From a virus, in IMG/VR virus record IMGVR_UViG_3300003690_000018, positions 1 to 44,180 of that record: a stretch of DNA of 44,180 nucleotides. The stretch is one strand, 5' to 3'. The translations under genes and the position numbers were made by a program. Below are positions 1 through 44,180 of this stretch, in pieces; position 1 is the first letter of the stretch, and every line of letters starts with the position of its first letter. Below the pieces are notes generated by a model. The model was given only the letters and a program-made list of their open reading frames with translations, was not told where the DNA came from and made no database searches.

Positions 1-91
1 CCCTGCCCCGCCGGTTACTAAAATCCGCACAACTAGAACCTAGAGTGTACGTTCTTGACTATAAAGCGCACGTCGCCCTCGCTCATGTTTT
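1..91. repeat. 91-bp terminal direct repeat (circular overlap), left copy
   Basis: Bases 1-91 are identical to 44090-44180. The repeat holds the last codons of the DegT/ColD-like gene and the first codons of the epimerase gene, so joining the ends restores two intact, adjacent genes. An odd-numbered exact overlap of this size is typical of a k-mer assembler closing a circle. A short genuine terminal redundancy cannot be excluded from sequence alone. Confidence 0.93.
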
Positions 92-1157
92 GATGACAAG
101 GGAGGTACAGGAACATATTGCCAATATCTTCTGCTGCAGGGTAATCCCCAGGCCAATAGTAAGAAGGAGTGTTGAATGCTTGCTCCAACGGGAGACAGGA
201 AAAGAGCCTGCGACACTCGATTCCGGCGTCTTCAAGTGCCCAAAAGGCGGCGTCTCTGTTTTCTTTGCTGTCAAATCCAATCGGGTACCCATGCGGGACT
301 ATGACCTCCCCCTCTTCTTCAACGAACTGTCCTCCGAGCATCTCATCCATGCGCTCGAAGTTCTCCCTCCGCCTGGCTATCATCTTCGGTGCCTCTGATA
401 GTACAGCACAGGCTAGAGCGGCGGTAAGATTGCTCATTTTTCCATTGAATCCACTGTATTCATGGGCGAACTTGTCGTAAGGTAATTTCGTGCCCTCTCT
501 GCCGTGGTTTCTAAGCGCTCGGCATAATCCCGCAAGTTCGTCGCTAGAAGTGACAATTGCTCCGCCCTCTCCGCAAGTAATCGTATGACTTGCGAAAAAA
601 CTATAGGTTCCAATCTGTCCGAAAGTTCCCGCCCATCTGCCATCAAGCCTCGACCCAAAACTTTCACAAGCATCTTCAACAAGACGAGGGTGGTCGTGAA
701 ACTCAGACGCAATGCGTCCCATAATATTCGACGGGAATACAATACAATCATCTCCTATCTCTTCCGTCTGTAATTGTCCATCAGGTGCGTAGCCAGTCTT
801 GCGTTTCTTCAATGTCCATCTCTCATAATCTACATCCCTGAACACCAGCACAAGACCGGCTGCAAGCACCGCAGAGGGCTGCGCCTCAAAGGTGAGGGCC
901 GGCGTTATGACCTTGCGCGCCCCTGTGTGGATATGCATGGCCTTCAGGGCTATCATGTCGGCCATTGTGCCGCTTGAGACTGCAATGGCATGCTTGGAGC
1001 CAACCATAGCTGCTAGAGCTTCTTCAAATTCTTGCACATAGGCACCAGAGGTAGGCCTGCCCACGTCAAGTACGTTTTGTACATACGTATGGGCAAGGTC
1101 TGGGATAACAACCGCCGAAAAGTTGACTCTATAATCTCTAGTCACGAGGCTGTCCAT
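33..1157 (-). CDS. DegT/DnrJ/EryC1-family PLP enzyme with His in place of the catalytic Lys (ColD-like sugar dehydratase?)
   Basis: About 374 residues, the usual length for sugar aminotransferases of the DegT/ArnB fold. Visible family motifs are AVSSGTMAD near residue 60, VEDACESFGS, and SFFASHTITCGEGG near residues 186-199. In this last motif aminotransferases carry the PLP-binding lysine (usually N-K-T), but here the residue is His191. The same replacement is known in GDP-4-keto-6-deoxymannose 3-dehydratase (ColD) and is tied to 3-deoxygenation rather than amino transfer. I infer a deoxysugar-forming enzyme for virion or host-surface glycan. The ATG at 1157 is chosen because AGGA lies 7 nt upstream; a TTG at 1178 is in frame. 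It overlaps the upstream glycosyltransferase by 16 bp, and the epimerase starts 2 nt after its stop across the circular junction. Confidence 0.82.
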   Translation of the reverse strand: MDSLVTRDYRVNFSAVVIPDLAHTYVQNVLDVGRPTSGAYVQEFEEALAAMVGSKHAIAVSSGTMADMIALKAMHIHTGARKVITPALTFEAQPSAVLAAGLVLVFRDVDYERWTLKKRKTGYAPDGQLQTEEIGDDCIVFPSNIMGRIASEFHDHPRLVEDACESFGSRLDGRWAGTFGQIGTYSFFASHTITCGEGGAIVTSSDELAGLCRALRNHGREGTKLPYDKFAHEYSGFNGKMSNLTAALACAVLSEAPKMIARRRENFERMDEMLGGQFVEEEGEVIVPHGYPIGFDSKENRDAAFWALEDAGIECRRLFSCLPLEQAFNTPSYYWPGDYPAAEDIGNMFLYLPCHQNMSEGDVRFIVKNVHSRF

Positions 1158-1876
1158 CGCTGTCCTGTGGCTTTCCAATAATCATCTGTCCTAACGTGCC
1201 CGAGATGCCAAATTGGCTCCCTTCCGAGCTTGGCATCGTCTTCTCCGAATCGGACAGGGACGGCAACGGTTGGGCCTTCGTTCTCCCAGAACTGATTACC
1301 TCCTCTAAGTTCCGCCTCGCCCGGCATGTCGAAGGGTACCGCAGGGTACGGATAATAAGCGTCTGCAAAACGACGATGCCGAAGAGAAAACCCAATAGAA
1401 CACAGATACGGGTCATCAGACTTATCCTTGTCAAGAATCCAGTAGTGCTGGCCGCCCGAACACTTCCACAGTTGACCATAAATCCCTCTGGTGTAGTCCC
1501 AGAAAGCCAGACGCCCCATCTTTATGTGCCCTACATCCTCTCGTTCGAGCAGTAGCTTCACGTCACCCGTGATGTCCCAGTCGCACCAGGGAACGAAGTC
1601 ATCGAGTGCGTCTATCCACACCTCGCCACTCAGCTCGGCTGCGCGGTTGTACGCGGTGGCTAAGTCCATCTTGTCCCCCCTGATTATGTTGTAGTCGAGG
1701 CCCTTGACTACACTTTCGTACATTTCAAGGTCTTCGGGTGGAGACCCCATATCGACAATGTTGAATAATTTCTCCCCATCGTAGTTCACCTGGTGAACTA
1801 GCCCCATGAGGGTCAGGAGTCCATACTGGGGTCTGCGGTACGTATATAGATTTAGGGATAAGACCGGGAGCTTCAT
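1142..1876 (-). CDS. Family 2-like glycosyltransferase
   Basis: 244 residues with the layout of a small GT-A glycosyltransferase. An N-terminal strand MKLPVLSLNLYTYRRP is followed near residues 80-95 by AAELSGEVWIDALDDFVP, where the acidic DD pair fits the metal/nucleotide-sugar DxD position. The ATG is preceded by AAAGGA at 8 nt. It overlaps the DegT/ColD-like gene, placing it in the surface-sugar cassette that continues over the junction. Donor and acceptor cannot be read from the sequence. A role in decorating tail fibres or capsid, or in masking the host receptor, is inferred from position. Confidence 0.7.
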   Translation of the reverse strand: MKLPVLSLNLYTYRRPQYGLLTLMGLVHQVNYDGEKLFNIVDMGSPPEDLEMYESVVKGLDYNIIRGDKMDLATAYNRAAELSGEVWIDALDDFVPWCDWDITGDVKLLLEREDVGHIKMGRLAFWDYTRGIYGQLWKCSGGQHYWILDKDKSDDPYLCSIGFSLRHRRFADAYYPYPAVPFDMPGEAELRGGNQFWENEGPTVAVPVRFGEDDAKLGREPIWHLGHVRTDDYWKATGQRWTAS

Positions 1877-1988
1877 GTGGGTTTTCCTTTGGGTGTCCTT
1901 CTGCGTCTTTTAGTACCTTGCAGATGAAGTCCTTGGTGCTAATCTCGTCGTTGCTCCATGACGTGAGCAAATGGTGGTGTTTATGCAT
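1725..1988 (-). CDS. Uncertain small ORF upstream of the glycosyltransferase
   Basis: An 87-codon frame starting ATG-CAT (MHKHHHLLTSWSNDEIST). The first 37 codons lie in otherwise empty sequence and have a protein-like composition. The rest runs over the start of the glycosyltransferase and reads like an out-of-frame shadow. The ribosome binding site is weak (GTGGG). It may be a small real gene or a decayed remnant. I recognise no family. Confidence 0.25.
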   Translation of the reverse strand: MHKHHHLLTSWSNDEISTKDFICKVLKDAEGHPKENPHEAPGLIPKSIYVPQTPVWTPDPHGASSPGELRWGEIIQHCRYGVSTRRP

Positions 1989-2022
1989 GAGTCCCACTCT
2001 CTAAGCGTGCGAATTCGCTCTG

Positions 2023-2193
2023 CTATTTTGTGGAAAGCAGGTTTGTAATAGTTGTTGAGTACATAAATGCGGTGTTTATCGCCCACAGTAAACCCTCCAC
2101 GACCACGATAGTTATTATCGCGATGACTGCCAAATGCCAGGTAGGGGGATTTGTTCTATCTCTCGCCAACGACAGTATATCACGAGTTGTCAA
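2023..2193 (-). CDS. Small single-pass membrane protein (56 aa)
   Basis: A 56-residue frame beginning at TTG. It reads MTTRDILSLARDR, then a hydrophobic stretch of about 20 residues centred on VIAIITIVVV, then a short polar tail. The TTG overlaps the TGA stop of the preceding gene in the form TTGA, matching the ATGA and GTGA junctions used throughout this genome, and this is the main argument that it is translated. Possible roles are a holin-like or host-membrane protein encoded among tail genes. No family is recognised. Confidence 0.5.
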   Translation of the reverse strand: MTTRDILSLARDRTNPPTWHLAVIAIITIVVVEGLLWAINTAFMYSTTITNLLSTK

Positions 2194-2615
2194 ACAGGGC
2201 GGCCAATCGCAGCCAACAGGAAGGGCTTTATGTAGGGTAGATGGCGCTCATTGACGACAATTATGCGCTTCCCGCTGGACGTGACGCCCACATTGCGTAG
2301 GACATCACGCACCGTGTTCTGGGTAACGGAGTGGAAGGGGCCGTTATACTCCAGAACTGTGGCGTAATCGAGTAGGTCAAAGTCGGTCTTGGCTCCACCC
2401 AATATACTGCCACCAAGGACGCTTACCTGTGTACGAAATCGTATACCCAACTCTGTGAGTGCCTTGGCTATACGGGACTCGGGGCCGTTTAGGGTACCAA
2501 TGCGCTCAACGGGCTCTAGGTCAGGTACGCTAGGACGGTGAAAGCGGTGGGCACGCAGAGCTATGCGCGTCCTGCCTATGTTGCGCGCATTGGCTCTTAT
2601 TATGTTGCGGGGCAT
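2190..2615 (-). CDS. PD-(D/E)xK nuclease-like protein (DUF559/Vsr-like), tail region
   Basis: 141 residues. Residues about 45-125 follow the pattern of small Vsr/DUF559-type nucleases: an early Glu (GPESRIAKAL), a Gly-rich turn, KTDFDLLDYATVLEYNGPFH with candidate catalytic Asp and Glu, then RDVLRNVGV. The position usually held by the catalytic lysine is Asn (E-Y-N), so activity is uncertain. It lies between tail genes, overlapping the upstream gene by 1 bp. A virion-associated or moron nuclease acting on incoming or host DNA is possible, but this is inference. Confidence 0.55.
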   Translation of the reverse strand: MPRNIIRANARNIGRTRIALRAHRFHRPSVPDLEPVERIGTLNGPESRIAKALTELGIRFRTQVSVLGGSILGGAKTDFDLLDYATVLEYNGPFHSVTQNTVRDVLRNVGVTSSGKRIIVVNERHLPYIKPFLLAAIGRPV

Positions 2616-3028
2616 TACTTGTTCCTGGCAGTCACCGTATAGGTAACACGCATAGTTTCGCCGGACGCCTTGACGACAGGCGTCACCGTAGCTCTAAGGT
2701 GCATAACCTCGGGATAGACGCCGCTGACACTGTCAAACCCTACACCCCCGACGGTATCAAGCACATCCCAGATGCCCATCTCAGCCACGCCTGCTGTAGT
2801 CTCGGCCTCGTCTGTCTTGAGGAAGCCCTCAAGCGTCATGACATTTCCGTCAACAGACTCCTGTGTGAGAATCTTGCGGAATAACTGAGCGACCAGGGCT
2901 GGATCATCATTCGTGGGTGTGGTGGTTCCAGTGCCCACGCCGAAATAGTCCATAAACTTGGCACCGGATATACCGGACCAAGCCTTGAGCATATTGTTGA
3001 AGCCTTCGGTGGTTACTTTACCTGGCAT
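2615..3028 (-). CDS. Tail-associated protein, unknown family
   Basis: 137 residues. The second half has alternating hydrophobic residues and ends MHLRATVTPVVKASGETMRVTYTVTARNK, a beta-rich closing segment of the type seen in phage tail and fibre-base proteins. It overlaps its neighbours by 1 bp on each side (TAATG-type junctions) and follows the large nozzle candidate, so I place it in the tail or fibre attachment. No specific function is recognised. Confidence 0.55.
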   Translation of the reverse strand: MPGKVTTEGFNNMLKAWSGISGAKFMDYFGVGTGTTTPTNDDPALVAQLFRKILTQESVDGNVMTLEGFLKTDEAETTAGVAEMGIWDVLDTVGGVGFDSVSGVYPEVMHLRATVTPVVKASGETMRVTYTVTARNK

Positions 3029-4956
3029 CAGGGATTGTACTGTGCGTAATCGTAGGTGTAAGTCGGGTCGTCGTATGTGGTGGAGCTGGCGTTGCCCTTC
3101 TTGACTACTACCGTAATTTCAAATTCCATGTCCATAGCTACTTGCGGCCAGATGCTCTGCTCGGAGTCCACCATGACGAGATTTACGACACGCTCGTGTT
3201 CTTCTCCGAACTCCCAATCCTGGTCTGACCTTTGCAGGACGGACGTCTTGGTTATATAGACCAAGTGATGAATGGCGTGCATGTCAACAAAGCGCACTGG
3301 GGAGTTTGCTTCCTCGGCTACCTCCAAAAATAGCAGTCTATCTCGAACCGAGATTGTCTCGCGATTCCCGTCAAGTAGCCTCTGCTCATCAGTAGGATTT
3401 AGCTTCAGGTCTACTGAGTATACATACGTAGCCCTTGGTCTGTTGAGGAAGTTGACACTGAAGGACTCAATAACGGGCGTATCCGTGCCATCTGACTGTA
3501 TCTCAAACTCTAGTCTAAGCTGCTTGCTCTGCACAGCAGCATCCGGCTCGGAGAATGACACCACTATCTTGCCATTATTGGTAATATCTTGCAACTGTAT
3601 CCAGTTCTCTCCGCTGTCTATGGAGTATCGAATCCTCACAATGCGGCTGTTGTCGTTATCAATATTGCGAACCTCTACTGCGACATCTCGGAAGGCTTTG
3701 TCCATAAAGCGCAGGTCGCCATCGAAGTCTGATGTCTCGAACTTGCCAGAAAGGGCATAATCCGGGAACGGAACGTCCCTTAGCGTGAGCTGTCTGCGTG
3801 CGCGGGTATCTCCGTCGTTGAGGTAGGTACGTCCTGCGTTCAGGCTATAGCCTCCTGCGCGCATGCGTGTACCCGTGTCTAAATTGCGATAGGCCTGGTG
3901 CCATCCCAGTCCGTTATGGTAAAGAACCTCTGGAAACACGTTCTCGCCATCATCAAAGCACACATACAAGTAGAACGAACCCGTCCACATCCATACCGGC
4001 CTACCGTGACCATGTACATCCTTGTCGCGAGTACCCCCCATGATAGGGGTCATCTTGGTCAGATTACTTATGGTTCCGCTAGAGAGAGAAATTTTCCAAA
4101 TCTCCCCTAGGACATGAGTATGCAGAAACCCGTCGTGGTCTACAAGGGCGCGGCAGTTTCCAATAAATTTCTTGTTTGGAAACTCTATGATAGGGGTGAC
4201 GTTCGAGCCATCATAGAAATAGATGCCGTCCTCCTTGCCGATAACAAGAACGTTGAATGCTGTTCCCAGTCCCGTAACTAGAGTGTCTGGGTTGCCAACA
4301 TTTATGGCGCTGCCCCACGAGTCGCCAAGGTCTGAGGACTTCTTTATAGCGGAGCCGTCACCAAGCCAAAGGTCTTCACTCCACGACGCAAAACAGGAAG
4401 CCTTCTGCCCCGATTTGGGCTGTGTAAAAGTATCAACATCCGATGAGCGATAGAAGTCGGCACCGCTCTCACATCCCACAAACAATCTATTGCCGTGCCT
4501 GTGTAGCCACTTGGCGTCAGCACCAAGTACGGTGGTGCTCTGTGCCCACAACTGGGTAGCTATGATAAAACGACGTACTCTCGTACCTACGCCGACAACC
4601 ACATGGCCAAGCCCGAAGTCAATAATCTGTGGAGCGGTGGCGTTCTGTGATGCGTCGGCGCTACGCCATATGGCATCAAGGGCGATTGTCTCGTTCTTGG
4701 TCATATGGATGTTACCGTCAGTGAAGTAAATCTTCTGAGCGTTCGAGAATGTCAACTGGTCTATGCCCTCTACTGCTCCTGTCTGTGACCAAGCATCCCA
4801 GATACCCTCGCGCACGCGCGGTTCTGTTCCTACTGCGATACGAGGAGCAAAGTCGTCGGCTCTCTGCCTCTCGTAAGAGCCGGGGTCAATCATAAACCCA
4901 CGCTTGACACCATTAGCCTCAATCGTAACATGGTGAGTTTCTCCCGATACAGGCAT
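3028..4956 (-). CDS. Large beta-rich tail protein, candidate podoviral nozzle/propeller
   Basis: 642 residues with no transmembrane segment. Residues about 130-360 contain short repeated blade-like units such as NRLFVGCESGADFYRSSD, DLWLGDGSAIKKSSD and DGIYFYDGSNV, suggesting a beta-propeller. The C-terminal third is beta-rich. Podoviral tail nozzles (P22 gp10, T7 gp12) are propeller-containing proteins of similar size encoded just after the head-tail adaptor, as here. The call rests on position, size and repeat pattern, not on a recognised signature. The junction with the upstream gene is a 1-bp overlap. Confidence 0.5.
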   Translation of the reverse strand: MPVSGETHHVTIEANGVKRGFMIDPGSYERQRADDFAPRIAVGTEPRVREGIWDAWSQTGAVEGIDQLTFSNAQKIYFTDGNIHMTKNETIALDAIWRSADASQNATAPQIIDFGLGHVVVGVGTRVRRFIIATQLWAQSTTVLGADAKWLHRHGNRLFVGCESGADFYRSSDVDTFTQPKSGQKASCFASWSEDLWLGDGSAIKKSSDLGDSWGSAINVGNPDTLVTGLGTAFNVLVIGKEDGIYFYDGSNVTPIIEFPNKKFIGNCRALVDHDGFLHTHVLGEIWKISLSSGTISNLTKMTPIMGGTRDKDVHGHGRPVWMWTGSFYLYVCFDDGENVFPEVLYHNGLGWHQAYRNLDTGTRMRAGGYSLNAGRTYLNDGDTRARRQLTLRDVPFPDYALSGKFETSDFDGDLRFMDKAFRDVAVEVRNIDNDNSRIVRIRYSIDSGENWIQLQDITNNGKIVVSFSEPDAAVQSKQLRLEFEIQSDGTDTPVIESFSVNFLNRPRATYVYSVDLKLNPTDEQRLLDGNRETISVRDRLLFLEVAEEANSPVRFVDMHAIHHLVYITKTSVLQRSDQDWEFGEEHERVVNLVMVDSEQSIWPQVAMDMEFEITVVVKKGNASSTTYDDPTYTYDYAQYNP

Positions 4957-5606
4957 TAGGCGTTGTACTCACCCCTGTTTGGGTCTACGCCGGATAATGT
5001 GCCCACGTCCGACACTATGGGGATCATATTCCCGATACGGCCATTGCGGTTGCGAAGCAAGTAATTATCCACTCGCTGGCGTATCTCGGGAAGCATCTCG
5101 CCAAACACCTTGACGTCATTGGAAGGGGCCGTAAATATCTTGGCTGTAATCAACTCGAATATCGCCGCGTCTTGGAGGTAGGCATGCGGGAGCGCGACTG
5201 TTCCATCTGCACTAGATACACGCTCAAGGCGCTTGCGATACTGAAGGTGTAGAACCTTACCGCTATATCTAACAGTGTCGCGCTTCTTTAGAATGATTGT
5301 AAATACCGCGCCATCCTGTCTCTGAGTGACTCCACGCAACAATATCTTAGGCTCGTCATCCACGGTGGATACAACATACGGTATTGCGTAGCCCTCTTCT
5401 GTCTCGGGCGTAGCCGTAGGCGCGTACTCCACTGTGGCACTTGCCAGCGTTACGGTGCCATCAACGTCCACCTCGACAATATGAGGCCAGGCCTTATCAA
5501 TAGCCGAGTTCATTGCCTCTAGCTTCTGTGTCTCACCCCAGATGCTGTTGCTGCTGTCCTTGTAGAGATTGTTGATGGATTCAATCACATCAGAGATTGT
5601 GGTCAT
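4956..5606 (-). CDS. Head-tail adaptor/connector candidate
   Basis: 216 residues. It has an N-terminal helical segment (SDVIESINNLYKD...LEAMNSAIDKAWP), a central beta-rich part, and C-terminal helices with EIRQRVDNYLLRNRNGR. Helical ends around a beta insertion, with a position between capsid genes and the nozzle candidate, suit a podoviral head-tail adaptor (T7 gp11 or P22 gp4 type). I see no diagnostic motif, so this is positional inference. Confidence 0.5.
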   Translation of the reverse strand: MTTISDVIESINNLYKDSSNSIWGETQKLEAMNSAIDKAWPHIVEVDVDGTVTLASATVEYAPTATPETEEGYAIPYVVSTVDDEPKILLRGVTQRQDGAVFTIILKKRDTVRYSGKVLHLQYRKRLERVSSADGTVALPHAYLQDAAIFELITAKIFTAPSNDVKVFGEMLPEIRQRVDNYLLRNRNGRIGNMIPIVSDVGTLSGVDPNRGEYNA

Positions 5607-5884
5607 TATCTACCAGTCTTTTCGTTCCTTTTCTTGACGCTCTTACGGCCAGTGGTTGTCTTGGGCGGTTCGAGCAGGCTAGGCCAGATTTCCACGGACT
5701 CATCTCCTTGTGGAACAACGTCATACCCTTTGGTTCGGTGAAGGTGTACGGCAACCTGTTCAACAGAACGGCCTAGCGTCACATCAAGGGTATCTTCACT
5801 AAGCATGGCTACGCCGTTGTTAAATGGCAGTCCATAGGACCTGCCAGTATATGCTTTGTTGTCAGTCTTAATTAGGAATTGCAT
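5606..5884 (-). CDS. Small head-region protein, unknown
   Basis: 92 residues starting MQFLIKTDNKAYTGRSYG. The ATG at 5884 is preferred because AGGAGG lies 9 nt upstream; an in-frame extension to 5911 lacks such a site. The C-terminus is basic (TTGRKSVKKRNEKTGR). It overlaps the glycosyltransferase gene by 17 bp and touches the adaptor gene. No family recognised; a structural role is likely from context. Confidence 0.55.
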   Translation of the reverse strand: MQFLIKTDNKAYTGRSYGLPFNNGVAMLSEDTLDVTLGRSVEQVAVHLHRTKGYDVVPQGDESVEIWPSLLEPPKTTTGRKSVKKRNEKTGR

Positions 5885-6593
5885 TGATTGTGGCCTCCTT
5901 GTATGCCACATAGCTCACGAAATCATTTGCGGAGATGTACTGGTCTCCATATCCATGACCAACCACAACACTCCAATCAAGCCAGGACTTATAGCCCGAT
6001 GCGAGTGCCCGCTGGCAGAACACCCTGTCTTCCCCACGCCCGTCGTTAGGGACGGGAAAGGAGAACCAAGGTCTAGGTATAGCCTCAAACACATCCATTT
6101 TTATGAGTGTGAATGCCATGCCCACCAGGGGCTGTGGCTTTAGCTCTACTTTGGGGAGTACCGCTCCATGGAATCCTCCTTTTAGGAGGATGTCTGCGTG
6201 TTCCTGTACATACTGTAGCACCCCGACAACGTCGAGGTCTCCCGTCTCATCGTTATAGTCAATAGGAAAATGAGGGTAAGCGCGTCCAAATGACAGGCCA
6301 GAAACGATGTCCACGTTACGGTCAAGTAGCCTCTGGAGAGACGAGGGATGTGGTGCCATGTCGCTGTCCCAGAATAAGATGTGCTCCGCGCCTTCTTCAA
6401 GCGCATCTTCTGCCAAGGTGTTGCGGGCTGTGTCTATGGCCTGGCCTTCCACGAAGTTGGGCACCAAACCGTAAGAGGATGCAACGCCGCACATCGAGCG
6501 AACCACAGAACCCGCGAAGTCACGGGTGTGTGCTACCGCGATGTATACGGAGGAGGCACTTAGGCCTCCTCCGTTATTCGGTTGTTTTACCAA
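5868..6593 (-). CDS. GT-A glycosyltransferase inserted in the capsid gene cluster
   Basis: 241 residues. IDTARNTLAEDALEEGAEHILFWDSDMAP near residues 54-82 is the signature of the Anp1/GT2-like group found in phages, with DSD as the metal-binding DxD. GMAFTLIKMDVFEAI and NDGRGEDRVFCQRAL follow in the usual order. It sits between the Bbp16-like gene and the head-tail genes, suggesting modification of a virion protein or a late acquisition into the head operon. The start appears to be TTG at 6593 overlapping the upstream stop by 7 bp. The early codons hold a 9-bp perfect hairpin (6551-6559 with 6566-6574). Confidence 0.78.
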   Translation of the reverse strand: MVKQPNNGGGLSASSVYIAVAHTRDFAGSVVRSMCGVASSYGLVPNFVEGQAIDTARNTLAEDALEEGAEHILFWDSDMAPHPSSLQRLLDRNVDIVSGLSFGRAYPHFPIDYNDETGDLDVVGVLQYVQEHADILLKGGFHGAVLPKVELKPQPLVGMAFTLIKMDVFEAIPRPWFSFPVPNDGRGEDRVFCQRALASGYKSWLDWSVVVGHGYGDQYISANDFVSYVAYKEATINAIPN

Positions 6594-6970
6594 CTAGAAG
6601 CCGCAGACTCGCGTTGTGGCCCGGTCACGACACCGGCTGTAACGTTAGAGAATACGGGGCTTGTTCCCGCTACCAGATAATTGATTACCGCGTAGCGCCT
6701 GCGTGAATGTGCGTTCACAAACACACGAGCGCCGCCAGTGGCATTCATCGTCGAAGTCCTCGGCCCCTGCTCGGCGTCGCCCACGAGGGCTTCGTCAGAG
6801 AAGAGAACCTCTGCCCTTAGTTCGGGAGCGGTACCAGTGGCTGCCGTGTACGCAATCTCAACCCATAAACCACCAATCGGCCATGTTGAAATGTCCAGAA
6901 TGGTAGACGAGCGGGTGTTGTTGGTCGTAATTTGCTGATTGTCGCTGAATAGTAGGTTGGCATCATGCAT
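6587..6970 (-). CDS. Bbp16-like capsid-associated (decoration) protein
   Basis: 127 residues. The N-terminus MHDANLLFSDNQQIT followed by SSTILDIS matches the start pattern of the Bbp16 family, small proteins encoded next to the major capsid gene in podoviruses. The remainder is beta-rich. It lies 11 nt downstream of the capsid gene. A capsid-stabilising or cement role follows from the family and position. Confidence 0.72.
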   Translation of the reverse strand: MHDANLLFSDNQQITTNNTRSSTILDISTWPIGGLWVEIAYTAATGTAPELRAEVLFSDEALVGDAEQGPRTSTMNATGGARVFVNAHSRRRYAVINYLVAGTSPVFSNVTAGVVTGPQRESAASSW

Positions 6971-6981
6971 GTCAGTATCTC

Positions 6982-7965
6982 CTAGCTCGCGGCGAACCGG
7001 ACGCCCCGTATGACGCCCAAGGAATATTCAGACAGATTCCAAAGGCCTACAGGCCAGTCAATTCGGCGGAGGATTTGAGGTCCAGACTCCAGCTCTGCAC
7101 CATTCAGCGGGTCATAGGGCGTAGGCATCTCTTTACCAGTCGTGACGATGCCGTGCAGGCCATCTGTGGTATCCATGCGCACAGCATAAATGCTGGTTGC
7201 ATCTGCGCTGCCGTTGCCGGGGTCTTCCGTGTTGGTGATGATTTCCGTAGTCTTGTCTCCCAGGATACCAACGTCAATGATCGGAACCCCACGGAAAGAG
7301 GACACGGTTCGGTCAAACTGGTCTTGGGTATCAGACATCAAGCCAACACGGCGGAATGCCTGCTCAAAGCCAAGGACGGAATCCTCATTCATCAGAAGAT
7401 GAGTGGGGCTTACATACTTGATGAGACGGTGCAGGTAGTCCAGAAACGTGTTTTCGTTGGCCGTACTGGCCAGGATATTCAGTGCATCCCCAGTGCCGTC
7501 CTCGGAGGCGTCCCCGAAGATGGTCATGCGCGCAGGCATGTTTGAGAGGCGCTTTACAACACCCTCGAACTCGTCTTCGTTGTCGGCCTGGTCGCCGTTG
7601 ACGAAGGACTCGTTGAAGGTGTAAGCCATCGCTTGGGCTTTCATGCGCATTTGCAGTTCGAGCGGGTCTTGCCACATATTGCCAGAGTTGTCCAGGATGC
7701 GGTCGATTTTTACATCGCCGCCTAGGACGGAGAGAGTCTCCACGACTGGCTCTGTGGTACCCGTACCTTCGGTGTAGCCATTCCCAATCTTGCGGAAGGC
7801 AACTGAGGGAAGGGACTTCCAACGTGTGCCGGAAACCTGAAGTCCGGGGATTGTCTCAAAGGGCACAATCGACATCAGGTCAGAGGCTCGAAGCAAATCT
7901 GAAATGAAAGCTTTGTGCAATGGGTCTTTGCTGAGCTTGAAATGCTCAACTAAGGTGACTGCCAT
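6982..7965 (-). CDS. Major capsid protein (HK97 fold)
   Basis: 327 residues. The central segment FNESFVNGDQADNEDEFEGVVKRL, preceded by MRMKAQAMAYT, is the spine-helix and loop signature typical of HK97-fold capsid proteins. SPTHLLMNEDSVLGFEQAFR and GVPIIDVGIL follow, as expected for the A-domain strands. There is no N-terminal delta domain, consistent with the separate scaffold gene immediately upstream (17-nt gap). This is the capsomer subunit of the icosahedral head. Confidence 0.88.
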   Translation of the reverse strand: MAVTLVEHFKLSKDPLHKAFISDLLRASDLMSIVPFETIPGLQVSGTRWKSLPSVAFRKIGNGYTEGTGTTEPVVETLSVLGGDVKIDRILDNSGNMWQDPLELQMRMKAQAMAYTFNESFVNGDQADNEDEFEGVVKRLSNMPARMTIFGDASEDGTGDALNILASTANENTFLDYLHRLIKYVSPTHLLMNEDSVLGFEQAFRRVGLMSDTQDQFDRTVSSFRGVPIIDVGILGDKTTEIITNTEDPGNGSADATSIYAVRMDTTDGLHGIVTTGKEMPTPYDPLNGAELESGPQILRRIDWPVGLWNLSEYSLGVIRGVRFAAS

Positions 7966-7982
7966 TGTGTAGCTCCTATTTG

Positions 7983-8675
7983 TTATTTATTTTTGTTATT
8001 TATTTCAGCACGAGCTAGTTTATAGTATTCTTTCGAGTTGAGTCCGAGGTCTAGCTCATCCTTCGAACCCCCTCCCGTGGGATGACCGCCACCCATAACT
8101 TGAAACTTGCCATCGGCTTTCTTGGCATCTATCTTGGCGGCTGCCTCTGCAATCTCTGTTTCGGCAACCTCCTTCTTGGTCGGCTCCGCACGTTTATCAA
8201 TCAGGCCTCTGGCAATGGACACGAGGTCTCGGTCATCCCGAGCATTTGCGTGCCAATCACCATTGACATCCAGGCCGAACTCCCTGGATACCCAGGACAC
8301 CTCGGCGTTCCAGGCGGCTTGCGCTTCTTGCTGCTGTGTAGCAGCTTCCTGCACCTTGTCGAACTGCTTGGCTTTGTTGTCTCTCTCAAAGTCTGAAGCT
8401 ATGCCTTCGGCGTTGTCTACGCTTAGGTTCCCCAGAAAGTCCTGAAACAACGTCTGCTGGTCTGCCAGTTGGCGCTGATAAGTCTGGTGTACACCATTGA
8501 TTTCCTTGTCTTTGCTGCTGTTCCATGCCGGCAAAAGTTCTTCCCGTATTTCTCCCACGAGAGACTTTCTTTCCTGTGCAGCTTGGGCTTCGGCGTCCGC
8601 TTGCTCTGACCCGCTCCCTCCAGGCTCGGCCTTGTCAGCCGCGTCCGTGTTCACGTTGCCATCGGTTTCAGACAT
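7983..8675 (-). CDS. Scaffolding protein
   Basis: 230 residues, acidic and highly helical, with long Ala/Gln/Glu-rich coiled-coil-like stretches (EAQAAQERKSLVGEIREEL; EAATQQQEAQAAWNAEV) and a basic C-terminal end (YYKLARAEINNKNK) that could contact capsid subunits. The position directly before the capsid gene is typical. The start is the ATG at 8675 with AAGGAG 9 nt upstream; an in-frame TTG at 8705 belongs to a repeated regulatory-looking motif instead. Confidence 0.8.
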   Translation of the reverse strand: MSETDGNVNTDAADKAEPGGSGSEQADAEAQAAQERKSLVGEIREELLPAWNSSKDKEINGVHQTYQRQLADQQTLFQDFLGNLSVDNAEGIASDFERDNKAKQFDKVQEAATQQQEAQAAWNAEVSWVSREFGLDVNGDWHANARDDRDLVSIARGLIDKRAEPTKKEVAETEIAEAAAKIDAKKADGKFQVMGGGHPTGGGSKDELDLGLNSKEYYKLARAEINNKNK

Positions 8676-8694
8676 TCCAGTGTACTCCTTTATA

Positions 8695-8705
8695 GTTATG
8701 GTCAA
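8695..8705 (-). promoter_or_regulatory. TTGACCATAAC motif upstream of scaffold/capsid genes
   Basis: An exact copy of the 11-mer TTGACCATAAC on the minus strand, 20 nt before the scaffold ATG. The same 11-mer occurs at 22184-22194, 25889-25899, 27143-27153 and 35178-35188. A matching -10 is not evident here, so an operator or activator site is as likely as a -35 element. Confidence 0.45.
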
Positions 8706-8733
8706 GTTGCATGATATACGCTATCGTCATATT

Positions 8734-11700
8734 TTACAATCCCGACTGTTGTGAACGCTGTCCATACACTCGTGTTATGCGAGGGTTTATCCTGCGGCTA
8801 GAAGACTGGCGTAGTAAATTGCCCTGACTCCGAGTCCAGTCTCCGTAGGCCGCCTCAAGCGATGCAAGCAGTTCCGGTGTCTGTCTCGCAACCCACGCCT
8901 GCAAGGCTGGGTTGCGTCTCATAAGAGCGTTGCGTGCCGATACTGACATGGCGAAGTAGTCTCCTATGAGAACAAGCAGGGATGGGTCTGACGATAGGGA
9001 TTGCTCAAATGCCAACCACTCTGCTGAGTTATCCTTCTGTTGCGCCCGTGCAGGAGCCCGTGCAGGGGCTGACGGCCTGCCTCCTCCGCCACTGCGAGAG
9101 AAGCTGCGTCCGTAGTCTCTTTTGGGTCCGGTGTAAGGGATGCGGGTATGCTTCCGGGGCTTCCTTCCGCTTGTATCTGTAGCTGTCGTACCTAGCGCCA
9201 TGGCAAGCGCCTTGGCGTAATCGCCACGTTTACCGGCGTTATAGGCTCCCTTCATTTGATCGTACATATCATCATAGGCATCCATCCTGTCCCCGAACTC
9301 TGCATACAGTTCCTGAGCACGGGTGGGATTGATGACAAGCATGGCATTGTACTGGTTGACAATCTCTATGATGTCTTCGCCTAACTGAGCCTTTGCCATC
9401 TCATTAATGATTTGCCCGGCTTCCTTACTTGATAGGTCGTCTCCATAATCAAACGATATACTCCCGTCTTGCGATACGACCATGCCAGTGCCGGGGCCGA
9501 TAGTTCCCGTCCCTCCACTGCCGCCTCGGGAGGATGTGGTGCCGCCAACAGTGCGCACGCTAAGGCTAAAGGTGTTGTCAGCACGATAATTTACATCCTT
9601 CCATCCAATGATGTTGGCAAGTGCGTTGATTGACGGGGCACGATACTCTGTTGCCACGTTATACACTTCATGGATGTCAGGGAATCTATCCTCCATGTCT
9701 TCGCGTTCTTCCGGTGTCATGCCGAGGATGTCTCCAATGAGTCCCATCCAGCGTGGGTCATCGTTTGCGATAAGCCATTCTCTAATGCTGCCGCCAGGAA
9801 CCAGGTTGGCCAGGGCAAAGCCACCACCAATGGGCCAGCGCGGAACCTCGTTACCGTTAACGTCCTGGAAGGTTGCATTGAGTAGCTCTTTGACGGGAAT
9901 ATCCATCTCTGCCGACATCCCAATCAAGGGTTGGAGGTAGTTGATAATGTACTTGTTGCGAGAGTCGGGATCAATGTAGCTGCTGGTCGCTTCTGCGCGC
10001 GCTTTCTTCTCTTCGCTCTCAGCCTCTTCCGCGTCCGCCAGTGCCTGAATCTCGTCACGGACTGCACGCTCAGTTTCAACTTCTATGTCACTAGGGCGCT
10101 CATCTGTCGGAGTAAAGCGGAGACTCTGTTCCTCTACGTAACTATCGACCGCTTTCTCTCGCTCATCACGGGCTTCAGTATCCTCCCTCAATTCGGGAAC
10201 GAAGGGGGATTCAAAACCCTCGGCAAAATCATGTACGGCGTTGGGTAGTGTTAAGTCAAAGAACACGTTGGCAGCAGCGTAATATTCAGACAGCCAGGGA
10301 TATTTATCAAAGAGAATTGCCTTCTCTCGCCTGGCATTCTGGTTGTCAAAGTCCCTCCACGCTTCGCGGACTTCCTCGAATATCTCTTCGCCGCCTGCTA
10401 TCTCTTCCCACTTGTCAAAGAACTGTCCGCGCACGAGGTCGGCGTAGTTCTCAAGGTCGCGGTAATATTCAGTCAGGAGTGGGTCGTCAAGGTATAAGGC
10501 GTTGCGAGTGTCCCACAAGCCGTGCAGGGCAGCGCGCTGATTAGGAGCAAGCTTGTCACGCCACTCTTTGCTGGCTTCTTCACCATAAATCTCGCGCTGG
10601 GTGTTGTCGTCCTGCTCAAGCTGCCACACCCAGTCAGGGAAGCGCTCGTGTAGCACGTCCTGCGCAGGCAGCCACTTGATGCGAGCTTCTATCTGGCGGA
10701 GTGACTCCTCCGGCGTCCCGGGACGCATGCGGAAGTTGATTGCGATTGCACCGTCCAGGAGTTCATTCCTCAGTTTTGTCGTCATATACTGTGTAGAGCG
10801 CAACTCGAACCACAAGTCCAGTGTCTTGTCTCCAACACCGACGTCTTCCCAGATAGCTGTGCCTCCTATGCCTGCTCGGCTCATTGCCTCCCATATCCAT
10901 CTGTCATCTCGAATGGGGCCGGGAGCACGCGAAAGCTGCAGAGTCTTTGCCTGTGGCCAGCGCTCGTCAAAGTCTTGCCACAGCATCCACCCCTCTTCTT
11001 TCGTGGCTTCCTGCGCCCGCAGGTATGTGCTTCTCTGGTCTGCCCACATATCGGAGAAGTCTGTCTCTGTAAGACTGCTTCCTCTCCACCCAATACCGAT
11101 ACCCCATGCTGACACCTCCCAGGGTGCTGTGGTTCTGAAGGCTTCGTGAGTAGCCTCGTCCCATATCCTGCCGTTCTGCTGGTAGGCAGCATAATCGATC
11201 TGAGCCTCCCAGTCTCCTGGTTCTATATCACCTCTGGGATTGTCGCGCATGTTGGCAATGACTTCCCCTACCCTGTTGCGCTCGTATTGAGTCATGGCAC
11301 TGAACATGCCTTTCGGCCCTCCTGTCTCTATTATGTGCCGCATCCATATCTGAGGGTCAACGACAAGGCCGCCCGGTGGAATACCCAGGGTTCCGTCTGG
11401 GAGTTTTGCTGTGAAAGATCGTATGGCTTTGGGAAGGCCGCCCGTGTAATTGAACCATGCTGCCACCGCCTCCGGGTCTTTCCAGATCAAGGGAGACGTG
11501 GGGTCATCGTCAAGCCCACTTGTCAGAGCACCAGCCCAGAGGATGAGAGGAAAGAGGACAGGGCCGAGAGAGCCAAGGTCTTCGGCGTATGCGCCGCCCT
11601 CCTTCCATCCAAACATGCGGGTTCGTCTACGAGACTCGTCAATAAAGTCCGGCCCTAGTACGCTGTACATAGGGGAGATGCTGGCCTCAAGATTGAAGCG

Positions 11701-14700
11701 GAGCGGACTGGGCATCGTAATCCCCAGGTCTTCCGTGGAGAGTTGCTGTCTAAGATAGGGAGGTAGGCCGGCATGAATTTGCTCGTTCATTGTGCGCCAG
11801 CGACCATAGGCAGCCATTACCTCTGGCGAGGAGGTCGTGCGTCTTGCCCAGTTCGCCATCGTGCCCTTGTACCAAAATGAATAGGGGTACACCCATGACA
11901 GCCAGGAGTCTATGTTCCTGCGGTCTGAGTAATTGAGCAGAGCGAAGTTGCGTGCCTCTCGTCCCGTCTGTCCGGCTATTGTCTTGTACTCTGAAATATT
12001 GTGGGCAGCGCCCATAGCCCAGGCCTCAAGTGCCTCGATAGTCTCGTGTGACATATTCCTCCAGCCCTGCCTGCCCCAGCGCTCCCCTATGGTTTTAGTA
12101 AGACTGTCAACTGCCTCCAGCATGAGGCGTGGTTGCATCTCTACCTCTTCGGGAGTGTAGGGCCCCGGCTTACGCTTACCTTTCCACGAAATAGTATACG
12201 CCTTATCCATTTCATTGTAGAAGTTCTTCCATATCTTTGTGGAGGCACGACGATACTCAATCCAGGTGATGCTCTTCCTTAGGCTTCTGACATGTGGGGT
12301 CAATACGCTTACACCCTTTGGGGTCTCAGCGGTCATACTACCTGGGACGATCATGCCATTGATCTCGTTTAGCTTTTTCTTTGCCTCTTTAAGCAACCTC
12401 ATTCCTTCTTCCGCCGTCCATTTCCCCAGGCCACCCACTTTATCGTCGATTGCCCTCCGAGCTTCTTCATACGGTCCCACAGGGAGTGTTCCACCGCTCT
12501 GAGCGGCGTATGCTTTCGCATCGGCTTGGAATAGCTGCTGGGCGCGGTGTGCGGGCTCCTGCATATTGGCATAGGACAGGGCAAAATCTTCATCCGAGAG
12601 GCGCTGGCCAAGATCGACTTTTAGTTGCGTGGCCTTTTCTAATTGATCTCTTAGTTCATTATCGGGACCAATAAGCATGCCCGGCGGCATGCTTTCATCG
12701 GCCTTTGCTAAGGACCTTTCAATATTGACGCGCAACTTTGCCATGCCCTCTCGAAATTCTTCTAGGGTCTCGGCGGTAGGGAACCCGGTCGCGGCGGCAC
12801 GCTGTTCGCCGCGAGTGTACCCACGGAGAAGGCTATCGAACTGGAGACGCTCTTGCGTCCATCCGAGAGAGGCGAACTGTGTTCTCTCATCCTTGGTCAG
12901 AATTCTCCATGCGTCGTAGGTACCGTTCTGTTCCTTGAGCCACTCTATGGCTTTCGGCACATCTCCATAACTGTCTCTAATTTGATGGATAAGTCCTCTT
13001 GCCAGTTCGTCCCCCAAACCTCTCGTGAGAATATCGCCAAGCTCTGGTATGGCTTTACCGAGAACTAGGTTGTGGTCCAGGAAGCGTTTGGCTGCGGTGT
13101 ACACAATGCGTTTGGAGAAGGCCTGCTCGACCGCCTGAGCGCCAATGGGTATGTCTGCCTTACTGCCCTTCGGGACAATCTTTCCAATGAAGGGGAAGTC
13201 AGCAAGAGTCTTGGAGCCGGAGAACCATCTCTTACCCTTGCCTAGCTCTTCTCCCGCACGCGGCAAGCCGCCGGCTCCACCCATAGCGAGGTCCGCTGCC
13301 CACACGCCTGGCAACTTCTTTGCCATGAATTCTTCTATTTCCCCTACTCCCGTAAAGGAGAATACACCGTCAGCAAGAGCCGTAAATAGATTGTTCTGGA
13401 AGTTGCGAGCCGAATAGGCAGGAACCCAATCTGCAAACGGATACCACAACTTACTGTTGACGAAGTCCCTAACTCTCCCTGCTCCTAGTCTTGACCACTC
13501 CAGTGCATTGAACGGCACCTCAGCGAGACCCATTTCCTGGGCGGCCTTGCGAATATCCCATTTTTCCATAGCGCCAGCAGCGCCCCGCTCAAATATGGGG
13601 TAGTCCTTAGCCTTTTTGCCAATAGCCACCCACTCCTGGATCGTGCGCATACCTTCTAGTTCCGGCATTAGCAGTCTGGTGGCGGCGGAATTGAGGTTGT
13701 CCATTGCAGACGTAAGTTTCTGCATTTCGCTAAGACCTTCAGCCTTAAGAAGGGCATCCATGCGGTTGGGGTTCACCAAGCCGTTCGTGGGGTTTACTAG
13801 CAACTCTCTCATAAGAGAGCCAGCCAGCTTGCCAGCCTCGGACAGCGCCTCGGGATAGGGAGTCAATAATATCCTAGCCTGATCCTGTTTGTGCTCCCAT
13901 ACTGCTATTAGTTGCTTGAGCCCATCACCGTCTATCTGCTTCCCTGGGTATCTATCAATGACTGGCTTGGGCTCTGCAAGGTCTAGCATTGCCTGGGCTA
14001 CCTTCTTGACTCCATGCGTCTGCGTTTTGCCCAGCGCCTTCGATGCTCCGAAGACTTCCTTGACGCGCAAGAACACAGCGCTTGCCCCGTCAGAGGCTAA
14101 CTCTATCATCTTTGCTCGTATTGCTGTTCTAGTCGGAGCTCCGGGTAGCCAGCCTCGCAAATAATCCGGTACTTTGTCGCCAAGGAATTTCGCCTCGGTC
14201 ATTCCAACCTGCTGCATTCGCAGAACCTCTGCGCTGTTGAGCGCTGTTGGCGCGAATTTCTTCATGCGCGCAAGTGTACGCCGGGTTATACGAGCGGTCT
14301 TTATCAAACGGTATGCTCGGTTCGCGCGGCCAGTAGCAGCAGTTAAACCCAGAACCCCTGTTGTCCACATGAGTGGGTCGAGAAGAGTCTGCCCTACAGC
14401 TTCCATCAACGGATTAGACTCACCCGGCAATCCCTCTCTGACTAACTCATCTGCAATCTCCACGTCTGTTGCTCCTTCGGACTTGCGGCGCTCATAGTAG
14501 TATGCAGATAAGGGGTGAGCCTTGATTGCGTCTATGCGTCCAGTCTCTTTATTGTCAAACCAACCAAGCTCTACCAGATTGTTCCCGACGAAGTCCCCAT
14601 CCCCGTACATGGCTTTGTTGGGTTCTTCGCCAAGGTCTATGACACGGGCGATATATCTAAGCTGCGCTGTTTCGCCGGAGTAGGTCATTCGGGTGGCGTC

Positions 14701-16131
14701 ACGTAGGGCAACGTTCACCTCATGCGTGTCGCCGTATATGCTATGGGCGATTTCTCGTAGATTGCCGGGGTGCTCAGGCAAGCCCGCTTGCACGAGCGCG
14801 GCGTTCTGCGCCGGATGATACGCGCCCGTAGAGAGGACGCCCTCTGGGCGCTCGTATGTCTTGCCATTGGGGAGCAGTACGCTATTCACTCCGGCCCCAA
14901 GCTGAGTGTGCTGTGCCACAACTCCGATGCCGCGCTCTACTGTTTGAGCGGGGACATTGAGAGTTCCGAGAGAGCCCATAACCGAAGCCTTTAAGAGTAC
15001 ACTCCCCTTGCCAACTATCGTGCGCTCCTCTTCTGAACTAATAGGTACACGACGCTGCTCGATGATGTGGGGGGCGATGCCCCCCACGCCGCCATCGGGA
15101 GCTTCACCATATCTGAGCGTGTCGTCATACACGTTGACAACAAGTTCGCCTGTCTCCTCGTCGCGACCAACTACCTTTTCGTTTGGCAAAGGCATGTAGT
15201 CAATTCTTATCTTCTCGTGGAATTCCTCCTCGGCCTTTTCAAGGAATTGCCCCACTCCTTTGACGGCTTGCGCAGTTACGTCTGGTGGGATAGAGAGGTA
15301 CGTCCCCTCCGGGTCTTCGCCTGTAACCGGGTTCAAGCGTGAAGCTTGCCATGCTGGCCCTGGGCCTGTGCCGATTTTTATGTCGCTTATCCCGCCCAGG
15401 AGCCTGCCTGCGCCTTGCTGTATCTCTTCCCAAGTTTTTTCTGTTCCGTACCTGCTTTGAAAGCCCGCTCGTTCCTCGGGTGTCCCCAGAGGGAACGAAG
15501 GGGGAGCGTACCTGCTTTGAAAGCCCGCTCGTTCCTCGGGTGTCCCCATTCTGGCGTCGCGGGGGGCGAACCTGTGTCGTATTTTGAACTCTTCTTCCTC
15601 TTCCTCTTCCTTATCGAATAACTCACTTAGAGTACGAGAGTTTATGCTCTGGGGCATGCTGTCCTGAAAGCCCCTCCACGCTCTCTTGAGCATGTCGTAG
15701 TTTAGTCCACCTGTATCGTAGTCTCCCGGCGCAAGAGTAGGATTCTCTTCTGGTTGTAGGACTGGGAAAAGCGCATCCTCTACTTCCGGCCTGCCAGGCT
15801 GCGGCCCGCCAGGCTGCGGCCTGGCAGGCTGCGGCCCTCCAACTTGACCTCCGGGACCGCCCTGTCCGGGAAGACTAAATGATCTTTGCCGACCTACAAA
15901 TGGCGGCAATGCTCTTTCGATTCTTGATACAAATCTTGGGTTCTGTCGCACAGGCAGAGGTGCAGTCGGTCTTGGCGTAAATAGGCGAGGAACCCTAGCT
16001 CCAGCGCCTTGGTCGAAGCGACGCGGGGCACGACCACCGCTACCGCTTGGGGGCCTTATGGGGCTGGAGCCACGGCGTGGAGCTTGCCGCATCCTCAAGC
16101 TTGGGTTTCTTACTCGTGGACGATAGGGCAT
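8734..16131 (-). CDS. Giant 2465-aa virion protein, candidate internal/ejection protein
   Basis: A very long gene, one sixth of the genome. The first 250 residues are low complexity: Arg/Pro-rich start MPYRPRVRNPSLR, Gly/Pro/Gln repeats near 105-120, an EEEEEEE run near 176, and two copies of TPEERAGFQSRY near 196-230. Then come long helical regions with a hydrophobic patch TLLDPLMWTTGVLGL near residue 580 and WVYPYSFWYKGTMANWARR near 1420. A Gly-rich linker lies near 2210 and the C-terminal tail is basic. Size, position among portal, LysM and scaffold genes, and amphipathic helices suit a protein carried in the head and ejected with DNA. I found no RNA polymerase, protease or nuclease motif. 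The start has GGGAG 5 nt upstream. Confidence 0.6.
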   Translation of the reverse strand: MPYRPRVRNPSLRMRQAPRRGSSPIRPPSGSGGRAPRRFDQGAGARVPRLFTPRPTAPLPVRQNPRFVSRIERALPPFVGRQRSFSLPGQGGPGGQVGGPQPARPQPGGPQPGRPEVEDALFPVLQPEENPTLAPGDYDTGGLNYDMLKRAWRGFQDSMPQSINSRTLSELFDKEEEEEEEFKIRHRFAPRDARMGTPEERAGFQSRYAPPSFPLGTPEERAGFQSRYGTEKTWEEIQQGAGRLLGGISDIKIGTGPGPAWQASRLNPVTGEDPEGTYLSIPPDVTAQAVKGVGQFLEKAEEEFHEKIRIDYMPLPNEKVVGRDEETGELVVNVYDDTLRYGEAPDGGVGGIAPHIIEQRRVPISSEEERTIVGKGSVLLKASVMGSLGTLNVPAQTVERGIGVVAQHTQLGAGVNSVLLPNGKTYERPEGVLSTGAYHPAQNAALVQAGLPEHPGNLREIAHSIYGDTHEVNVALRDATRMTYSGETAQLRYIARVIDLGEEPNKAMYGDGDFVGNNLVELGWFDNKETGRIDAIKAHPLSAYYYERRKSEGATDVEIADELVREGLPGESNPLMEAVGQTLLDPLMWTTGVLGLTAATGRANRAYRLIKTARITRRTLARMKKFAPTALNSAEVLRMQQVGMTEAKFLGDKVPDYLRGWLPGAPTRTAIRAKMIELASDGASAVFLRVKEVFGASKALGKTQTHGVKKVAQAMLDLAEPKPVIDRYPGKQIDGDGLKQLIAVWEHKQDQARILLTPYPEALSEAGKLAGSLMRELLVNPTNGLVNPNRMDALLKAEGLSEMQKLTSAMDNLNSAATRLLMPELEGMRTIQEWVAIGKKAKDYPIFERGAAGAMEKWDIRKAAQEMGLAEVPFNALEWSRLGAGRVRDFVNSKLWYPFADWVPAYSARNFQNNLFTALADGVFSFTGVGEIEEFMAKKLPGVWAADLAMGGAGGLPRAGEELGKGKRWFSGSKTLADFPFIGKIVPKGSKADIPIGAQAVEQAFSKRIVYTAAKRFLDHNLVLGKAIPELGDILTRGLGDELARGLIHQIRDSYGDVPKAIEWLKEQNGTYDAWRILTKDERTQFASLGWTQERLQFDSLLRGYTRGEQRAAATGFPTAETLEEFREGMAKLRVNIERSLAKADESMPPGMLIGPDNELRDQLEKATQLKVDLGQRLSDEDFALSYANMQEPAHRAQQLFQADAKAYAAQSGGTLPVGPYEEARRAIDDKVGGLGKWTAEEGMRLLKEAKKKLNEINGMIVPGSMTAETPKGVSVLTPHVRSLRKSITWIEYRRASTKIWKNFYNEMDKAYTISWKGKRKPGPYTPEEVEMQPRLMLEAVDSLTKTIGERWGRQGWRNMSHETIEALEAWAMGAAHNISEYKTIAGQTGREARNFALLNYSDRRNIDSWLSWVYPYSFWYKGTMANWARRTTSSPEVMAAYGRWRTMNEQIHAGLPPYLRQQLSTEDLGITMPSPLRFNLEASISPMYSVLGPDFIDESRRRTRMFGWKEGGAYAEDLGSLGPVLFPLILWAGALTSGLDDDPTSPLIWKDPEAVAAWFNYTGGLPKAIRSFTAKLPDGTLGIPPGGLVVDPQIWMRHIIETGGPKGMFSAMTQYERNRVGEVIANMRDNPRGDIEPGDWEAQIDYAAYQQNGRIWDEATHEAFRTTAPWEVSAWGIGIGWRGSSLTETDFSDMWADQRSTYLRAQEATKEEGWMLWQDFDERWPQAKTLQLSRAPGPIRDDRWIWEAMSRAGIGGTAIWEDVGVGDKTLDLWFELRSTQYMTTKLRNELLDGAIAINFRMRPGTPEESLRQIEARIKWLPAQDVLHERFPDWVWQLEQDDNTQREIYGEEASKEWRDKLAPNQRAALHGLWDTRNALYLDDPLLTEYYRDLENYADLVRGQFFDKWEEIAGGEEIFEEVREAWRDFDNQNARREKAILFDKYPWLSEYYAAANVFFDLTLPNAVHDFAEGFESPFVPELREDTEARDEREKAVDSYVEEQSLRFTPTDERPSDIEVETERAVRDEIQALADAEEAESEEKKARAEATSSYIDPDSRNKYIINYLQPLIGMSAEMDIPVKELLNATFQDVNGNEVPRWPIGGGFALANLVPGGSIREWLIANDDPRWMGLIGDILGMTPEEREDMEDRFPDIHEVYNVATEYRAPSINALANIIGWKDVNYRADNTFSLSVRTVGGTTSSRGGSGGTGTIGPGTGMVVSQDGSISFDYGDDLSSKEAGQIINEMAKAQLGEDIIEIVNQYNAMLVINPTRAQELYAEFGDRMDAYDDMYDQMKGAYNAGKRGDYAKALAMALGTTATDTSGRKPRKHTRIPYTGPKRDYGRSFSRSGGGGRPSAPARAPARAQQKDNSAEWLAFEQSLSSDPSLLVLIGDYFAMSVSARNALMRRNPALQAWVARQTPELLASLEAAYGDWTRSQGNLLRQSSSRRINPRITRVYGQRSQQSGL
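15447..15548. repeat. 42-bp direct repeat, period 60 bp, in the giant-protein gene
   Basis: Positions 15447-15488 and 15507-15548 are identical and encode two copies of a TPEERAGFQSRY segment. Diverged copies of the same DNA occur near 17457-17520 in the upstream LysM gene, so the segment has spread between two virion genes. Confidence 0.85.
15785..15840. repeat. Short tandem repeat coding for PQPxxPQP
   Basis: Three near-identical copies of CCAGGCTGCGGCC lie about 15 bp apart and encode the ARPQPGGPQPGRP stretch of the giant protein. This is a slippage-prone low-complexity linker. Confidence 0.7.
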
Positions 16132-17565
16132 CTACGCTCCCGGTAAACCAGTTGCTGGTACGAGTCCGCCTTGTCCGAACAGGAACTCCAACCACGCCCT
16201 GATGGTTGGGTCTGCTATCGCCGAGAAGATGGCAGGGTTGAATATGTCCGCGAATGTTCCCGGCCCTCCGGGAGGAGCAAAGGTTCTCTCGCCATAACGG
16301 CCTACGTTACCAAGACCTGCAAATCCAAGTTCTTCCAGGAAAGGCTCAAGGCGTGATCGCGATTGTCCGGGTAGACCGGCAAGGGCTACGTCTGGAATAT
16401 CCAGGTTCGTAGTACCAGGATTCCAGAACGGCACAACGCTATTAGCTGCGCCTGGGTTCGTAACAACACCAGTGGTGTTGTCGACTATGGGGATGCTTGG
16501 ATTGACTACTCCTTGAGGGCCAGAAGTCTGAGGTACGCCTGGCGCTGTGCCAGCATAGCCACCTGAGTAGAACGAAGACTGCCCGCCGCCAAGACCACCA
16601 GAGAAGAACTCGGATGGTATGTAATCGCCCGCTCCCCAGCGTCCTTGGCCGAGGGAGATAGGCTGGAATATGGCTGTTCCGTCACCACCGGGCTGGAAGT
16701 AGATGCCACGTCCGGGAATCTCAATCAGTCCATCGCCGCGATGTACTACATCGTAGTTACCTATACCTTCCTGGAAGCCAAATTCATTCGTCTTGTACCC
16801 TGCGGTGTTGATGGAGCCAGGGACTGCAGCGCCAGGAGAACGTCCACCTACACCGCCGCCGGCAGTTGCTGCCGAAGCACCAGTAGTGAGAGGGCCAGTT
16901 GCGCCAGCTCCGAGGTCCGAGGGCATAGTAATGCCTGAGCCCGCGAAGATCATGTTCGGGTTAACAATTCCAGGGTTAGCTGCCAGCAGGTCAGCTACGG
17001 CAATGCCGGCTCCCCTGGCAATGCTAGTCAGCGTCTCCCCCCGCTGGATAATGCGCTGCCCTGATGTCTCTCCGACGAAAGCGCCGCCACCACCACCACC
17101 ACCGCCACCGCCACCCCACATCGATGGCACCGAAGCTTCTTCTGGGGGTCGTCCCCAGAAGATTGAGGCTTCGTCAAATATTGGGACTCCGTACCCCCCG
17201 CGGTCCATCCAGGGTTCCGTTGGTGTGCCTCTCCAGTCCGTTATATCTGGGATGACCTGTACTGGGCTGGGTGGGCCTCTCCAGTCTATTTCCGGGGTGA
17301 CTTGTACTGGGTTGGGTGTGCCTCTCCAGCCCGTTATATCTGGGATTGTGACTTGGACAGGATTGACTACCGTCGGCGACACAGATGGTGCGGGGGTGTA
17401 CGCTCCCCGCTGATAACCAAAATATTGGGGGTCAACGGTCGCGGGTGTCGGGGGAGCGTACCTGCTTCGAAAGCCCCTTCGTTCCGCGGGTGTCGGGGGA
17501 TCGTACCTGCTTTGGAACGAAGGGGCTCGGTGGCTGGGGTTTATTCTTCTTGGTCGGTATGCCAT
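16132..17565 (-). CDS. LysM-domain virion protein
   Basis: 477 residues. One LysM domain near residues 165-215 (IIQRGETLTSIARGAGIAVADLLAANPG...GSGITMP), a peptidoglycan- or chitin-type glycan binding module. The N-terminus MAYRPRRINPSHR mirrors the giant protein's MPYRPRVRNPSLR and is followed by two FxSRYxPPTP motifs. Three repeats of PVQV-(I/T)PxI-x-WRGxP follow, then a run of about 12 glycines just before LysM. The rest is Gly/Pro-rich. It lies between portal and the giant gene. I infer a virion-associated wall-binding or ejection protein; no lytic domain is visible. GAGGT is 6 nt before the ATG. Confidence 0.72.
   Translation of the reverse strand: MAYRPRRINPSHRAPSFQSRYDPPTPAERRGFRSRYAPPTPATVDPQYFGYQRGAYTPAPSVSPTVVNPVQVTIPDITGWRGTPNPVQVTPEIDWRGPPSPVQVIPDITDWRGTPTEPWMDRGGYGVPIFDEASIFWGRPPEEASVPSMWGGGGGGGGGGGAFVGETSGQRIIQRGETLTSIARGAGIAVADLLAANPGIVNPNMIFAGSGITMPSDLGAGATGPLTTGASAATAGGGVGGRSPGAAVPGSINTAGYKTNEFGFQEGIGNYDVVHRGDGLIEIPGRGIYFQPGGDGTAIFQPISLGQGRWGAGDYIPSEFFSGGLGGGQSSFYSGGYAGTAPGVPQTSGPQGVVNPSIPIVDNTTGVVTNPGAANSVVPFWNPGTTNLDIPDVALAGLPGQSRSRLEPFLEELGFAGLGNVGRYGERTFAPPGGPGTFADIFNPAIFSAIADPTIRAWLEFLFGQGGLVPATGLPGA
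17472..17527. repeat. 14-bp perfect inverted repeat in the LysM gene
   Basis: Arms 17472-17485 and 17514-17527 (AGCCCCTTCGTTCC and its complement) flank a 28-nt loop. The arms arise from two diverged copies of the SRYxPP repeat in opposite codon usage and could form a hairpin in mRNA near the gene start. Confidence 0.75.
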
Positions 17566-17569
17566 ATTG

Positions 17570-19480
17570 TTACCTCGGCGGATTTCCCGCTCTTTGCTGT
17601 TGTCTCATCTTGACTTGCTCCGGGTCGGGTAGTACGTCATCGGGCGACATGGTTATCTGTGGAGGCTGAGCCTCGGCACTGAAGCCACTGGTCGGACTAC
17701 CTTGTGCCATCTCGGCTGGTGTTGCGCCAGTCTCCGCTTGCTGCAATAGCATCTGTAATGCTTCCGGCCCTCCGGCTTGCTGCATCACTGACGCTACCTG
17801 CATTAGATTAGTGACTTGCTCAGGAGTCAAGAGGGGCAGGCCTTCACCCGCAGCCTCAGCCTCCACACGCTTCTCTGCCAGCTTGACCATCTTCTCGTTC
17901 TCGTCCATCCATTGCTGCTCTGAGGCCTTGATAATGATCTCATCAATGGTCTTGGACTGTGTAGGCAGGAGCTGCTCTCTGATATGGCGCTGGCTTAGTT
18001 CTGGATGCGGAACTTCCAGGACGTGTTCCAGGATGTCTACGTCAGCCATGAGAGGCTTGCCATCTGAACCAGGCTCTCGATAAGCCGCAGCCAGTTGTGC
18101 TTTCACGGTGCGGTCTTGTGGTAGCTCCGGTGAGATGTTGACAATAACTGAATGGCGTCCCTTCACGTCAGAGGCCTTGATGCCTCTCATAGTCTTACGT
18201 GGGCGGCCCTTCTCTTCCATGTCTGCGTCCACAGGCACGTCCAGGTTGACGCCTTCTGAGCCTGCAAACATCTCTGCCATCTGCAAGAGCATGCCAAAGA
18301 GCCAACCAAGGGCAAGCTCCAGGTTTATCTTCTTGTCTGAAATCCTGTCCATGATGGTTCCAAGAACCTGTGACAGAGCAAATCCCGACTCAAGACTGGT
18401 GGGGGCCTCTCCAAATGCAAGCTCAGGTATACCTCCCAGGTTGATGTCGGACTGCAACTCGCCACGCAGGATGTTGATGACCTGTGCATTGGGAGTCGGG
18501 CTGATAACATCTATCTTGGAGCCAGTGGGTATTTCCTTCTCGACTCCCACAACTCCAGAGTCCAACATGACTGCCTCTCCCGTGGGAGATTGGACTAATA
18601 TCTTGGGCCAGTAGAAGAGGTCAACGCCGGTAGCCATCTTCGCCATCAAGGCGTAGATGTTCTTCAGGCTATCCATGATGGGGCCTAGTACAGACTGGTA
18701 TGCCCAACGTGCTGAAGACAGCGGAGTGTCAGAGCAGTACGCTTCCACTATGGGAACAAAGCCATAGCCGTGGTCGTTGTCCCAAACCAGCTCCTTGTTG
18801 ACAAGAACTACGTTGTGCTCGGAATCCCAGTATTCAATGAAGTGGACTTTCTTGTTCTCGTCCTTAGGCCAGTCCCTGGGTATAGTTCCACCACGGCTCT
18901 CTATTTGATGCTTGGCTTCCCATGCATACATTTCATACTCTTTGGTGTACCAAGCGATGCCGGAGTCTCCCCAGACTGTGTAGATGTTCAGTGGGTCAGG
19001 AATCTTGATGCGGAAGGGCAGGCCGTATTCATCATAGGACTGGTCGTAGTGAAGTTCAATAACTGCCCGTCCACGCAGCAGATACCAATAGACAAAGTGG
19101 CGCAGGAAGTTGGTCTTCGTCTCGCGCATGAACTGGTTGATGTAGCCTTCTATCCACTGTTCCAGCCTGGTGGTGTCGTCGCGTTCCTTGAGGCCGCTCT
19201 TGTGGGGCATGACCTGGATACCCATGTTGGCTCTCGTCATCAGAAGAGAGAGGTACTTCTCCAGGATGGCACGGCCACGGGCGGGGTGGTTGATTTTCGG
19301 CCCGGAGTTCTTGGTGTCAGCGGTGTCTTGTGGGATACCGTAGTCGGCCTTGAACAGACCTTCCACCTCTAAGGCAAAGTCCTTGGCACCATCAGCCTCG
19401 TAGATGGACTTCGCATGCTTGTGCTGAGTAAGCACCCATTCTTCTGAGTTGACGTAGTCACCTCTACTCATGTCTGCCAT
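17570..19480 (-). CDS. Portal protein
   Basis: 636 residues. It begins with a helical N-terminus, then HPARGRAILEKYLSLLMTRANMGIQV and NFLRHFVYWYLLRGRAVIELHYDQ, followed by IPDPLNIYTVWGD, which is characteristic of portal wing/clip regions. A Gln/Met-rich helical C-terminus (VTNLMQVASVMQQAGGPEALQMLLQQ) fits the portal crown/barrel. It directly follows TerL with a 1-bp overlap, the canonical order. It forms the dodecameric DNA entry channel. Confidence 0.85.
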   Translation of the reverse strand: MADMSRGDYVNSEEWVLTQHKHAKSIYEADGAKDFALEVEGLFKADYGIPQDTADTKNSGPKINHPARGRAILEKYLSLLMTRANMGIQVMPHKSGLKERDDTTRLEQWIEGYINQFMRETKTNFLRHFVYWYLLRGRAVIELHYDQSYDEYGLPFRIKIPDPLNIYTVWGDSGIAWYTKEYEMYAWEAKHQIESRGGTIPRDWPKDENKKVHFIEYWDSEHNVVLVNKELVWDNDHGYGFVPIVEAYCSDTPLSSARWAYQSVLGPIMDSLKNIYALMAKMATGVDLFYWPKILVQSPTGEAVMLDSGVVGVEKEIPTGSKIDVISPTPNAQVINILRGELQSDINLGGIPELAFGEAPTSLESGFALSQVLGTIMDRISDKKINLELALGWLFGMLLQMAEMFAGSEGVNLDVPVDADMEEKGRPRKTMRGIKASDVKGRHSVIVNISPELPQDRTVKAQLAAAYREPGSDGKPLMADVDILEHVLEVPHPELSQRHIREQLLPTQSKTIDEIIIKASEQQWMDENEKMVKLAEKRVEAEAAGEGLPLLTPEQVTNLMQVASVMQQAGGPEALQMLLQQAETGATPAEMAQGSPTSGFSAEAQPPQITMSPDDVLPDPEQVKMRQQQRAGNPPR

Positions 19481-21054
19481 TAGCGTATATCTCCAAAGTA
19501 TGCCCTGTCAATCTGCTGTGCAGGAGAGAGAGCCGGAAGGTTGCCAAATAGCGGGTCTCTCTCTTGAACGATACGAGCGTGTGACTTTCTCGGCAGCAGG
19601 TGTGCCGCTGTCTGCCACGCAAGATGCACGGCTTTGAGGACATCGTCATGCATGTTGCGAGCACCAAGCTTCACCCACTGGTCGCGGAATCTCTTGAGGA
19701 ATGGAAGCTGTTCGTCTGACACCTTTACCATACCTACCTGGAAATCCGGTGCCATCTCGTTCATGGAGCGCAGGATATTCTTTTTGGTTGTGATGGGGAT
19801 AAGGGCGTAGCGCACACCGCGCAGATTCATGCGTCTGATAAGGGCCTGGTAGTAATCCACACCGTCGCGGTTGACTTCTATTCCACTACGTATGGGGTTG
19901 TACTGGGCGGCATACTGAAAGAATACGTCCTCAGCCTCGGCTGCAATGATGCGCCCCTCGTAGCCATCCTCTACTACAAGGATGGGATTGGTGTTGACAA
20001 TAACGGCCAACGCAAAAAAGTCGGGGTCTCTGTTCTTCGTGTTCACAATCTGCTGAATCTTCTGCGCAAAGTCTATCCCGATGTAGCGGTCATACTCATG
20101 CTTGAACATCAGATGCGGGTAATCTCTCAGCCATTCAGCCCGTAGCCACTGTCCTTCGGCGGCTGATTCGATAGAGAGATACACAAGCTTGAAGTCGACT
20201 TCTCCAATTTCTGCACGTCGGCGCTCAAGACGTTCGAGCGGCCATTGCTCTGGCCAATAGCTCTTGCCCGTGTCGGTATGTATTGCAGGGTGGATGAAGA
20301 TTTGATACATACTCTTATTGTCAACCTCCACCGAAGAAAGATAACCGACCACGTCTTTTGGATTCCATCGGGTCTGAACGATAACAAGGTGGGCATCCTC
20401 CATAACTCTTGGGATAAATGTATCCTTCATGAAGCTGACCGTGTCGTTGCAAACCAGGTCAGAGTCCTTTGATTGACGGTCATGGATGTCATCAGCGAGC
20501 GCCAGGCCTGTTACACGCCTGCCGTTGATGTGTGACGAGGTAACACCACCACCGATGAGAGTAGGGTCTTTGCGTCCTGAGATTCGGGTACGCCAGTCTT
20601 CCATACTCATTGAAGTATCAATCACGCTGTAGCCGTCTCTTGACCACCCGCCTTTCTTGTCAGGTCTAACATGGGGGAATGTGAGTTTCCAGCCGGGATG
20701 GAAGTCTATTATGTTCGCTATCGTCATGGAGATAGAGTTCGCAATAGTCTCGCCAGCGCTGACAATCAGGTTGGAAGTATAGGGGTGCTTGCCAATCCAC
20801 CACGCCATGAGCGCCATTGTTACAGTAGTCTTGGCGCTCTCGGGTGGCGCGACAATGACCACCCGCTTGTTACTGAGTATCTCCGCAATCCAGCTCCTGT
20901 GGTGCTCGGCAAATATGACACGCTCACCATCGGGGGTGCGGAAGATTAGTTCGGCAAACGCACAGACAGCAGTAACGTCGTCACCGTTCGCACTGATGGC
21001 GAGTGACTGTTCGTATCGTTCCTCTATTTCGACGTCTGTAAAGTTCTTAGTCAT
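19480..21054 (-). CDS. terL: Terminase large subunit
   Basis: 524 residues. The ATPase has an atypical Walker A (VIVAPPESAKTTVT near residue 73), a Walker B-like ALADDIHD, and the coupling motif VQTRWNPKDVVGYL. The C-terminal nuclease domain shows YIGIDFAQ (first metal Asp) and MHDDVLKAVHLAW (late Asp). These are the standard TerL elements in order. The enzyme packages DNA into the prohead with ATP and cuts it. The ATG at 21054 overlaps the upstream stop (ATGA) and replaces a longer in-frame extension that lies inside that gene. Confidence 0.92.
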   Translation of the reverse strand: MTKNFTDVEIEERYEQSLAISANGDDVTAVCAFAELIFRTPDGERVIFAEHHRSWIAEILSNKRVVIVAPPESAKTTVTMALMAWWIGKHPYTSNLIVSAGETIANSISMTIANIIDFHPGWKLTFPHVRPDKKGGWSRDGYSVIDTSMSMEDWRTRISGRKDPTLIGGGVTSSHINGRRVTGLALADDIHDRQSKDSDLVCNDTVSFMKDTFIPRVMEDAHLVIVQTRWNPKDVVGYLSSVEVDNKSMYQIFIHPAIHTDTGKSYWPEQWPLERLERRRAEIGEVDFKLVYLSIESAAEGQWLRAEWLRDYPHLMFKHEYDRYIGIDFAQKIQQIVNTKNRDPDFFALAVIVNTNPILVVEDGYEGRIIAAEAEDVFFQYAAQYNPIRSGIEVNRDGVDYYQALIRRMNLRGVRYALIPITTKKNILRSMNEMAPDFQVGMVKVSDEQLPFLKRFRDQWVKLGARNMHDDVLKAVHLAWQTAAHLLPRKSHARIVQERDPLFGNLPALSPAQQIDRAYFGDIR

Positions 21055-21278
21055 CCCTTTAGCAACATAAACATAATAGCCCCAAGGGCAGGCAGTAGTC
21101 CGGCGGCAAAGCCCCATACTCCCGACTTCACCTTGAGACTTGAGATGTCCTCTGCCATTACGATACGAAACTCTTTTAGCTCAGTGCGCAACTTGGCAAT
21201 GTCATCCCCTTGAACTTCGAGCTTGTCAAGAACCATGAGCTGGTGCATTGCCCAGCCGTTAGTAGGTACGGGTGTCAT
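21051..21278 (-). CDS. Small tail-anchored membrane protein upstream of TerL (holin-like)
   Basis: 75 residues: a charged, helical, coiled-coil-like middle (LDKLEVQGDDIAKLRTELKEFRI) and a C-terminal hydrophobic helix (GVWGFAAGLLPALGAIMFMLL) ending KG. The layout resembles XhlA-type haemolysin/holin accessory proteins. It overlaps both neighbours by 4 bp (ATGA). A lysis role is possible, but a holin candidate also exists at 35387-35716. Confidence 0.6.
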   Translation of the reverse strand: MTPVPTNGWAMHQLMVLDKLEVQGDDIAKLRTELKEFRIVMAEDISSLKVKSGVWGFAAGLLPALGAIMFMLLKG

Positions 21279-22156
21279 CTTGTGACAATCTTCAGCCTTT
21301 CATTGGCGACGTTGGGGGCACTGTCGTTCCCCTTGAAGGGCGCGAAGTGAACCACTATCCCGGCCACGGGTAATGGGAAGTATCCCTTTACCTCCGAGTA
21401 GGTAGTCACGCCATCCACGTTGGTCTTGAGGAAGGAACCGGCGTAGGCTCCCCACCGTACTGAGTATTCGATTTTGTTGGTTCTAACATTGAGTCCTTCG
21501 ACCTGCTCGGCTTGTATGCCTGTATTGTGGGAATGCCCAAATATTGCCAGGTCGCACTCGTGGTTCCATAGGAAGCGCTGCATGTTGAGCGCCTTGGCCC
21601 CGGCGAGCTTACCGCCGACAAATCCGTGATGTAGGGCAATACGGATATTACTGGACATCCTGTTGCCGCGACTACTCCGTCTAATAAAGTGGAGATTGAG
21701 CCAACCAGAGTAACCGAAGGCGAGCTGTGTCTCGGGCGGGAATCCACCAGCATCTTTGATGCCTGTAACGATTTCTGAATAGACGTCTCGTTCATAATGT
21801 TTGTGTACTGCCGACTCGTGATTTCCTTCCAGGAGTCCCAAGCACTTAGATGCTATGGGCTTTAGGAGGGCAAGGATATGTCTACTCTGAGCCTTGGCCA
21901 AATCTCCAAGGTGCTCCATATTTATCCACGGAGCGAGGGCGCTCACATTAAAGCGTGGGTCTGAGCGATTGATGTAGTCGCAGTAATCCCCCATCCCCAA
22001 CCAGTACGCATTGTCATCGGCCTCTATCTCTTTTACCAAGGCTCTTAGAGAATCGAGGTCGCAGGCCGCTGCTCCATCGTGGATGTCACCGAAGGGGTAC
22101 AGTCGGAATGTATCCGACCGCGAACTTACTTCGATGTCACGTTTGATTACCCTCAC
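21275..22156 (-). CDS. Calcineurin-like metallophosphoesterase
   Basis: 293 residues with the complete motif set: FGDIHDG near residue 24, GMGDYCDY near 55, LEGNHES near 111, LHHGFVG near 175 and GHSHNTG near 208. These ligand a dinuclear metal centre for phosphodiester or phosphomonoester hydrolysis. The substrate is unknown; phage members may act on nucleotides or nucleic acid. It is the second gene of the leftward virion operon, coupled by ATGA to the next. A sigma70-like promoter lies so close (-10 ends 9 nt before GTG) that the transcript may be almost leaderless. Confidence 0.85.
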   Translation of the reverse strand: MRVIKRDIEVSSRSDTFRLYPFGDIHDGAAACDLDSLRALVKEIEADDNAYWLGMGDYCDYINRSDPRFNVSALAPWINMEHLGDLAKAQSRHILALLKPIASKCLGLLEGNHESAVHKHYERDVYSEIVTGIKDAGGFPPETQLAFGYSGWLNLHFIRRSSRGNRMSSNIRIALHHGFVGGKLAGAKALNMQRFLWNHECDLAIFGHSHNTGIQAEQVEGLNVRTNKIEYSVRWGAYAGSFLKTNVDGVTTYSEVKGYFPLPVAGIVVHFAPFKGNDSAPNVANERLKIVTR

Positions 22157-22164
22157 GCCCTAAC

Positions 22165-22194
22165 ATTGTAGATTGAAACTGCAGTTATGGTCAA
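22165..22194 (-). promoter_or_regulatory. Promoter for the metallophosphoesterase-terminase operon
   Basis: On the minus strand TTGACC (22189-22194) is followed after 18 nt by TACAAT (22165-22170). The -35 is part of the recurrent 11-mer TTGACCATAAC. The GTG start at 22156 follows within 8 nt of the -10. Confidence 0.6.
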
Positions 22195-22230
22195 CCTGGG
22201 AAAACTATCTTCTACTTGCGATGGTTCCCG

Positions 22231-22548
22231 TTACGGTAGCACCATTTCAGGGAACAGGATTGCGAAGTCCGCTCGGCACGACTCCATGGTCAGAGGATTG
22301 AGATAGAAAATCGCCTGGCGCATCATGCTCAACAGCAAGCAGTCTCTCTCCATTGCCGTCACTCCCACGAAGTTCATCGCCACCGACACAGCAAGCAACA
22401 CAGCCAGTATCAGAATACAACTGCCCAGGATAACGAAGTAGCCACGCATCTGTAGGATGTCATCCTGTAGCTCTAATAGTGTCGGCTCGCGCCTGTCATC
22501 GTGTCTGTATATTCCATCAATATCGTCATTATCCGCAATGTCGTCCAT
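22231..22548 (-). CDS. Single-pass membrane protein, unknown
   Basis: 105 residues. An acidic N-terminus (MDDIADNDDIDGIYRHDD) precedes one strong transmembrane helix near residues 37-62 (YFVILGSCILILAVLLAVSVAMNFVG). Two cysteines lie in the C-terminal half. It is the first gene of the leftward virion operon. No family recognised; no strong Shine-Dalgarno visible. Confidence 0.5.
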   Translation of the reverse strand: MDDIADNDDIDGIYRHDDRREPTLLELQDDILQMRGYFVILGSCILILAVLLAVSVAMNFVGVTAMERDCLLLSMMRQAIFYLNPLTMESCRADFAILFPEMVLP

Positions 22549-22615
22549 GGCAATATTACCAGTATCCTTTCCGATACCCTTCCGTAGTTACGTTCTATGC
22601 ATTATTCTACGACAA

Positions 22616-22624
22616 GTGTTACAA
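22616..22624 (+). promoter_or_regulatory. Extended -10 promoter candidate for the 22.8-kb rightward genes
   Basis: TGTTACAAT matches the extended -10 form TGnTATAAT at five of six core bases. No convincing -35 is seen. It would start RNA near 22631, right at the first leader hairpin. Confidence 0.35.
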
Positions 22625-22630
22625 TGACAC

Positions 22631-22777
22631 CAGGTCTGAGGGGGGTTATACCAGAGCCCTCCCCTCAGACCCAACCTTCATCCTGAGCGCTTTTAGCGCC
22701 AGTCACTCCGCCAGCGCCCCTTGCCATTCCAAAAGCCTTGGGGCGCTGGCTTTTTAATACACCCAGGAGAAGAAGAT
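22631..22777 (+). ncRNA. Structured leader or small RNA ahead of the rightward operon
   Basis: The 147-nt gap before the ATG at 22778 holds an 11-bp stem (22633-22643 with 22661-22671), a short GCGC hairpin near 22687-22698, and a 10-bp GC-rich terminator stem. Together they look like an attenuated leader or a terminated small RNA. The promoter at its 5' end is weakly supported. Confidence 0.45.
22711..22755 (+). terminator. Intrinsic terminator/attenuator
   Basis: Arms CCAGCGCCCC (22711-22720) and GGGGCGCTGG (22740-22749) pair perfectly and are followed by CTTTTT. It lies just 23 nt before the next ATG, so it either ends a small RNA or attenuates the downstream gene. Confidence 0.7.
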
Positions 22778-23611
22778 ATGCTTTTGAACCCTGGCTTTGA
22801 AGCCGGACAGTGGTATCAGAAAGAGGACGATAGATTTTCAAGGGATGACGTCCGCTTTGGGCCGATACCGGAAATGGCAATCCCTAACGGGTGGGAGCTC
22901 GAATACGCGCTATCACCAATTAGGGATGACTTCTTCTACCATCCGACTAAGTCCACGCCGCTACTGCCCAACCAGACGCAGGGATACGGTAGGCCCGAGG
23001 TAGTAACGTGGCTCAATGACAATTTCGGGCCCGACTTTCAGCATGCCTACGCATGGCGTGATGGAGTATATACACTAAAAATATTCACCGCATACTATCC
23101 CGTATGGTGGCGGTTACATCAAAATGTCAGCGGACTAACTCCAGGAGAGTCGTATTTATTCCTGGCACCAATATTTCAGGAACTAATTTCACACTACAAT
23201 CCAACGATTGTGGCTCCCGATCAAATGTCGGGCGAAATACGAGTGTCCGTCGGGCAAGACATCGACAATCCTCGGAAAACAACTGGGTGGCTCAACGGAA
23301 ACCATATTCCATTTATGCAGTGGAATATTCTTCGACTCCCTTTCTCTGCCGAGGATACTCAGGAGCGAATACACGTTGAAGGGCGCGCCCCCTGGGGACT
23401 GGATAATGTAGCATTTTTTCTAGATGGTCTGTCCCTGAGAGCTGTTTCCCCTCCAGATGAAAATCAAACGCCCGACAGCAACGAATACAATATGTTAGAT
23501 TCTATCGAGAATAACCTCGAATTCATAGAGGTTATGGTTGATGACATATTTGGCTACGTCAAAAACCTTCGCGAATTTGGCGGGGACAGTGACGGGAGCG
23601 ATGCGAGGTGA
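22778..23611 (+). CDS. Carbohydrate-binding-like beta-sandwich protein
   Basis: 277 residues. It starts MLLNPGFEAGQWYQ, continues to IPNGWELEYAL, then YTLKIFTAYYPVWWRLHQNVSGLTPGESYLFLAPIF. This is the layout of family-4-type carbohydrate-binding modules and other galactose-binding-like folds: N-x-G-F-E opening, Trp-rich middle, GLxPGxxY strand. The C-terminal 50 residues are acidic with a helical segment (NMLDSIENNLEFIEVMVDD). There is no signal peptide. AGGAG precedes the ATG. It overlaps the methyltransferase by 4 bp (GTGA). Glycan recognition on the host surface or in the wall is likely; it could also be a virion accessory protein. Confidence 0.6.
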   Translation: MLLNPGFEAGQWYQKEDDRFSRDDVRFGPIPEMAIPNGWELEYALSPIRDDFFYHPTKSTPLLPNQTQGYGRPEVVTWLNDNFGPDFQHAYAWRDGVYTLKIFTAYYPVWWRLHQNVSGLTPGESYLFLAPIFQELISHYNPTIVAPDQMSGEIRVSVGQDIDNPRKTTGWLNGNHIPFMQWNILRLPFSAEDTQERIHVEGRAPWGLDNVAFFLDGLSLRAVSPPDENQTPDSNEYNMLDSIENNLEFIEVMVDDIFGYVKNLREFGGDSDGSDAR

Positions 23612-24636
23612 TCACCCAGGCTAACGCATTACAGCTGCCGCTGGCCGATGGTGTGGTGCAGACTTGCATCACCAGCCCGCCTTATTGGGGACTCCGCGAT
23701 TACGGGGAACCCAACCAGCTGGGTCTCGAACATACTCCCGAAGAGTATGTGGATAACATGGTGACTGTGTTCCGGGAAGTGTGGAGAGTTCTTAGGCCGG
23801 ATGGGACGCTGTGGTTGAATTTGGGTGATAGCTACAGTGGGAGCGGAAAGGGTAGAAACTCCGATGGGACACACCAAGACAGCGAAGGGTGGAAACAAGG
23901 AACAAGTCGCGGAACAATTGAAGGACATTTATTTGGTGGCAATGTCCCTACCGGCCTAAAACCCAAAGACCTTTGCGGCATCCCCTGGCGCGTCGCCTTC
24001 GCATTACAGGCTGACGGGTGGTATCTCCGCTCGGACATTATATGGCACAAGCCGAACCCGATGCCTGAGAGTGTGACGGACAGACCAACGAAGGCGCATG
24101 AGTACGTGTTCCTGCTCAGTAAGAAGCCGCGCTATTATTATGATGCTGATGCGATAAGGGAGCCGCACACATGGGTGGAGAATCGACCTTCTGGAATGGA
24201 GCGGAACGCCGAAGCGTACAGAGAAAAGGTGAAACACTCTAACAATAAGTACGGCGGCGGCGGTAGTGGGTTTCAGGGACATTCGGGAAGTACGAAGGCA
24301 GATGGTACGTCACTGAATCACCCCGGTGGCCGCAACAAACGAACTGTGTGGAGTGTCACAACGCATTCCTACAGCGGCGCGCACTACGCAACGTTCCCAC
24401 CAGACTTGGTAAGGCCAATGGTGCTGGCGGGTGCGCCTGCTGGCGGGTTGGTTCTCGACCCGTTCTGTGGCAGCGGAACAGTGGGTGAAGTCTGCCGCAT
24501 GCTACCGGAGCCGCGTCACTTTATCGGCTTCGACATATCCCACGAGTATTTGTCCACGCAGGCGATAGTTCGAAGCGAGCAGCGAACCCCGGCCAAACTC
24601 TTGAAGGACTTGCCGATGTTCGCTGCGATGCCGTAG
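23608..24636 (+). CDS. Beta-class DNA methyltransferase, orphan
   Basis: 342 residues. Motif IV TSPPYWGLRDYG lies near residue 22 and the AdoMet motif DPFCGSGTVGEV near 289, the permuted order of beta-class N4-cytosine/N6-adenine enzymes. A target-recognition region lies between, including a Gly-rich stretch near 210-230. SPPY is more often N4-cytosine, but N6-adenine is possible. No restriction endonuclease gene is adjacent, so protection against host restriction or regulation is the likely role. It starts at GTG overlapping the previous stop. Confidence 0.88.
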   Translation: MITQANALQLPLADGVVQTCITSPPYWGLRDYGEPNQLGLEHTPEEYVDNMVTVFREVWRVLRPDGTLWLNLGDSYSGSGKGRNSDGTHQDSEGWKQGTSRGTIEGHLFGGNVPTGLKPKDLCGIPWRVAFALQADGWYLRSDIIWHKPNPMPESVTDRPTKAHEYVFLLSKKPRYYYDADAIREPHTWVENRPSGMERNAEAYREKVKHSNNKYGGGGSGFQGHSGSTKADGTSLNHPGGRNKRTVWSVTTHSYSGAHYATFPPDLVRPMVLAGAPAGGLVLDPFCGSGTVGEVCRMLPEPRHFIGFDISHEYLSTQAIVRSEQRTPAKLLKDLPMFAAMP

Positions 24637-24712
24637 CAATATGATAATAGACGTTGAGGCACCTGCAACCGAGGGGCATTATTCGGTCGGTACGACCAGG
24701 AGGGTAAATCCA

Positions 24713-25287
24713 GTGAGAATGAAAAAAGCAGATTGGAAAAGGAATGCCTTGCTTGCAATAATCACGGCAGCCATGCTATTGGCGGGAGCGTTCACCTACC
24801 TTGTTGAGGGTACAAACCCCGAAACAATAACAGTGAATAATTTCTCGCTCGATATTGACGGCGACGGAAACCCGGAATATATAGTTTCCATGGAGTATAT
24901 CCCCTACCGCCCTTTTCCAACAGCCCCGACAGCGGAGCAATAATAACTCCCGAAACGCCTGCTGTTGGGGAGATAAATCTAACCAGAGTCAAAATCTCTC
25001 ATTATTGGCCGCCACTGGGGGGCACTAATTGTTTCCTATTCCGGAATGGTATTTGCATGAGCAATATGGCCTCGGGCGAACCCTGGCTACCCTGGGTAGG
25101 GTCAGCGGCTGCCTGCCCGCCGGACTGGCCGTTCTGGACGCGCCTAATGCTGCCAGGCGGTCAATGGTTTACCTGCCTCGACCGGGGAGGAGCCATCAAG
25201 GGGAACTGGATCGATTTGCTGGTCGAGGTCCCACCTGTCCCATTCGGGACAGAATTGAACGTGAGCGTAATATGGCCAGGGAACTGA
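24713..25287 (+). CDS. Membrane-anchored 3D-domain lysin, split by a candidate programmed -1 frameshift
   Basis: Frame one starts at GTG 24713 with AGGAGG 8 nt upstream and encodes a basic N-terminus, a transmembrane helix (ALLAIITAAMLLAGAFTYLV) and a linker, ending at TAA 24941-24943. Frame -1 is open from 24859 to TGA 25285-25287 and encodes a 3D/double-psi-barrel domain: VKISHYWPPLGGTNC, then CLDRGGAIKGNWIDLLVE, matching the D-x-G-G-A-I-K-G-x-x-I-D-L core of the MltA/3D lytic transglycosylase group. The only ATG in that frame (25057) falls inside the domain, so it needs upstream sequence. The heptamer CCCTTTT (24910-24916) is in the correct phase to join both frames, giving about 191 residues. 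An assembly indel or a decayed gene remains possible. Confidence 0.65.
24910..24968 (+). promoter_or_regulatory. Candidate -1 frameshift site with downstream stem
   Basis: C-CCT-TTT fits X-XXY-YYZ in the frame of the upstream ORF. Arms CCAACAGC (24917-24924) and GCTGTTGG (24961-24968) form an 8-bp stem directly after it. The spacer is shorter than the usual 5-9 nt, which weakens the case. Confidence 0.5.
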
Positions 25288-25607
25288 CAGACGAAGAACT
25301 GGAACACCTCACCTGGAGAGCCTCCGAGTACGGCTACGACTCCCCAGGTGACGGCTCCCACTACACTATCCACCACGCTATCCTCACCAAACAAGACGTA
25401 AGAAGCATGCCTCCCCAAGAGCAAGCCAAAATAGACACCATCTACAACTACCTGCTCATTCCCCTCAATACCCACGTCGACGGCCTTATCCCCTCCCGGG
25501 CACAGGCAGCCGAACGCCTCATCCATATCTATAGCGAAGATACCATCTATCACTGGTTCAATAGCATAAAGTTCAAAGTCCCAAGAATCCTGCCAAGGGT
25601 CTGGTAA
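25272..25607 (+). CDS. Small hypothetical protein (111 aa)
   Basis: Starts ATG at 25272 (MARELTDEELEHLTWRASEYG), overlapping the 3D-domain frame by 16 bp. An in-frame upstream extension to 25029 exists, but it lies over the 3D-domain coding sequence and has shadow-like composition. The protein is mixed charged/aromatic with HYTIHHAILTKQDVRSM and ends RILPRVW. No family is recognised. It ends the rightward mini-operon. Confidence 0.6.
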   Translation: MARELTDEELEHLTWRASEYGYDSPGDGSHYTIHHAILTKQDVRSMPPQEQAKIDTIYNYLLIPLNTHVDGLIPSRAQAAERLIHIYSEDTIYHWFNSIKFKVPRILPRVW

Positions 25608-25804
25608 GAGGATAAAAATTTGTCTAGGGGTGAGGTCGGTGGATGTGGCTAGTTGGCTGGTGGTATAGGGGATGGGGGTGGTGTCTGCTTCGATGTCGTT
25701 CTTGTTGTTGATGTCCGCCACCCACAACCCACACACTACCATTTACTCCACACAACTACACACGCCAGGCGCACTCCAGCTTGACATAACACGCGGCCAG
25801 CTTC

Positions 25805-25835
25805 ACCATAACAGTCCCTCCCCCCCTGTTATGGT
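25805..25835. repeat. 10-bp inverted repeat ACCATAACAG/CTGTTATGGT
   Basis: Arms 25805-25814 and 25826-25835 with an 11-nt C-rich loop. The arms contain the CATAAC core of the recurrent motif, so this may be a two-sided binding site. Confidence 0.7.
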
Positions 25836-25888
25836 CTACTCTTTGGCACTCAACCCGCGCGAGTGCAAGTACTTATGTCTACTTATCC

Positions 25889-25899
25889 TTGACCATAAC
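25889..25899 (+). promoter_or_regulatory. TTGACCATAAC motif copy
   Basis: Exact 11-mer between the two 31-bp repeats. No -10 follows at usual spacing. Confidence 0.4.
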
Positions 25900-25958
25900 C
25901 CCCGCCGCTGCCAGCCAGGCGCACTCCAGCTTGACATAACACGCAAGAAAATTGGCAA

Positions 25959-26050
25959 AGCGATAGCTCGCGGACGGCTTTGGTGCCCACGAGCTATCGA
26001 CTATCGCTATGTAGTTGTTTGGCTGCAGTCTAGCGACTGCGTGCGCTAGG
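25959..26050. other. Cluster of competing hairpins
   Basis: CGATAGCTCG (25961-25970) pairs perfectly with 25990-25999. The overlapping AGCGATAG (25959-25966) can pair instead with CTATCGCT (26003-26010). Two further stems follow (GCAGT/ACTGC, and CTAGCG/CGCTAG near 26030-26049). This is either a structured RNA or an origin-type element. Confidence 0.5.
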
Positions 26051-26241
26051 TCATTTTAGGTCAACAACGAGATGATTAGGGACAACCTTATCCCGTCGAT
26101 CACGTTGCCAATTGACGGCTACTTGACAAGCCCTCGGGTAATTTGTCCGGTGCCGGACGACAGCACGTATCAGGTGGTAGGTAACCCGGACCTCGCGTCC
26201 GCAGGCAGCGATGCAAAACAGGCAAAGGTGGAGGCACTGCA

Positions 26242-26616
26242 CTACCATGTGCCGCTACCACGTATTGTTATTGGGATACGATACTCGTGAGTCATGCCCT
26301 TACCGTTGGCACCAAGCGAGGTGAACTTGTCGGCGACATACCAGCCAATCTTTCGCTCACCGGATTTGTTGGGCGAGAAAGAACGTAAGGATGCTACTGT
26401 GGTCATTTTGTCGCCCCCAATTTCCACGGTCACTGTAGCTACTTTCCCTTCAAGCCAAGGGTGGGTGATTAAAACTTCCTCCACACGTGTCGCCTTTGCG
26501 GCTTGTTCTAGGCTCTTTGCATCACCTATCGTTTTGATGTGGATCTTAAAAGCCTGCTCTATCTGAGCAGGGGAAAGGGTTGTAACGTCAAGCTCGCTCT
26601 TTTTGGGTGTAGACAT
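26242..26616 (-). CDS. Small hypothetical protein (124 aa)
   Basis: Starts MSTPKKSELDVTTLSPAQIEQAF with a GGAG/GGAAG ribosome site. The N-terminal half is helical and Lys-rich; the C-terminal half is beta-rich (KVATVTVEIGGDKMTTVASLRSF...IGWYVADKF). It is the third gene of a short leftward operon driven from the promoter at 27578-27606. It may bind nucleic acid or protein, but I recognise no family. Confidence 0.55.
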   Translation of the reverse strand: MSTPKKSELDVTTLSPAQIEQAFKIHIKTIGDAKSLEQAAKATRVEEVLITHPWLEGKVATVTVEIGGDKMTTVASLRSFSPNKSGERKIGWYVADKFTSLGANGKGMTHEYRIPITIRGSGTW

Positions 26617-26641
26617 TTTCTTCCATCTCCATTGCTAGGTC

Positions 26642-26794
26642 TTAAGTGCTTTCTCTACTGTGGCAAACATCACATAAAAACGCATCGACAATGTCTACGG
26701 CGCAATATACGATTGCGCCGCAATCATCGCACTCATCAATCCAATCATCATACTCATCAATCCAATCTTCTACTTCCATCACGTAGCTGTGCAT
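26642..26794 (-). CDS. Tiny zinc-ribbon protein (50 aa)
   Basis: A 50-codon frame in an otherwise empty gap, 25 nt before the next gene. It encodes an acidic tandem repeat (EDWIDEYDDWIDECDD) and then CDDC...C...CDVCH, two CxxC pairs suited to binding one zinc ion. The DNA shows a matching 21-bp tandem duplication near 26733-26775. The ribosome site is poor; an internal ATG at 26779 is an alternative start. A small zinc-binding regulator or adaptor is plausible. Confidence 0.5.
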   Translation of the reverse strand: MHSYVMEVEDWIDEYDDWIDECDDCGAIVYCAVDIVDAFLCDVCHSREST

Positions 26795-26896
26795 GCTTTC
26801 TTGAAACCCCCTTTCTGGATACTAGGCGCAATAGGCGCAAGCCGCGCCTTTATCCTAATTTTGATAGATTCTCCCACAGCGGCGCGGCGCTGAAAA

Positions 26897-26911
26897 TGTG
26901 CAAATTGCAAC
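26897..26911. promoter_or_regulatory. TGTGCA-n3-TGCA operator-like site
   Basis: TGTGCA-AAT-TGCAAC, an imperfect palindrome. It resembles the perfect TGTGCA-TTT-TGCACA at 27739-27753; both lie within about 50 bp of a TTGACATAAC copy. Confidence 0.35.
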
Positions 26912-26946
26912 AAACGGGCGAGCAAAAATACAGCACTATGCACAAG

Positions 26947-26987
26947 TTGACATAACACACTGTCCTTGGTGGGGGTGGGGGGGGTGG
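26947..26987 (+). promoter_or_regulatory. TTGACATAAC copy followed by a G-quadruplex-prone tract
   Basis: TTGACATAACACAC at 26947-26960, then a run of G5-T-G8-T-GG at 26968-26987 on the plus strand, between two leftward genes. The tract could form a G-quadruplex or slow transcription and replication. Confidence 0.45.
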
Positions 26988-27054
26988 CAGAGCCTACCTT
27001 GCCTACCCTGCCTAGAGCGCCAGTGCTCACCTGCCGACCGAGCAGGGCGACTCG

Positions 27055-27549
27055 TTAGTTGTCTATAACGTGGGGTTCTACTACTACTGGCTGTGACTTG
27101 ACTGCCTCTATCAGCAGGCGTGCTTCTCTGATTGCTTCGGGCGTTATGGTCAAGCCTACTCCACCTGGTGTACCTAGGTCTGACTCCTCGTTGGCACCAA
27201 GCGCCTTGTCTACGTACACCGCAGCTTGAGTGCTACCCCGCCCACCTCGTAAGGCAAGGATGGCCTGAGATGCTACGTAATATGCCCTGGCCTCCTCAAC
27301 CGACAGGTCTTCAACCTTTACCTCCCCTGCTATAGCGCCTGCTACCTTGTCGGCTGCGTACTTGCGGTACTTGTCCCACCTCACCTGTAGGGCACGCTTG
27401 CTTGATGAACTCGTGAAGGGTGTCAGCTTACCGCCGTTGGCCTCTACCTGTTCAGCGTCGTCAGCATGCACGCTTGTGCCGCCAACAGGCGGTATCTCTT
27501 TAGCGGTGAAGGTGTCCATCGGGTCAGATGGCTTAGTGCCTTTGTTCAT
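27055..27549 (-). CDS. Small acidic-to-helical protein, possible terminase small subunit
   Basis: About 164 residues from the ATG at 27549 (GGGGG 10 nt upstream); an ATG at 27558 is also in frame. The core SSSKRALQVRWDKYRKYAADKVAGAI and EEARAYYVASQAILALRGGRGSTQAAVYVDKALG resembles the small helical DNA-binding proteins sometimes annotated as terminase small subunits, and no other TerS candidate is present. The resemblance is general, so this is tentative. It is the first gene of a short leftward operon with a strong promoter. Confidence 0.45.
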   Translation of the reverse strand: MNKGTKPSDPMDTFTAKEIPPVGGTSVHADDAEQVEANGGKLTPFTSSSSKRALQVRWDKYRKYAADKVAGAIAGEVKVEDLSVEEARAYYVASQAILALRGGRGSTQAAVYVDKALGANEESDLGTPGGVGLTITPEAIREARLLIEAVKSQPVVVEPHVIDN

Positions 27550-27566
27550 ACGTGTCATACCCCCTT

Positions 27567-27587
27567 AGTATACGTGCAGTATACGTG
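27567..27587. repeat. Tandem 10-bp repeat AGTATACGTG over a -10 element
   Basis: Two exact copies (27567-27576, 27578-27587) overlap the -10 of the leftward promoter and are placed like operator half-sites. Confidence 0.6.
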
Positions 27588-27606
27588 GCGTAACTGTCCT
27601 CGTCAA
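27578..27606 (-). promoter_or_regulatory. Strong leftward sigma70-like promoter
   Basis: On the minus strand TTGACG (27601-27606), 17-nt spacer, TATACT (27578-27583). It would drive the genes ending at 27055, 26642 and 26242. Confidence 0.72.
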
Positions 27607-27738
27607 CGACACTTACCTTACTTGCTGTTTACTCAGCATATAATCAACACTCGCGTGGTACGATGGTTGTGTTGGAGTGACGAACAGCTTGACATAACGC
27701 GAACTTGTTCATCGCGCACAATAATTTTCAGAAAACAT

Positions 27739-27753
27739 TGTGCATTTTGCACA
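27739..27753. promoter_or_regulatory. Perfect operator-like palindrome TGTGCATTTTGCACA
   Basis: 6-bp arms with a 3-nt centre, 38 bp after the TTGACATAACGCG copy and upstream of the rightward operon. A repressor-binding site is plausible; HTH candidates lie at 35.7-37.1 kb. Confidence 0.5.
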
Positions 27754-27882
27754 TGGCGCACGCATCAAAAATCAGCTAGTATTTTATCAGCCCCGCAATC
27801 CCCTAGGAGCCACCACACTCACACACATGGGCGACGGGGAGCGGGCAAGGGCAAGTACGACCTACGATTAGGAGGTTACATA

Positions 27883-28359
27883 ATGACGCAGCAGAAAAGC
27901 AACGCCATTTGTTCACCGGCGTTGCTCTTGATGGCAAGGAAGCACATCTCGAACTGCGAGTCTTCGCAGTTCGAGATGTACGAGAACGAGGTCTTCGAAG
28001 GGTTGGCTCTTCGGTGCGCCACTTGCCTCCATCTCGTAGGAAGTGTAACAGGCACTGCCTACAACAACCTTCAGGCCGCCAGCGTGCTCGATGACGCTGG
28101 TGAGTACTACCTCAGCAATCCATCTCTGGAGGTTATGGCACACGAAACCGTAGGGGAAATGGTGAAGGGTATGAACCCACGCCAATTCCTAAGACTAACG
28201 GTGGAGTTGGCATACGAATACGTCAAGTCCACTATCGACGACAGTGCTCACATGGAGACTGAAGGCAGTCCGCTTGAGAAACTGAACTTCTCGCAGCGGC
28301 ATGCTGCCGTGCTTGCGTTGATAGACGTGCACGGCATACTCGATAAGGAGGACGTATGA
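27883..28359 (+). CDS. Hypothetical protein, first gene of the phosphatase/PPDK operon
   Basis: 158 residues; the ATG has AGGAGG 7 nt upstream. One CxxC (RCATCLHLVG near residue 45) hints at metal binding, but a second pair is not clear. The C-terminal half is helical. Its early codons contain two hairpins: 8 bp (27899-27906 with 27918-27925) and a perfect 16-bp stem with a 4-nt loop (27944-27979). It overlaps the next gene by ATGA. No family recognised. Confidence 0.65.
   Translation: MTQQKSNAICSPALLLMARKHISNCESSQFEMYENEVFEGLALRCATCLHLVGSVTGTAYNNLQAASVLDDAGEYYLSNPSLEVMAHETVGEMVKGMNPRQFLRLTVELAYEYVKSTIDDSAHMETEGSPLEKLNFSQRHAAVLALIDVHGILDKEDV
27944..27979. repeat. 16-bp perfect inverted repeat inside a CDS
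   Basis: Arms 27944-27959 (ACATCTCGAACTGCGA) and 27964-27979 with loop GTCT. This is the longest perfect hairpin I found in the window. It lies about 60 nt into the first gene of a seven-gene operon, where it could act as an attenuator or translation block. Confidence 0.9.
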
Positions 28360-28646
28360 CAAAGGGAACATCTGTCCAGATAGGACAGGGCGAAAACCCT
28401 ATGCACCTGTCTGGACAGGGGAAAGGGTCGCCTGCCGAGCAGTTGCAGGCGATGTCTCTCCTAACAGGAGAGACGAAGAGCGGCCTGGTGCGCCGCCTAA
28501 TAACGCAAGAGTACGTTGCGTTCCGGCTGGAGCGTGTGCTTGCATCACTGATGCTTATCGTCAAGACGATAGACACCAGAAGCAAGCCAACCCCTGCCCT
28601 ACGCAAGGTGAGGAAGATAGCAGCCTCTGCGCTGAAGGAGGAATAA
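28356..28646 (+). CDS. Ribbon-helix-helix-like DNA-binding protein
   Basis: 96 residues. MSLLTGETKSGLVRRLITQEYVAFRLERVL near residues 32-62 fits the second and third elements of an RHH (CopG/Arc) fold: a turn with TGETKSxLVRRLI and then a long helix. It is probably a dimeric DNA binder and could regulate its own operon. A 9-bp hairpin (28454-28474) lies exactly in the TGETK codons. It overlaps the previous gene by 4 bp and abuts the next. Confidence 0.6.
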   Translation: MTKGTSVQIGQGENPMHLSGQGKGSPAEQLQAMSLLTGETKSGLVRRLITQEYVAFRLERVLASLMLIVKTIDTRSKPTPALRKVRKIAASALKEE

Positions 28647-29639
28647 ATGAGAGTGGTAAAGGAGTATCCCTGCTGTGGAGGCAGGGCCTACGTTATGGAG
28701 CACGGTCTTGCTTCTCACAAGACCTGCCCCAAATGTGGGACAGACTGGATGGTTATCGGTGTCAGCGTGGCATCTGACACCGAGAGTCACTCGTGGGAGT
28801 GGTCGCGAATGAGCAGGACTACTGCTTGTTTGACGACCTACCTCTCCCGGCTGGCCCTGTACCGCAGGAAACAGGGAAGTCGGAAGTGGGGATTGAGTCT
28901 GCATAACGTTGTGGACTTTTATCTCCTAACAAACATGTGCGTCAACCTCAGCGCCATTGGCGCTGAGGCGCTCAAGGCGCAGGTTGACTCACAACTTTCG
29001 GAGCTGAGCAATGCGTTCGCGCTCATGCTACGGGACTACCTGTACCTGGCGAGTATGGGTGAGGCAAGACATGGTATGAATGGGAAGAACCTTGGTCTGC
29101 GGATCAGGGAATTCACGAAGATTGGGCAGGGGCGTGAGGCAGCCTGTTGTCTGGGCTTGAAGTATCACCCAGACGACGCTCTACCAACGCTGGTGAATCT
29201 ATTTCGCCAGGGAGAGTGGAAAGGTGGCTATGGAGGTAAGAGCTGGGGCGATATAGCCGCCGGTGCGCTGATGTACAACACCGTACCCAACGCCTTGTTC
29301 ATCGACCATGCCGTGGATTTACAGCACAACAACGGCACGGCGTTCAACAAGGCGAGTGCCTTCAAGCACATGAGGATTGGGAAACCAGTATTGCCCGACT
29401 GGTTCCAAAGCTTCTTGAACTACAAGGCAGAGACAGACTGCCTCCATGGCTCATTGGGTTTCTGGAACCCTCACGAGGCATGGACGCTGGCAAGTACCAG
29501 CACTGTGATGCTGGGGCAGTTGTACTACCCTCTGTACGGAGAGAAACCTGTCCGTACCGTTGACCCCGAAGGCGATACCTTCGGGGTGTATGAGTACGAG
29601 TCGCCCGAGTGGCGGCGAGAAGCGCTGGAGGTGTTCTAG
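28647..29639 (+). CDS. Zinc-ribbon-headed protein of unknown function
   Basis: 330 residues. The N-terminus carries CCGGRAYVMEHGLASHKTCPKCGTDW, a C-x-G-G/CxxC ribbon that likely binds zinc. The rest includes GEWKGGYGGKSWGDIAAGAL and NALFIDHAVDLQHNNGTAFNK, conserved-looking and possibly catalytic (His/Asp/Asn-rich), but I do not recognise the family. The gene contains perfect 10-bp hairpins at 28756-28783, 28946-28968 and 29563-29587. The stop overlaps the next GTG by 1 bp. Confidence 0.65.
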   Translation: MRVVKEYPCCGGRAYVMEHGLASHKTCPKCGTDWMVIGVSVASDTESHSWEWSRMSRTTACLTTYLSRLALYRRKQGSRKWGLSLHNVVDFYLLTNMCVNLSAIGAEALKAQVDSQLSELSNAFALMLRDYLYLASMGEARHGMNGKNLGLRIREFTKIGQGREAACCLGLKYHPDDALPTLVNLFRQGEWKGGYGGKSWGDIAAGALMYNTVPNALFIDHAVDLQHNNGTAFNKASAFKHMRIGKPVLPDWFQSFLNYKAETDCLHGSLGFWNPHEAWTLASTSTVMLGQLYYPLYGEKPVRTVDPEGDTFGVYEYESPEWRREALEVF

Positions 29640-30487
29640 TGTTGAAGTTCCAACACGCCCGCACTGCTGACGAAGCGAGGGCCATCTACCTCAGGGTGTC
29701 TCAGCTCTTGCCTGTCATAGTCCCCGACTGGGGGGCGGCGCAGGAACTGCTCTTTGAGCACGGCGCGCTGGCGCTGGCAAGGCATGAGCCAGCCATGTTC
29801 GATAAGATGTCGGGTGAACAAGAAGTCGTCTCCGCCATTTACTTATACCTGGCGGAGACGCGCGAGAATGTCACACCGGAGTCAATAAACGCCCTGATCC
29901 TGGCATCAGGGCTGGCAAAACTGGCCTATTTCTACCCAGGCCACGCAGAGGAGTTCTACCTCATGGCCCACAACATCGTGCACCTGACCAAGCAGGTCAC
30001 GACGCTTGATGGCATGTCCATCAAGGAGGAGAATGCCTCCGTGTTGTTCGCTCCCGTTGACCATGATAAGTCAGCAGTAAATGAAAGCTTTGTGCAATGG
30101 GTCGCGGAAGCCTATCCACCGTCAGGCAAGGTCAGCGCCGGCCTAGTGGAAGATTTGCTTGATGCTCCCATGAGTAAGAAAGAATACTTCTGCGTAGGCA
30201 TGCTGAAAGTCGGGCCCGAAATTGTCGATGAGACTATCGCGATTGGGAAGAAGGATGACAAGGTGCTGCATGAGCCAACTCCATCTACTCAGGAGAATGC
30301 AGCCCTGCTCGTAGCGATATGGGATGAGACTATCGCGATTGGGAAGCAGAAAGTAGATAAGTGCCTGTCTGAAGCAGCAGCGATAGGCGCTTCGGAAGAC
30401 GTGCAGGTAGAGATGATGTCTCTATCTGCAATACTTGATCTGAAGAAATCCGTGCTTGCTGAGGCGGCATCAGACGAAGAAGTTTAG
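29639..30487 (+). CDS. Helical hypothetical protein with internal repeat
   Basis: 282 residues from GTG 29639, with GGAGG 7 nt upstream; the longer frame lies inside the previous gene. It is mostly helical and acidic toward the C-terminus. The octapeptide DETIAIGK occurs twice (near residues 197 and 229), encoded by identical 24-bp DNA at 30228-30251 and 30323-30346. An 11-bp perfect hairpin lies at 29827-29860. No family recognised. It is followed after 11 nt by the phosphatase-like gene. Confidence 0.62.
   Translation: MLKFQHARTADEARAIYLRVSQLLPVIVPDWGAAQELLFEHGALALARHEPAMFDKMSGEQEVVSAIYLYLAETRENVTPESINALILASGLAKLAYFYPGHAEEFYLMAHNIVHLTKQVTTLDGMSIKEENASVLFAPVDHDKSAVNESFVQWVAEAYPPSGKVSAGLVEDLLDAPMSKKEYFCVGMLKVGPEIVDETIAIGKKDDKVLHEPTPSTQENAALLVAIWDETIAIGKQKVDKCLSEAAAIGASEDVQVEMMSLSAILDLKKSVLAEAASDEEV
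30228..30346. repeat. 24-bp direct repeat coding DETIAIGK
   Basis: GATGAGACTATCGCG and the following nine bases recur 95 bp apart in the same frame; the flanks differ, indicating a recent in-frame duplication. Confidence 0.85.
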
Positions 30488-30498
30488 AGGAGGTTACA

Positions 30499-31914
30499 AT
30501 GAAAAATGGATACAAGCAGAACAGTTTCGTAGGTGTAGGAGGGTATGACCACGGCGTAGGGTATGACCACAAGGATTGTCATACAGGAAACAACCCCATC
30601 CTGAAGCTGGATGGGGGCGAGGGCGTACTCTATGCAGGAGGGTGGTCGAAGAAGGCCACCCATAATGGGGTGGCGGTGGTCGACCTGGCCCCAACAAAGT
30701 ACGGTGCCAGGTCGCAGGAGGAGGTGTACGACCCGTCCACCTTCGGGGAGATAGCCTTCAAGCGCACGCTGGAAGGCATGAAACCTGATGAAGACGAACG
30801 CATATACTTGCCGTTCTTCATCCAGGATTACGGATTACCAAAGTACTCCGTAGAGGTATGGCCGCTGCTCGCGGCAGACATAAAGGCCCTGATGATGGAG
30901 GGCGTGGACGTGCTGGTTGCCTGTGTCGGTGGGCACGGGCGCACGGGCATGGTCACGTCAATCGTCTGCCACCTGCTTGTGCCCGAGGTGGTAGGTGACG
31001 ACCCCGTTGCCTGGATTAGGGGGGTGCATTGCTCCAATGCGCTGGATACCCAGGCGCAGGAGGAGTATGTGTTTGGGGTTCTCGGCATCCCCATCCCCGA
31101 CCTGTATAAACCTAAGGGGAAAACAGGCACCATCGACAAACTCCACACCCCCGTCAGCATAAGGGAGACCCTCAAGGGGTGGGGGATAAAATACAAGACC
31201 CAGATGGCTGGGGTTGTAGAGACAGTGTGGTGCCTCCTGGGGGGGAAGTACCAGGAGGTCGACTGGGTGAAGAAGCCGGAGCGCACCATCAAGGTGCTCG
31301 ACGGCCTTGAGTGGGAGGTGTACGACAAAGTAGGAGACAAGACTTCGCCGGAGGACATTGAGGAGTCGAGGCTTGATGAGCTAAACGAACAGGCAGAGAT
31401 ATTCCTCGCCGGACTCGAAGGCACTGAAGAGGACGCATGCGAGGAGGCAATCTTCGAGTACCTCGGCAAGCTCACCGAGACTGAGGTAGACATCGTAGCA
31501 AATCTTCTCTTCGCATGGAGTGACGCCACCTTCAACAAGGGTAGCGAAAGTGTCGGCAAAGATCGCGACATCCGGTGGAGAGATTTCGCCCTCTGCGTGA
31601 CTCGGGAGGAACTGCTTGCTGACATTGATAGGCGAGCGGAGGGCCTTGCAGACAACGTGAGGGCGGCCTTACTGCCTCGCTATGCGAGTGAGCGCTTTAT
31701 TATGATGCTCATACTTGAGATGTGGGGCATTCCCTTTGCTGAAGAGCGTACCATCTCAGCCCAGACAGGGCTTGGGGAATGGGAGCTGTTCACTGTCCGC
31801 CCCGATGGCAAGAAGAAACGCATCGTGTCCATGGACATGGACAAGGATTGCATTCAATACGAGGGCAGTGGTGACTTCGCACTGTCCGAAGTAAAGGAGG
31901 CCCGCAATGGGTAA
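30499..31914 (+). CDS. Cysteine-based protein phosphatase-like enzyme with a 270-aa C-terminal extension
   Basis: 471 residues. The PTP/DSP signature CX5R appears as ACVGGHGRTGM with Cys142 and Arg148; the usual preceding His is Ala. Asp110 in FIQDYGLP is well placed as the general acid, and CSNALDTQAQEEYVF near residue 180 matches the Q-loop region. The N-terminal 60 residues are Gly/His-rich with a repeated GGYDHG/GYDH. Residues 200-471 form an extension I cannot assign, with acidic helices. The enzyme should hydrolyse phosphoprotein or another phosphoester. It overlaps the PPDK-like gene by 8 bp, implying coordinated synthesis. The start has GGAGG. Confidence 0.78.
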   Translation: MKNGYKQNSFVGVGGYDHGVGYDHKDCHTGNNPILKLDGGEGVLYAGGWSKKATHNGVAVVDLAPTKYGARSQEEVYDPSTFGEIAFKRTLEGMKPDEDERIYLPFFIQDYGLPKYSVEVWPLLAADIKALMMEGVDVLVACVGGHGRTGMVTSIVCHLLVPEVVGDDPVAWIRGVHCSNALDTQAQEEYVFGVLGIPIPDLYKPKGKTGTIDKLHTPVSIRETLKGWGIKYKTQMAGVVETVWCLLGGKYQEVDWVKKPERTIKVLDGLEWEVYDKVGDKTSPEDIEESRLDELNEQAEIFLAGLEGTEEDACEEAIFEYLGKLTETEVDIVANLLFAWSDATFNKGSESVGKDRDIRWRDFALCVTREELLADIDRRAEGLADNVRAALLPRYASERFIMMLILEMWGIPFAEERTISAQTGLGEWELFTVRPDGKKKRIVSMDMDKDCIQYEGSGDFALSEVKEARNG

Positions 31915-34507
31915 GTATGTGCATATGTTCTCCACGTTAGAGAGAGACCCCGCCGTACTGGGCGGGAAGGGTTATGGTCTAGTTGACATGACCGCACTAG
32001 GCTTGCCCGTACCACCAGGGTTCGTCATCTCAACGCAGGCCTCCAAGGATTACCTTGCGGCAGGCAACGTGATACCTGATGGCCTGTGGGTTGAGGTGGA
32101 CGAGGCGCTCTCCTCCCTGCAAGGGGAGACGGGCAGAATACTTGGCGACGAGCAAGACCCTCTGCTTCTCTCAGCCCGTAGTGGCGCGCCCGTGTCCATG
32201 CCTGGCATGATGGACACGGTGCTCGACATAGGCATGACACCAGATATTGCGGTGAGCTTGTCTATTATCACCTGCCGAAAGTTTGCGTACGACAACATGC
32301 GCAGGCTAACACAGATGTTCGGCACTGTGATACTGGGCCTACCCGAGAGCGTACTTGATATGCCCGCCAAGGCATACCTGCTGGCACATGACAACGGAGG
32401 CCTCACGGGCAATGAAACAGTGGAGCTTAGCAATAGGCTCCTAGATGTGTACAAGAAGTACACGGGCGTACCCTTCCCCGACGACACGCTCATGCAATTG
32501 CGCCTTGCAATCGAGGCTGTGTTCCGTTCATGGAACAGCGCGCGAGCAATTGCATACCGAAAGGAGATGGGCATATCCGACGACATTGGTACTGCCGTGG
32601 TCATACAGACCATGGTGTTTGGGAACATGGGTGAGAACTGTGCCACTGGCGTGATGATGACCCGTGACCCCACCACTGGAGAGAACGTGCTCTCAGGAGA
32701 CTACCTCCTGAATGCACAAGGAGAAGACGTAGTCAACGGGATGTTCGTCACAAGTCCTCTCTCGGATTTGAGAGAGGAAGCCATCGGGGACGTTTACGCA
32801 GAGCTGGCTGCCATAGCAGCAAAGATGGAGCGTGAGCGCCGTGAGATGCTTGACATCGAGTGGACAGTGGAGCAGGGCAAACTGTGGGTACTACAGGTAC
32901 GCACGGGCAAGCGCACCGCTGCTGCCGAGGTTCGGATAGCTGTCGAGATGGTCGAGGAGGACATGATAAGCAAGACCACGGCCATACGCAGGGTGGGTGT
33001 TGACAAGTTCTCACGTCTGCTACACCCCAAGTTCGGCCCCATGTCTATAGCGGGGAGCCACCTTCTAGCTGAGGGTATACCCATCACCCCAGGTGCGGTG
33101 TGTGGGTTCGTCGCCATGTCCGCCGATGCGGCTGTGAAGATGACCAAGGAAGGCAAGAAGGTCATACTCATGCGCCCCGAGACAGTTCCCGATGATATAC
33201 ACGGCATGATTGCAGCCATCGGTATAATCACCGGAACTGGCGGTAGCACGTCACATGCAGCTCTAGTTGCAAGGGAACTTGGCAAGGTGTGTGTCGTTGG
33301 CGTTCAGTCAAGCGGTATAGATGAGATAGAGGAGGGAGATATTATCAGCCTTGATGGTACGTCGGGCTGTGTCTATAAGGGTGCAGTTGACGTCATCCCT
33401 GCCGACATGAACAACAAGTGGCTGCTGAAGATGCTTCAGTGGGCTGATGAGTACGTCACTTTCAACATCAATGCACATGCCAACTCTCCCGCGAATACCA
33501 AGCTCTCCTTTGGTTACGGTGCAAACACTGTCCTGTACAAGACAGGGCAGGACATAATGGAGCAGCAGATGGAGGGCGACGTTCTTGACATCGTGGTGCC
33601 AACGGGTCTGCCAGATTACGCGATGGATACGATGGAGAATAATATGTTCTCGTTCCTGAGACAGGAGATGGTTCTCCTGTTCGCGCAGGCCGACAATGCG
33701 CCTCTCAGCATCCAGCTACTGGACATACCCATCACCACCATCTCTGCTCGTCTGAGTAACTGGAAGCTAACGCAGTCCAACATGCGAGTAGACATGCTCA
33801 TGGCCAACAACATCACGCATGCACTCTCCTTCCACCGCGCGCAGAAGTACGTCAAGAAGGCGGGCGAGCACAACGTAGCCGAGCAGAACCCGTCCTTTGG
33901 CATGAGAGGCACCCGCATGATGATAGCAAGGCCACGCCTGTTACGAGCACAACTCAAGGCAATCTTCAGTGCTAGTGACTCTCTGGACTATAACGGAGAC
34001 CTAAGCATAGTGCTGCCCCGCGTAACTGACGCTGAAGAGGTGCTGGTTATCAGGGATACTATGGAGAAACTTGGATTAAGAGAACATGCCAAACTGGGTG
34101 TTGTGATTGACACACCCCGTGCATGCATGGAGGCGGGAGCACTGGCATCGGTTGATGGCGTGGAGTTCATCATCATCGACACTGACCGCATCACTGAGTG
34201 CATCTATGGCATGAGCAAGCTAGATGCTACGAACTGGATGATGGACTACTACATCAGAGAGGGGGTCTTTGAGGACAACCCGTATGAGGTACTCGATGAG
34301 GTGGCGGTACTCCCGTTCATCGAGATGGTGATGGACAACACCACAGGGGTACGCAGGGGAATAAGTGGCTCACATGCATCACGACCCGAGCTACTACACA
34401 AACTGAGTGGCATGGGCTTTGACTTTGTGGTACTGCCCGCCGCCGACATACCGATGGCACGCATGGCCATCGCTGACCATGAGATGAAACAGGAGGTTTC
34501 GTCATGA
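31907..34507 (+). CDS. Pyruvate,phosphate dikinase homologue with a diverged pyruvate/PEP site
   Basis: 866 residues, full PPDK length. The ATP-grasp domain is intact: LGGKGYGL, LLSARSGAPVSMPGMMDTVL, VFGNMGENCATGVMMTRDP, LNAQGEDVV and MLDIEWTVEQGKLWVLQVRTGKRT. The swivelling phosphohistidine domain keeps GGSTSHAALVAR with His450. The C-terminal TIM barrel aligns in order but differs at catalytic positions as I recall them from the Clostridium enzyme. Arg561 is Gln (IQLLD), Glu745 is Asp (VVIDTPRA), Asn768-Asp769 is Asp-Arg (DTDRIT), and the acid Cys831 is Ser (GISGSHASRP). So ATP-driven His phosphorylation looks retained, while PEP formation is doubtful. A changed acceptor is an inference. 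Confidence 0.9.
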   Translation: MGKYVHMFSTLERDPAVLGGKGYGLVDMTALGLPVPPGFVISTQASKDYLAAGNVIPDGLWVEVDEALSSLQGETGRILGDEQDPLLLSARSGAPVSMPGMMDTVLDIGMTPDIAVSLSIITCRKFAYDNMRRLTQMFGTVILGLPESVLDMPAKAYLLAHDNGGLTGNETVELSNRLLDVYKKYTGVPFPDDTLMQLRLAIEAVFRSWNSARAIAYRKEMGISDDIGTAVVIQTMVFGNMGENCATGVMMTRDPTTGENVLSGDYLLNAQGEDVVNGMFVTSPLSDLREEAIGDVYAELAAIAAKMERERREMLDIEWTVEQGKLWVLQVRTGKRTAAAEVRIAVEMVEEDMISKTTAIRRVGVDKFSRLLHPKFGPMSIAGSHLLAEGIPITPGAVCGFVAMSADAAVKMTKEGKKVILMRPETVPDDIHGMIAAIGIITGTGGSTSHAALVARELGKVCVVGVQSSGIDEIEEGDIISLDGTSGCVYKGAVDVIPADMNNKWLLKMLQWADEYVTFNINAHANSPANTKLSFGYGANTVLYKTGQDIMEQQMEGDVLDIVVPTGLPDYAMDTMENNMFSFLRQEMVLLFAQADNAPLSIQLLDIPITTISARLSNWKLTQSNMRVDMLMANNITHALSFHRAQKYVKKAGEHNVAEQNPSFGMRGTRMMIARPRLLRAQLKAIFSASDSLDYNGDLSIVLPRVTDAEEVLVIRDTMEKLGLREHAKLGVVIDTPRACMEAGALASVDGVEFIIIDTDRITECIYGMSKLDATNWMMDYYIREGVFEDNPYEVLDEVAVLPFIEMVMDNTTGVRRGISGSHASRPELLHKLSGMGFDFVVLPAADIPMARMAIADHEMKQEVSS

Positions 34508-34932
34508 AGGCAAGAGCAAGGGAACACCTCTCTATGCAGTTGATAGAGAGCGCTTTGAAGGCCCTCTCACAAGATGGCAATAACATCAAGCCCAAGGACG
34601 CCATCTATATGGCCCTGCTTGCAGGCATAGGGTACGCACAACTGGCGCAGGCGCGTGTCATTCGAGATGGCACGCATTATCAGTTCAAGAAGGACATGCG
34701 GGATGCTATACAGAGTAGCCCTGATGATGCTGAAGCTATCGTTGAGCATTACATGGGCTTGATGGGCTACGACCATGAGGTTCCGTCGGACGCCATGCCA
34801 GAAGATAGCAAGAAGGATGACGAGGTCCTTGACTACTTCGATGACGTACTCAAGGACATAATGGAGAACATTGACACAGAGGCCGATGCTGACAACGAGG
34901 AGGATGACGATTTGGAATCCAGCACTTCCTAG
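34504..34932 (+). CDS. Acidic small protein, last gene of the operon
   Basis: 142 residues. The N-terminal half is helical (HLSMQLIESALKALSQDGNN...AIYMALLAGIGYAQLAQARV); the C-terminal 45 residues are very acidic (DTEADADNEEDDDLESS). It overlaps the PPDK-like gene by ATGA. An acidic tail suggests a binding partner, DNA mimic or decoy, but nothing specific can be claimed. It converges with the opposite-strand lysin gene, their stops overlapping by 4 bp. Confidence 0.65.
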   Translation: MKARAREHLSMQLIESALKALSQDGNNIKPKDAIYMALLAGIGYAQLAQARVIRDGTHYQFKKDMRDAIQSSPDDAEAIVEHYMGLMGYDHEVPSDAMPEDSKKDDEVLDYFDDVLKDIMENIDTEADADNEEDDDLESSTS

Positions 34933-35303
34933 GGGACGAGGACGAAGGCCTCCCGTGTCCTGAATGGCACACCACCATTGTGCAGGTCGGTAACTATCGG
35001 TGTCAAGGATAGTATATCTACGACACATACCTCCGGCCTGTACGTGGTGGTACCTGGAAACAACTCGACCCACACCCCGCACTTGATATTCCCACCCCTA
35101 TCGTGGCACTCACGCCACCCCACATCTGCTATCCACACCCGTGTACCCATCTCCCACTCAGAGGGGCAGGCCATCACTTGACCATAACCATCAGCGACCA
35201 GCGTGCCATCCGCTGTTGTTTCGCATGTATCGAGATAACAGTTGATACCTCCCAGCAAAGGGGAGTAGTAACTGACAACGACATATAATATTATTAGTTT
35301 CAA
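34929..35303 (-). CDS. 3D-domain (double-psi barrel) protein, candidate endolysin
   Basis: 124 residues. VVVSYYSPLLGGINCY, then MGTRVWIADVGWRECHDRGGNIKCGVWVELF, match the 3D/MltA-type core, with Asp in DRGG at the catalytic position. It is a paralogue of the domain at 24.7-25.3 kb: both share Y-x-P-x-L-G-G-x-N-C and C-x-D-R-G-G-x-I-K. There is no transmembrane anchor beyond the hydrophobic first strand. The start is TTG at 35303, decided by a perfect GGAGGT 7 nt upstream. A lytic transglycosylase role is inferred from fold and the neighbouring holin. Confidence 0.68.
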   Translation of the reverse strand: MKLIILYVVVSYYSPLLGGINCYLDTCETTADGTLVADGYGQVMACPSEWEMGTRVWIADVGWRECHDRGGNIKCGVWVELFPGTTTYRPEVCVVDILSLTPIVTDLHNGGVPFRTREAFVLVP

Positions 35304-35310
35304 AATGGAG

Positions 35311-35340
35311 ACCTCCCTCTGCCTAACCGCAGAGGGAGGT
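35311..35340 (-). promoter_or_regulatory. 12-bp hairpin burying the Shine-Dalgarno of the 3D-domain gene
   Basis: Arms ACCTCCCTCTGC (35311-35322) and GCAGAGGGAGGT (35329-35340) with a 6-nt loop form a perfect stem. In the leftward mRNA the 3' arm ends with GGAGGT, the ribosome site for the TTG start at 35303, so folding would block translation. Confidence 0.75.
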
Positions 35341-35347
35341 AAGGAAA

Positions 35348-35380
35348 AAGATCACCCCTAGCCCGCTAGTGCCGGGGGTG
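35348..35380 (-). terminator. Intrinsic terminator after the holin gene
   Basis: On the minus strand CACCCC (35375-35380) pairs with GGGGTG (35353-35358), followed by ATCTTTTT. It separates the holin from the 3D-domain gene, so the latter needs read-through or its own promoter. Confidence 0.55.
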
Positions 35381-35386
35381 CCACAC

Positions 35387-35716
35387 CTACTCTGAGAAGG
35401 CAGCCCCTAGTATGGGGATACCACGAACAAACTGATGTAACCTGCTTGACACACCAAGCTGCACCATGAATGTTGAGATGGCTACGAGTGCGGTAGCAAG
35501 TGCGCCGAAGGTTGCATCAATCTCTGCGAAGTCAACCCCTGTAATAACACCTGCGTACATCAAACCGAAGCCGAGCACGTTAAGTACTAGCGACCAACTT
35601 GCCGCTGTTCCGTCGCGCACAATCTTGACGGTCTTACCCACGTTGACCAATGCCGTCACCAGCGCAGGCCAACCAATCAGCCCTGTAAACAGGGGTACCA
35701 ATTCGAGGAACGTCAT
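35387..35716 (-). CDS. Holin candidate (three transmembrane segments)
   Basis: 109 residues with hydrophobic segments near 5-25, 38-60 and 66-90 separated by short polar turns, and no long soluble domain. The ATG has AAGGAG at 7 nt and overlaps the previous gene by ATGA. Position next to the 3D-domain lysin supports a lysis pore. Other small membrane proteins are encoded at 21051, 22231 and 38685. Confidence 0.62.
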   Translation of the reverse strand: MTFLELVPLFTGLIGWPALVTALVNVGKTVKIVRDGTAASWSLVLNVLGFGLMYAGVITGVDFAEIDATFGALATALVAISTFMVQLGVSSRLHQFVRGIPILGAAFSE

Positions 35717-36057
35717 GTTGTTTCTCCTTGAGTTATGAGCGCCTTTCGTAATGCTACCATAATGGCGAAGCTTGCGCTACCCTGCTCTGCCACCCTTACA
35801 GACCATTCCGAAACGCCTGCTTGTTCGGCTAAATCCTTCTGAGATATGCCAGCCAGCGTCCGGTGAATCTTGATGCGTTCGCCTACTGTGAGGTGCCTTT
35901 TGCCCCAGATAACCGGGAAGATGAGCTGTTTTTCGTGGCCTACATTGTAGGCCGTAGCCCTGTCCATTCCCATCTCTGCGCCGACTGCGTCCCAGTTACC
36001 CAGACGGACGTAGAGCGCTTTTACTTCTTCGGCATACCCTTTGTTCCGCGTGTCCAT
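35713..36057 (-). CDS. Cro/CI-type HTH regulator with extra N-terminal HTH
   Basis: 114 residues from ATG 36057 (AGGAG upstream). Residues 15-45 (KALYVRLGNWDAVGAEMGMDRATAYNVGH) look like one helix-turn-helix. Residues 65-100 (GERIKIHRTLAGISQKDLAEQAGVSEWSVRVAEQG) are a typical XRE HTH. It is the best repressor candidate in the genome and could bind the repeated TTGACATAAC or TGTGCA sites; that pairing is a guess. It is followed by the holin with 4-bp overlap. Confidence 0.75.
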   Translation of the reverse strand: MDTRNKGYAEEVKALYVRLGNWDAVGAEMGMDRATAYNVGHEKQLIFPVIWGKRHLTVGERIKIHRTLAGISQKDLAEQAGVSEWSVRVAEQGSASFAIMVALRKALITQGETT

Positions 36058-36094
36058 TGCTCTCCTGTGGCCTCCCATCAATTAGTTTACAGCC

Positions 36095-36415
36095 CTATCC
36101 TATGCTGTCGGGTGGATACTCTACCAAGTTATCAATTATGACTGTGCCATATGACGAGCGCCAATATGACAGTAGGCGTATTTTGGCCACCTTGCCACGA
36201 GAGCCATACTTGCGAGGGCGTGTGATGTAGCCTGCCCCATACAGTACGTTGAGGGCGCGAGATACATGGCCTGTACTTGCGATGTCAAGGCGTTCGCCTA
36301 TCTCCCTGATGCTTGAGTGTGGATGCGACGTGACGTCCTGCCATACGTCTCGCAAGACGCTCAGCCTCACCCCGTTCACCGACCCCTTCCTGCTGCCCTT
36401 GTTCGATAGCGTCAT
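36095..36415 (-). CDS. Winged-helix DNA-binding protein
   Basis: 106 residues. SSIREIGERLDIASTGHVSRALNVLYGAGYITRPRKYGSRGKVAKIRL near residues 34-82 is a winged helix of the MarR/LexA-N type (helix-turn-helix, then a basic wing). The start is strongly marked by GGAGGT 5 nt before ATG 36415, although it overlaps the preceding nuclease gene by 131 bp in another frame. It is probably a phage regulator. Confidence 0.68.
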   Translation of the reverse strand: MTLSNKGSRKGSVNGVRLSVLRDVWQDVTSHPHSSIREIGERLDIASTGHVSRALNVLYGAGYITRPRKYGSRGKVAKIRLLSYWRSSYGTVIIDNLVEYPPDSIG

Positions 36416-36743
36416 GTGTTACCTCCAGCCAGTCATCTAGTTTTGTTAGTACGTAATCATTCGTGTCCCCGTCGGGGCGGAACACAACCACCTTGGGCCG
36501 TTGCCCACCTGTCGCAGCTTCATCACGGTAGGCTTGCACAAGCTTCTTTACCAGTGCAGACCAGTAGACACGCTTCGGTCTATTGCACTCAACAGCCCAA
36601 GGTACTTGAACGATGTCGCCCCCTACGGTTTCGCCGCCCTGGGATTGTATGTTTCGCCGAGCGTTGGGGTAGCCTGCCTCCTGCATAAGACGGGCTACGT
36701 GGCGCTCGTATGCGTGACCCTTGTCACGACTCTTCTTACCCAT
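36285..36743 (-). CDS. PD-(D/E)xK nuclease / Holliday-junction resolvase-like protein
   Basis: About 152 residues. GKKSRDKGHAYERHVARLMQEAGYPNARRN, then GGDIVQVPWAVECNRPKR, follows the archaeal-Hjc/phage PD-(D/E)xK layout: Glu in helix 1, Asp in GGDI, Glu in the E-C-N strand. The usual lysine is Asn, with Lys in RPKR two residues on. A role in recombination next to ERF is plausible. The start at ATG 36743 gives the usual N-terminus; 36782 is also in frame. Its last 44 codons overlap the winged-helix gene. Confidence 0.62.
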   Translation of the reverse strand: MGKKSRDKGHAYERHVARLMQEAGYPNARRNIQSQGGETVGGDIVQVPWAVECNRPKRVYWSALVKKLVQAYRDEAATGGQRPKVVVFRPDGDTNDYVLTKLDDWLEVTHDAIEQGQQEGVGERGEAERLARRMAGRHVASTLKHQGDRRTP

Positions 36744-36800
36744 CTTCGCCAGTGAGCGGGAAGAACAGTAGATACCAAACATAGAACGCGACCGTCGCTA

Positions 36801-37061
36801 TTAAGAAGATGGTCTCAGCCACTCTATCCTCCCCTTCCCGTAGTAACTCCTGGCAAGTAGGTGTCTCTTTCTCCCCTCACCCTGAACCCCATAGAGCACG
36901 TAGACCGTGGCTATGTAGTTGTTGATTGTCGTAATCCCTAGACCCATCTGCTTTGATATTTCCTTGACGGTCATTGATGTTTCAACCAGCAGCTTAGCTA
37001 TCTCGTCCACTATCTCAAGGCTCCTCCCAGCAGAGTATCCGGTTGTGTACTGATTAGGCAT
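36801..37061 (-). CDS. LuxR/GerE-type HTH protein
   Basis: 86 residues from ATG 37061, with AGGAG upstream; a longer in-frame extension lies inside the preceding gene. IVDEIAKLLVETSMTVKEISKQMGLGITTINNYIATVYVLYGV is a GerE-like helix-turn-helix. No sensor domain is present, as is common for phage regulators. It overlaps the ParB-like gene by 8 bp. Confidence 0.68.
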   Translation of the reverse strand: MPNQYTTGYSAGRSLEIVDEIAKLLVETSMTVKEISKQMGLGITTINNYIATVYVLYGVQGEGRKRHLLARSYYGKGRIEWLRPSS

Positions 37062-37731
37062 TCTCCTGTTCCTCCTTGGTGCGCACGATAATCTTCTCGA
37101 TTGACTCGATGGCCATATTGAAGGAGGCGTTAGACCAGAACCCCCAAGGTATGGGTTGTGCTTGCGCATACTGCATCTCTTGTCGCGCCCTGCGAAGGTG
37201 TTTTACGGTCAACCTGAATGCTTCTCCCATCGGTATTTTTACCAGTTCCGGCTTGACATACATAGAGTACAGCCTTAGTGCTCCCGCCGTGGTCAGCTCT
37301 TTCGGGTTGCCCATGTTATTGTCAAGCCAATCCTCGAAATCATCTTCTCCTATCTGCGCCAACTTCTGCCACTGGCTTGACTCATCACCACTGATGCTGT
37401 CCGGTAGTATCGTGCGGGGTGCCTTACCTGCCGGCCTACCTCCCTGGTGCTGGATATGTTCAGCCAGCCATACCCCCATCTGCCTCTCTATGCGCAGGCG
37501 TTGTGCGACCAGCAAGTTGCACTGGATTGCCGTTGCACGTTGTGACTCGAACAGCGTGCCTATACTTTTGACCTGGTCATGTACTAGCTTGACGGTACCT
37601 ATATCTTCGGCTCGGGCTGCGGCCATAGCAGCGGCGTCAACCAACTGCACGGCCAGCTCATTGGAGGGCGACCATCCCAGTACGCTAAGTTGTTCCTTCG
37701 CCTGCTCCAGCAGTGCTACGCTCTTTGTCAT
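37054..37731 (-). CDS. ParB-like DNA-binding protein without the N-terminal CTPase domain
   Basis: 225 residues. LRIERQMGVWLAEHIQHQGGRP...SGDESSQWQKLAQIGEDDFEDWL resembles a segment found in ParB-related plasmid and phage proteins (R-x-E-R-x-(L/M)-G, GGRP, SSQWQKLAxI). The CTP-binding GExRxxA box of true ParB is not seen, nor is a ParA gene. It may bind phage DNA for replication or regulation. AAGGAG lies 5 nt before the ATG. Confidence 0.5.
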   Translation of the reverse strand: MTKSVALLEQAKEQLSVLGWSPSNELAVQLVDAAAMAAARAEDIGTVKLVHDQVKSIGTLFESQRATAIQCNLLVAQRLRIERQMGVWLAEHIQHQGGRPAGKAPRTILPDSISGDESSQWQKLAQIGEDDFEDWLDNNMGNPKELTTAGALRLYSMYVKPELVKIPMGEAFRLTVKHLRRARQEMQYAQAQPIPWGFWSNASFNMAIESIEKIIVRTKEEQENA

Positions 37732-37969
37732 CTTTACTCCTTTGAATGGGATTCAGTATGACTGACACCTCACCCTGAGTCAGTGCTGTGAGTATCCGCT
37801 CTATGCTGCGCTTGTGGACGAGCATGATACCGTTGTAGATAAGGTCATACGTTAGTCGTAGGTCTCCTTGAAAGGCTGTCGCGTTCACCTTGTCGAAGTA
37901 TTCCTTTCCTGTTGCATTGGCTAGGGCCAGCTCGTCACTTACCAGCAACCACAGTTTTTGTGCCTGCAT
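37685..37969 (-). CDS. Small hypothetical protein (94 aa)
   Basis: Starts MQAQKLWLLVSDELALANATG with AGGAGG 4 nt upstream. Helical, with a basic Ser/Lys C-terminus. It overlaps the ParB-like gene by 47 bp and the zinc-ribbon gene by 35 bp. No family recognised. Confidence 0.5.
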   Translation of the reverse strand: MQAQKLWLLVSDELALANATGKEYFDKVNATAFQGDLRLTYDLIYNGIMLVHKRSIERILTALTQGEVSVILNPIQRSKDDKERSTAGAGEGTT

Positions 37970-38261
37970 TTCGCCTCCTAAATAGCTTGGCTATGATGGA
38001 GTCGCGCACTTCTTCTGGCTTTGAGTGCCCACACTCCATGTGTATCTCGTCGGTGTTTGTGCCGCAATGGTCACAGCCCTGCTCAAAGTCAACAGCCATG
38101 ACATGGTAGTAGCGGTTCTTCTTTAGGTCATCCCTCTTCCATGTGGCTCTGAGTTCGCCTACCTCCCACTCAGCACCGCACTCGGGGCACCTGCCTAGCC
38201 CACCTGGGACAAGGTAGCCGCCGCCTATGATGCTTGTGTCACATACTGCACATGCTGCCAT
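37935..38261 (-). CDS. Double zinc-ribbon protein
   Basis: 108 residues. CAVC near residue 4 and CPEC near 25 form one ribbon; CDHC near 63 with CGH near 77 form a second. The ATG has AGGAGG 4 nt upstream. It is probably a nucleic-acid- or protein-binding adaptor in the early leftward operon. It is one of three zinc-ribbon proteins in this small genome. Confidence 0.62.
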   Translation of the reverse strand: MAACAVCDTSIIGGGYLVPGGLGRCPECGAEWEVGELRATWKRDDLKKNRYYHVMAVDFEQGCDHCGTNTDEIHMECGHSKPEEVRDSIIAKLFRRRNAGTKTVVAGK

Positions 38262-38296
38262 GTAACCTCCTACGCCATTCTCTTTTTGCTATTTTC

Positions 38297-38324
38297 TTGA
38301 CAAAAGTTGCAATCATGTTATTAT
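38297..38324 (+). promoter_or_regulatory. Strong sigma70-like promoter for an intergenic RNA
   Basis: TTGACA (38297-38302), 16-nt spacer, TATTAT (38319-38324). It points rightward in a leftward gene cluster, and no gene follows. Confidence 0.75.
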
Positions 38325-38330
38325 CTTTTA

Positions 38331-38408
38331 CATGTCCCGCGAAAACATATCCCTTGGAAATTACCCCCTGTCGCCTCCTTCGCGGGACACCAGCGACGGG
38401 GGGTTTTT
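38331..38408 (+). ncRNA. Candidate small RNA with two mutually exclusive stems
   Basis: RNA starting near 38331 would contain stem 1 of 11 bp (TGTCCCGCGAA 38333-38343 with 38379-38389) and stem 2 of 12 bp including one G-U pair (38363-38374 with 38393-38404), the latter followed by TTTTT. The 3' arm of stem 1 lies in the loop of stem 2, so the two cannot fully coexist: an antiterminator/terminator or switch layout. It is antisense-oriented to flanking genes but overlaps no coding sequence. About 78 nt. Confidence 0.68.
38363..38408 (+). terminator. Intrinsic terminator of the small RNA
   Basis: A 12-bp stem (ACCCCCTGTCGC pairing with GCGACGGGGGGT) followed by TTTTT at 38404-38408. Confidence 0.75.
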
Positions 38409-38433
38409 CATTTCTTAGCGACTCTCACAAACG

Positions 38434-38454
38434 AGAGGGTTGCTAACCCTCTCC
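38434..38454. repeat. 9-bp perfect hairpin downstream of the small RNA
   Basis: GAGAGGGTT and AACCCTCTC with loop GCT. No T-run on either strand, so a terminator role is unclear. Confidence 0.6.
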
Positions 38455-38514
38455 GTTATAACCCGCAGGATGCAATACCCCCGACAAGGGTGCATATTAT
38501 CTAGCACGTTATAC

Positions 38515-38724
38515 CTACCAGAATACACTTAAGAGACCGCCTGACTGATGCCGAAGCGTGGGTAATGCAGGAACTGGCACGCATTTGACGGCTAGGTGTG
38601 GACGATAGCGCTTGACTGCTGACGACGCTATGAGTTCATTCCCGAGAGGGGTGAACTCCGTCACTTGCCTACCTCCGACGCTAATCACAGTGCCCTCCAC
38701 GCAAGGTACAATATAACTGCCCAT
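38515..38724 (-). CDS. Uncertain small protein (69 aa)
   Basis: MGSYIVPCVEGTVISVGGRQVTEFTPLGNEL... is protein-like in its first half. No Shine-Dalgarno is visible and the start overlaps the preceding membrane-protein gene by 40 bp. It may be translated by coupling. No family recognised. Confidence 0.35.
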   Translation of the reverse strand: MGSYIVPCVEGTVISVGGRQVTEFTPLGNELIASSAVKRYRPHLAVKCVPVPALPTLRHQSGGLLSVFW

Positions 38725-38939
38725 ATGGTAATGAGAAAAATAAAACCCAAAACCTCCGGGAGCTTGCTGGGTTGGCCATCATTGCTCTTCTTATCGTTTG
38801 ACTCAACGCCCGATATTCTGTAGCCTCCCGTCGAGTTCATTGTTGTCAATCCAGACATCCACACCCATATTGCCAGCAATATCAAACCCATGAGCATCCA
38901 GAATGAGCTTACTGGGTTGGCCTCGGTTAGATGTCTCAC
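38685..38939 (-). CDS. Two-pass membrane protein (84 aa)
   Basis: Transmembrane segments near residues 12-32 (FWMLMGLILLAIWVWMSG) and 64-82 (VLGFIFLITIWAVILYLAW), with a polar loop. GTG start overlapping the ERF stop as GTGA. Part of its DNA (38831-38860) is a near-copy of an ERF segment read in another frame, so the gene may have been shaped by a local duplication. Possible superinfection or lysis factor. Confidence 0.5.
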   Translation of the reverse strand: MRHLTEANPVSSFWMLMGLILLAIWVWMSGLTTMNSTGGYRISGVESNDKKSNDGQPSKLPEVLGFIFLITIWAVILYLAWRAL

Positions 38940-39113
38940 GAGGCTGCCTTGACGAGGTCATTGAGTTCCTTGTAGGCCTTGCGAAGCTGGATTGGCTGAA
39001 TGTCAAACTTGAGAAGGTCGGGAACCTCAACGTCAGCAAGGATCGCCTTGGTCATCAGGAGTTCCCATGCTTTCCAGGCTGCATCGAGTTCGTTATTGTC
39101 AATCCAGACGTCC
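38760..39113. repeat. Mosaic of short duplicated segments at the ERF/membrane-gene junction
   Basis: GAGCTTGCTGGGTTGGCC (38760-38777) recurs at 38905-38922 with one change. The 30 bp at 38831-38860 match 39084-39113 in ERF at 27 positions. In one frame both copies would encode DVWIDNNELD, but only the ERF copy is read that way. Confidence 0.75.
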
Positions 39114-39577
39114 TCTTCTTTCTGCTTTACCTTTGGTTTCTTGGCACCCTCGACCTGGTCTTGAGAGTCGGTGTCCATCGCCTTCTCGCCAGTGGAGATG
39201 AGGAAGTTCTTGAGCAGGTGGTACTTAAGCGCTGCGGTGGCGGCCTTGTTGATACCCTTGTCTTGCTTGTCTTGCGCTTCTGAAAACCAGTTACAGGTAA
39301 AAGTCGCCCCGCTCTTGGCGTAGGTGATTGAGAACTCAGCCAGGATAGCAAAGTCCCCACTGTCCACGCCTACCATTGACACGAAGATGGCCACACCCTG
39401 CTTTGCCAGCAAGGGACGGATGAGGTCTGATACATCTCCATCCGTCGCAAACTTGTACTTGAAATAGGTGTTTTCGCCCGCCTTCTCAAGCTTCTGTACA
39501 TCCCCCAACACAGCAGCCATGCCAGCAAACAGCTCGGTCTGCGCCTCTGGGGTGCCCGTTACGTTCGCCACGTTCAT
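38936..39577 (-). CDS. erf: ERF-family single-strand annealing recombinase
   Basis: 213 residues. The core is ELFAGMAAVLGDVQKLEKAGENTYFKYKFATDGDVSDLIRPLLAKQGVAIF, then GATFTCNWFSEAQDKQDKGINKAATAALKYHLLKNFLIST, the Erf signature (P22 Erf type). It anneals homologous single strands for recombination-dependent replication and genome circularisation. The ATG at 39577 is 7 nt from AGGAGG; the adjacent ATG at 39580 is also possible. It is the first gene of the early leftward operon, behind a strong promoter. Confidence 0.88.
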   Translation of the reverse strand: MNVANVTGTPEAQTELFAGMAAVLGDVQKLEKAGENTYFKYKFATDGDVSDLIRPLLAKQGVAIFVSMVGVDSGDFAILAEFSITYAKSGATFTCNWFSEAQDKQDKGINKAATAALKYHLLKNFLISTGEKAMDTDSQDQVEGAKKPKVKQKEEDVWIDNNELDAAWKAWELLMTKAILADVEVPDLLKFDIQPIQLRKAYKELNDLVKAAS

Positions 39578-39647
39578 CATGAAACCTCCTAGAAAACTTG
39601 TATTGCGGTGCTCTATTACACCCCGCAAGAATTTTTCGCGCACAAAA

Positions 39648-39676
39648 ACAATAGCACAAGGCGATAGTTTTGTCAA
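39648..39676 (-). promoter_or_regulatory. Leftward promoter for the ERF operon
   Basis: On the minus strand TTGACA (39671-39676), 17-nt spacer, TATTGT (39648-39653). A second TTGACA at 39703-39708 lacks a matching -10. Confidence 0.7.
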
Positions 39677-39768
39677 TCAGAAACTTTGTTCTAGTGCATT
39701 ATTGTCAAGTTCTTTTTGGTTTGACGATCTGGCACTGCGGTTGTTGTGAGGTAGGGAGGTTAAAGGAG

Positions 39769-39880
39769 GAGACCTGCGTTGGCGACGCAGGTCTCAGGAG
39801 GTTATACCGCACCGAGGCTGGCGCGGCAATAGCGAAATGTTATCACACTTATGGGTGTACTACAACTGCAGCGCCAGCCT
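39769..39880 (-). terminator. Hairpin pair ending the virion operon
   Basis: GAGACCTGCGT (39769-39779) pairs with 39785-39795 over a 5-nt loop, flanked on both sides by AGGAG. AGGCTGGCGC (39815-39824) pairs with 39871-39880 across the end of the preceding gene. Only short T-runs follow, so termination may be factor-assisted. Confidence 0.5.
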
Positions 39881-40210
39881 TTGCAATATCGTTTTGGTTT
39901 CTTCTTTTGTCAGGGTCTTGGCCGCGGCCTTCGCTTTTAGTACATCGCGTTCAGTTTCATCAATTATTCGTGCGTCGGTTATTCTGTCCCGCTCTGCCTG
40001 CCAGTCAACTAACAAAAACTTTTGCAGGCGTGTGTTCTCGCCAGCCGTGAGCGGGCGGCCCTCGTCGTAAATTGTTACGGTGTGCTCGCCGGTCTCTCCA
40101 TTTGTTCCCTCGTTTATGTGAAAGCGATGGCCGGTTTCCCCCTCTAGCCAGTCCGCGATCTCGCCCGCAGTTAGGTCGCCGCCGATGTTTATATATTGTG
40201 CGATGCTCAT
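39860..40210 (-). CDS. Small fibre-associated protein
   Basis: 116 residues: a mixed N-terminal half (GGDLTAGEIADWLEGETGHRFHINEG) and a helical Lys/Glu/Arg-rich C-terminal half ending ILQRLALQL. ATGA overlap with the fibre gene suggests a chaperone or partner of the receptor-binding fibre. No family recognised. Confidence 0.55.
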   Translation of the reverse strand: MSIAQYINIGGDLTAGEIADWLEGETGHRFHINEGTNGETGEHTVTIYDEGRPLTAGENTRLQKFLLVDWQAERDRITDARIIDETERDVLKAKAAAKTLTKEETKTILQRLALQL

Positions 40211-41193
40211 ACATCAATCTCCAATAGAGTTAGCGTGCTCATGGTACGAGGGTTAGAGTTGGTATCTCCATCGTCTTTGGAGCGATTATAGTAGGACACT
40301 CCATCAAACGAGGCCCAATACACTTCGTACGTGACGGAGCCGGCAGTCGCCGGAGAATCGAGATACGTAAGACCTACATTTGGCATTGAGTTATTTGTGT
40401 TCACGCTAACAATTCCGGCGGATACAGTTTCTCGACTTCCCGCCGATGCTCCCTGCATAATATCAGAAGATGCGCGGCGCAATCTGATCCCACCTCGACT
40501 CGACGATGTCCCTGATACCTGCAGTGATGCAATTACCAATACTTTATTTGTATCATCGGCCAATGTTATCGCGAGGGTTAATGCCCCCATCAGCGAGTAT
40601 GTCGCGTCAGAACCACCCGAACCGGTGTCAGTTTCAACGCTAGTGTCTCCTACAGACACGACCTGTAATATCTTTCCACCAGCAGCAGCAGCAACCAATG
40701 GATGTACATGATCGGCTCTACTTGCATTCGCGGAACTTCCAGCTGCCCCTGTTACTGCCTCAACAATTGGTGTTGCATCAGACAAAGACAGCCCTTCGCC
40801 TGCCATACTAAGAGCGAGCCATCTTCCCAGGGTATTGTCATAATAAATAATTGCAAAATCTTCTACGTCATCTAGTGTGATGTCTGCTTGTGTAACGCAC
40901 GAGATATTGCCTGTGTCATGCTTGATGACTATAGTGCGTGCATCGTTATCTGGACGCAGGAATATAGGGAAGTTCGCGTCCATATTGGTGGCTTTGTTGA
41001 TTGTATCGAGGTTATCTGAGGATGCATCTGATTCAGTGTCCACCCTGACTACGTTCGAGCTGGCATCAGTGAGAGTAATAGCGCCGCTCGCTATGGTCAA
41101 CTCATAGGAGGCAGTAAATTGCAACAGGCCATCCTTATTGGCATGCCTGAGATGGTCTGCCGACTTGATTTCGCCGTCAATTACTATTGTCAT
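40207..41193 (-). CDS. Tail fibre / receptor-binding protein
   Basis: 328 residues, beta-rich and Ser/Thr/Asp-rich. SSANASRADHVHPLVAA near residues 153-170 is the DHVHP element frequent in phage tail fibres, following an SDATPIVEAVTG stretch. The C-terminal 150 residues look like a compact beta-sandwich head (NVGLTYLDSPATAGSVTYEVYWASFDG). It follows the sugar cassette and is probably the host-recognition fibre. Confidence 0.72.
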   Translation of the reverse strand: MTIVIDGEIKSADHLRHANKDGLLQFTASYELTIASGAITLTDASSNVVRVDTESDASSDNLDTINKATNMDANFPIFLRPDNDARTIVIKHDTGNISCVTQADITLDDVEDFAIIYYDNTLGRWLALSMAGEGLSLSDATPIVEAVTGAAGSSANASRADHVHPLVAAAAGGKILQVVSVGDTSVETDTGSGGSDATYSLMGALTLAITLADDTNKVLVIASLQVSGTSSSRGGIRLRRASSDIMQGASAGSRETVSAGIVSVNTNNSMPNVGLTYLDSPATAGSVTYEVYWASFDGVSYYNRSKDDGDTNSNPRTMSTLTLLEIDV

Positions 41194-41199
41194 AAAGTC

Positions 41200-43218
41200 T
41201 CAGAGAGTGTTGGGCAGATGCTTGGTCAAGGCAAGTAAGTCATCCTGTCCTAGAATGTTGCCTGCTTTTACGGTCAAGCCGCGTGCTCTGGCGCTAATTT
41301 TGTATTGGTCTCCTACCCACTGTGCCCACGTGTAACCGGGCAGGGGTTTGCTGCGACTGGGTGTATTCCACCAACAAACATAGCAATCCCAATTGCCCCA
41401 GGATTGTAACTGTATAGAGTCCAATGTGTCAATGACCTCTCGGTCGCTGGCGTCAGAACAGTCGACCACCACGACCATTTCGGGGTCGTTCCTGTGGTGC
41501 ACGTTCCAGAACATACCCTCGGGCGGCGAGCCCTGCGCACCCCATGGCACCAGACCGGGGTGGGGCAGGTCTAGGCGGCCAAAGCGCTTGAACCAAGCCT
41601 CGGCTTCCTCTGCTGAGCGAGCTATTTTCCAAGGGAACTCGTCTGTCCACAGCCCGTCCCATCCTTCACCCTTACTCTTGGAGCCTGAGCGCAAGCGATA
41701 CAGCAAGCAGGAAGCATTCGTCACCTTTTCTGCCCTAAATCCGTAGCTGGTCGCATACGCCCAATACCAGGCATCCTCGGCGCGCTCGTGACGCTCACGA
41801 TGGCCACCTGCCCAGGCGTATACCTCACTCTTGACAAGGGCATTGTAGGGCATTTGGTTGAGATGTGCCATCTGGCCATACCAGGTATAGTTGTCATAAG
41901 GCCACGAGTTGCGCTGATAGTCCTCACCCTGCTCGTTTATCATGTCCATGTGCCCGTAGGCAATGTGCAAGGATGGGTTACTGTCAAGCTTTGACGATAG
42001 TGTGGCGAGCGTAGCGGGCGGCAGCATATCATCGGCGTCAAGAAACATAATGTAACGACCTCTAGCCTTGTCCACTCCGAAGTTCCTGGTGCCGCACAGC
42101 TTGAGATTCCGGGGCGTACGGAAGTAGCGGAAGCGCCCGTCTGACTCTTCCCACTCTCTACCCACCTGTGGCGTGTTATCATCACTTGAGTCGTCAACGA
42201 TTACGCACTCCCAATCGGTCATCGTCTGACCCAGGATAGAAACCAAGGTATCTGGCAAGAAGTGTGCCAGGTTACACGCAGGCACCACCACTGATACCTT
42301 GGGGCGCGGCGTGGTGGACTCGTTGTACACTCGTGCAAATATCTTTGCGTACTGGCCTATCTTGTCCTTCCATTGCCAACGCTCCTGAGCATCCGCCCTA
42401 CAATTAGGCGACAGGCGCTCGCGCTCCGCCAGACACCTACGTATACAATCAACAAGGGCTTCGTAATCACCGTATGGCGCAAGGTACCCGGTTTCACCAT
42501 CAACGACAATCTCCGAATTGCCGCCGTAATCCCAGCCCGCAATGGGTACTCCAGAAGAAAGAGCTTCGAGTGTACCGATTCCAAACGTCTCGCGAGCCGT
42601 TGATAGATACACGCCCGCATTCTGCACCCACTTTCTCATGTTGTCATATGACATGCGGCCAATAACCTTGGCATCTATATGCTCAACAGGCATAGTTGAT
42701 ACCACGCGAAACGTCCCGGCCCAGGCGGTGGCGTCTCTCTGCTTCATAAGATTTAGCACGTCGTCTGGGTTACTTACGCTATCCGCGCGGGCCTTGTTAT
42801 AAAGCACATAGCCTTCGTTCTCGCCCGGCTCCCATAGATTATTGTCAACTCCGTGATAGATAACCTCCGGGTCACGTAGCATGCCGCGTGCGATGGCGCG
42901 CGCTACCCACTTACTGGGCGCTGTGATTACCTGTGCGCGTATAAGATTTTCTGTCAGGACTTCGTTGACCGTCTGGTATGAACTAGGCCAAACATACTCC
43001 GCCCAGTACAGGCCGTGGGAGCTGGCCACCATCGGCACATCTGGGAGATAGTCCGCTCTGTTGCCCGCATGTAGGTTGACCACGTCAGCCTTCATGGGAT
43101 GATCAACTACCTCTATGCCAAAGGTGGGTAGGAACTTACGCTGTGCGTCCACGCATCTCCTAATTCCTCCGTCGCCCTGGTCATCGCGTGCGAAACTGGG
43201 TGCTATGTATACTCTCAC
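41200..43218 (-). CDS. Bifunctional glycosyltransferase (GT4-like plus GT2-like fusion)
   Basis: 672 residues from GTG 43218 with AGGAG 7 nt upstream. Residues 1-310 are GT-B: TARETFGIGTLEALSSGVPIAGWDYGGNSEIVVDGETGYLAP is the classical GT4 C-domain motif. Residues 320-540 are GT-A: KVSVVVPACNLAHFLPDTLVSIL, VIVDDSSDDNT, and YIMFLDADDMLPP with its DAD metal site. The last 130 residues contain another NWDCYVCWW strand and may be a third, partial domain. It likely builds a short glycan with the neighbouring epimerase and DegT/ColD-like products. It overlaps the epimerase gene by 38 bp. Confidence 0.83.
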   Translation of the reverse strand: MRVYIAPSFARDDQGDGGIRRCVDAQRKFLPTFGIEVVDHPMKADVVNLHAGNRADYLPDVPMVASSHGLYWAEYVWPSSYQTVNEVLTENLIRAQVITAPSKWVARAIARGMLRDPEVIYHGVDNNLWEPGENEGYVLYNKARADSVSNPDDVLNLMKQRDATAWAGTFRVVSTMPVEHIDAKVIGRMSYDNMRKWVQNAGVYLSTARETFGIGTLEALSSGVPIAGWDYGGNSEIVVDGETGYLAPYGDYEALVDCIRRCLAERERLSPNCRADAQERWQWKDKIGQYAKIFARVYNESTTPRPKVSVVVPACNLAHFLPDTLVSILGQTMTDWECVIVDDSSDDNTPQVGREWEESDGRFRYFRTPRNLKLCGTRNFGVDKARGRYIMFLDADDMLPPATLATLSSKLDSNPSLHIAYGHMDMINEQGEDYQRNSWPYDNYTWYGQMAHLNQMPYNALVKSEVYAWAGGHRERHERAEDAWYWAYATSYGFRAEKVTNASCLLYRLRSGSKSKGEGWDGLWTDEFPWKIARSAEEAEAWFKRFGRLDLPHPGLVPWGAQGSPPEGMFWNVHHRNDPEMVVVVDCSDASDREVIDTLDSIQLQSWGNWDCYVCWWNTPSRSKPLPGYTWAQWVGDQYKISARARGLTVKAGNILGQDDLLALTKHLPNTL

Positions 43219-44119
43219 GTTCGTTCTCCTTGCGTAACCATGCGTCAATAGTCTCCCCAAGACCATCAATCATAGGCCACTTGGGTTCCCATCCTGCTGC
43301 TCGCATCTTGTCAATAGAAAGTTCCACTCTTTCCGGCTCTCCCTCAACGTCCTGGCCGTGACTCCAGCTTCCATTCCACTGGTATATCTCTTTTATCATG
43401 CCCAGAACAGAGTTGACCCTTGTGCCATAGCCAGAAGAAAGGTTATATGTACCTGCGAGGGTAGTCTCTGTTGCCATGAGTACCCCGGCAGCCAAATCCT
43501 TGACATAGATAAAGTCACGGGAGTGTTCACCCGTACCATTTATTTTGAACGGATCATTGCCTATCATGTGTGCTAGGGCGTGTGGCACGAGTTGGTTCTC
43601 GCCTACTTGTATCTGCCTGGGGCCGTACACGTTACCATAGCGGAAGACAGTATGGGAAGTAGCTAGTGCGCGCACATAGTTCTCTGCCGCTAACTTGCTG
43701 ATACCGTATGGCCGGGTTGGTTCTGTCCTGTCACCTTCGCTTATAGGTAGCGCCAGGTCTTCATCGTAGACAGCGGAGGTGCTTGCGAGGATGAAGTGAG
43801 CGCCCCACTTGTCGGCTAGATTGAGCATACGTAGGGTGCCGAGGATATTGGTGCTGGCATCCTGCATAGGATAGATATGGCTATATAGCAGGCTGGGCTG
43901 GGCTGCCTGGTGACAGATGACATCGAAGGGGCCGACACGGGGCTTCATTATGGGTAACTCAAGGATGTCGAGGTCGAGGAAGTCCGCCTTGAAGTTGACA
44001 TGCGTAAAGTTGCCCGTACTCAGGTTGTCAATAATGGCAACGTCATGCCCGGCGTTGATGTAGGCATCTACAATGTGACTGCCGATGAACCCTGCCCCGC
44101 CGGTTACTAAAATCCGCAC
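43181..44119 (-). CDS. NAD-dependent sugar epimerase/dehydratase (GalE-like SDR)
   Basis: 312 residues. N-terminal TGGAGFIGSHIVD is the NAD-binding GxxGxxG. ASTSAVY and PYGISKLAAENYV supply the catalytic Ser/Thr and the YxxxK pair of extended short-chain dehydrogenases. FRYGNVYGPRQ and RDFIYVKDLAAG are typical. It acts on a nucleotide-linked sugar, as a 4-epimerase or 4,6-dehydratase; which is not certain. GTG start, 2 nt after the DegT/ColD-like stop when the ends are joined, so the two are translated together. Confidence 0.87.
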   Translation of the reverse strand: MRILVTGGAGFIGSHIVDAYINAGHDVAIIDNLSTGNFTHVNFKADFLDLDILELPIMKPRVGPFDVICHQAAQPSLLYSHIYPMQDASTNILGTLRMLNLADKWGAHFILASTSAVYDEDLALPISEGDRTEPTRPYGISKLAAENYVRALATSHTVFRYGNVYGPRQIQVGENQLVPHALAHMIGNDPFKINGTGEHSRDFIYVKDLAAGVLMATETTLAGTYNLSSGYGTRVNSVLGMIKEIYQWNGSWSHGQDVEGEPERVELSIDKMRAAGWEPKWPMIDGLGETIDAWLRKENERESIHSTQFRTR

Positions 44120-44180
44120 AACTAGAACCTAGAGTGTACGTTCTTGACTATAAAGCGCACGTCGCCCTCGCTCATGTTTT
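44090..44180. repeat. 91-bp terminal direct repeat, right copy
   Basis: Identical to 1-91. It contains the epimerase start and a second copy of the last codons of the DegT/ColD-like gene. One copy should be removed for a circular map of 44,089 bp. Confidence 0.93.

Follow-up and report, generated by a model that had tools for sequence, protein, structure and literature searches.

Phage homologs of PPDK have been published as glycolytic auxiliary metabolic genes (PMC12038007, PMC9229204, PMC10671443, PMC10141217). A PPDK homolog also lies in the stretch of DNA that we analyzed (the window), which is a linear IMG/VR viral record of 44,180 bases that includes genes for terminase, portal, head, and tail proteins. 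For this locus, the accepted annotation of a glycolysis-boosting enzyme becomes a question: which molecule receives the phosphate?

The two halves of the window dikinase

The gene at 31907-34507 (on the plus strand, like the rest of its operon) encodes a PPDK-type dikinase of 866 amino acids. An earlier note on this DNA had called it a full-length PPDK homolog, and it is: the protein matches three Pfam families (PPDK_N, E = 1e-42; PEP-utilizers, 1e-20; and PEP-utilizers_C, 7e-23), TIGR01828 spans residues 3 to 857, and the protein aligns over its full length with solved PPDKs, with similarity far beyond chance. The TIGR01828 score was 702 bits, which is below the family cut-off of 843.

We assigned the functional residues by alignment to PPDK from Clostridium symbiosum (1ggo/1kbl), whose numbering is used here. 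The ATP-grasp residues and the phosphohistidine (K22, R92, E323, Q335, R337, and H455) are intact, as the earlier note had it; H455 corresponds to His450 of the window protein (codon at 33254-33256; GGSTSHAALVAR). Equivalents of R92, E323, Q335, and R337 are invariant in 97 of 97 dikinases, K22 is present in all 94 that cover that position, and the phosphohistidine is present in 96 of 97. Because the ATP-side residues are invariant, we conclude that the ATP half-reaction is under selection.

In the pyruvate/PEP barrel (33407-34480), six residues are altered: R561K (window position 545), R617Q (603), E745D (735), N768D (760), D769R (761), and C831S (820). All six have established catalytic roles in PPDK. 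The earlier note had the changes at E745, N768, D769, and C831 right but put a glutamine at R561; the residue at R561 is Lys545, whereas the glutamine (Gln603) replaces R617, so six residues differ and not five. The same six are all kept in the seven full-length PPDKs on other viral contigs. A proper alignment, which the note had named as a way to refute its reading, thus finds that the catalytic Arg, Glu, Asn-Asp, and Cys are not conserved in the window, and the note's case for a remodeled acceptor site holds: judging from its sequence, the window dikinase is unlikely to be a plain PPDK or PEP synthase. The C-terminal part remains clearly recognizable as a PPDK barrel (hhalign 99% against canonical barrels), and R665 is retained (as R667). 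The window keeps a whole barrel, which may bind an acceptor by itself, a point against the relay that we propose below.

The window dikinase therefore resembles PPDK (TIGR01828) in its ATP-grasp and swiveling phosphohistidine domains, its length of 866 amino acids, and its recognizable barrel; it differs in the six barrel residues, in its sub-cut-off score, and in having a phosphatase and another protein, GGYGG, encoded alongside. Rifampin phosphotransferase (NF041857) and the prodigiosin ligase PigC (NF052631) have dikinase cores that retain the ATP/His chemistry but serve another acceptor, as we propose for the window dikinase. However, they have another domain order and other acceptor domains, and they gave weak domain-level matches only. 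We rejected rifampin phosphotransferase as an identity for the window protein, which scored 54 bits against NF041857 (cut-off 999) through shared domains only, with no full-length match that includes the rifampin-binding domain.

Linkage of dikinase, phosphatase, and GGYGG across viruses

The gene order in the window is GGYGG, a 292-amino-acid open reading frame, the phosphatase, and the dikinase, followed by a gene for an acidic protein. GGYGG is our name, after a motif, for the family PHROG 20946 (phrog_20946); the window's member has 330 amino acids (28647-29639) and is the proposed acceptor-side partner of the dikinase. The next open reading frame (29609-30487) overlaps it by 31 bp and has an uncertain GTG start. 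It had no match in Pfam, PHROG, or PADLOC, no relative among the fetched loci, and no similarity to the PPDK barrel or to GGYGG, and we include it in the module tentatively, from its position only. The phosphatase (30499-31914; 471 amino acids) overlaps the dikinase by 8 bp, and the dikinase overlaps the operon's last gene (34504-34932) by 4 bp. Our open reading frame calls agree with the earlier note on both overlaps. The last gene encodes a protein of 142 amino acids with an acidic tail; we found no relatives of it in Pfam, PHROG, or the fetched loci, and the 4-bp overlap suggests that it belongs to the module.

The note had also proposed the phosphatase as a possible partner of the dikinase, had suggested searching viral databases for the pair, and had said that its absence from all related phages would weaken the module idea. 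The phosphatase is a real partner: the pair recurs in many viruses, so the note's idea withstood that test. A third gene recurs with it that the note overlooked, GGYGG, the best-conserved partner. Using the window dikinase sequence alone to search for relatives returned none, and alignment queries were needed. tblastn reported dikinases in phages of Vibrio, Rhizobium, Rhodobacter, and Stenotrophomonas, mostly matching residues 17 to 466 only. These phage dikinases are adjoined by tyrosine-phosphatase-like genes and by a gene for a hypothetical protein of about 330 amino acids.

Our set of loci came from three sources: IMG/VR, which we scanned with alignments of GGYGG and of the dikinase; phage records that carried annotation; and the window itself. 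After overlaps were merged, it comprises 121 distinct contigs. The GGYGG scans required HN[NT]GxxFNK or a narrower form, and from each scan we used the 80 best loci. Among the matches listed, 70 of the 85 contigs from the GGYGG scans contain a dikinase and 79 of the 85 contain a phosphatase; 9 of the 15 contigs without a dikinase, again among the matches listed, end where it would lie. The dikinase scans gave 68 contigs among the matches listed, and 56 of these contain GGYGG. The other 12 are seven contigs with canonical-type PPDKs, four that are cut off at an end, and one long contig; if the canonical-type PPDKs and the end-cut contigs are left out, then GGYGG is present in 56 of 57 contigs from the PPDK scans (matches listed).

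All three families lie on one strand in every contig that has them (86/86, among the matches listed), but contigs from the same clade are related, so these are not 86 independent events. The order dikinase-phosphatase-GGYGG-phosphatase is found in 72 of these 86 contigs (among the matches listed). In the window, too, the three families are within a few kb of each other on one strand. When we scanned 84,980 prokaryotic genomes, just five GGYGG loci were found, all five with the triad; four of them are in MAGs, and two are on contigs of about 95 kb. Since so few triad loci occur in prokaryotes, the module looks viral. L114, L101, and L150 are loosely linked to the window by similarity of terminase and portal, and no such similarity was seen between the window and the compared siphophage loci of 80 to 110 kb.

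Some phages encode GGYGG but no detectable dikinase: the L114 group and L139 have GGYGG and a phosphatase, and L092, L095, L105, and L128 have GGYGG alone, fused to repeat regions. Thus, the dikinase is not strictly required. No consistent substitute gene was found among the neighbors of the GGYGG genes that lack a dikinase.

In L092, L095, L105, and L128, GGYGG is near the N terminus of proteins of 764 to 1,058 amino acids, the rest of which resembles, by eye, repeated small beta-barrel segments; no dikinase was found in the same record. Three genes downstream of the fusion in L095 is a gene of the adenylosuccinate synthetase family (L095:14350-15777). L139:5182-12658 is a row of genes for an AAA_5 ATPase, a DUF7192 protein, a protein of 917 amino acids that has a weak GGYGG region, and a phosphatase of 504 amino acids, in a record without a dikinase.

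The dikinases beside GGYGG are not all of one kind. The commonest type is a short core from the PPDK branch (phrog_18609, in siphophages of Vibrio, Rhizobium, Rhodobacter, and Stenotrophomonas), in whose C terminus of about 200 amino acids no similarity to the barrel (hhalign probability 0.1%) or to GGYGG could be detected. As in the window, this core is encoded next to phosphatase(s) and GGYGG; unlike in the window, the C-terminal region is unrelated to the barrel, and the gene order differs. Phage "PPDKs" with the short core thus retain nothing but the ATP/phosphohistidine half, and they are part of a module of three genes that is restricted to viruses. In L171 and L180, the dikinase core and the GGYGG domain are in a single open reading frame, with a phosphatase next to it. 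L096, L101, L147, and L150 have a split dikinase, with separate phosphohistidine and ATP-grasp open reading frames, beside GGYGG; those that were scanned had PEP synthase, not PPDK, as their best NCBIfam match. The window represents another type, a full-length PPDK with a remodeled barrel.

In a tree of the dikinase cores, the window's core is on a long branch. Both it and the fused cores lie near the canonical PPDKs; it is outside the short-type groups, and both are apart from the majority of short cores, a placement that has weak support (81-82). These comparisons support at least two recruitments of a dikinase, from the PPDK and PEP synthase branches, and more are possible. If different dikinase families did join the same partner, they would plainly illustrate how a chemistry can be kept while its acceptor is exchanged.

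Directly upstream of GGYGG, the split-dikinase phages encode a conserved protein of about 225 amino acids (L101:8568-9245, L096:6185-6871, L147:8263-8934, and L150:8739-9518). By eye, it resembles a SprT-type fold, with HNxxH replacing HExxH and a C-terminal zinc ribbon; neither the barrel nor GGYGG showed similarity to it. A gene of Bacillus phage G (gp139; L006:5998-7095) encodes 365 amino acids with the dikinase's ATP-grasp and His domains only. It adjoins an FtsZ-like gene, and no GGYGG or phosphatase was found in its surroundings.

The GGYGG protein and the phosphatase

The window's GGYGG protein matches phrog_20946 (E = 9.8e-13) and is homologous to the hypothetical protein of about 330 amino acids in the phage loci (blastp, to 1e-10). 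An HMM from which the window and other atypical members had been left out recovers it at E = 1.3e-15. Its N terminus has CxxC pairs, and a helical core follows, with E139-x-R-H, W-x-GGYGG-x2-W200, D220, and H227-N-N-G-x2-F-N-K235; the profile and the E.RH, GGYGG, and HN[NT]G..FNK motifs are all present. The signature HNNG..FNK (residues 227-235; 29325-29351) is near-invariant across 83 members of the family. Together, the near-invariant E.RH, GG..W, D, and HN.G..FNK suggest a pocket that serves catalysis or binds a ligand.

The AF2 model of the window protein has a pLDDT of 69 overall and about 90 over core residues 80 to 240, and the model of a member of a GGYGG clade, which is almost wholly helical, has a pLDDT of 95.1 and a pTM of 0.89. 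Foldseek found no fold match in the PDB for either model (best E = 1.2 for the window model and 0.58 for the clade member), and just four viral proteins in BFVD match the window model. The sequence has no relative in Pfam, among PDB sequences, or in PADLOC, and the resources that we searched give no function, fold, or context for phrog_20946. GGYGG is therefore predicted with high confidence to be a helical fold without a solved counterpart in the PDB, so the best-conserved member of the module has no match among solved folds. The family is virus-specific.

The phosphatase has a single CX5R motif (ACVGGHGRTG), with the P-loop C142-VGGHG-R148-T (C142 to R148 at 30922-30942) and a long C-terminal extension. 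It matches phrog_17568 (E = 1.1e-9), and by itself it gives only a weak match in Pfam (PTP-SAK). A profile of 11 phage phosphatases, including the window's, matches solved PTPs (E = 3.5e-16), which places these proteins in the PTP/dual-specificity superfamily. CX5R is intact in 182 of the 186 phosphatase hits. L207 (DLP5), L281 (DLP3 gp141), and phrog_17568 are labeled "thymidylate synthase" in PHROG or GenBank; these proteins are CX5R phosphatases, and from their sequences the label looks wrong.

PADLOC matched none of the module's proteins (its sole match was to a nearby methyltransferase), so we rejected the idea that the module is a known anti-phage defense system.

A proposed phosphoryl relay and its acceptor

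We think it fairly likely that the dikinase, the phosphatase, and GGYGG form a virus-specific phosphoryl-relay module. This module probably moves phosphate from ATP to an acceptor other than pyruvate, and it was probably not described before: we found no description of the triad in the literature searched, which left out most subscription papers. In the first step, the ATP-grasp domain would use ATP to phosphorylate the swiveling His450; this chemistry is that of the homologous PPDK and PEP synthase. The phosphohistidine would then pass its phosphate to an acceptor that is held or modified by GGYGG. Pyruvate is not the expected recipient, given a barrel that is mutated in the window and missing in relatives. 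GGYGG is placed on the acceptor side because no other part accompanies every version of the dikinase and because it replaces the barrel in the fused open reading frames. Finally, the CX5R phosphatase(s) would hydrolyze or reset the phosphorylated product. By analogy, the system may work in the manner of dikinases that serve other acceptors (rifampin phosphotransferase, PigC, and glucan water dikinase), yet it falls outside those families or shares only the core with them.

We rank the acceptors as follows: a nucleic acid is our tentative first choice, a protein is a possible but doubtful second, a small molecule or nucleotide is rather unlikely, and a sugar polymer is improbable. We are evenly divided on a broader claim, that this is a novel viral modification system. 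In it, a phosphohistidine relay would drive the new-fold, virus-only GGYGG to phosphorylate a macromolecule, either phage DNA or RNA or a protein of the host, and cysteine phosphatases would be dedicated to the system. The relay would have been recruited on two or more occasions, from different dikinase families, and the "PPDK auxiliary metabolic genes" of vibriophages would be parts of the system.

If the relay acts on nucleic acid, then a base, sugar, or end would be phosphorylated in DNA or RNA held by GGYGG, and the phosphatase would trim or complete the modification, giving restriction resistance or repair. What makes nucleic acid attractive is that the triad isolates with hosts include DLP3, which has the full triad (gp135, 139, 140, and 141) and whose DNA withstands 15 restriction enzymes through a modification of unknown kind (PMC7326821). 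In several phages, the module is located between the genes for terminase and DNA polymerase, which also fits, as does the absence of module proteins from the mass-spectrometry list of DLP3 virion proteins. (On that absence from the DLP3 list, we rejected a virion role for the module proteins.) However, other candidate modifiers exist, namely a methyltransferase in the window and a glycosyltransferase in DLP3 (PMC7326821), and standard hypermodification genes were not found consistently in module phages. The thymidylate synthase-type dUMP hydroxymethylase (PF00303) is in 0 of 16 module phages, ThyX is in only 4 of 16, and PF18723 was absent from the four phages searched, with M6 as the positive control. 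PF18723 is the helical domain of the 5-hmdU DNA kinase, a phage domain that acts in nucleic-acid phosphorylation; GGYGG is also helical but has no profile similarity to it. We therefore rejected canonical thymidine hypermodification, given the PF00303 and ThyX counts and the lack of similarity between GGYGG and the helical domain of the M6 5-hmU kinase. Taken as a whole, nucleic-acid modification by the relay is possible but less likely than not.

Somewhat less probable is a protein phosphorylation switch, in which the phosphohistidine would modify a host or phage protein via GGYGG and the phosphatase would be its antagonist, in host takeover or counter-defense. The phosphatases' superfamily fits this version, viral signaling roles are plausible, and there is a precedent in the relay from PTS enzyme I to HPr. 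But no HPr-like or other carrier gene was recognized, and no PADLOC model matched.

Phosphorylation of a sugar polymer would resemble glucan water dikinase, a PPDK-type dikinase that is paired with a dual-specificity phosphatase (laforin/SEX4-type) on a non-pyruvate acceptor. The pairing of an ATP-grasp/His dikinase with such a phosphatase is matched here, and glycosyltransferase genes occur in the window and, in some phages, close to the module. Against this analogy, no carbohydrate-binding domain or carbohydrate-binding relative of GGYGG was recognized, and GGYGG is unlike any solved fold; we consider a sugar polymer improbable as the relay's target.

The view in the vibriophage literature is that an auxiliary metabolic PPDK or PEP synthase raises the supply of PEP or ATP during infection. 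It has the published annotations and the overall homology to PPDK on its side, but it does not account for the six altered residues in the window's barrel, the relatives without detectable barrel homology, the near-obligate linkage with a phosphatase and a new-fold protein, or the fusion to GGYGG and the replacement by a PEP synthase-type dikinase. The glycolytic reading is poorly supported, and we think it very improbable. Least probable of all is that a decaying cellular PPDK is hitchhiking in a phage operon, as the barrel substitutions and the long branch might suggest, because the frame of 866 amino acids is open, the ATP-side residues are intact, the gene overlaps are tight, and the same partnership is found in many viruses.

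Three other features of the window are of note. A 2,465-amino-acid protein without a PHROG match is encoded on the minus strand (8734-16131). An N6/N4 DNA methyltransferase gene (23608-24636) is on the module's strand. At both ends of the record (36-1178 and 41200-44119) are genes for an aminotransferase, a glycosyltransferase, and a nucleotide-sugar epimerase, which are perhaps a surface-sugar cluster.
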